From: a bacterium
GTDB taxonomy: Bacteria > Verrucomicrobiota > Verrucomicrobiia > Limisphaerales > UBA8199
DNA length: 32,442 nucleotides
Direction of reading: 5' to 3'
Assembly (NCBI GenBank): GCA_021784555.1
Contig: JAJYHY010000049.1
Span: 1-32,442, forward strand
Within the stretch, counting starts at the first letter, position 1. Each line of letters opens with the position of its first letter. Position numbers and translations under genes: made by a program. Below, in pieces: positions 1 through 32,442 of the stretch. Below the pieces are notes generated by a model. It made no database searches and was not told where the DNA came from. It saw only the letters and a list, made by a program, of their open reading frames with translations.

Positions 1-106
1 CCCACAAACCCGACCCTCCAGCGTACAACTCCGTGGCACCCGAACCAATGTGCCCGGAACAATCCGCCGCTACATCCCACCCGTTACACCGCCAGAGTGT
101 GGCGCG

Positions 107-418
107 TTACATAACTGCATCCTTGAAGCCGATGAGCTCGATGGTGCCGTAGAGGGTTTCACCGGTCTGCCCTTCGCCGGGGAGAACATTGACCTCACTG
201 ATGCCTTCACCGAGGGCTTCGGAAAAAAGGATGTTCTGGCGAGAGATGCCGACGATACGGCCCAGGCAATCAGTGCTGGCGGCACCTTTGGATTCACGGT
301 GTGGCACGCGCACGAACTCACCGCGACGGGCGGCGAAGGGATGGCGTAGGGCGACTTTGAGGTCTGTGGGCTTGCCGGTGTTTCCGATGAGTTTGCCAAT
401 GTGATTATCCGTGTTCAT
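107..418 (-). pseudogene. HerA-type ATPase N-terminal (HAS-barrel) fragment, apparently truncated
   Basis: The 103-aa product opens with IGKLIGNTGKPTDLKV and continues with EFVRVPHR and TLYGTIELIGF. This pattern is typical of the small beta-barrel (HAS) domain at the N-terminus of HerA/FtsK-like DNA translocases. Those proteins are usually several hundred residues long, with a P-loop ATPase core after the barrel. Here a stop follows at once, and no frame in the remaining 106 bp to the window edge looks like the ATPase core. The start is an ATG 10 bp after the DUF2130 gene, so it probably closed the same transcription unit. HerA ATPases work with nucleases in DNA end processing and in several defence systems. 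The HAS-barrel assignment is by eye. A natural stand-alone barrel protein cannot be excluded. Confidence 0.5.
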
Positions 419-428
419 GGGAAGGTGC

Positions 429-1724
429 TTATGGCTGGGCCGTTTCGAGAGGTTCGGCGACTGCCGATGACGCGTTAGGAGGGAGAAGAGGAAGCTCGGA
501 GCCGGCCAGTTCTAGAGTGGCGATGCGAGGAATTTCACCGCCAATAATGCCCTGCATGTCGCCGTAGAGCCCGGTGGTGTTTTTAATCACGCGTTCAATC
601 TGCTTTTCGCGCTCTTTCCACTGGACCTCCATCGCCCGGCGCTCGCGCTTAAGCTGGTCCTGAAGAGCGTTAAAGGCATCCACGATCCCCTCGATCTTCT
701 GCTTGAATTCAACGCCAGCGAGATAGTGGTAGAGCATCTCCATCTTCTCGTTCTTACCGACAGCGGTCTGGCGCTCACGATGGACAGCGAGCAACTGCTC
801 ACGCAACGCGGCCGCGAGTGGCAGGGCACAAGCGGGGTCACAGACCCACACGCCGTCAACGAAGGCGAAGCGATTGACGCCTTCAGGCAGGGCGACCGAA
901 ACGAGAATGGCCAAGGCGGCACGGATTTCAGCCATGTCATCCTTGAGCTTGGGAATCCACTGCGCACTCCAGGCCTTCGTATTCTTGGTCTCCCAGAGCA
1001 TCATGCCGCAGGGAATGCCGAGTGGAGTTTGAACCTTGTGGACCAGGTCGGCGCCGCGCATGCCCTTGGGAACGGGCTCGATGGTGTCGTGATTAAAGAA
1101 ACGCTTTAGTTGTCCCTCGAAGTCCAATTCCAGGACTTCACCCTGGGTCTCCATGGAGCCCTGCTCGGCTTTGCGCTTCATGTCCTCCAGGGCGTTCCTG
1201 AGGTCGCCGATCAATTTGTCCTTCTCCAGGTCCTTGAGCCGGTGCTTCTCATCGGCCTTCTTCTCGGCTTCAGACCGAATCTTCCCACGCTCCTCATCCA
1301 GCTTCCGAGCAAGCTCCAGTTCGGCGTCGTCTTTGGCCTTTTCGAGCTCTCGTTGCTTTTTCCGCAGTTCCAGCTCCTTATCCCGGAATGCCTTGATGGA
1401 TGTTTCGCGTTCCTTGAGCGTTTCCTGAAGTTCCCGCACCTGCTCTGCGAACTTGCCTTCGGCCTTTTTGGCCGCTTTAGCTTCGGCCTCCGAGAGTCTG
1501 AGTTTCAGCTTCTTTTCGACTTGTTCGTCGAGAGACTCGCGGTCCTTTTCGAGTGCCTCTTTTTGTTGCTTAAAAGCATCGAGCTTCTTTTTGAGGTCTT
1601 TTTCCCGCGCGAGAATATCCTGTTGCAGCTCGCCACGGAGGTGCTCCCGGATCTGGCCGGTCAGGGCGTCCGAAAGCTCAAATTGATGACCGCAGCTCGG
1701 GCAAGTGATGGTTCCTTCATTCAT
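429..1724 (-). CDS. DUF2130-family coiled-coil protein with PD-(D/E)XK-like motif
   Basis: The 431-aa protein starts with a half zinc-ribbon (CPSCG at residues 8-12), followed by a highly charged coiled coil (about 25-190) and a globular domain (about 195-345). This is the layout I know for DUF2130 proteins. In the globular part D226 is followed by WETKNTK (E245-T-K247) and a conserved-looking WSAQWIPKLKDD segment. That spacing suits a PD-(D/E)XK nuclease fold, so a DNA- or RNA-cleaving role is plausible but unproven. A second coiled coil lies near 345-385. The gene begins 9 bp after the upstream paralog pair and precedes the HerA-like fragment by 10 bp. DUF2130 genes are often seen in defence islands. 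Family call good; nuclease role inferred. Confidence 0.75.
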   Translation of the reverse strand: MNEGTITCPSCGHQFELSDALTGQIREHLRGELQQDILAREKDLKKKLDAFKQQKEALEKDRESLDEQVEKKLKLRLSEAEAKAAKKAEGKFAEQVRELQETLKERETSIKAFRDKELELRKKQRELEKAKDDAELELARKLDEERGKIRSEAEKKADEKHRLKDLEKDKLIGDLRNALEDMKRKAEQGSMETQGEVLELDFEGQLKRFFNHDTIEPVPKGMRGADLVHKVQTPLGIPCGMMLWETKNTKAWSAQWIPKLKDDMAEIRAALAILVSVALPEGVNRFAFVDGVWVCDPACALPLAAALREQLLAVHRERQTAVGKNEKMEMLYHYLAGVEFKQKIEGIVDAFNALQDQLKRERRAMEVQWKEREKQIERVIKNTTGLYGDMQGIIGGEIPRIATLELAGSELPLLPPNASSAVAEPLETAQP

Positions 1725-1733
1725 AAAGTCAGG

Positions 1734-2426
1734 TTAGGGATGCGCGTTCTCTGAGTGAGGGCGCGGATACCACGGGTCATTCTCGGTCAATGCCCCCACA
1801 TAGATATATTCCACCGAATCGCCATCACTTTGGGGTTTGAATATTTGCCTAAACTCGTTGACGTAGAACCGTCCGCCACCGAACCCGGCGACGCGCACTA
1901 TCTTTTGACCGAGTTCAGCGACCTTAGCTGGATCGGCGTAGGCGCTGAGCTTTTCGTCCTTTGTAACTTTGGCCCCGACGGTGCGCGTATAGTAGATGTC
2001 CCTTCCTTGCGGCTTGAGGACATACGGGATACCCACATGCGGTCCGGTCCAGGTGCAACCTGGCGCCAAGGGCCCGCCGTCAAAATCATAAGGTTTGCCG
2101 CTGATCACCTTCCCTTCAAACTCAAATTCCAAGTCGGCTGGGTAATCTCCGGCTAAATAATACGTAACCGGCCGGCCGGCTGGTACGATGACCTGGCGCC
2201 ATTCGTTAATGTAAAAGGGACCGCCCTGTGTGCCGTTGATTTCCGTTTTCACCGCGTTGACCATTTCAACCAACCGAGGGTGTTTATCGGTGGTGGGGTG
2301 CCACTTTTCTCCTTCATCGGTTTCGTAAAGCATACCGACTACATACGCGCCGGCTTCCTGCCTGACGGAGTATTTCGCGTCTCTGCTTACGTTGTTGGGC
2401 CAGTTTCCTTGGTATATGGTGGACAT
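1734..2426 (-). CDS. hypothetical protein, second copy of a tandem paralog pair
   Basis: I do not recognise the family of this 230-aa protein. It begins MSTIYQGNWPNN and contains two copies of a short motif, GGPFYINEWRQVIVP (N-terminal half) and GGRFYVNEFRQIF (C-terminal half). The upstream neighbour carries the same motif twice. Each copy follows a helical segment of the type 'MVNAVKTEI' or 'ELGQKIV', suggesting an internally duplicated domain. No signal peptide, membrane segment or catalytic motif is evident. The ATG at 2426 was chosen because AGGA lies just upstream and the previous gene ends one base before it. Longer in-frame starts would overlap that gene. The two are certainly co-translated and probably act together. 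Confidence 0.75.
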   Translation of the reverse strand: MSTIYQGNWPNNVSRDAKYSVRQEAGAYVVGMLYETDEGEKWHPTTDKHPRLVEMVNAVKTEINGTQGGPFYINEWRQVIVPAGRPVTYYLAGDYPADLEFEFEGKVISGKPYDFDGGPLAPGCTWTGPHVGIPYVLKPQGRDIYYTRTVGAKVTKDEKLSAYADPAKVAELGQKIVRVAGFGGGRFYVNEFRQIFKPQSDGDSVEYIYVGALTENDPWYPRPHSENAHP

Positions 2427-2427
2427 G

Positions 2428-3171
2428 TCAGTTTTCCTTTCTGAACCACTTGTCGGGGTTGATTCTACCGACAAACACGGCCTGCCACTGGTCACGACCG
2501 ATGGGTTTTTTCGTTAGAACCAGGCCGTAATGGTTCACAATAAATCGCACCGCACCATTGGGACGAACCTGGCGCAGGAGTTCGATAAGATCGCGGTCTT
2601 GGCGTGGTGGATTTTCCCGACCGCCGCCTTCTTCGTCCTCTTTCCAAAAGTAAATCTCGCTGCCGGCGGATAGCTGGTATTGGAGTCCAAGATACGGCAA
2701 CTTCCATTCATCACCGCAATCCAGGCCATCGGTGGCATTCAAAGACAAGCGCTGGTTATCTTTCCAAGGGTCTTCGAACCACAAGGTTCCATGGGCTTCG
2801 CCGACCAGGAAGCGGTCGCGCGTGTTTTGTATCGGAGAGAGGACCTGGCCGAACTCATTGATTACAAAAGAACCTCCAGGATGCCCGCTGTGGCGGCGTT
2901 TGATATCGTTCACGGCGCGGGCCATTGCCTGTGCGGCTGGAGTGACAATAATAGGGCATTGGAAATCGTATCCACCATCGCTCCAGCGCACCTCGATGAC
3001 ACCACTGGCATCCACGTGATACGCAGACTCACCGCCCTTCGGGCGACGGTAACGCCCAGTCCACTCTCTCGGTGCGCACGGATTGAAATGGAATTCAGTC
3101 ATGCAGGGGGTATTGGCAGGAACGGGGCCAACCCACGCCTCCTTGGCGAGCAAAGGTTGTAAGTTGTCCAT
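2428..3171 (-). CDS. hypothetical protein, first copy of a tandem paralog pair
   Basis: The 247-aa protein is of unknown function. Like its downstream neighbour it has two motif copies, GGSFVINEFGQVLSP (central) and a more divergent AVRFIVNHYGLVLTKK (C-terminal), each preceded by an amphipathic helix. It also shares an aromatic 'GYDFQCPIIVTPAA' segment before the first repeat and 'PYLGLQYQLSAGSEIYF', matching 'GIPYVLKPQGRDIYY' in the neighbour. The pair therefore arose by tandem duplication of an already duplicated domain. It follows the helicase gene after a 111-bp gap, larger than the gaps inside the defence operon, so it may have its own promoter. The start is an ATG without a good ribosome binding site. 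An internal ATG at 3102 is an alternative. Confidence 0.7.
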   Translation of the reverse strand: MDNLQPLLAKEAWVGPVPANTPCMTEFHFNPCAPREWTGRYRRPKGGESAYHVDASGVIEVRWSDGGYDFQCPIIVTPAAQAMARAVNDIKRRHSGHPGGSFVINEFGQVLSPIQNTRDRFLVGEAHGTLWFEDPWKDNQRLSLNATDGLDCGDEWKLPYLGLQYQLSAGSEIYFWKEDEEGGGRENPPRQDRDLIELLRQVRPNGAVRFIVNHYGLVLTKKPIGRDQWQAVFVGRINPDKWFRKEN

Positions 3172-3282
3172 TCTGAAGGAGTTGCGGAGATAACACCAAC
3201 CTACGCTCGGCTTGAGTCTCGCGACCGAACGTAACCGCGGTTCCTTTAATTGCTCCCGAAATCATGCTGTGGTCCAGTGGTT
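3172..3282. other. gap between helicase gene and paralog pair
   Basis: This 111-bp stretch has no open frame of note. It contains a perfect 10-bp palindrome AACCGCGGTT at about 3233-3242. I see no strong terminator hairpin with a T tract, so read-through from the helicase gene into the paralog pair remains possible. Confidence 0.4.
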
Positions 3283-5499
3283 TCACGCTTCAGGAAACTC
3301 GAGTCCCTTTTCAAGTGCGCAGAGGAAGCGCGGTTGGCCGCCGGATGAATAGACGGCGTGGTTTTGGCTGTTGATGCGGAAACGGGGAACCCACTGGCCT
3401 TCGCGGAGGGAGGCTTTCTGGGCGGCCTGGACGATGCGCTCCGCGTCTTCGCCGGATTTGCGATCGCGGGCGTGTTCGGTGGTGCGGGCGAAAACTTCTC
3501 CGCCACGAACTTTCATGGCGATGACGGCGGCCTGGGCTCGTTGCTTAAGGCGGAATTCCTCCCCTCGCCCAGGATCACCCGGATAAGGGTCACCGGGGGC
3601 GAGATTGGAAACGTCGGCCGACTGGGTTTCCGTCGGTTTCGCGATGCTGCCGAAATCGAACATCTCTGGCACGAAGCCGGCGAACTTGGTGGTCCAGTTT
3701 TCGTTGTCTTCGGTTGTGCGGACCAGGACCGCAAGCTTACGAGGCGTGACTTTGAACCGGCCGAAGCGGCCGGTGACGGCTTTGACCATCTCTCCGACGC
3801 CTTGCGGGTTCGAAGCGGCACGACGGGTATGGTTGAGAATGTTGCCCATCGAGTCGCACGAGTATTCGAATCCCTCATAGGCACCTGGATAAACATCGCC
3901 TAGCTTGAGCTGCGACCAATCAACCTTGGTTTCTGCGACAGGAGGCACTCGCGGCGGACCTTCCCGGGGGATTATCTCGTCGCTGACTTCCGGGTCCCAG
4001 AGAAAGAATAGGTTGCGGTCGGCGCCGATGACGGAGTTCCAATCGTTCTTTTCATAGATCAACTCGTCCACCGTTTGGGCCATATAGAGCACGTGGAGGA
4101 CAGCGTGCTTCTCGGCGCCGGAGGCATCGCGGTGTTTGCGGAGAATGCGGCCGAGAGTCTGAATGCGCTGACGGACGGACGAGGAGGAAGCGACAACGAT
4201 GCCGACATCAGCGGCGGGCACGTCGAAGCCTTCAATCAGCGAGCGGGCGGAAACGAGAATTTTGGCGGCACCCTGGCGGAAAAGTTCGATGCTTTCGGCC
4301 CGGAGGGAATCAGCCAACTCGGAATGCTCGGGGACAGCCGGAAGCCCTTCAAGGCGGAGCATTTCAAACAAGCGCATAACCTCGGCGATCGATTCATGAA
4401 AGAGGATGACGCGGGTATCCGGGTTTTCAGCAAACTCCCGCCGGATCAATTTGAGGACGGCAATTTCACGAGCCTTGGCACGATACACGAGGAGCTTGCG
4501 GCGGCCGGTGAGTTGGACGTATTCGGCAGCGGAGCCCGCAATGGCGGATTTGCCTTTTGAGGCTTTACGCGCCCAGCCAACCAGGGCACCGCCGCCCAAG
4601 GCCTTGGTGGTGGCGTTGTAGCCCTGGAGGGTTTTGCGCAGGTCGGTGATGTCACGCGAAAGGCGGTCATAGGGGCCGCGCTCGATGGCGTTTAGAGGCA
4701 GTCCATAGTGGCGGAGTTCGAAACGAGGCATGATCCCCCGTTCGATGGCCTGGGCGAATGAGAGTTCGTAGATGATGGGGCCCAGCTCCTGGCCGAGAAC
4801 GCTATCTTCAAAGCGCTGCTCCTCGGCCGGTTGGGTCGGGGTTTCTTCTTCATCAGTCTCGGGGGCTTCGTCTCGTTCGGGGGTCGCCGAGAGGCCAAGG
4901 GTGTAGGCACGGGGGGTGCGGAAGACGTTGGACATCTGCTCGGCACCGGCGCGGTGGCATTCGTCCACGATCAGAAGCAGGTGGTTGGCGGGGCCAATGG
5001 CTCTCGCCTTTTCGGAAAGGAGCTTGTAGGCGGAGGCGAGCACGCATATCAGAATGCGGCCGTCGCCGGAGAAATCCTCGGTATGGCCGCCGCCCATGCG
5101 GCGGATGGCGGATTCCGGGAGATTGCTGAAATGGCGAATGGCATCGTACCACTGGTCCATGAGGACGATGGTGGGAACGACGATGGCGACGCGCAGTTCG
5201 GGCTGCTCGGTGTTTTGGATGCGCTGGGCGACCGCGAGGGCGAAAATGGTTTTGCCGGCACCGGTGACGACCTTGGCGACTCCTTGTTTGCCGGCGGTGA
5301 ACCATTTTTCGAGGCAGTCCTGTTGCCAAGCGTGAAGGTCAAGACCACTGACGAGTTGCCATTTGGCGGGAAGAGCCAAGGTCTGTTCCTTCGCCTTCGC
5401 GGCTGCGTCAGCAAGGTCGGGGCGCGGTTGGCCGGTCTTTTCCTCCCAGTACCGGGCGACGTTCAACTGATGACTAAGGAGGAGCTCCTGTGCGTTCAT
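3283..5499 (-). CDS. superfamily 2 DEAD/DEAH-type helicase
   Basis: The 738-aa protein has the full SF2 motor: a Q-like region (HAWQQDCLEKW, about 56-66), Walker A TGAGKT (79-84), DECH (179-182), SAT (204-206), and in the second RecA domain RSLIEGFDVPAADVG (419-433) and motif VI QRIQTLGRILR (444-454). This order is typical of the helicase part of restriction systems and of XPB/RadD-like helicases. An acidic insert sits at 210-230. The 250-residue C-terminal region has no motif I can name, and I see no nuclease motif, so this is not a complete HsdR. Its start overlaps the stop of the S-like gene (ATGA), which places it as the last gene of the methyltransferase operon. Likely role: ATP-driven translocation on DNA during restriction. 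Confidence 0.9.
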   Translation of the reverse strand: MNAQELLLSHQLNVARYWEEKTGQPRPDLADAAAKAKEQTLALPAKWQLVSGLDLHAWQQDCLEKWFTAGKQGVAKVVTGAGKTIFALAVAQRIQNTEQPELRVAIVVPTIVLMDQWYDAIRHFSNLPESAIRRMGGGHTEDFSGDGRILICVLASAYKLLSEKARAIGPANHLLLIVDECHRAGAEQMSNVFRTPRAYTLGLSATPERDEAPETDEEETPTQPAEEQRFEDSVLGQELGPIIYELSFAQAIERGIMPRFELRHYGLPLNAIERGPYDRLSRDITDLRKTLQGYNATTKALGGGALVGWARKASKGKSAIAGSAAEYVQLTGRRKLLVYRAKAREIAVLKLIRREFAENPDTRVILFHESIAEVMRLFEMLRLEGLPAVPEHSELADSLRAESIELFRQGAAKILVSARSLIEGFDVPAADVGIVVASSSSVRQRIQTLGRILRKHRDASGAEKHAVLHVLYMAQTVDELIYEKNDWNSVIGADRNLFFLWDPEVSDEIIPREGPPRVPPVAETKVDWSQLKLGDVYPGAYEGFEYSCDSMGNILNHTRRAASNPQGVGEMVKAVTGRFGRFKVTPRKLAVLVRTTEDNENWTTKFAGFVPEMFDFGSIAKPTETQSADVSNLAPGDPYPGDPGRGEEFRLKQRAQAAVIAMKVRGGEVFARTTEHARDRKSGEDAERIVQAAQKASLREGQWVPRFRINSQNHAVYSSGGQPRFLCALEKGLEFPEA

Positions 5500-7076
5500 T
5501 TATGTGAGTAAGGACTTGGATTTGATGCCAACCACTTCTCGATATCTGCCGACTTTGAAATGAGGGAGCTTTCGTCGCAGCGCCCGGCGATGAGGTCTGC
5601 AATTTGTTGTATCGCTGCTCGTGCCAACTCGATTGCTTCATCCCTTGCGGCAACTGCAAAGCCTAATCCACTGTTTAGTTCTTCAGACTCCTCGGCTCGC
5701 CAGGGCAGAAGCAAAAGCGGTAAATCGCGTTCATCTAGGCGTCGGCGGCTTAGTGAACTCGAGCGTGTCAGAAACGAGGTTTGAACCCTGACCCACTCCG
5801 ACCGGAGGATCGCGGCAAGGAGAAACGGGGTTCTTACGCCGTCGTTGAGCCGTAGAACCGCAAATTCTGGTGACGCTACCGCCAGCCCCATGAAAGCCTC
5901 CGGAATCACGCAAACGCGCGTTTCCTTGGGGTTTAAACAAGAAAACAAAACATCACCAGGCTGGACTTCCAAACCTGGGCTGTCGTAACGATTCGCACCG
6001 GCCGCCGCCCAGTCAATGTGCCCGTCGTGGTCGACATCGAGTATGCTTATGTGGAACTCGTTTGGGGAAACGCCCTTCAGGTGCTTGCGCCGCCTGCGCG
6101 GTGTCTCGATACGGAAGAATTCGGAAAAGCATTTTGGATGTATCCGATGGACCAGATGGTTTCGCACAGTGCGTGGCGCTACGTGGTGGGGCCAAGGGTC
6201 GAGCCGTTCAATTAGCTCAGCGGGTTGTATCCAGACCGAATCCCAGATGGTGTTGTCTGGGGTTTGCGCGAGAAAGGTCTGATACTCGGGTTCGAAGGAA
6301 CTTGTCAGGGCGGCACAAGCCATCCAATTGTTGAATCGGTCAACTGCATTATCGGCTAATGCTCGAAGTCTTTCTGACTTACGCAGTAGGTTGCCAATGG
6401 CAGTTTGCGTTTCGCATTTCGGAACTACTACAGGAAGTTCTTTAAGCTCCTCGCTGTTTACAAACTCCACGGTCACGTTCGTGCGAAGCCGTGTGCGCCA
6501 AGACGTACCAAACGAACTGCAAAGGAACGCGACCAGATAATATGGGTCGATATTCTTCGTTCCTGAGAAAAATATGGTTCCACTGACTAGAGCCATCCGG
6601 CGCACTTCTTCGACGTAAGAAGCTAACTGATTTGGCCCTTTGACTTTGATCAGCAAAGCCCCGGGGAAGATGAGACCTTTGGGGTATTTCTCGCCCATCC
6701 ACGCCTCGACAAAGGTCGGGTTGCGCCAGTTCAGGGAAAGTGACGCGCTATCCATGTCCACACCAGAGATGAACGGCAGCGAGCCTGGTGGTGCTTTGTG
6801 CGCCTCGTAGGTTTCCGTGTTTCTGTAAAGGACTCGCCGAGGGGATTTCAGGAAATGTCGGAGCGAAGTGACCTGCGCGCCGTGATTGTGGTTGAGAGCT
6901 TCGTCCAGTTCCAAGTACTGGGGAGCAAAGAAGGATGCGTCGAGGCGATGGCGAACGTGCTGGGGAGCGACCCATGCAGCTTCTATCGGATTCCGCAATG
7001 CCGATAAAGCATCACCTTGCCCCCCTGATCCTTGCTCGCCTGGAATATTCATGTTTTTGGTTCCATGGATTTTCAA
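5496..7076 (-). CDS. type I restriction specificity (HsdS)-like protein with two recognition domains
   Basis: The protein is about 526 aa with two target-recognition-like halves. The first opens with RHRLDASFFAPQY and ends near LKELPVVVPKCETQTAIGNLL, with a long helix after it. The second opens near ERLDPWPHHVAPR, contains LEVQPGDVLFSCLNP, and ends with DLPLLLLPWR plus another helix. This TRD-helix-TRD-helix plan is that of HsdS, which sets the DNA target for a type I methyltransferase. The start is interpreted as TTG at 7076: GGAGG lies 7 bases upstream and the TTG overlaps the previous stop as TTGA. GTG 7091 and ATG 7052 are alternatives. The stop overlaps the helicase start. It is the probable partner of the methyltransferase encoded at 15865-17763. 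Confidence 0.8.
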   Translation of the reverse strand: MKIHGTKNMNIPGEQGSGGQGDALSALRNPIEAAWVAPQHVRHRLDASFFAPQYLELDEALNHNHGAQVTSLRHFLKSPRRVLYRNTETYEAHKAPPGSLPFISGVDMDSASLSLNWRNPTFVEAWMGEKYPKGLIFPGALLIKVKGPNQLASYVEEVRRMALVSGTIFFSGTKNIDPYYLVAFLCSSFGTSWRTRLRTNVTVEFVNSEELKELPVVVPKCETQTAIGNLLRKSERLRALADNAVDRFNNWMACAALTSSFEPEYQTFLAQTPDNTIWDSVWIQPAELIERLDPWPHHVAPRTVRNHLVHRIHPKCFSEFFRIETPRRRRKHLKGVSPNEFHISILDVDHDGHIDWAAAGANRYDSPGLEVQPGDVLFSCLNPKETRVCVIPEAFMGLAVASPEFAVLRLNDGVRTPFLLAAILRSEWVRVQTSFLTRSSSLSRRRLDERDLPLLLLPWRAEESEELNSGLGFAVAARDEAIELARAAIQQIADLIAGRCDESSLISKSADIEKWLASNPSPYSHK

Positions 7077-8236
7077 CTGTTTTCCTCCCACCCTCTAAGC
7101 CAAGCAGCCTCAACTTGTTCACCGCGCATGGCCTTTTTGACCATGCCTTTGTAAACGTCCAGCCAGCTCTTGCCTTGGTATTTCTTGCGGATGGGCGCAA
7201 GGGCCTCGCGCGCGTACCAAAGGGGCAGCGGCTCGGCAGAACGATGATCGAAGACCGTGAGGGCCATAAGGCTGCTGGCCAAGTCATCGACGGCCTCGGA
7301 TGTCCATCGGTCAGGGCCGCCAAGCGTTTCGACCTGGGTGATGCCGCCACGCAGACCAGCTTGGTAGCAGAAGCTGAGCATGCCCTCGGTGATGAGGCTG
7401 CGCGGGAAGGCACGGGAGTCCATGGAATCAGCGCTCGACCAAGCGGCGGTTCGGCAGCCGGGAGCGAGCAGGCCAATCATCACCCGGTTGATGTTGGCGG
7501 AGAGCAGGGCCTTTTTGTGGTTCTCGAGCAGGGACCCCAGTTCAGCGCCAAGGCGGTCAGGAGAAACAGCGTGACCAGGCGTGGCCTGGAGGAGTGCGCG
7601 CAGGATTTCACTGGGACGGCCGGTGTGGATAGTGGCGACACGCGGTCCTTTGGGGTCGAACGGGAAGCAGCGGCGTCGATTGGCCTCCCAGAACTGCTCA
7701 GCACGATTCTTCAGCTTCTCGATCTCCGAGCGGAGCCCCTCGTCCTCGAAGCCGAGGGCGTAAATTTCGCGACCAAAGAGGAGTGGCACACCGAGGATGA
7801 TGTAGTCGGGCAGGCCGTTTTCGGATTCGAAGGTGGCCTGAAGCAGATCGTACATCAGGTCGTTTTGTTTCCAGGCAAGCCGGCGGTCGGCTTCGAGGTG
7901 GGTCATATCGCCGACGGTGACCCGGCTGTCCTGGCCGGCATGACTGAGCGTCGAATCTTCAGATATCAGCTCATGCTTGAGCACGCCGACAGCGAAGAGC
8001 AAGCCACCGAAAGCCTCGGTCGAAGTGTGGGTAGCGGCGAAACCAGCTGCTTTGCGGCGGCGGAGCCGGTCCACACTGATCTGGCGGGTGATGCCGTTCT
8101 CCTTGAGCTTGGGAGCGACTTTATCAATGAGACGGAGCTGTCGAGCAAGGTGGCCCACCGTGCCGTAAAGGCCGACTTGGATTTGGGCAGTCAGCTCCTG
8201 GGCAATGGGATTAGCTTTGGGAGTAGACTCAGGCAT
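7073..8236 (-). CDS. hypothetical protein (387 aa) of the methyltransferase cassette
   Basis: I do not recognise this family. The product is soluble-looking, with no signal peptide or membrane segment. Visible landmarks are an N-terminal helical part (LYGTVGHLARQLRLIDK), a central DYIILGVPLLFGREIY stretch, a basic segment FWEANRRRCFPF, and a C-terminal half containing SLLENHKKALL and LDVYKGMVKKAMRGE. I see no convincing catalytic motif, although the central beta-rich part could hide a nuclease or scaffold domain. The start is ATG 8236: it has an ideal GGAGG ribosome binding site and overlaps the previous gene by 8 bp. Its position between two cassette genes with overlaps at both ends implies that it is an obligate component. 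Confidence 0.75.
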   Translation of the reverse strand: MPESTPKANPIAQELTAQIQVGLYGTVGHLARQLRLIDKVAPKLKENGITRQISVDRLRRRKAAGFAATHTSTEAFGGLLFAVGVLKHELISEDSTLSHAGQDSRVTVGDMTHLEADRRLAWKQNDLMYDLLQATFESENGLPDYIILGVPLLFGREIYALGFEDEGLRSEIEKLKNRAEQFWEANRRRCFPFDPKGPRVATIHTGRPSEILRALLQATPGHAVSPDRLGAELGSLLENHKKALLSANINRVMIGLLAPGCRTAAWSSADSMDSRAFPRSLITEGMLSFCYQAGLRGGITQVETLGGPDRWTSEAVDDLASSLMALTVFDHRSAEPLPLWYAREALAPIRKKYQGKSWLDVYKGMVKKAMRGEQVEAAWLRGWEENS

Positions 8237-9098
8237 GGGCTTCCTCCGTGGATTCGGAAAGACGTTCGTGAACCTTGCGAACGAAAGTGGCCCATCCTGC
8301 CTGGCGCAGAGCGGATTCAATTTGAGCCTGGTCGGCCTGGAGACAGGAGGCGGATTGGAAACGGTCGTCCGGCTCACAGCCCAGAAGCGAATGGCAGAGT
8401 TGAGAGAGATGCTCGGGCCGCCTGGGATCCCAGCCAGCCAAGCGGAGCAAGAGAACCTGCGGGCCGAAGTCTGGAAATGCGGCCAAAAATTCTGCGGCGT
8501 TCATTTTTGCTGGAGCGCCAGCCGCAGCAGGAACAGCGTTGGGAACTTCATTCTTTTCGGGCCGAACGGGAGCGGCGAGGGAAAGAAGAGTTTGCAGCAG
8601 ACGGGCTTGGTCAGCGGGATCAGCGCCCGCCCGACGACTAGCAATAGATCCGCCACAAAAGACGACACAACCGCAGGCATTGGTCGGGCGATAGGAGAGA
8701 AGCAGAGCGCCGACACCATCGAGGACGGACCATTTGGCAGCGTGGAGTTTGGTGCGGAAAGCGACGCTAGCCGGGACTTGGAACACCGAATCTTCCCAGG
8801 CGAGCGACTGGGCTTGGGCGTGGACGGCTTCGAGGGGCGTGGGTGCTTGAGCGACAGGGGCATAGTCGCCGGGCTTGAAGGCGGGAATGACGATGGTGCC
8901 GAGACCGGCGCTCATGCGGGCGGCGGTGATGGAACGCCAGTGGTCCTGCCCAGTGAGCATATTGATGCCAGTGGTGACCAGTGGCGTGGAGGTTGTGCGA
9001 GCTGCCTCCAGGCTGAGCCACAAGAACTCCGTAGCAAGCCCGGAGAGACGGTTCAGCTCTCCGGTTTGGCGTTCGAGTTCGAGGGCGGCGAGGTACAT
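8229..9098 (-). CDS. hypothetical protein (289 aa) of the methyltransferase cassette
   Basis: Unrecognised protein. The N-terminal third is helical (YLAALELERQTGELNRL, then SLEAARTTSTPLV). A beta-rich middle (LGTIVIPAFKPGDY, WSVLDGVGALLLSYRP) is followed by an alanine/proline-rich linker (about residues 190-205) and a small C-terminal helical domain with repeated Ala/Gln-rich helices. The layout looks like two domains joined by a flexible linker. No catalytic motif is apparent. It starts 27 bp after the large ATPase gene and its stop overlaps the start of the next gene, so it is part of the same unit. A role as adaptor between the ATPase and other subunits is only a guess from gene order. Confidence 0.7.
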   Translation of the reverse strand: MYLAALELERQTGELNRLSGLATEFLWLSLEAARTTSTPLVTTGINMLTGQDHWRSITAARMSAGLGTIVIPAFKPGDYAPVAQAPTPLEAVHAQAQSLAWEDSVFQVPASVAFRTKLHAAKWSVLDGVGALLLSYRPTNACGCVVFCGGSIASRRAGADPADQARLLQTLLSLAAPVRPEKNEVPNAVPAAAGAPAKMNAAEFLAAFPDFGPQVLLLRLAGWDPRRPEHLSQLCHSLLGCEPDDRFQSASCLQADQAQIESALRQAGWATFVRKVHERLSESTEEAHA

Positions 9099-9125
9099 TG
9101 TTGCGTGTGATTCTAGTTAGTTGCT

Positions 9126-12100
9126 TCAAACCAATTTGAGTCGAACGAGTCGCTTGCGCTGCAGAGCCGCGACATAGCCGGAATAGGGCGCTTGGTCCCA
9201 CGGAATCTCCCCGCCCTGGATGTCCATGCGGCAGAGGGCCAGGTAATCCTCCCATTTCAGCTCCGAAACGTCTGCGAAGAAAGCTCTGCCCTCCGCCTCG
9301 GCCCGGGCGACGAGGTCAACGAACGCTTTACGGGTGTCCAGGTAAGTAGCTGCGAGTTTTGAGGGCCAGCTCTCAAGAGGCTGGTTACTGGCAGCGCGGA
9401 TGCGAGCCCAAGCACCAATGACATCCTGATGCGCGGCCTTGAACTCCTCGGTGAGCGATGTCACTACACCCTGAGCGATGTTTTCGATAACTCCGTGAAT
9501 CGTCTCCGGCAAACCAAGGACGCTCCGAACTTCGCGTTCAAGTGAATCAACTAGCTTGAAGCAAGAGATCATCGGTTCGTCCTCGTCTACACCATGGCGG
9601 ATTGAACCATCGAATACCTGGCCAAAAATCCGGAGGTTCCCAATGAGGTTGTCCATCTTGAATCGCGTCCGGATGGAAGCGTCGGTCCCGGAGAAGAATG
9701 CATCCCAGTCGTCGCCAAGCCGGCGCAACGCGCTCCAACCTTCTTGCAGGCTCCGCCATTTCTTGAGGCATTCGAAGTAGCGAGCCACCAGTTTATCGGG
9801 CTGGGTGAGCTCCGCCTCAATTTCACAAACGCGCTGCCAGGCCTTGTTGTAATTGCCGGCGGCGATTTGAAAGCCGAGAGAGGTAATGCCGAGGCTGGTT
9901 TGGCCGATGCGAATGGTGCGCTGGGGATTGTCGTTGGGGAACTCGAGTTCCTGCTGCCAAACCTTGAGCGGCAGAGTAAGCACTTGGGTGGGGAACAACT
10001 TCTTGCCGTCGGCCCCATCGGGGATTTCCTCATGACCCGCGCGGTAGTGCGCGGCGATCCGTTCGAGCAATTGGGCCTTTAGCTTATTGAGTTCGGCATA
10101 GAAACCGGCCAGAATGCCGGCGCGTTTCCAGAGGGGGAAATCCGCCCGGTTGTGGTTGGACTCATAATCCTGCAGGAGTTCGCGCGAATAGTTCCGCAGC
10201 AGATCGCCAAACGGGCCGACTTCATAGATCCGGCCGATGGTGAGACGGGCCTCATGGAGGGCGGCTACAGCTTCTCGGAACGCGAGGAAGAAGCGCGGCT
10301 TGTCCGTTCCCGTGACAACATCTGGCCGAGGCGTGTTGAGGTCTGAGGCGCTTTCGTCGAGGAAGGACAGCGAGACCTTTTCAACCAGTTGGCGGACGCG
10401 CTTGAGGTCGTCATTGGCCTGCTTGGTGCGGAGTGCCAGGTTGTCGTCGGCATCTTTTTCATGGACGCTGCGGATGCGAGCAATACAGGCGGGGAGGTCT
10501 TTCTCACCAGGCCCGTGCAGCCAGTCCTCACAACGTTGCAGCCCATCCTTCATGGACGTGGCGCTGACGCGGCGGTATTTGCCACCCGCTTCAATGTCGA
10601 GCAGCCCGGCGTTTTCCAGGAAGGCGCAAATCTGGCGCAGAATCTCCTGTGGCGCAGGGTCGTTGGCGGAATACAGGAAGAGCGGCTCCAACTGTTGCGG
10701 GGTACGGGCTACGCTGCCGAAAGAAGCCAAAACACGGACCAATTGACAGGGGACATCCGCCTGGTATTCGCCGTTGATCTCACGAAAGAGGGGAAGCGGA
10801 TCCTGCCCAGCATATCGTGCCGGCGGAGTCACCTGTTCTGGCACGCGTTTGCGCAAAACATCCCGCTCGTCGTCGGTGAAGGTTTCATCGCCATCGCGCA
10901 GCAGTTCGTTGAAAGACTTCTTGCGCTGAAGCATGAGGCTGTGGCCCCGCGCGAGTACGGCCCAATCGGAAGCGGTTGTGACTTTGCGGAAAAAGATGGG
11001 GTTGAGAATCAGGCCGCTGGTGCCGAGACGCTCGATCCAGCTACCAGGGCTATCCTTGAGGGCACGGCTCAAGTGCTCGCGGGCAACGGAAATGCCGCCG
11101 ATGAACTGATTAGTACGCGGGTCGGCGAGAGCGAGCCCCCCCGTGTTGGCAAGGAGCCCGAGCCTAACGAGCAGTTCCGCTTGTGTGCTGGAAAAGCTTC
11201 GCACGATGAGGAAAGGGGCCAGAGCGGGCGCGACTTTGGCCGCCATGGCCAGCAGCAACTGCTCTTGATCGGGAGCGTTTTCCACAACGAGGACGATGGG
11301 ATGAGCTGGTCGTTCGATTCGAGGGGCGAGCTTGCGGAGATCTTCCTGTAGCCGTTTGAGATCGTCACCGCCAGGGCCAACCAGGAGCAAGCTTACGCGG
11401 CCCTTGGCTCCAATGGACAGAGGTGGTTGAGAAGATGTGAAGCCGATGGCCGGTGTCTCGAGGTCATCAAGAGGCTGCGTTTCGACAGACTGGTCTCCCT
11501 CCCACGCCTGGGCCAGACCTTGGAGTAGCGCAGCGACATATTGCTTGCGCTCGTTCTTGATGTCATTAAGGCGTTGGTGGAGGATGGTGTCCTTCCGGGA
11601 GTCTCGGAGGTAACCGCTTTCGACCTTGCCGCGCTTGTTGAGCAGGTTAAAGCGGAGCAGGAAGGAGAATGATGGCGCCAAATAGCGGCGCTCCTGATGG
11701 GCTTCTTTGACGCGAAAGGCGGGTTGCATCAGGAAACGATGAAGGGCCGGACCGAAAACGGTGGCTTCCTGGTCGTAGGGGGTCAGACCGCGCAACTGCT
11801 CGGTGAACTCCGCAAGGTCCTCGAAAACAAGAAAGTGCTGTTGGTCTGGTTTCCCTAATCTGATGGAGTACGAGGCGAGGCTGCTCAGGACAACATCGAG
11901 ATCGATGCGGGCCTGACCGGGCAGAATGAACTCGCTGCCTGACTCCGCCCAGCGGAAACCCTCATCGCGAAGCCACTTGGGCAGTTGATCGCGAGGAGCA
12001 TCCACTTCGGCCACTGGGGCAAATAGAGGCTGCCCCGTAGCTTCGAATCGCTTCTGGAAAAGGCGATTGGCGTCCGGCTCAGAAATGCCTTCAGGAGCTA

Positions 12101-13292
12101 TGCGCTGGGGCAATTGGCCGTAAACAATCTCGAGAATGCGACCTTTGTCGGAATCGGCCCGCATCATGACCGCGTTGGTGGCGCGCACGTCGAAGACACT
12201 TCGGGAAGCTTTGGAATCCTGTTCTGCGAATTGCTGAAGAAGTTTCGGAACCGGGAGAGCATTGCCGCGATGGTTCAGGTGGCAATAATGCATGATGACG
12301 TTGAACCATCCGAAGTTCCGGTTGGCAGCAAAGAAGGCAGCCTCTTTGAGACCATCCGGGTAGTCCTTCATGGAGGCCCAAATGTCCGGCCGGTTCGATT
12401 GGACGTATTGCCAATAATCCTCGACATCGTGGAAGGCGTTGGACTGAAGCTCGACGTATTCAGTGCGGCGTTCGAGCGCCTTGATACCACCGAGGAAATT
12501 GCTGACGGACTTGGCGGTAAGGAGAAGGAAATTGATTTGTGGAAAATCCAGGCGGGTGTCTTCGCGCTTGATGACGCGGGCAACGAGAGTGAGAAGTTCT
12601 TTCTCGATGCCAACCCGTTCGTCTTCCAGCAAGCCATCTCGCTGGACATCGGTGATGTCTTCCAACTCGTCGATGATGACGAGGAGTTGTTTGATGCCAA
12701 GTTTCTGCAGGATCTTCAAAGCGTCGTTGGCGGCCTTCGCGGTGTCCCTGGATTCAAGAGCAGCCGAAAGTTCCGCCCTGATCCCTTCAAAGCCCTTAGC
12801 ATTGAGAACTTGGATGAGGCGGTCGAAGATACGGGCCTGGTTGCGCCTGCTGGTGTGGCCGGTGCTGGCGCTGGGAGGGTGGACCAGGTACCGAAGCGCC
12901 TTTACCGCACAGGCGGGAATCCAGCCTTCGATCGTGAGCTGGTCTTTGAGGGACTTATCGTCCGTAATCTGGTTGTAGCAGAGGAAGAGGGGCAGAATAC
13001 CTTCTTTCAGGCCAGGCTCTAGGAGCCTTTGTCCGCGGCCTTCAACGATCCAGTCGGCGTCTGGATCAACGGCGTGGCGACAGACCTCGTGGCCGACGCG
13101 GCTCTTGCCGAGGCCCCAACCGCCCACGAGGAGGAAAAAGCCGGCAAGCTGGTGGGAGTTATCAAGGATGTCCCGTTTGTACTTGAGCAGCTTTTGGAAA
13201 ACGTCTTTTTGGCCGACGACCGGCAGCATGGTCTCGGGCTCAAAGATGGAAACACCTTGAGGCATCCAGGGGTTACGCGTGGCGGAAGGCAT
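9126..13292 (-). CDS. large P-loop ATPase (1388 aa)
   Basis: A Walker A motif LVGGWGLGKSR (core GGWGLGKS, residues 57-64) lies close to the N-terminus, and a Walker B LVIIDELED is at 203-211, followed by a sensor-like NFLLLTAKS segment. The AAA+/STAND-like module occupies roughly the first 400 residues. The remaining 1000 residues are largely helical, with no further motif I can name. Size and plan recall the giant ATPases of multigene phage-defence systems such as BrxC of BREX, but I see no specific signature. The ATG at 13292 was preferred because it lies one base after the stop of the previous gene. A TTG at 13325 would extend it by 11 residues. Likely role: ATP-dependent sensing or assembly of the effector complex. 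Confidence 0.8.
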   Translation of the reverse strand: MPSATRNPWMPQGVSIFEPETMLPVVGQKDVFQKLLKYKRDILDNSHQLAGFFLLVGGWGLGKSRVGHEVCRHAVDPDADWIVEGRGQRLLEPGLKEGILPLFLCYNQITDDKSLKDQLTIEGWIPACAVKALRYLVHPPSASTGHTSRRNQARIFDRLIQVLNAKGFEGIRAELSAALESRDTAKAANDALKILQKLGIKQLLVIIDELEDITDVQRDGLLEDERVGIEKELLTLVARVIKREDTRLDFPQINFLLLTAKSVSNFLGGIKALERRTEYVELQSNAFHDVEDYWQYVQSNRPDIWASMKDYPDGLKEAAFFAANRNFGWFNVIMHYCHLNHRGNALPVPKLLQQFAEQDSKASRSVFDVRATNAVMMRADSDKGRILEIVYGQLPQRIAPEGISEPDANRLFQKRFEATGQPLFAPVAEVDAPRDQLPKWLRDEGFRWAESGSEFILPGQARIDLDVVLSSLASYSIRLGKPDQQHFLVFEDLAEFTEQLRGLTPYDQEATVFGPALHRFLMQPAFRVKEAHQERRYLAPSFSFLLRFNLLNKRGKVESGYLRDSRKDTILHQRLNDIKNERKQYVAALLQGLAQAWEGDQSVETQPLDDLETPAIGFTSSQPPLSIGAKGRVSLLLVGPGGDDLKRLQEDLRKLAPRIERPAHPIVLVVENAPDQEQLLLAMAAKVAPALAPFLIVRSFSSTQAELLVRLGLLANTGGLALADPRTNQFIGGISVAREHLSRALKDSPGSWIERLGTSGLILNPIFFRKVTTASDWAVLARGHSLMLQRKKSFNELLRDGDETFTDDERDVLRKRVPEQVTPPARYAGQDPLPLFREINGEYQADVPCQLVRVLASFGSVARTPQQLEPLFLYSANDPAPQEILRQICAFLENAGLLDIEAGGKYRRVSATSMKDGLQRCEDWLHGPGEKDLPACIARIRSVHEKDADDNLALRTKQANDDLKRVRQLVEKVSLSFLDESASDLNTPRPDVVTGTDKPRFFLAFREAVAALHEARLTIGRIYEVGPFGDLLRNYSRELLQDYESNHNRADFPLWKRAGILAGFYAELNKLKAQLLERIAAHYRAGHEEIPDGADGKKLFPTQVLTLPLKVWQQELEFPNDNPQRTIRIGQTSLGITSLGFQIAAGNYNKAWQRVCEIEAELTQPDKLVARYFECLKKWRSLQEGWSALRRLGDDWDAFFSGTDASIRTRFKMDNLIGNLRIFGQVFDGSIRHGVDEDEPMISCFKLVDSLEREVRSVLGLPETIHGVIENIAQGVVTSLTEEFKAAHQDVIGAWARIRAASNQPLESWPSKLAATYLDTRKAFVDLVARAEAEGRAFFADVSELKWEDYLALCRMDIQGGEIPWDQAPYSGYVAALQRKRLVRLKLV

Positions 13293-13293
13293 A

Positions 13294-14376
13294 TCAGATA
13301 GGAGTTGAGTGTTGGCGAATGGCAAACTTCACGAGTTGCTTGCGAGGATCGCCGAGCAGGCCTTCACCATGAATGGGTTGGCCATAATCGTGGGCAACGA
13401 GGTCAATCACGCCCTGGTGAATCAAACTGTCCACAAGCTGGTCTGGGTCGCCAATCCCTTCAGCCACCGCGTGCTGGCGCAGCTCGGAGAAAACGAGAAA
13501 TCCGTTGTCGCCTGAAAGTTCTCGGATGCAGCGGAAGATGAGTTGCTCGGGACTAAGTTGGGTTGGGATTGGAGCGCCCAAGTCAGCGAGCAATTCGGAC
13601 GGCAGTATTTGTGTGGCCATAGCAGCTTGCCATGTGACTTCGCCGCCGGCTTCAGCGACCAAGCCAAGGTTCAGAAAAAGTTCGAGGGAGCCACGGAGCG
13701 CACGGCCGATGTCGTTAAGAGAGAACGCCTCGGCTTCGGCACCCACCAGGAAGATCTCGTCAGCCCGTTGAATCTCGGGTTCGTTTCGCCACTGGCCCAA
13801 TGCCCATTTTGCCCGATTCTGGATAAGGTGGTGGAATGGCGTGTCCTTTGCCGATTTGGGGAGGAATGGCTGCAAGGTCGTGCCTGGCAATTCTAGAATC
13901 GCATCCTGGCTGCGCCCGCCGAACCACGAAGGTTTGGCGAATCGCAGGACAGCGTCCGGTTGAACAAGCAACTGCATCATGACTCGAGTTCTTGGTTCCC
14001 GATTAAGCAGGAGGGTGGCCAGGAAGGCTTTCCACTCGGAACTCGCTGAATTTGAATGATATAGCTTAGCGAGCGTCCGGCCGGCGTCGGAAATGGCGTA
14101 ACCCTCGTTACGTTTTTCGAGCAATCCAATCCCTCGCAGGATGGGCTCCCCAGAGCGGGTCTTGCCCCATCCGGGAAGATTGAACACGACTTCATCGAAT
14201 TTAACATTGCCTGCCTGATCGGGTTGAAAGCCGAAAGCTGCCTTGGCGACAGAAGCGGTGGTGGGGTACGTGACGTTGGCGTCAAGCCGAAGCAAAAGCT
14301 CCGGCCAAGCCTGGAATCGGGGCGGTTCGACCCAGAGGAAAAGCTTCGTGAGATGTACTTTAATGGCTGGGTTCAT
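13294..14376 (-). CDS. hypothetical protein (360 aa) with winged-helix-like region
   Basis: The N-terminal part reads FLWVEPPRFQAWPELLLRLDAN, then VAKAAFGF and GLLEKRNEGYAISDAGRTLAKLY. The last segment looks like the recognition helix and wing of a winged-helix domain (about residues 40-110). Winged-helix-like patterns may recur in the C-terminal third (EQLIFRCIRELSGDNGFLVFSEL). The middle contains SWFGGRSQDAILEL. I cannot name the family. The start is placed at ATG 14376, 17 bp inside the previous gene. A GTG at 14403 is possible. It lies directly upstream of the giant ATPase (1 bp gap), so it may be a DNA-binding partner or loader of that protein. Confidence 0.7.
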   Translation of the reverse strand: MNPAIKVHLTKLFLWVEPPRFQAWPELLLRLDANVTYPTTASVAKAAFGFQPDQAGNVKFDEVVFNLPGWGKTRSGEPILRGIGLLEKRNEGYAISDAGRTLAKLYHSNSASSEWKAFLATLLLNREPRTRVMMQLLVQPDAVLRFAKPSWFGGRSQDAILELPGTTLQPFLPKSAKDTPFHHLIQNRAKWALGQWRNEPEIQRADEIFLVGAEAEAFSLNDIGRALRGSLELFLNLGLVAEAGGEVTWQAAMATQILPSELLADLGAPIPTQLSPEQLIFRCIRELSGDNGFLVFSELRQHAVAEGIGDPDQLVDSLIHQGVIDLVAHDYGQPIHGEGLLGDPRKQLVKFAIRQHSTPI

Positions 14377-15865
14377 TAGCAGGGACAGAGACCACGGCCT
14401 CACTAGGGGCCTTTTCGCTGTAAAATTGTTTGAGCGTGGCAGCGATCCGGTCGCGGATCGGGTTCCCCTCCCGGAGGACAGATTTCATAAAGTCCTGACC
14501 GTGGAGAGCGTCGAAGAGGTCATCGCTGATCATGTATTCTCCTGAGCGAGAAAGGAGAAGCCCGCCCTGCAGCATGAGCAAGAGCGCCCGGAGCCAAGGC
14601 TGTGAGGCGTAGGAGTCCACAGGGGGAGGGACGGTAAAAATGTTTAGTGCGCTGGCGAGAGAGCGCATGGTTTCGTCGAACTGGCCCAACCTGACGAAGC
14701 GAGTGTCGCGGGACTCGGGACGGAAGTAGATATCAATGGTCTCGGGGTTCTCGGGGTTTCCGACATAGAGGATGTTCAGGCAGTCGTCCTGCAATTCGCG
14801 ACCGAAGGCCTCCACGAGGAAGAACTGCAGAATGAGACCGAAAAGCGGATGGTCAAAGGTCCATCCGAATTCGCGCTTTTCGGTTCCAGCGCGGAAGCGT
14901 AGGCACTCGGCGATGTTTCCTAAGTTCAAATCAAACTGTGGAAAAGAGCCCGCGCGAACATCCTCCAGAGCGGCGCCGCGGAGGGAACTTCCTGTTGGAG
15001 GGGCCTCTTCTGCGAGGACTGCACTCTCTTTGATCGAGGCCGGGAGGGTGACCGGGGGAGACACCTGAGAACCGGAGGAATCCTTTGGCTTGGCGGCCAG
15101 CAGACGGAGTGGACTTACCAAAGCTGCGCAAGCGCGTAGATCGGTGGTCTTTTTCCAATGGCGGATCGGAAGGTGGAAATCCAAAGCTAGATTTTCCAGG
15201 ACTTTGAGGTCTCTATCCGCGAGCGCGACGGCCTCTTTTTCCTGGGCCGCACGGATGATCTCGCCCACGAGGGCGGACTGCCCGGATTTGAAATGGAGAC
15301 TCGCTGCCCGCGCGTATGTCGGCTGGTGCGCTACCGGCCCATAGATGTCCACGAGGAGCGGAAAAAGTTGCTCCGCGCCGCCAAGAATGTCGCCAAATAG
15401 ATCAGCGTCCCAGGCGACGAAGCAAGTTCGGAGCGAAGGATGGAGCCATCTGTTTTCAAGATCGGACCACTGCGCGTCATCGCGGTGATCGGGCACCAGG
15501 CTGAGGAGCCAGGCTAGCCTGGGAGCGAGTTGGGACAGCTTCGTGGAGAGATACTCGGCAACCTTGGCGGTGCGACCATCACGGGCCATGCGGGAAAGGA
15601 CGCGGCCGAGAATAAAGTCGAGATGCAGCCGATAGGCTGGGTCTCGAAATGCGACGCGGCGCGCTAGATCAACAGGGGTGTGAGCGGGCAAAGCGGTGGT
15701 GACCCAATCCTCGGTGGCTTCCAGATAATTTCCCCGGCAGCGAGCAACGCCCAGGAATTCCAGCCACTCAGGCAAAGGAGGATCGAGGGACGCGCGACCC
15801 TGCCATGCGAGCTGGCATAGGCAATCGCCAAGCGCGGAAAGTGAATCTGGACGGGTTACGATCAT
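14360..15865 (-). CDS. hypothetical protein (501 aa) downstream of the methyltransferase
   Basis: Not recognised. The N-terminal 260 residues are predominantly helical and rich in Leu/Ala/Arg/Trp, resembling a helical repeat scaffold. A low-complexity Ser/Pro/Ala linker (about 270-300) leads to a C-terminal domain containing FGWTFDHPLFGLILQFFLVEAFGRE, NPETIDIYFRPES and a final helical part (SGEYMISDDLFDAL). Its ATG shares one base with the methyltransferase stop (TGATG), a strong sign of translational coupling and of a stoichiometric partnership. No catalytic motif, signal peptide or membrane helix is evident. A structural role beside the methyltransferase is inferred from position only. Confidence 0.75.
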   Translation of the reverse strand: MIVTRPDSLSALGDCLCQLAWQGRASLDPPLPEWLEFLGVARCRGNYLEATEDWVTTALPAHTPVDLARRVAFRDPAYRLHLDFILGRVLSRMARDGRTAKVAEYLSTKLSQLAPRLAWLLSLVPDHRDDAQWSDLENRWLHPSLRTCFVAWDADLFGDILGGAEQLFPLLVDIYGPVAHQPTYARAASLHFKSGQSALVGEIIRAAQEKEAVALADRDLKVLENLALDFHLPIRHWKKTTDLRACAALVSPLRLLAAKPKDSSGSQVSPPVTLPASIKESAVLAEEAPPTGSSLRGAALEDVRAGSFPQFDLNLGNIAECLRFRAGTEKREFGWTFDHPLFGLILQFFLVEAFGRELQDDCLNILYVGNPENPETIDIYFRPESRDTRFVRLGQFDETMRSLASALNIFTVPPPVDSYASQPWLRALLLMLQGGLLLSRSGEYMISDDLFDALHGQDFMKSVLREGNPIRDRIAATLKQFYSEKAPSEAVVSVPANEPSH

Positions 15866-17763
15866 CAGGCGGTTTCAGCTTCAAGTTTCGGTCCCTCACG
15901 GTAGCCTTCTACGATCTTGACCAGGTCGTTGGGGATGGGCTTACCGCCTTCGATTAAGGTCTCCTTGTTGGCCTTAATGTCAAAACCTACCTTGTTGGCC
16001 ACGGCCATGTAAATGGGACCTTGCTCATCACCAGGCCGCTTTTTTTGAAGATAGAGAAAGCTCGTTTTGGCGCCGGCACCGGAAAGGCGGAATGTGACAG
16101 GCGGAAGGCTCACGACAGCTTTGACGACGGCTTTGCCGCCAACGAATTTGCCCGTCTCCTCGTTCTTGACGCCCATGATGTATTCCCGCACGTAACGATC
16201 CCCCGAATTACACAGGATGCCGTCGGGGACAACGATGACCAGGCGGCCACCCGGTTTGAGCAACTGGAGGCATCGGTCAATGAAGAGAACAGCGGGGTCA
16301 ACGCTTTTGACCGGATTCCATTTCCCGTTTTTGTCGGGCTTGGCGCCCAAGGCGAGTTTGTCGCCGAGCATGCCGCACCGCCCGCCAACGACGTCGGAAG
16401 TGAATAGCTTGAGGATCTCGTTACCGTGATCAGTGTCCAGGCGAATGCCGCCTTTTTTGAACGGGGGGTTCGTCAGGATGAGGTCGAGAGACTCGGGCGC
16501 AAGAATGGTCTCCGTGAGGGAATTGCTGACCTGAAAGATGCGGGATTTCGGGTCTCCATGGAGAGCCATATTGATGCGCGCCATGAGGACCATGCCCGGG
16601 GCATTATCCATGCCGATGAAGCAATGTTCGTAAAGTTCACGGAGGAGGGACTTCTTTTGAGCGTCGGTAAGCCCCATAAGTGCGTTCACCCGGCGGCGAA
16701 CCTCACGCATCGCGGTGACGAGGAACCCCCCGGAACCTGAGCACAAGTCGGACATGCGGAAAACCGGTCGGCCGGTCTTGGGGTCACGGCGGGTGAGTAG
16801 ACCAGGGTCTTCTTTGAGGATATCGAAGAAGACAGTCTCGATCATCGCGTCGCGGACTTGCTGCGGGGTGAGATAGATTCCGACGCCGCCCTTGCTCTCA
16901 AACTTGGCACGGAGCATGACATCGAACGCACGGCCGAGGATGTCATCATCCAGGTTGCTCAGGGTATGTTTGCCGAGCATGCCGAAGACGTGAACGAAGG
17001 TGTCCGGTTTGTTGAGTCTGATAGCGTCCGCCGGATCCCAAATTCGGAAGGAATGGCCATCCTCGCCCGTGAGATTGTATTCCTCCAAATCCCTGACGGC
17101 CTGGAATGCGACTTTGATTTCTTGAACTGCGGCATCGCGCTTCTTGGCGATGCGGTCGGGATCCAGCACTTCTTCGAGGAGCTTGTCGAGATTGGGAACC
17201 TCGTAATCCGGGTGCTGCTCTAGATGCATCTTGAGGAAAATGCATTTGCAGAGCTCGTAGGTGATGTCGTTCTTGCCGTTTACATTTTCGCGGGCTGCGT
17301 AAATGTATTCGTGAAGATCATCAAATTCCTTTTGAAGAACTTTGTAATCAGAAGCGGACGCCGCCGTTTTGGCGGGGCCAGCCTTGGATTTGGCAATGAG
17401 TTCCTGCCATTTGGTGCGCGTAGGCAGACCACTGACCTGGCGCTCTTCGAGCCAGCTAAAGAAATAGCCGTCGGCAAGGTCGGCGCTGTTGGTGGCCCAG
17501 ACAAAATCGGCTGTGCCTTGTGGCAACTGTGAGGCAGCGAGCTCAGCGAGGTTCTGTTTCTCCGGCGTAATAGGTTCTCCTGGCGGGATCAGTGAGACAA
17601 AGATAGCTGGGCGATCATTCTCCATGACCACAAGGCCTTCGACGCTATCGAGTTTGACCTCCTGGGGCGCTGAGAACTGCAATTTTTCCTTGATCAAGCG
17701 GGAGACTGTCTCTGCCAGCGACGGGGCCGCCGAGCCTTTACCTTTGTTTTCTTTCTTGGGCAT
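15865..17763 (-). CDS. type I-like N6-adenine DNA methyltransferase (HsdM-like) with N-terminal extension
   Basis: The 632-aa protein transfers a methyl group from S-adenosylmethionine to adenine N6. GIYLTPQQVRDAMIE (295-309) is the HsdM hallmark before motif I, DLCSGSGGF (339-347) is motif I, and TNPPF (431-435) is catalytic motif IV of the (D/N)PPY/F type. Helical HsdM N-terminal elements lie at about 140-290. The first about 125 residues form an extra domain (VEGLVVMENDRPAIFVSL ... DFVWATNS) that looks like an HsdR N-terminal nuclease fold lacking its catalytic residues. It sits 4 bp after the small winged-helix gene and is coupled to the 501-aa gene. The S-like proteins encoded at 5496 and 19155 are its presumed specificity partners. 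It supplies the self mark of the system. Confidence 0.92.
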   Translation of the reverse strand: MPKKENKGKGSAAPSLAETVSRLIKEKLQFSAPQEVKLDSVEGLVVMENDRPAIFVSLIPPGEPITPEKQNLAELAASQLPQGTADFVWATNSADLADGYFFSWLEERQVSGLPTRTKWQELIAKSKAGPAKTAASASDYKVLQKEFDDLHEYIYAARENVNGKNDITYELCKCIFLKMHLEQHPDYEVPNLDKLLEEVLDPDRIAKKRDAAVQEIKVAFQAVRDLEEYNLTGEDGHSFRIWDPADAIRLNKPDTFVHVFGMLGKHTLSNLDDDILGRAFDVMLRAKFESKGGVGIYLTPQQVRDAMIETVFFDILKEDPGLLTRRDPKTGRPVFRMSDLCSGSGGFLVTAMREVRRRVNALMGLTDAQKKSLLRELYEHCFIGMDNAPGMVLMARINMALHGDPKSRIFQVSNSLTETILAPESLDLILTNPPFKKGGIRLDTDHGNEILKLFTSDVVGGRCGMLGDKLALGAKPDKNGKWNPVKSVDPAVLFIDRCLQLLKPGGRLVIVVPDGILCNSGDRYVREYIMGVKNEETGKFVGGKAVVKAVVSLPPVTFRLSGAGAKTSFLYLQKKRPGDEQGPIYMAVANKVGFDIKANKETLIEGGKPIPNDLVKIVEGYREGPKLEAETA

Positions 17764-17767
17764 AAAA

Positions 17768-18145
17768 TCAGGCTTTGTATTTGATCATTCCATTCTTGAG
17801 CAGCTCGAAGGTTTTGGTCTCGCTCAATATGGTGAGCAACTCATCGGCGGTGGGTTTCTGTTGTACCTCGAGTCCCGCGAGAGCGGTTTCGGCCTTAAAA
17901 AGATGTCGGCCCGTGGTTTGAACATGGTGTTCGAGTGCGGCTATGACAGCGTCGGCTTTGGGGTCGGTCTTCAGGAGCCAGCGATCGGACTTGAATGCGA
18001 ACTTTTCGGACAAACGCAGAAAGCACTCAACCGCACCAGGGTTGGGGGTGGCACCCTGTTGGCGGAGCGCGACTTCCAGTTCTCCGACGGTCAAGCCGGA
18101 GGGGCGGGCGTGGAGCAGCCGGAAAAGTTGTGAGTCCAGTTTCAT
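17768..18145 (-). CDS. small winged-helix-like protein (125 aa)
   Basis: The product starts MKLDSQLFRLLHARPSGLTV. Its first half (LTVGELEVALRQQGATPNPGAVECFLRLSEKFAF, ending SDRWLLK) reads like a helix-turn-helix with a short wing. The second half is helical and ends in ELLKNGMIKYKA. The family is not recognised. A longer frame extends upstream, but the ATG at 18145 overlaps the previous stop as ATGA, so this is the likely start. It lies between the receiver-domain gene and the methyltransferase. It could be a DNA-binding output partner of the receiver protein or a regulator of methyltransferase activity; the sequence does not decide. Confidence 0.7.
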   Translation of the reverse strand: MKLDSQLFRLLHARPSGLTVGELEVALRQQGATPNPGAVECFLRLSEKFAFKSDRWLLKTDPKADAVIAALEHHVQTTGRHLFKAETALAGLEVQQKPTADELLTILSETKTFELLKNGMIKYKA

Positions 18146-19158
18146 TTCGTTGCGCCGGCTGATGCGGATAGGGTCTTGATCCAGGGCGCGTAGACCTTGC
18201 GATGCCAAGGAAGATACCAGTCTAGTACATCTTGGACTATCATAACGAGGATACGGCACAATCTGTCGGCATTCTCCAAGCGTTCCACGGGCACCTTGCC
18301 GTCTCCCCAAGTTCCGTAGTGGCCTGCGCCGTCGTGGAAAGGCCCCGTATCCGAGATGTGGATAATGCCGTTCCGAAAATTATTGATAGCGTAAAGGTGC
18401 TCGATGAGGTAGCCGCGTAAGACCCAATCCCCGGCGCTGCCTTTCAGGAACTTGAGGTTGCAAAATGATGGCCCTCCCGCTTTTATTGGGTTGAAGTTCC
18501 TGGCGAGGTACTCACGGATCAGGTCACTGAGCTGTTTGCCCGAGAGGCCGGTTTGGTCGGGCAGTTTCTGTTCGTACTGGGCGATGTTCCTCATGAGAAG
18601 GCAGGAAAGGGTGAGGCACGCCAGCGAACGGCTTTCCGCGGTCTCTTCTTCGTCCGTGAGCGTTTGATAATATGGTTCAGCCGCTGACCAATCAGCCCGG
18701 ATCTCCCCAGTGTAGGGATCCTCGCTGTAACGGTTTAGAATTTCCGGCAATGCGGTCGTCAGCTGGCCTTTCATCGCTAGGCCAACGACAATGGCTTTGT
18801 AGTTTCCAAGCCACAGGTTCCGCTCGTAATTCTCATTCACCTCACCGGACACGATAACCACGCTCATCTTGTGGGGCCCTCGCCGGTTCAGGTCATTAAG
18901 GATCAAATCAAGTATAGTTCGTCCGTGGTCTTTGGTAGGCTTGCTGTCGTTGGCATTGAGCGGGATGTTCAGGTCAAGGAACAGAAGGTCTATGTCCCGA
19001 CATTTTGCGTCCAGGCCCGCGCGAGCGCCGTCAAAGTCGGTCCACTTGCCGACACAATGGCCCAGACTCATGCCTGCACCTTTGATCACGACCAACAGGT
19101 TCTCAATTGCGTCATGACGATCTTCCACAATAGCAAAGCGTAGTTCTGACAGTTTCAT
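18142..19158 (-). CDS. response-regulator receiver domain fused to HEPN-like C-terminal domain
   Basis: Residues 1-135 form a REC domain: acidic pair E12-D13, phosphoacceptor D62 in LLFLDLNIP, S104 in VIVSGE, and K130 in LAMKG. Unlike canonical regulators it has an insert after D62 (NANDSKPTKDHGR). The C-terminal part has no DNA-binding motif. It is helical and contains NNFRNGIIHI (R262-N-x3-H267), which matches the Rx4-6H signature of HEPN RNases, followed by a His/Gly/Asp-rich loop and further helices. HEPN domains are common abortive effectors. The gene overlaps the kinase gene as ATGA, so the two proteins are very likely a signalling pair. REC assignment firm; HEPN assignment from one motif and helical context. 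Confidence 0.8.
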   Translation of the reverse strand: MKLSELRFAIVEDRHDAIENLLVVIKGAGMSLGHCVGKWTDFDGARAGLDAKCRDIDLLFLDLNIPLNANDSKPTKDHGRTILDLILNDLNRRGPHKMSVVIVSGEVNENYERNLWLGNYKAIVVGLAMKGQLTTALPEILNRYSEDPYTGEIRADWSAAEPYYQTLTDEEETAESRSLACLTLSCLLMRNIAQYEQKLPDQTGLSGKQLSDLIREYLARNFNPIKAGGPSFCNLKFLKGSAGDWVLRGYLIEHLYAINNFRNGIIHISDTGPFHDGAGHYGTWGDGKVPVERLENADRLCRILVMIVQDVLDWYLPWHRKVYAPWIKTLSASAGATK

Positions 19159-21272
19159 GCTGGTTTATTGATTTGATGTTGCAGTGTCCCCAAAAAACGA
19201 CAACCTGGCCCGGTAGCATTCTTTTCGAGATCGCAGACACCGAGGACCGCGGAAAAGATCTGCCTCACGATGGGAAGGCCATAACCGCTGCCTTTTCCCG
19301 AGGAGAAATGCCCGGTAGTCCCCCAATCGAACGCGCCGTCTATTAAGTCTTTGTCTGCCGGCAGTCCGTTGTCCACGACTTCGATAAGCGCCGAGCCTTG
19401 TTGAGGCGCCTGGGTCCGGAACGAAACCTCAATCCGAGGCGGTACATGCACCATCTCTCGGTACGCGTTGTCGACAACGTTCCGCAGAGCTTCGCACAAC
19501 AGGTCCGGATCGGCGTAAACGACCCCTTCCGCATCTACTTGGACTTTGTTGACTAGCTCGCATGGTTTCCCATGCAGCTGGGACTGGACGCAGTCCCAAA
19601 GGCTCTTGCCTAGCGGAGCCACCGGAACCCAAGTCGGATTGCTATGCGTCTCGGCCCTAGCCATTAATCTTATCTTCCTCGAGAGGTTCAGCAGTTCGCC
19701 GTGGGCATCCCTTATGCGCCGGATCCAAGCGGTTGCCGAATAACTCGCCAATGGCTGATTGCGGTCGACTGCCAGTTCCCTGGCAGTGGCCTCGTCCGGA
19801 AGCAATTGCTCGCCGACACCTGAGCTGCCCGCCCACTTTATGAGCTGGTCCACGGCGACGTCGATGTTGTTCAAGGGATGATTTAACCGATGGACAAGAT
19901 TGGTGACGGTTTGTTCTGCTGCCAACTTTTGGAGCTGGGGAAGAAGCTGCAATTGCTGCCTGAGATAGCTCGCCCAAATAACGCCCTGGCTTCGAAGGGC
20001 TTCATGGGCCCCTTTTTCGTCAGGCCATTGTGGGGGCCCTGCGACCAAAAGCACCCCGTATGGCCGTCCGAGCCGGTTGATACGCAACGCCAGCAGCGGC
20101 GGACAACATTTTGCGAAAACCTGCAGAGCCTCTTCAGACGCGCTGAACGCGCGCTGAACCGGGCGGTTTGCTGCGAGGAAATCCTGGAATCTTACACCGA
20201 CGGGCTTGGCCTCCTTCCATGCCTCCAAGCTCGAAAAAAGAGCAGAAACTTTCCTGGGGTCGCCATTTGGCACCAGCTTCAGCTCACGGCAGAAGGAATA
20301 GTCCAATACGACCGTACCTTGAATCGAATTAAAAATGCAAAAGGGCTCGGTCGTACCTTTTGCCCAGTCCAGGAAGGCCGAGGGTGGCGAGACTTTCTTG
20401 GCAACCAATTTCTGTTCGGCTCTCGGCAGTGCCCAGACGTTGCTAAACAACATGTGCGGCTCGTCTGGTTGCCATTCAAGAAACAGGGGTGGCAGTTGGG
20501 CGGTTGTGGGAAGCTTTAGCAGCTCGTTTTCGACGTTTTCGATGACCTGTGCAAATGTTGCCCCGGCGGGACCAGCGAGTTCCGGCGCTGTTTCGGTGGG
20601 GGGGGCTTCCAGCAGGCTGGCCCGCGCACGAACAGACTGAGCAAGCTTTTCCTGCTGCGCTCGAGAAGGGACAGCAACGAAAACATCGAGCACATCATGA
20701 ATATTGAGCAGAGGAATCGTAGAGCCGGCCGGCAGCCGAAACAGTTGGAGCGTCACATAACGCTGGGTTAGCTCGTGTGCCAAATAAGCCGCGTCCACAT
20801 CTGGCCCGGGAGCTAGCGCAATGATGCTTCCGCTCAGAGCGATCGGTCCGCCGTGTATCGCGGGAGAGTAGAACGCAGCATAATGGGGCACACCGGAAAC
20901 GAGAGATATGAGGACCGACTCCTGGTTGAGAAGCGGCGGATTGGCTTCGCTTTCGAAAACCGACTGGCCGGACGCTTTCAGGTCCACAAATTGGCCGGAG
21001 TGGAACGAAGCCGTCGTAACGTAGGGAAACACACCGCTTGCGGTGGCTGACGGGACACCCTTGGTTGCATAGTGAGTTACTATTGCGGAGCAAATATTTC
21101 TGAGGGGCGTCAGTTGGCCGGGCCGGTCCGCTGCGAGTTCAGCGATTTCGTCGAAAGCAGGGTGATAAAAGGGAGCATCCCAACGCTGAGTCAATGCATT
21201 GGGAGGTATCCAACGCTTGAAACTCTCGTCCCCGAGCAACTGCTCGATAAATCTTCTCGGTCTAGCCGGCAT
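19155..21272 (-). CDS. HsdS-like recognition domain fused to histidine kinase core
   Basis: Numbering is from ATG 21272 (705 aa); an in-frame TTG at 21296 would add 8 residues. Residues about 25-215 form an S-subunit-like target-recognition domain: QRWDAPFYHPAFDEI at the start, PYVTTASFHSGQFVDL, then VFVAVPSRAQQEKLAQ at the helix junction. A middle region (about 250-430) contains FNSIQGTVVLDYSF and VLLVAGPPQWPDEK and may be a sensory or GAF-like domain. The C-terminus is a histidine kinase: H-box VHRLNHPLNN (H461), N-box EALRNVVDNA (N598, N602), G1 DNGLP (634-638) and G2 GKGSGYGL (659-666). No membrane helix is visible, so it acts in the cytoplasm. Its stop overlaps the receiver gene. It probably reports DNA recognition by phosphotransfer. 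Confidence 0.85.
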   Translation of the reverse strand: MPARPRRFIEQLLGDESFKRWIPPNALTQRWDAPFYHPAFDEIAELAADRPGQLTPLRNICSAIVTHYATKGVPSATASGVFPYVTTASFHSGQFVDLKASGQSVFESEANPPLLNQESVLISLVSGVPHYAAFYSPAIHGGPIALSGSIIALAPGPDVDAAYLAHELTQRYVTLQLFRLPAGSTIPLLNIHDVLDVFVAVPSRAQQEKLAQSVRARASLLEAPPTETAPELAGPAGATFAQVIENVENELLKLPTTAQLPPLFLEWQPDEPHMLFSNVWALPRAEQKLVAKKVSPPSAFLDWAKGTTEPFCIFNSIQGTVVLDYSFCRELKLVPNGDPRKVSALFSSLEAWKEAKPVGVRFQDFLAANRPVQRAFSASEEALQVFAKCCPPLLALRINRLGRPYGVLLVAGPPQWPDEKGAHEALRSQGVIWASYLRQQLQLLPQLQKLAAEQTVTNLVHRLNHPLNNIDVAVDQLIKWAGSSGVGEQLLPDEATARELAVDRNQPLASYSATAWIRRIRDAHGELLNLSRKIRLMARAETHSNPTWVPVAPLGKSLWDCVQSQLHGKPCELVNKVQVDAEGVVYADPDLLCEALRNVVDNAYREMVHVPPRIEVSFRTQAPQQGSALIEVVDNGLPADKDLIDGAFDWGTTGHFSSGKGSGYGLPIVRQIFSAVLGVCDLEKNATGPGCRFLGTLQHQINKPA

Positions 21273-21307
21273 TTGGGTTGTCTGTTTTTCTACCAATTAC
21301 CGGTACC

Positions 21308-21323
21308 AGCAGGACCTCGGCCA
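21308..21323 (-). promoter_or_regulatory. candidate sigma-54 (-24/-12) promoter
   Basis: On the minus strand TGGCCGAGGTCCTGCT matches TGGC-N8-TGCT, with GG and GC separated by exactly ten bases. The predicted start of transcription is near 21297, about 25 bases before ATG 21272. It lies directly downstream of a sigma-54 activator gene. GG-N10-GC pairs arise easily by chance in GC-rich DNA, so this is a candidate only. Confidence 0.45.
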
Positions 21324-21410
21324 ACCGCAGAATCACTGGCGGAAGCCCCGATTTTACCGGGGTTCCTCGCATTTTACGTGATAACGTGGGTTGCATGGCA
21401 CTCGAGCGGC

Positions 21411-21426
21411 CGTAACAAATGTTACG
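21411..21426. promoter_or_regulatory. palindrome, possible activator-binding site
   Basis: CGTAACAAATGTTACG is a perfect inverted repeat with 7-base arms and a 2-base centre. It overlaps the stop codon of the activator gene and is centred about 120 bp upstream of the predicted sigma-54 start. That is a usual distance for an enhancer-binding-protein site. Confidence 0.4.
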
Positions 21427-22984
21427 TTTTTCGTCCAAAAAATTTCCTGCACTTCTTGCGAAAGGTGGGTTCCTCGTAGCCCAAATGCCGGGCGGCCGCG
21501 GAGCGGTTGTTTTGGAACCGCTTGATAGCTTGCTCCATCATGTCTTTTTCCCAGTCGTCTATGATTTGGGGGAGATTGATGGGCATGTCACCGATGGTCG
21601 CGAGGGGCGTGGAGGCTGCGGCCACCGTGCGGGGCTTGGGCCTGCTGAGTGTGAGGTCCCATGTTTTGATGGTATCGCCCGAGCAGGCGATGGCGAGGCG
21701 TTCGATGACGTGCTTGAGCAGGCGGATATTGCCCGGCCAATCCTGCTCCTGGAGAATGGCAAGCACGGCTGGCTCGAAGGAGATGGTCTTGTTGTGTTTG
21801 CGGCAGAACTCGGCGAGAAAAGTCTGAGCGAGGAGCGGAATATCCTCCTTTCGATCCCGGAGGGGGGGCAGGTGAATATCGGCGGTGTTCAGGCGGTAAA
21901 GGAGGTCCTCGCGGAACTTGCCTTCACCGACCATGGCATTAAGGTCGCGGTTCGTGGCGGCGATAACGCGCGCCTCGGATTTCTGAATCTTCTCGGAACC
22001 GACGGGCATGAAGGTCCCATCTTCCAGCACACGGAGCAGTTTGGCCTGCAGCGCCTGGGGGAGCTCGCCGACTTCATCGAGAAGGACGGTTCCTTTCCCG
22101 GCGAGCTCGAAAATCCCTTTCTTGGGCTTTAAGGCACCAGTGAATGCTCCGGCGACATGGCCGAAGAGCTCGCTGTCGGCGAGCGTTTCAGAAATGCCAG
22201 CACAATTGACCGGGAGGAATGGCTGTTGAGCGCGGGGACTGGCGAAGTGGACCAACTTGGCGAATTCCTCCTTGCCGGTGCCGGTTTCGCCGGTGATGAG
22301 GACCGGCATATTGTAGGCGGCAAACTGCTTGGCCGTTTTGACGGCCCGGCGAAAGGCGGGGTGTTCTCCAGCCATGCCGGTAGCGACGTCGCGGGCGGCG
22401 GCCTCGCGCTCGCGGGTGAGTATTTCGACCTGGTGTTTGGCGGCGGAGAGTTCTCGCTGGAGCCGGGCCGGGGAAACGATCTTCGGAAATCGTTCGAGGG
22501 AAGGTTTGATTTCGCGGACAGGAGAATCTCCGGGCCGAAGCTTGTGGGGCGGGACCAGCTGAACGAGGCGGGCCTTGAAGACGCCGCCGAGGACCAAGAG
22601 CAGCCAGCAGGTCTGCATCTGGGGGGTGCCGGAAGAGGTCGCGACGGTGAACTGGGCGGTGTTGCCGTATTTGGCGGCAAGTTCGACGCAGCGGTTGTGC
22701 ATCAGCTCGTAAAGCAGATCGTGGTTGGTGGGATCTGGAGCGGGGATGTTCTCGTAGGAGATCTCGATGTCGGGCCAGCGCTCGCGAGCTTCGGTCAGCA
22801 GGGCGCTGGCGCGGCGCAGGTAATCTTCGTTGTTGTGGAAGAGATGGACAGCCTCAAAGGTCTCGGCTTCCAACAGCGAGAGAACAGGGCCGTAACCGCT
22901 GGAGGCGTCGCCGCCCCGCCAGGGATCGTGACTTCCCACGAAGGTCAGCAATACGCGTTTCGCTTTCGACGGCGGTGTTTTCAT
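21422..22984 (-). CDS. RtcR-like sigma-54-dependent activator with CARF-type sensor domain
   Basis: The 520-aa protein has an N-terminal CARF-like domain (VLLTFVGSHDPW, residues 12-23, and the ligand-loop pattern ATSSGTPQMQ, 115-124), a coiled linker (about 170-200), a sigma-54 AAA+ domain (GETGTGKE 232-239, GAFTGA 279-284, LLDEVGEL 301-308) and a C-terminal Fis-type helix-turn-helix (about 485-520). The architecture is that of RtcR, which senses RNA damage products through its CARF-like domain. CARF domains in general bind cyclic oligoadenylates or related RNA ends. GAFTGA is intact, so it should activate sigma-54 promoters, presumably that of the following operon. ATG 22984 is preferred. 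An in-frame TTG lies at 23032. An 8-codon open frame (MKQTSPSN, 22984-23010) ends overlapping this ATG as TGATG. Confidence 0.88.
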   Translation of the reverse strand: MKTPPSKAKRVLLTFVGSHDPWRGGDASSGYGPVLSLLEAETFEAVHLFHNNEDYLRRASALLTEARERWPDIEISYENIPAPDPTNHDLLYELMHNRCVELAAKYGNTAQFTVATSSGTPQMQTCWLLLVLGGVFKARLVQLVPPHKLRPGDSPVREIKPSLERFPKIVSPARLQRELSAAKHQVEILTREREAAARDVATGMAGEHPAFRRAVKTAKQFAAYNMPVLITGETGTGKEEFAKLVHFASPRAQQPFLPVNCAGISETLADSELFGHVAGAFTGALKPKKGIFELAGKGTVLLDEVGELPQALQAKLLRVLEDGTFMPVGSEKIQKSEARVIAATNRDLNAMVGEGKFREDLLYRLNTADIHLPPLRDRKEDIPLLAQTFLAEFCRKHNKTISFEPAVLAILQEQDWPGNIRLLKHVIERLAIACSGDTIKTWDLTLSRPKPRTVAAASTPLATIGDMPINLPQIIDDWEKDMMEQAIKRFQNNRSAAARHLGYEEPTFRKKCRKFFGRKT

Positions 22985-23122
22985 CAATTCGACGGCGAAG
23001 TTTGTTTCATTTTGGTGATCTTTCCAAGCCAAAGCTGTCTGAATCCAGAATCTGCCGATTCATTCGGCCCGGCGCGCCCAAGGCCGACTCCAGACCTCCC
23101 TTAGGCCTGCTTGAAGCGAGGG

Positions 23123-23571
23123 TCACTTCTTGAACAGCAGGTAGAGCACCACGATCACAATCAGCCACCACACCCATGCCGACCAGCCCTCAGCCTTGGT
23201 TGGCTGCGGAGAGGGGGTGGGGCTCGATGGAGCCGCTCGGCGGTGGCTTCGCCAGAACGGAATTTCACGGCGACCGTTGCCTCGGGCAGTTCTATCACCA
23301 TGCTGGCCTTCTTCCGTAGTTGCGGCGAGCGGGTTCGCTTGGCGGTTCGCGCCTGGCGGACCGTCAATCCCCCGTTTTGGGCCTGCCGCCAGAGGCTTTG
23401 CTGCCCGGCGGGATCGTTTTGCTTCGCGATTTCCAGTAAGACCGACTTGGTGGCGTGTTCAGACGTCTGAACAACGGCCAGCAAGCCGGGTTCCAGGTCG
23501 AGAATCCGCAGGCTTTGGTTGATAGCAGCCACGGACTTCCCCACCCTCGCGGGCAGGTCACGCCGGGCCAA
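23123..23571 (-). pseudogene. ParB-family remnant with frame-shifted membrane tail
   Basis: The frame 23571-23161 reads ARVGKSVAAINQSLRILDL ... KSVLLEIAK ... LTVRQARTAKR, then ATVAVKFRSGEAT. This is the helix-turn-helix and following part of ParB/Spo0J-like proteins. The N-terminal ParB catalytic domain is missing because a stop lies just upstream. At the other end, the minus-one frame over 23203-23123 encodes WSAWVWWLIVIVVLYLLFKK and a stop, a clear C-terminal membrane helix after a Ser/Pro-rich linker. The two frames join around a C-rich run (near 23205-23220). I read this as a decayed or frameshifted gene for a membrane-tethered ParB-like protein. A sequencing error in the C run could explain the frame change but not the missing N-terminus. 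Confidence 0.55.
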
Positions 23572-23574
23572 GTT

Positions 23575-23594
23575 GGGCTAATCCGGGCTAATCC
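23575..23594. repeat. tandem 10-bp duplication
   Basis: GGGCTAATCC occurs twice head to tail, immediately upstream of the broken end of the ParB-like remnant. It may mark the point where the N-terminal part of that gene was lost. Confidence 0.6.
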
Positions 23595-23726
23595 ATCAAG
23601 TGTTTGAAGGCGCGGGAGAAAGGGTGAACCATGAAAGCGCCGAGTTTGTGCAGCCTACGTCTCGGTAGACAGGGCTTCACTCCCGAATCGGCTTTGTCGT
23701 CCAGCATCTCTGGCGGCCTGAGACGG
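23595..23726. other. non-coding stretch after the tubulin-like operon
   Basis: No convincing gene. A 48-codon plus-strand frame from ATG 23631 lacks any recognisable feature and overlaps the end of the 746-aa gene. No clear terminator was found. Confidence 0.4.
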
Positions 23727-25967
23727 TCAAGGCTTGCCGTGGCAAACTGTCTTGCGTTGATGGGTGTTGGGCATTGAATCAGCGATGTGGGCGAGCTCTA
23801 CGCGGACGATGGCAGCCAGGAGATTTTCCTGGTTCGATGAGTGTTCAGCCTCCCCGTTTTGGAGGACTCCCGTGAATGTCTTGGGGACCAGGAGCGCGCT
23901 CCGGATCCGGTTGGGGTGCGACCAGTACTCGCGGAGGGCAATGTTTTGCATGAAAACCAGGGGGTTGCCGGCGAAGGGGCTGTGGTTTTCGCCGTTCCGG
24001 GACACGAATGCCGGCCAACTGAGAGTATCGTCAGTAGCATCGAGAAACTCGCTCAGGCGCATGCGTCGGAAGCGTATCCGACAGGACTCTTTCGCCAGAG
24101 CTTCGAAGCCCTCGGACAGCGATTCCGGCGCTTGGTCTCCTCGCAGTACTCTCGGCCCCAGATCAGCGAGGAGCTGTCTGGCCTCAGCCCGGAGTTTGCC
24201 CAATCCTGCCACCTCTTGTATTCGGGTCTGGAGGATCGCGAGTTGATGCTCGTCCCACGGCACCTGGGCGATTGGCTTTGAGCGGTGGTACGGCAGCAAT
24301 CCTGTTCCATGATCCTCAAGAACCATCGCGGCTTCTCGGATCCGCCTAAGTCTGCCTTGCATTTTTTCGAGTTCGGCCAAGGCGGCGTTCATCTCGGCTG
24401 AGATGCACTGGCGCACAAGAGCGTTCAGGCTCGCCCTCAACTCGCGCTGAACCTCATCAGCCAAGTGTCGGGCCGCGTTTCTGGCGACGCGCCAGGCACG
24501 ATGATGGCGCCACGCCAGGTGAGCCGAGGCGGCCATGGCCCCAAGTGCGGAAACGCAGTAGAAGGCCGTCTGAAATCGCAAATGCAGAACGCGTACCAAC
24601 ACCGCGAGAGCCGCAAACGGGGCAAAGCGTAAGAGCGCACTCATGGCCAAGCGCGCTGCCGATGGGACATTGGAGACTGCTTGTTCGAGCTCAGCAGACC
24701 TTCGATCCACTGAATCACCCGAATTGACCTGGGGAGCATCGTCTGTCCAATACAAGGTCGCGAGGCCGTCTTTGATTTCCTGGCAGATGCCCTCGGCGGC
24801 GGAAATGCCCTCCTGAACCAGTGCCTCGACGGCTTGGTCAATTGCGTCCCCCATCTCGGCAACGCGCGCCTCGGTCAGGGCAGCCTTGATGCGTGAACCG
24901 ACGCAGGGTACGGTCGCGCTCGCCAGGAAATTGCGCGCGGTTTGAATCAGTTGCGGCCATTCCCGGAAAGACTGGTTGCCGACCATTGCCGGCAAGGCGG
25001 CCCCGTTGAAATCGAAGCCCAGCGCGTAGTTTTTTCCTCGTAGAGCGGGTGTGATAGACGGCGGTTGGTCCTGGCCAAAGACCCTCGTTACAACGCCGTC
25101 CGAGTTCAGATTCAACCCGGCCAGGACCTCCCGGGGGGAGCGAATGCACCTCGGTTTTCGTCCGTTTTCTTTCTGCGGCGCGAGCAAGTGTTGCTCCATC
25201 AGTTCAGAGGCAACCGAGGCTTTTAGACTGTCCGCCGCGGCGTCTGGGTCGTAGAGTGCGCCCTTGATCCCAATCGCGTGAAGTGTGATGGACTGACCGT
25301 CGTCCGTGTCAGTCAGGATTCGGGGCGCTCCCTTCCGTGCAATCACGAGGTCCGCGAAGAGCGCAACCGCTATCGCCTCGGCCAACTCACGGCGTGCCAC
25401 GGGCCGTCCGTCGCTCAGTTCCGGGCAGGCGCAATAGAGGACAACCGGCTTGGGAGCCAGCGCCGCGAATTCCCGGATCCAGGCGTGAAACTGTGTTTCG
25501 TCCGCATCAAACGGCATCTCATGCTCCCCTGCCAGAAAGAAGATAAGGAAGCGCGAGTATGCGTCCGCCTCCTTTGCGAGTTGCGCGACGAGAACTTGGC
25601 GGAGACTGTCGTCCAACAGGTGCCTTGCCCCCAGAACAGCCGCGCATTGGGGCGCAGCCCTTCCCTCGAGATCGGTCGGGTAGAAGGGCACCCCCCTGGA
25701 GAGTTCAATCCCGGTCCACTGCTCGATCTTTCGATCGCCTTCAACAGCCGCGCCAAGGGCTTGAGGCCAGGCGGCGTCTTTCACTGGGGCAAACCGAAGC
25801 GCACCGGAAAGAGGCGGAGTCGCCCCCGCTAAAAGGCTCTCGAAGAAGCGGGCGATCTCTTCGCAAGCCTGCTGGCCGGCCTCGTAGAGAAGCATGGCGC
25901 AGGCAATGGCCGGGCGATGCTGCTCAAGCGGATCCAGGATTCGGCGATTCTCGGTAGATGCGTTCAT
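23727..25967 (-). CDS. membrane-associated hypothetical protein of the tubulin-like/vWA operon (746 aa)
   Basis: I do not recognise the family. About 435 N-terminal residues are soluble-looking, with alternating beta (FLIFFLAGEHE, PVVLYCACPE, ADLVIARKGAPRIL) and helical parts. They are followed by two hydrophobic helices (about 439-461 and 465-485) with the basic segment AWRHHRAWR after the second. This predicts a membrane hairpin with both ends in the cytoplasm. A coiled coil follows (RELRASLNALVRQC ... ALAELEKMQGRLRRIRE), then a C-terminal domain. There is no P-loop or other nucleotide motif. It begins 41 bp after the tubulin-like gene. A TTG at 25988 is an alternative start. It could be the membrane anchor that links the tubulin-like protein to the envelope. 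Confidence 0.75.
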   Translation of the reverse strand: MNASTENRRILDPLEQHRPAIACAMLLYEAGQQACEEIARFFESLLAGATPPLSGALRFAPVKDAAWPQALGAAVEGDRKIEQWTGIELSRGVPFYPTDLEGRAAPQCAAVLGARHLLDDSLRQVLVAQLAKEADAYSRFLIFFLAGEHEMPFDADETQFHAWIREFAALAPKPVVLYCACPELSDGRPVARRELAEAIAVALFADLVIARKGAPRILTDTDDGQSITLHAIGIKGALYDPDAAADSLKASVASELMEQHLLAPQKENGRKPRCIRSPREVLAGLNLNSDGVVTRVFGQDQPPSITPALRGKNYALGFDFNGAALPAMVGNQSFREWPQLIQTARNFLASATVPCVGSRIKAALTEARVAEMGDAIDQAVEALVQEGISAAEGICQEIKDGLATLYWTDDAPQVNSGDSVDRRSAELEQAVSNVPSAARLAMSALLRFAPFAALAVLVRVLHLRFQTAFYCVSALGAMAASAHLAWRHHRAWRVARNAARHLADEVQRELRASLNALVRQCISAEMNAALAELEKMQGRLRRIREAAMVLEDHGTGLLPYHRSKPIAQVPWDEHQLAILQTRIQEVAGLGKLRAEARQLLADLGPRVLRGDQAPESLSEGFEALAKESCRIRFRRMRLSEFLDATDDTLSWPAFVSRNGENHSPFAGNPLVFMQNIALREYWSHPNRIRSALLVPKTFTGVLQNGEAEHSSNQENLLAAIVRVELAHIADSMPNTHQRKTVCHGKP

Positions 25968-26008
25968 GGTGATTTGCTTGTGATTCAATCTCCCTGTGAA
26001 AAGCCCCT

Positions 26009-29000
26009 TTAGCGATTGGCCCGCAGGTTCTCGACCTCACGGCGGATCCACACGAGCTCGCGCCGAATTTGGTTGTAGAGGTCGTCCGATGGTTTGAGGC
26101 TCCTGGCAACCTCGGCGGCGTAGGATTCCAGGTCGCGGGCGACCACCACGTTCCCAGAGGCCGTGCAGAGGGCCTTGTGAAACTCCCGGACCAGACGGAC
26201 GGACTTTTGGGATCGCACGAACTCCTTGAGGGCCGCCGGGCGACCGGATTGCTCGCTGAGTTTTAGTGTCCGGTCCGGTTGAGGGGCTTGCCCAAAAGTG
26301 AGCTTTCCATGACCCGTCAGATGCTGGAATGAACCCATGTCGCTCCTGAGCGCACCACCTTGGAACGGGATGCAGTCCCAAAAAGACGTCACCGGGAGCT
26401 CAAATACTTCGGTTTTCTCGTCCTTCGTGAGGTTCAGGTAATACCAGGAGCCACGTCGGGCAATGACGCCGTACGCTGAGCCGAGAGCGAATTCCAACTC
26501 GCCATCAGATTCGGGGTCCGGGATCGCCAAGGGCGGCATAGCGTCCACCACAGCCGGGTCGAAAATATGGATCGGATGGGCTCCGCTACGCATCCAGGTT
26601 TCATAGCTCTGGCGGTACTTTTTCCACACGGTTAAGTAAGTCGGCAGTCCGCCATGTGAGCGGCGGAGCACGTAAATGCGGTGCGGGTCGCAAGTGGGCA
26701 CGAAATCCAGCCTGGCCAGATAGCGCGGGTCCTGGTTGACATTTGCCTGGATGTTCCGGGTGATTTCCCCGAGATGCCCGGCGGCTAACTCGGCAAAGCC
26801 CTCGGGTATCCCAACCACAAGGCTGTCCGAGAACGTCATTCCGGCCACGCCGATTTCCGCCTGCCACATTGGGCGGCAGGCCTGCAAGGCTTCCTCGAAC
26901 CGGGCCTGGGTCACCCGCGCCAGGTCGCCGCCGTGATCCAACTGAAATTTGAGCACGTCTGAGATGCTCAGTTTGTCAATCTGGTGAGCGAAGTGCTCCA
27001 ACGCGTACGCGGTAAGGCGGTTGCACAGTTGGGAAGCGGAGTCGCCATCCAAGAGCGCCATGGGTTGCGCACCAGCCGCTTCCGCGCCCTTCAGAAACTC
27101 CGGGGTGGAGAGTCGATGTTCAGCGTAGAACGACTCCAGGAACTCGGGGCTGACAACGTCGATTTCGCCGCGAGGGGCGACGTTCGCGGTCGTTAGAGCC
27201 GTTTTCTGGTCCTGCGAATTCCGGAGGGCCTCCGTGTCCAATCGGGCCGTACGCGTTTCGAGGTGTTCAATGGCCTCCGAGAATCTAGCGGAGAGGCGGT
27301 TGCTCGCCTCCCGGACCGCGGAGAGAATCATGGCCGACTGTAACTTCGCCGCGGCATCAACGTCGGCCGATACCTGGCTTCGGAACAGCCGGATCACCTC
27401 TTCCTGTGCGCCCGGGTTCCGGCCAAAACCGCTCCAGAACCGGATCAAGGCGCCGGTGATCTGCTCGATTCCCGCGGACGCGTCTGCGGCCTGAGCGCCG
27501 TACTGCTTGGCTTCCTCGGTGATTTGATTCGATGCCGAATCCAACATCTCGCCCAGAACCGTCAGGAACGAGGCCACAGGCCTGAGGCCGTCCGCATCCG
27601 CCATTGCAGCGACTTTGGTCTCGAGCGCGGCACAGTACTCTGACGCCAAGGCCGCGGTCTGTTCCCCCAGGCGTTGCGAAATCCCGGGCAGGCTGGAGTC
27701 TTTCCATGCCTGCTGCGCCTTGGCAAGCGCCGGCACAAAAAGCTTGTTCTTGAGATACCGCGGGCGGGATGGGTCGGCGTCGGCGTAAAGCGGAGCGGTG
27801 ATGCCATCCAATCCGGGTGTGGCCGCCGCTTTCAACCTGGTGGAGACGCACTCGGCGCCACCTTCGGTTCCTTCGTCAAACTGCGCTGCCTTGGCCCACT
27901 CGGTGATCGCGGAGTGGTCAATCGGAGAGTCGCTGCCGAGAAAGTGTTCCTGGATGAGTTCAGAAACGGAGCGGCACGCGAGATGGCTCGTTAACCGTTC
28001 CGCCGGCACAACCAAAGCCGTTGCGCTCAGCGTGCTGTAATTGCGCTTGCGCCCGCTGATTGGGCACACCGACAGACCCGCCACGGTGGCATCGTTGGCC
28101 CCGACAGCCTTAAACTTCCCGCCAATGGTTGTCCCGATGTGGCCAGCGAGATGAAGCGCCACCAGATCGAAGACGTCCTCCATGCTGCCAACGCTTCGCC
28201 CCTCGCTGTCGTACTTGCCGACCAGATAAACGTGGTCGAAGAGTTGTGCGGGCGCCCTTGTCGCCAACTGCCCCATGCGAAGACCGTCGGCGGCCGCTTG
28301 CCCTGTCTGAAAATAGTCTAGTTCGGTGGCGGCTGCGATGCAATTCGCCTCAATGCGCGCTTGCTCCTCGATCTTGCCCTGGAGGACATCCTCGTGGACT
28401 TCGGGCAGCGTCAGAATGGCCGTTATGGAGAGGTCAGAGCCCGCGAACTCCTGCCGAATCATAGCGGCGATATCAATGAACCAACTGGAACCGCTGCCGC
28501 CGTAATTCGAACCGACAATCTGAACCTCCAGCCCACGTTGGAACTTCACCGAATGCGAATCTCGCGTGTTCAACCGTCCCACCAAGGCAGTCCAGCGATG
28601 CTGCAGGGCATCGGCGGCCTGGTGAATCCGGGTTTGAACCAATTTGTGGTTGGCAGCCAGAGCCAGGTAGCCGATTGGGCGAACCTGTCCCGCGCCGGGA
28701 ATTCGACGCTCCGCGATGGTGGCCAGGGATTGCCAGGTCTTGACATCCGACAGGCCCAGCCGGGAGGCCATGGCAGAATGGTACTCGGGGCGGCGAATGA
28801 CGTCCCGGACCGAACGGGTGGGGAGCAGACAGAACTCCGCACTCGTAAAGCCCGGCAGGTCGCCCTGCGGCTCCTGCGAACGCGGGTCCGTGTCGAAAGC
28901 CAGAAGGCTCCAGCACCGGTCCCCGCCGTTGGGGTTGCGGGCCTTCACGCGGCGGAGTATCTCCGTCCCGGTTCCTCCCGGGCCGATGAGAAGGGTGGGG

Positions 29001-29119
29001 CTGACCGATTCGATGTGTTCGTCCTCCTCGTGGTGGTCTGGAAGCACCGAGGTGATTCCGTCGTTGCGTCCGTTGAGGCGGTTGGTTTGCTCTACGGTTT
29101 GTTCGAGTTCGAGTCTCAT
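26009..29119 (-). CDS. large tubulin/FtsZ-superfamily protein (Tubulin_2-like)
   Basis: The 1036-aa protein carries LLIGPGGTGTEILRR (glycine loop 46-53), AFDTDPR (74-80, comparable to the T3 loop) and VGSNYGGSGSSWF (GGSGSS 207-212). The last is the position of the GGGTGT/S signature that contacts GTP phosphates in tubulins. These features fit the tubulin-like family of long bacterial proteins rather than cell-division FtsZ, which is about a third of the length. The C-terminal two thirds are helical plus an unassigned domain. The gene has an AGGA site nine bases before its ATG and lies 27 bp after the vWA gene. Related proteins have been linked by gene context to vWA proteins and predicted membrane remodelling. 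GTP-dependent polymerisation is inferred. Confidence 0.82.
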   Translation of the reverse strand: MRLELEQTVEQTNRLNGRNDGITSVLPDHHEEDEHIESVSPTLLIGPGGTGTEILRRVKARNPNGGDRCWSLLAFDTDPRSQEPQGDLPGFTSAEFCLLPTRSVRDVIRRPEYHSAMASRLGLSDVKTWQSLATIAERRIPGAGQVRPIGYLALAANHKLVQTRIHQAADALQHRWTALVGRLNTRDSHSVKFQRGLEVQIVGSNYGGSGSSWFIDIAAMIRQEFAGSDLSITAILTLPEVHEDVLQGKIEEQARIEANCIAAATELDYFQTGQAAADGLRMGQLATRAPAQLFDHVYLVGKYDSEGRSVGSMEDVFDLVALHLAGHIGTTIGGKFKAVGANDATVAGLSVCPISGRKRNYSTLSATALVVPAERLTSHLACRSVSELIQEHFLGSDSPIDHSAITEWAKAAQFDEGTEGGAECVSTRLKAAATPGLDGITAPLYADADPSRPRYLKNKLFVPALAKAQQAWKDSSLPGISQRLGEQTAALASEYCAALETKVAAMADADGLRPVASFLTVLGEMLDSASNQITEEAKQYGAQAADASAGIEQITGALIRFWSGFGRNPGAQEEVIRLFRSQVSADVDAAAKLQSAMILSAVREASNRLSARFSEAIEHLETRTARLDTEALRNSQDQKTALTTANVAPRGEIDVVSPEFLESFYAEHRLSTPEFLKGAEAAGAQPMALLDGDSASQLCNRLTAYALEHFAHQIDKLSISDVLKFQLDHGGDLARVTQARFEEALQACRPMWQAEIGVAGMTFSDSLVVGIPEGFAELAAGHLGEITRNIQANVNQDPRYLARLDFVPTCDPHRIYVLRRSHGGLPTYLTVWKKYRQSYETWMRSGAHPIHIFDPAVVDAMPPLAIPDPESDGELEFALGSAYGVIARRGSWYYLNLTKDEKTEVFELPVTSFWDCIPFQGGALRSDMGSFQHLTGHGKLTFGQAPQPDRTLKLSEQSGRPAALKEFVRSQKSVRLVREFHKALCTASGNVVVARDLESYAAEVARSLKPSDDLYNQIRRELVWIRREVENLRANR

Positions 29120-29146
29120 TTGTTTTTTCCTTTCAGGTTTTTGGAT

Positions 29147-31327
29147 TTAGGAGTCATAGCGGACAATAATCCCCGGAACTGGCAGCGGCCTTTCCGCGCC
29201 AGGCTGGAGCAAGGTCGTTGCCAGGACGTTCTCGTCGCGCGTCACGTCGAGCGTGTAATTCGCGCGTCGTTTTGTTGCGTCCAGCCGTTTCCGGAGTGTT
29301 AAAATGAGAGACGGTATTGAGTGGTCCGAATCTTCAGAGGGAATCCGGACGGCAAACTCCCCGTCGGTGCCGGTGATTTTGACCGAATGCCACGGGGTGG
29401 TCTTGGGTTCCGCCGGTTTCCAGTGGAGGATTCCCTTGAGTCGATGGTGCCGAGAAGTCCATGCCCTCTGCTCGACGATCGGTCGGGTGCAGAGGAGAAT
29501 GGCGAGCAGCGCGGCGATTCCGATCGTAATCAGCCACCAATTGCGCGCGAGCCAGGACGGCGGTGGCACGACGACAATGGAGTGGGCATTCATGGAATAG
29601 ATGGATGGCGGGAACTGCTTGAATCCTTCCGCCCGCAGAATAGGCGTGTATTTCCCGGCTGATTTGTACCGGTGAGTGCAATCCACAAAATTTGTTGCCG
29701 TGAATTCGGGCGAGCCGTCGCCGAAATCGAGGACGAACCGGCGGATGTTTCCCTCGGAGCGGTTCTCGAACGTGACAGTCAGCGGCAGAATCCCCTTATC
29801 CCGGCTCACCTGGAACCGGGCTGTGGGCGGGGCAAGCGGCGGCTTGGGTGGGTGCATGACCTGGATCCGCTGAACGGCCTCATCACGTCCACCTGGGCCG
29901 GAGACGGTCAGGCGAACCAGGTATGTCCCAGGGCTTTTGAAGGTATGCACCACCGCATGACTTCGGGCGGCAGCACCAGGCGGCGCGGCAGAAGTTATGG
30001 CACTCTTCATATCCGAAAACTGCCATTCGAGCCGTTCTATCACCCCACTCGACTGGCTAATGAACCGCACCGGCTTGCCTGCCACCGGATGGTCAAAGCC
30101 AAGCACGAATCCCGCCTTCGGAGCAGGCAGGGGCAATACTCGAACGGGGGCGGTGAACGAGGTTGCCTTTCCGTTCACGCCATCGGTCGTGAGAGTGACC
30201 GGATAGGTTCCCGCCCGCGCATAGGCATGGCTGGGCTCATGGTTCGTGGATCGGTTCCCGTCGCCGAAATCCCACACGAAACCCACGGCCGGGCCGGTGG
30301 TTTCATTACGAAACAAGACTGAGTCGCCAGGACGGAGTTCCTTCGGGAACACATCGAACTTCGGTGTCACGGCTGGAACACCCGAAACAACGAGGGTCTT
30401 TTCAACAGACCGGCTCCGCCCGTCCGGGCTTCGGATTGTGAGGCGAACCCGGTATGCACCTTGCGCAAAACGCAGCACCGGCGCCTTTTCCTCGCTATCG
30501 CCTCCGGTGCCAAAATCCCAGGCATAACGTGTGATCATCCCGCTGGAACGGTCCACGAACTGTACTTCCTCCTCGCTGTCCGGGTGCTCTGGCACCCAGG
30601 AAAAGCTAGCAATCAACGGCGCGAGGTCTTCCGGTCTCAGGCTGGGCGTTGCCTGGACGCCGTATGTCGCGAAAAGCTTCCGAACTTCGGCTGAGAGGCT
30701 GAACCCCAAGGTCATGTAGCTGACCTGGACCGCGCCGTTGCTTCCACGAAGCAAATAGCGGTGTTTCTTCAGGATGTTTGCCAATTGAGGATGCGAGGGG
30801 TCGTTATCCTCGCCGTCGGTATAAATCACCACCCTGACGGAGGCGATTTGCTTTGACGATGTCAGCTCGTTTTCGGCGAGGCTCAGGACGTAATCGAGCC
30901 CGCGCCAAGCGTAAGTCTTCCTCCCTACCGCCTGGAGCGAGTCGAAGTACTGCCGCAGGGCAGCCCGTTGGGTGTCCCCGAGTGAATCAAAGCGAGGCCC
31001 CGGTCTCGGTGGCCCTTCGTCGAAAGTAAAGACCCTGACGGCCGCTTCGGTCGGCAGGTTCCCGCATAATTGCGCCAGTTCGCGTTTTACCTCCGCAATC
31101 TTCGACTGTTTCCACGCGATAGGGACTTGCGGCGGCCTCGGCGCCTCGCTCATGGAGGCGGAGGTATCAATGAGGAGGTAATAGGCGTCAACCACCTTGT
31201 CGGTGTTGACGCCACCGGCGCTAGCCTTCGAAGCCGCTAGGCTGAGAAGGGCGGCGAGAAGGGTAAGGACGGTTGGTAGCCGTGTGGAACGGTCCTTGGG
31301 GCAGACGAGTTGGTTTTTCATAGTCAT
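29147..31327 (-). CDS. membrane-anchored vWA protein with four PKD domains
   Basis: Numbering is from ATG 31327 (726 aa). A signal sequence (LPTVLTLLAALLSLAASKASA) precedes a von Willebrand factor A domain. The metal site is DTSAS (54-58), and TDGEDN (170-175) is near the usual acidic position. Four PKD-type beta sandwiches follow, seen from WDFG/EWQF/LDFGDG with a downstream 'YxVxLT' strand, at roughly 245-315, 320-398, 402-490 and 502-586. A membrane helix (NWWLITIGIAALLAILLC, about 596-613) leads to a C-terminal domain of about 110 residues, predicted cytoplasmic. The protein would display adhesion domains outside the membrane and pair with the tubulin-like protein inside. Alternative starts are GTG 31333 and ATG 31321. 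Confidence 0.88.
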   Translation of the reverse strand: MTMKNQLVCPKDRSTRLPTVLTLLAALLSLAASKASAGGVNTDKVVDAYYLLIDTSASMSEAPRPPQVPIAWKQSKIAEVKRELAQLCGNLPTEAAVRVFTFDEGPPRPGPRFDSLGDTQRAALRQYFDSLQAVGRKTYAWRGLDYVLSLAENELTSSKQIASVRVVIYTDGEDNDPSHPQLANILKKHRYLLRGSNGAVQVSYMTLGFSLSAEVRKLFATYGVQATPSLRPEDLAPLIASFSWVPEHPDSEEEVQFVDRSSGMITRYAWDFGTGGDSEEKAPVLRFAQGAYRVRLTIRSPDGRSRSVEKTLVVSGVPAVTPKFDVFPKELRPGDSVLFRNETTGPAVGFVWDFGDGNRSTNHEPSHAYARAGTYPVTLTTDGVNGKATSFTAPVRVLPLPAPKAGFVLGFDHPVAGKPVRFISQSSGVIERLEWQFSDMKSAITSAAPPGAAARSHAVVHTFKSPGTYLVRLTVSGPGGRDEAVQRIQVMHPPKPPLAPPTARFQVSRDKGILPLTVTFENRSEGNIRRFVLDFGDGSPEFTATNFVDCTHRYKSAGKYTPILRAEGFKQFPPSIYSMNAHSIVVVPPPSWLARNWWLITIGIAALLAILLCTRPIVEQRAWTSRHHRLKGILHWKPAEPKTTPWHSVKITGTDGEFAVRIPSEDSDHSIPSLILTLRKRLDATKRRANYTLDVTRDENVLATTLLQPGAERPLPVPGIIVRYDS

Positions 31328-31596
31328 GAGCACGGACGGTTTTTGAGCTGTGTGGATTTGGAGTCACAGGGAAATGCAACCCACAAGGCGCGAAGGCTGG
31401 ATTCTCGCCCGGAATGTTCCGATCGACATGCTTTGCGCGTCCTATAAATCTCGTCGCCAACGATTGAAGCCGGCACTGGCTTGTGGGATGCGTATGAATT
31501 TTGACCATTGCCGGGGGCTAAGCCTCCGCGTAGCCGGAACCTCCCCATGCCGCAGGCGTTCAATCCCCATCGAATCGAGAATCCCATCCTTCGCTT
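31328..31596. other. divergent intergenic region
   Basis: About 270 bp separate the vWA gene from the plus-strand partial gene, so promoters for both directions must lie here or in the flanks. I see TATAAAT at 31443-31449 and TTGACC at 31501-31506 on the plus strand, without well-spaced partners. GGCTAAGCC at about 31516-31524 is a short palindrome. No RNA gene is recognised. Confidence 0.35.
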
Positions 31597-32442
31597 ATGA
31601 GTTACACCGAGCGCATCTCGCATCACGAGTTAGAGCCACCCACAAAGGCCTCGACCGAAGAAGCCTACCTTGAAGGAGTCAAGTCAGGGCGCCACTGCGA
31701 GCGGATCTCCGCACCACCCTGGCCGGATAACCTCGATGAGGCGGCGGAGGACTCAAACCACGAATTGCCGGAGCGAGAGATTTACCGCCTGACCGAGAAT
31801 AGAGAGCGTAACACGTGGACGGCGGCGTTCGCCTTCGAATTGGCTGGCGTGATCTGGAACGGCTATACGCGCAGAATTGCGGAAGCTGGGATGGGCGAGA
31901 CCGCGAATGGGAATCGTCTGCTCTCGCGCCTTCTTCCCGGGTTCACCCCGAGTACAGCAGTGGACTTCATTTTCAGGGGCGGCGCGGGCCTGAGGTTCGG
32001 GTGCTCCGTTCACGGATTGGTCGAGGAATCGTCGTCCGCCGAAGAAGCTCTATCCACCGCCAAAGGCCTTCGGCAGGGCCTGCAAGTGGCATTGGCGGGT
32101 GAACCTGGTTTGATGTTTCTTCCAAAAGGGGTTCCCGCGAGGCAAGTGCTCCGACCGTCAGCCATGAACGCTCGCCTCGCTCCTCAATCAGGCGATGCGC
32201 TATGGCGCTCGCACGTGCTTCCTCGAAGCATTTTGTTCCCGGTGGCGCGGATTGAGCCTCTGGGGTTTGGCCCCACGAAGCACGATACGGACCCGGTCGA
32301 GGCATCGATCGAGCTCTCCCTGCCCTTCGGGGGAAAAAGGTGCTTCAGGTCGCTCGCCGAATCATTACTCCTGAGCCCCAGTCCCGTTTTATTCTGCCTC
32401 AGGTTCAAACCCTTCGCCCTGGACGAACAAACGCGGGCAACG
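31597..32442 (+). CDS. partial gene running off the window; possible N-terminus of a HerA/VirB4-like ATPase
   Basis: From ATG 31597 a reading frame stays open for 282 codons to the window end, with no upstream in-frame start after the stop at 31531. It begins MSYTERISHHELEPPTKAST. A charged N-terminus is followed by TWTAAFAFELAGVIWNGYTRR, AVDFIFRGGAGLRFGCSVHG, SSAEEALSTAKGLRQGLQVAL and LLSPSPVLFCLRFKPFALDEQ. This alternation of an aromatic beta strand with an 'EEA..A..L' helix resembles the N-terminal domains of some large HerA/VirB4-type ATPases, but no P-loop has been reached, so the assignment is tentative. There is no obvious ribosome binding site. It is divergent from the vWA operon and may belong to the same module. 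Confidence 0.6.
   Translation, partial: MSYTERISHHELEPPTKASTEEAYLEGVKSGRHCERISAPPWPDNLDEAAEDSNHELPEREIYRLTENRERNTWTAAFAFELAGVIWNGYTRRIAEAGMGETANGNRLLSRLLPGFTPSTAVDFIFRGGAGLRFGCSVHGLVEESSSAEEALSTAKGLRQGLQVALAGEPGLMFLPKGVPARQVLRPSAMNARLAPQSGDALWRSHVLPRSILFPVARIEPLGFGPTKHDTDPVEASIELSLPFGGKRCFRSLAESLLLSPSPVLFCLRFKPFALDEQTRAT

Follow-up and report, generated by a model that had tools for sequence, protein, structure and literature searches.

The stretch of DNA analysed here (32,442 nucleotides from a bacterium of the Verrucomicrobiota, hereafter the window) carries on its minus strand an operon of about 11 genes, running from a kinase gene to a helicase gene, in which neighbouring genes overlap or nearly touch. 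At its head lies the gene for a fusion of a target-recognition domain (TRD) to a histidine kinase (19155-21272; 705 aa from ATG in the open reading frame listing), and an alternative TTG start at 21296 extends the product to 713 aa. The earlier note on this DNA had claimed such a fusion without giving a strand; the reading frame is real, and the many stops on the plus strand over 19155-21272 place it on the minus strand. The next gene (18142-19158, minus strand; 338 aa), which shares 4 bp with the end of the kinase gene, codes for a response regulator composed of a receiver (aa 1-145) and a HEPN-like helical tail (aa 146-338). It is followed by the gene for a 125-aa protein (17768-18145, minus strand), probably a winged helix, which had no family match in a Pfam scan and is conserved in three of the loci from other genomes described below (L033, L035 and L036). 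These three genes overlap in succession and lead the methyltransferase operon. The following gene (15865-17763, minus strand) encodes an HsdM-like N6-adenine DNA methyltransferase (N6_Mtase 3.8e-21; PADLOC MTase_I 9.5e-152). Both this match and the tight gene spacing agree with the earlier statement that a DNA methyltransferase shares the operon with the fusion.

The remaining genes, all on the minus strand, encode conserved operon proteins of 501 aa (14360-15865; orthologues in L033-L036) and 369 aa (13294-14403; orthologues in L033-L038 and in Desulfobacterota), a large AAA ATPase of 1399 aa that is a core component (9126-13325; AAA_16 4.5e-4; orthologues in six of six loci), a conserved 289-aa protein (8229-9098; orthologues in L033, L034 and L036) and a further conserved protein (7073-8377; a 434-aa reading frame whose true start is probably further in, with orthologues of 42-46% identity in L033, L034 and L036). 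The ATPase and the other conserved proteins matched no PADLOC model, either in the window or in their scanned counterparts from L033 and L055. The operon ends with a two-TRD HsdS-like specificity subunit, a paralogue of the kinase N-terminus (5496-7091; PADLOC Specificity_I 6.4e-12; MAD5 1.8e-11), and a superfamily-2 helicase resembling PbeA and Dnd-restriction proteins (3283-5499; ResIII 1e-24; PbeA 6.7e-53; TIGR04095 1.1e-36, below cutoff). The operon thus holds two specificity parts, the half-S kinase and the two-TRD HsdS, either of which could partner the methyltransferase. The upstream neighbour of the kinase gene encodes an RtcR-like CARF sigma-54 activator (21422-23032, minus strand; RtcR_PspF2 1.5e-125; Sigma54_activat 2.1e-63), also found beside the kinase in L033 and absent from that position in L035; a search for sigma-54 sites found no excess in the window.

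An HsdS-type half at the N-terminus of the kinase

Four regions were delimited in the kinase, all on the minus strand: a half-HsdS or target-recognition domain (20613-21215, aa 28-228 of 713), a middle domain (19932-20579, aa 240-455 of 713), a DHp-like dimerisation region with the histidine phospho-acceptor (19632-19931) and a HATPase_c catalytic domain (19191-19511, aa 596-702 of 713). Key residues are numbered on the 705-aa form, in which H461 (codon 19890-19892), N602, D634 and G661 correspond to H469, N610, D642 and G669 of the 713-aa form. The kinase is a soluble protein, and no transmembrane helix was predicted in its sequence. Since its AlphaFold model (pLDDT 40 overall) is too weak to judge the fold of the TRD, this domain was assigned by profile comparison in place of a structure model.

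Within aa 60-237 the kinase was matched by 22 PADLOC profiles (best E 1.6e-5), all of them for specificity subunits or MAD5. With a three-sequence profile, the kinase N-terminus aligned with the operon's own HsdS at E 1.6e-5 in hhalign, and the score of 45.4 compares with a top score of 22.4 among 200 column-shuffled controls. Compared with a profile of eleven HsdS sequences from this operon type, the kinase N-termini matched the second half of HsdS at E 3.6e-11 and the first half at E 7.5e-10, while the middle domain of the kinase, used as a control, gave E 0.77. The match persisted for the L033 and L035 N-termini when the window sequence was left out (E 7.4e-6), and the L033 TRD by itself was not significant (E 0.015). 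Conversely, when the kinase-family profile was run on seven Desulfobacterota-class loci retrieved with the methyltransferase profile (L055-L061), only HsdS proteins were matched, in their TRD halves (best 2e-8). These comparisons firmly support an HsdS-type half subunit at the kinase N-terminus, homologous to both halves of HsdS; the target-recognition half proposed in the earlier note is therefore TRD-like by profile comparison. The kinase chain holds a single TRD where a type I HsdS has two and, having only one HsdS half, is not classed as an HsdS. Judging from the same alignments, the fusion probably goes back to a duplicated HsdS half within an operon of this type.

Middle domain and histidine-kinase core

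The middle domain (about 215 residues, partly conserved in the four orthologues) had no match in Pfam. It is predicted to form a two-strand hairpin followed by a long helix, and its sequence and predicted strands give it a faint likeness to the end of a GAF domain. The domain that the earlier note had placed between TRD and kinase core is thus present, and the possible GAF-like character is an addition to that description.

A conserved domain of this size between TRD and kinase raises the possibility that the half-S part is a docking module only, and that the GAF-like domain or the ATPase complex senses a ligand or partner, with the phosphorelay still driving the receiver-HEPN protein. HsdS spacer helices are protein-protein modules, and the kinase orthologues show little conservation in the TRD core; both observations fit mere docking. 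However, the TRD cores of genuine HsdS proteins are poorly conserved too, because they set specificity, and the alignment with HsdS spans residues 25-233 of the kinase, that is the TRD itself and more than its helices. We therefore regard a purely docking role as unlikely, and prefer to read the half-S part as the DNA-recognising part of the sensor.

The C-terminus is a histidine-kinase core. Pfam HATPase_c matched it above cutoff (E 9.4e-10), and three orthologues gave E 4.8e-12, 4.4e-8 and 4.6e-15. For the H-box region, Pfam HisKA gave no more than a hint, below its cutoff (aa 461-493, E 0.2; 12.1 bits, cutoff 26.9), and a structure search with the low-confidence kinase model had CpxA, HK853 and ZraS among its best matches (E about 1e-9). 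H461, N602, D634 and the GSGxGL loop starting at G661 are invariant in all four orthologues, as are thereby the phospho-acceptor and the metal-binding Asn of the N-box, while the first Asn of the N-box varies. The H-box and the HATPase core with N, G1 and G2 motifs described in the earlier note are consequently all present and are not chance matches, and H461 is conserved in every homologue compared. The residue that follows the phospho-acceptor is R, T, Q and Q in the four orthologues and never acidic; active HisKA kinases typically carry an acidic residue there, although not universally. The protein is thus a divergent histidine kinase whose H-box lacks the usual acidic residue, and its sequence makes kinase activity likely but not certain.

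The same two departures, at the residue after the His and at the first N-box Asn, would fit a kinase part that has lost catalysis and serves as a scaffold, binding ATP and holding two half-S parts together as a dimer that acts as a second specificity subunit for the methyltransferase. Against such a scaffold speak the features that all four orthologues have kept unchanged, namely the phospho-acceptor His with the Asn that binds metal in the N-box, the Asp of G1 and the G2 loop, as well as the adjoining receiver, whose acid pocket is intact in all four; a scaffold would need neither these residues nor the receiver. We consider this explanation very improbable and retain that of a probably working, if divergent, kinase.

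Conservation of the architecture and of the operon

A scan of 84,980 genomes for orthologues used an alignment in which two synthetic filler rows directed the search to the H-box and NPPF peptides, and matches were confirmed against the real sequence; as orthologues lacking these peptides are missed, the scan gives no estimate of rarity. It yielded six methyltransferase orthologues (46-63% identity), and synteny at these loci was examined by tblastn of all window genes. Locus L033 (Acidobacteriaceae) has the gene order of the window: RtcR, kinase, receiver, 125-aa protein, methyltransferase, 501-aa and 369-aa proteins, ATPase, 289-aa and 434-aa proteins, and HsdS. L035 (Verrucomicrobia) has the genes from kinase through ATPase, up to the contig end. 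The kinases of both loci are full-length and share all parts of the architecture at roughly 25% identity. A fourth occurrence lies on a broken contig (L041, from the same genome as L034), which preserves a receiver and, of the kinase, the last 496 aa; the order kinase, receiver and 140-aa gene at the contig end is that of the window. The full TRD-kinase architecture was thus seen three times (window, L033 and L035) and the kinase half a fourth; apart from the window, the genomes concerned are labelled Acidobacteria and Verrucomicrobia, and the arrangement is conserved across phyla.

These loci also bear on whether the fusion could be an artefact, by chance or by mis-assembly of two genes. The source genome is fragmented (658 contigs), but the same full-length architecture recurs in syntenic operons of two other genomes from different phyla, which refutes such an origin and leaves it practically no probability.

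Elsewhere the methyltransferase has other neighbours. In two Firmicutes loci (L037 and L038) the gene immediately upstream of the methyltransferase is an ordinary two-TRD HsdS, and a search of these genomes for a receiver of this family found none; in the Desulfobacterota-class loci HsdS lies immediately downstream. HsdS takes the place beside the methyltransferase in these groups, and the kinase-receiver module is thus an extra arm, for signalling, that one branch of a broader restriction-like system has acquired.

Searches of 97 relatives (with kinase, receiver, ATPase or methyltransferase queries) and of 388 genomes of the phylum (with receiver, ATPase or methyltransferase queries), one of them limited to a strict 1e-40, returned only the window and generic or very weak matches. 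Viral contigs scanned with the kinase or methyltransferase, in a scan seeded on arbitrary peptides, gave no match, nor did plasmids for the receiver proteins. The one plasmid match to the kinase that was examined belongs to a copper locus and is a generic histidine kinase.

A response regulator with an RNxxxH tail

The response regulator with its RNxxxH tail goes unmentioned in the earlier note. Its receiver is intact, as residues E12, D13, D62, S104 and K130 are invariant in all four orthologues at 27% identity; receiver-containing proteins, among them LiaR, PorX and CheY, top a structure search, and Pfam Response_reg matched weakly for the window protein and at 9.7e-5 in one orthologue. In the helical tail, R262-N263-x3-H267 (RNxxxH), the catalytic motif of HEPN RNases, is invariant in four of four orthologues, and the chance of obtaining RNx3H by random placement of the same invariant residues is 0.0009. 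The model of the tail contains helices only, at very low confidence (pLDDT about 26-39 from residue 231 on), and no HEPN match was found in Pfam or PDB profiles. From this motif the tail is likely RNA-cutting and putatively an RNase of the HEPN type, and the position and composition of the protein suggest that it gives the kinase its output.

The head of the operon is also compatible with a control circuit, in which kinase and receiver would time methylation versus restriction (for example on entering an unmethylated host) and the tail would be a protein-binding HEPN-like bundle with no RNase activity. The kinase, the receiver and the probable winged-helix protein head the operon with overlapping genes, the gene of a bEBP (RtcR-like) lies upstream in two loci, and some HEPN-fold domains are not nucleases. 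On the other side stand the invariance of RNxxxH at 27% overall identity, with its chance probability of 0.0009, and a receiver protein in which Pfam scans recognised no DNA-binding domain. A control circuit therefore seems to us distinctly unlikely, more so than the docking role discussed above, and an RNase output is preferred.

Comparison with known systems

Like type I restriction-modification, the operon has an HsdM-like N6 methyltransferase, and the kinase N-terminus is homologous to each half of HsdS. In contrast to type I systems, the kinase chain carries a single TRD joined to a histidine-kinase part, and the operon includes an extra ATPase, conserved operon proteins and a receiver-HEPN-like protein; no HsdR was recognised among the window proteins scanned. 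The methyltransferase resembles MAD2 and the S subunits resemble MAD5 of MADS, the methylation-associated defence system (MAD1-MAD8), but these matches (147 of 720 bits for MAD2, 43.5 of 400 bits for MAD5) are far below the curated cutoffs, and the other window proteins scanned matched no MAD profile. A MADS-like locus (L031) contains a Ser/Thr kinase gene and no TRD-histidine kinase. With BREX and BREX-related (DUF499/Hma) systems the operon shares a methyltransferase, a giant ATPase and a helicase, the latter PbeA-like; PglZ, BrxC/DUF499, BrxA/B and BrxL had no match among the window proteins scanned. On the window proteins scanned, the operon is thus placed with neither BREX nor MADS. A link to YprA/ARMADA was considered and dropped, as the ARMADA paper features no histidine kinase, HEPN or RtcR.

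The kinase and receiver resemble a canonical two-component pair in having a DHp/HATPase kinase and an adjacent receiver with all catalytic residues. They differ in that the sensor is a DNA-specificity half subunit, the H-box lacks the acidic residue, and the output is a HEPN-like tail and not DNA binding. With HEPN RNase effectors (Cas13, MNT-HEPN and Csm6-like proteins) the response regulator shares the RNxxxH motif, which is invariant here and falls in a C-terminal domain predicted to be helical, whereas here the tail lies behind a phospho-receiver and not behind an antitoxin, CRISPR or CARF sensor. Back-up effectors bearing HEPN or histidine-kinase domains have been described beside BREX-type systems, and in that survey the histidine kinase is confined to a minimal domain attached to Schlafen RNases, not to a TRD (PMC12839542). 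Searches of the full-text literature, with partial coverage, found neither a TRD-histidine kinase nor this operon described.

A possible DNA-reading phosphorelay

The reading that we favour, at slightly less than even probability, is that a half-S kinase, acting as a dimer, binds to the methyltransferase, senses the methylation of its target and signals to the receiver-HEPN effector. Single-TRD S subunits act as homodimers that read split palindromes, as in EcoDXXI deletions and in the natural truncation of NgoAV (PMC3874165). The kinase is probably dimeric as well, its DHp helices bringing two half-S parts together. Histidine kinases are dimers and half-S homodimers are known; a DHp dimer would therefore lend itself to pairing two half-S parts with two methyltransferases. 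Together with two operon methyltransferases, the two half-S parts would form an M2S2-like reader able to bind DNA. On meeting its target in the wrong methylation state, as in foreign, unmodified DNA, the reader would switch the kinase on; the kinase would phosphorylate its own His, from which the phosphate would move to the neighbouring protein's receiver, and the phosphorylated receiver would release the HEPN-type RNase, with cell shutdown (an abortive outcome) or limited translation as the presumed result. The RNase arm might thereby act as a back-up to a DNA-restricting arm formed by HsdS, ATPase and helicase. The stronger statement, that this is a two-component system reading both DNA sequence and methylation, in which unmodified foreign DNA sets off a phosphotransfer that arms a HEPN RNase, is put forward more tentatively.

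The usual output of restriction-modification is immediate cleavage of the DNA. If a TRD instead drives a phosphorelay to a separate RNase, DNA methylation would serve bacteria as a genuine signal that can be amplified, gated by thresholds and reset; DNA itself would become a new kind of input for two-component signalling, and the sensor would be modular, such that a TRD swap could re-target it. Restriction-modification recognition and a phosphorelay would together make a self/non-self alarm, and no such system is described in the literature searched. Within a restriction-like defence operon this would be signalling of a new kind, which we judge possible, at somewhat less than an even chance. 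The kinase and receiver parts are soluble and small, so that the idea is directly checkable in vitro. The upstream RtcR-like CARF activator may, speculatively, provide an extra link, as a HEPN RNase could generate damaged tRNA, to which the RtcR-controlled repair operon is reported to respond (PMC7790460).

Gene neighbourhood upstream of the kinase

The gene for the TRD-histidine kinase fusion is directly preceded by one encoding an RtcR-like CARF sigma-54 activator at two of three loci, namely in the window (21422-23032, minus strand; PADLOC RtcR_PspF2, 1.5e-125) and in the Acidobacteriaceae locus L033 (4300-5997), where a perfect sigma-54 -24/-12 site at 4367-4382 on the minus strand faces two divergent genes. 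At the third, the Verrucomicrobia locus L035, a 1192-aa RNase_H_2-AAA helicase-nuclease (2381-5959) is the kinase's immediate upstream neighbour, where the other two loci have the RtcR gene.

Upstream of the window RtcR-like gene, a cluster of minus-strand genes with intergenic gaps of 20-27 bp encodes a 753-aa protein (23727-25988), a Tubulin_2 protein (26009-29119) and a VWA protein containing four PKD repeats (29147-31333), a set resembling the GTPase/tubulin/vWA conflict systems (PMC7159879). Neither L033 nor L035 showed genes of these types ahead of the kinase. The cluster is separated from the RtcR gene by a short minus-strand ORF (23161-23571) that, judged by sequence impression, is like part of a ParB-type partition protein and is possibly a remnant.

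Operon relatives and the low-coordinate end of the window

Four Desulfobacterota-class relatives (L058-L061) carry two methyltransferase-HsdS pairs in tandem ahead of the shared core (a 442-aa methyltransferase with an S protein of ~450 aa, then a 665-aa methyltransferase with one of ~490 aa), as if one machine were fed by two specificities. Upstream of the operon's Firmicutes version in L037 lies a Druantia DruE/YprA-like helicase (2301-7519), in two pieces with a masked stretch between them.

At the low-coordinate end of the window, two adjoining minus-strand genes (1734-2495 and 2428-3171) share GGxFxINExxQVxxP-like motifs and look like paralogues. They are followed by a gene for a coiled-coil protein (429-1724), which we presume to be similar to DUF2130 proteins.

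Follow-up and report, generated by a model that had tools for sequence, protein, structure and literature searches.

What does a tubulin-like protein do when it is encoded between a predicted outward-facing protein and a putative membrane hairpin protein, and is such a trio linked in function to the defence genes beside it? This question is raised by a stretch of 32,442 nucleotides from a Verrucomicrobial genome (hereafter the window), which is a whole contig of an incomplete 8.8 Mb assembly with 658 contigs. Membrane remodelling was predicted for tubulins of the FtsZl1 type in 2010, and we found no experimental test of this gene arrangement, or of any FtsZl1 tubulin, in the literature that we searched. 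Our analysis confirmed the presence of the trio, which is an FtsZl1-type (Tubulin_2) operon. We suggest, with a probability of about 0.5, that it forms a switch that spans the inner membrane, most likely in biological conflict or in an envelope-stress response and not in routine division. Should the trio prove to be a defence module, bacterial immunity would involve a member of the tubulin family with an outward-facing sensor.

Three co-directed genes form an FtsZl1-type operon

The trio begins with the vWA-PKD gene (29147 to 31333, minus strand), which encodes 728 aa from a GTG start and has an alternative ATG at 31327. It is followed by the tubulin-like gene (26009 to 29119, minus strand; 1036 aa) and by a third gene (23727 to 25967, minus strand) that encodes 746 aa from an ATG at 25967, in a frame that reaches a TTG at 25988 (753 aa). 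The gap ahead of the tubulin gene on this strand comprises 27 bases (29120 to 29146) with an AAAGGAA-type ribosome-binding site, and the gap from the tubulin gene to the third gene comprises 41 bases when counted to the ATG at 25967. Three co-directed minus-strand genes with such short gaps bear out the original prediction of one operon. None of the trio proteins matched a PADLOC model.

The assignment of the 1036-aa protein to the tubulin superfamily held in a family check, in which residues 43–388 matched Pfam Tubulin_2 (PF13809; E=5.8e-37) with 128 bits, well over the curated cut-off of 27. This N-terminal domain of nucleotide-binding type is followed by a long C-terminal region, and the protein is the one Tubulin_2 copy found in the source genome. 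Makarova and Koonin 2010 (PMC2875224) described Tubulin_2 under the name FtsZl1, an equivalence given in PMC9871819. The window protein therefore belongs to FtsZl1, and the published precedent of predicted membrane remodelling by tubulin-like and vWA proteins that had been named for this locus is correct. The T1 loop is intact (GPGGTG) and the T4 loop is eroded, with GGSGSS at the position where most of the 38 proteins compared have GGTGSG. Read as YGGSGSS against the signature GGGTG(S/T)G, the threonine and the last glycine have been replaced by serine, so that nucleotide hydrolysis may be weak. In a tree of tubulin domains, the window protein falls into an unresolved group with those of Thermales, Deinococcus, Azospirillum, and most other vWA-linked members, and kinship to the Thermales operons described below thus rests on vWA and tubulin searches. 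Close relatives of the tubulin were found at one locus in GTDB genome contigs and not at all in viral contigs or in phages.

For the vWA protein, Pfam reported four PKD stretches (PKD_4, E=1.1e-41) and a VWA domain (E=2.7e-6) whose core MIDAS motif is intact in our alignment, i.e., D-T-S-A-S opening the domain, a later T, and TDGED. Transmembrane (TM) segments are predicted at residues 19–37 (N-terminal signal/TM) and 602–620 (C-terminal), the latter followed by a tail of about 110 aa. This predicted topology, together with the conserved MIDAS core, agrees with the earlier view of an outward-facing PKD array with a metal-site vWA domain.

The third protein belongs to no family in Pfam, NCBIfam, or PADLOC, and no SLATT-type hairpin was matched in it by Pfam. 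In the 746-aa form, hydropathy analysis detects a strong first segment (2.04, residues 440–458) and a weak second one (1.28, residues 467–485), which makes the membrane hairpin of this coiled-coil protein (residues 440–485) probable rather than certain.

Pairing with vWA proteins recurs within Verrucomicrobiota

Searches at the level of order, class, and phylum found Tubulin_2 above the family cut-off in 4 of 245, 20 of 384, and 12 of 388 genomes, respectively, and this distribution is patchy, at about 2–9% of genomes when weak matches are counted. In four other Verrucomicrobial genomes (L042, L061, L062, and, with a weak vWA match, L063), the gene immediately upstream of Tubulin_2 encodes a vWA-PKD protein, so that a PKD-vWA protein beside a tubulin is not unique to the window. 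These relatives carry two or three PKD stretches, compared to four in the window. At L043, two vWA genes without PKD lie upstream of the tubulin gene, while our local model detected no vWA gene at the remaining Verrucomicrobial tubulin loci, where the third genes differ as well. No recognisable defence genes were found among the scanned neighbours of the other Verrucomicrobial vWA-tubulin loci, and the genes that are found near these relatives include YidC, an ABC transporter, and envelope-type genes. L061 and L041 share genes for a solute-binding protein and an ABC permease near Tubulin_2.

Besides the vWA gene, the layout of the third protein also recurs in related operons. Proteins of 700–900 aa with one hairpin about two thirds along and a charged helical stretch after it are encoded directly 3′ of the tubulin gene in the Verrucomicrobial order-mate L043, in Azospirillum ramasamyi (L078), and in Rhodococcus (L097). 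By hydropathy, this hairpin pattern was seen once among 47 background proteins from the same loci, all with a length of 600 aa or more. In 16 genomes with a tubulin gene, a sequence search for homologues of the third protein gave no match at E<=0.001, and pairwise comparison with the proteins of the same layout gave similarities not clearly above block-shuffled controls (highest z of 2.6). The likeness is therefore one of layout, without demonstrated common descent. Tubulin operons do not always include a hairpin gene, although the layout recurs in these three further lineages. The counter-case named for this locus, in which related operons would lack the vWA gene or the hairpin gene throughout, was borne out for neither gene.

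Some relatives outside the phylum lie in defence and conflict settings

A tblastn search with the window tubulin against 72,556 plasmids returned four records, three of which are from Thermales. The vWA domain of the window, searched against the 72,556 plasmids, had only two matches, both to vWA genes of Thermales that adjoin Tubulin_2 and brxL. The gene order on the Thermales plasmids is vWA, Tubulin_2, a protein of 680 aa, and BrxL (L069/L074, L071/L073, and L072; truncated in L081), with BrxL recognised by PADLOC at E=2.7e-105 and preceded by an IS element in Allomeiothermus. The Meiothermus trio adjoins HmaB and HmaC and the Allomeiothermus trio adjoins DrmD-, DrmMI-, and DruE-like genes (DISARM/Druantia-like), while in T. 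thermophilus a truncated tubulin, the third gene, and BrxL adjoin helicase, N-6 methylase, and CRISPR genes. The window shares with these operons the order of vWA, tubulin, and third gene, and its vWA domain is closest to theirs among plasmids. However, their trio is followed by BrxL and that of the window by a ParB-like fragment and an RtcR-like regulator, the Meiothermus vWA protein has no PKD family match, and the Thermales third protein lacks a hairpin and any detectable similarity to that of the window. No PADLOC model matched the Thermales trio proteins that we tested. We consider the four-gene Thermales arrangement a candidate for a compact defence module in cultivable strains and, should the trio indeed be such a module, a convenient test case. 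Defence genes abound on Thermales plasmids, with CRISPR genes near some of these loci, and proximity is therefore weaker evidence there than it appears.

The Rhodococcus operon (L097) has the order vWA, tubulin, hairpin protein, an unknown protein, and GAP1-N2, and it also holds GAP1-M. GAP1-N2 marks predicted conflict systems, among which tubulins with membrane-bound vWA proteins have been placed (Kaur et al. 2020, PMC7159879). The window resembles this theme in having a vWA protein with a TM segment and an inner tail, a Tubulin_2 protein, and a hairpin protein, all ordered as in Rhodococcus. Unlike these systems, the window trio lacks GAP1 and DO-GTPase, and its vWA protein carries PKD repeats where theirs have FNIII repeats. 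GAP1-N2 had no match among the scanned window proteins or in the incomplete source genome, and Pfam detected neither a DO-GTPase nor any other GTPase family in the trio. The tubulins of Deinococcus and of other Azospirillum are found in different settings that are OmpA- or caspase-linked. On a plasmid of Azospirillum sp. TSA2s (L079), Tubulin_2 has three genes of the caspase family and several OmpA genes in its vicinity.

A possible switch across the inner membrane

The GAP1-N2 gene in Rhodococcus and the defence neighbours in Thermales lead us to favour a role in conflict or defence over generic membrane remodelling. In the switch that we propose, the vWA-PKD protein would face outward, anchored by its TM helix and with a short tail inside the cell, and its metal site would bind a ligand or an envelope component. 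The cytosolic tubulin-like protein is expected to bind guanine nucleotide and may change its assembly state upon occupation of the sensor. The third protein would tether this assembly to the membrane via its hairpin and coiled coils, so that all three proteins would be in contact. In a conflict, the trigger might be a phage or another invader.

Ranked second is the possible, though less probable, reading that the trio serves in general membrane remodelling or envelope organisation and has no part in conflict, the nearby defence genes being bystanders in gene-rich islands. This follows the published prediction for FtsZl1 by Makarova and Koonin (PMC2875224), who described vWA partners with mostly intact metal sites and membrane-associated neighbours. 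A reviewer of that work raised the objection that a tubulin in the cytosol would have no contact with partners in the periplasm, and proposed a role in transport or signalling instead. The window is like the FtsZl1 operons in its N-terminal Tubulin_2 domain with a long C-terminal region, its vWA partner with an intact core MIDAS and signal/TM segments, and its membrane-associated, lineage-specific partner. It differs from them in lacking protein kinase, GTPase, and OmpA partners, in the four PKD repeats of its vWA protein, in a hairpin coiled-coil protein as product of the third gene, and in its eroded T4 loop. Membrane parts in all hairpin-bearing trios, the transporter and envelope-type neighbours of the Verrucomicrobial relatives, and the OmpA-type operons of Deinococcus would fit a remodelling machine. 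By contrast, the sole plasmid relatives of the vWA domain adjoin BrxL and lie in Hma or DISARM-like islands, the Rhodococcus operon contains GAP1-N2, and the patchy distribution described above also argues against such a general function.

Returning to the switch for conflict or envelope stress, a wider form of it can be put forward more tentatively still, namely a portable anti-invader module that would convert envelope sensing into the signal of a tubulin-like polymer. It would have been joined repeatedly with differing methylase-helicase defence systems, which are Hma and DISARM/Druantia-like in Thermales and MADS-like in the window, as well as with GAP1-N2 in actinobacteria.

The defence cassette and flanking genes of the window

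The cassette next to the trio (429 to 23032, minus strand) includes genes for an RtcR-like CARF regulator (recognised by PADLOC at E=1.5e-125), an N6 methylase matching MTase_I and MAD2 models, a 1399-aa ATPase, a PbeA-related helicase, a histidine kinase that carries a domain of specificity type, a response-regulator-like protein, and a DUF2130 protein. We rejected its classification as MADS, since the MAD2 match has 147 bits where the cut-off is 720 and no scanned protein reaches a MADS cut-off; the cassette is therefore only MADS-like, and distinct. The 1399-aa ATPase was not found in the other genomes of a 195-genome sample of the phylum or in the plasmids searched, and only weak methylase similarity joins the cassette to one of Thermales. 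A trio beside a methylase-helicase system is thus a repeated pattern in which the particular partner differs. The functional link to defence that the closeness of the cassette had suggested is supported in part, i.e., by the Thermales plasmids and the Rhodococcus operon, but not by the other Verrucomicrobial loci, which lack this cassette.

We rank third, and consider unlikely, a reading in which the trio is the membrane-linked arm of this particular methylase/CARF-regulator cassette. The two are adjacent on the same strand, and the trios of Meiothermus and Allomeiothermus also adjoin methylase-helicase systems. However, between the trio and the RtcR-like gene lie a fragment with a ParB-type HTH (23161 to 23571, minus strand; PF17762, E=3.2e-5; no evident N-terminal domain) and two gaps of about 130–155 bases. 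Among the proteins next to other trios, the only counterparts to those of the cassette are a weakly matching methylase (E=2.5e-4) and, near an Azospirillum tubulin, a sigma-54 regulator, and the cassette ATPase recurs in none of the genomes or plasmids searched. Equally improbable, and compatible with any of the other explanations, is that the third protein is a degenerate second tubulin fold that caps or docks the first, given that its N-termini in several lineages recall the start of Tubulin_2 by a hydrophobic stretch plus helix (e.g., RPSVYIGIGDFGIEAIGEW in L043) but show no significant profile or pairwise similarity, with single-sequence structure predictions of the whole protein and of its N-terminal part (pLDDT of 38.8 and 36.7) being unusable for a fold search.

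Upstream of the vWA gene, a divergent ORF on the plus strand (31597 to 32442, open at the contig end) was considered as a further member of the operon and rejected, as its family is that of a HerA-ATPase cassette also found without tubulin. The ORF is 37–39% identical to a protein of this HerA/DUF87 ATPase cassette, and the homology runs on upstream past an in-frame TAG. The family was seen in G000 and G095 only (146 relatives), about 4 kb from a Tubulin_2 gene, and in G271 the cassette occurs without tubulin. At L093, transporter-type genes lie near the HerA cassette.
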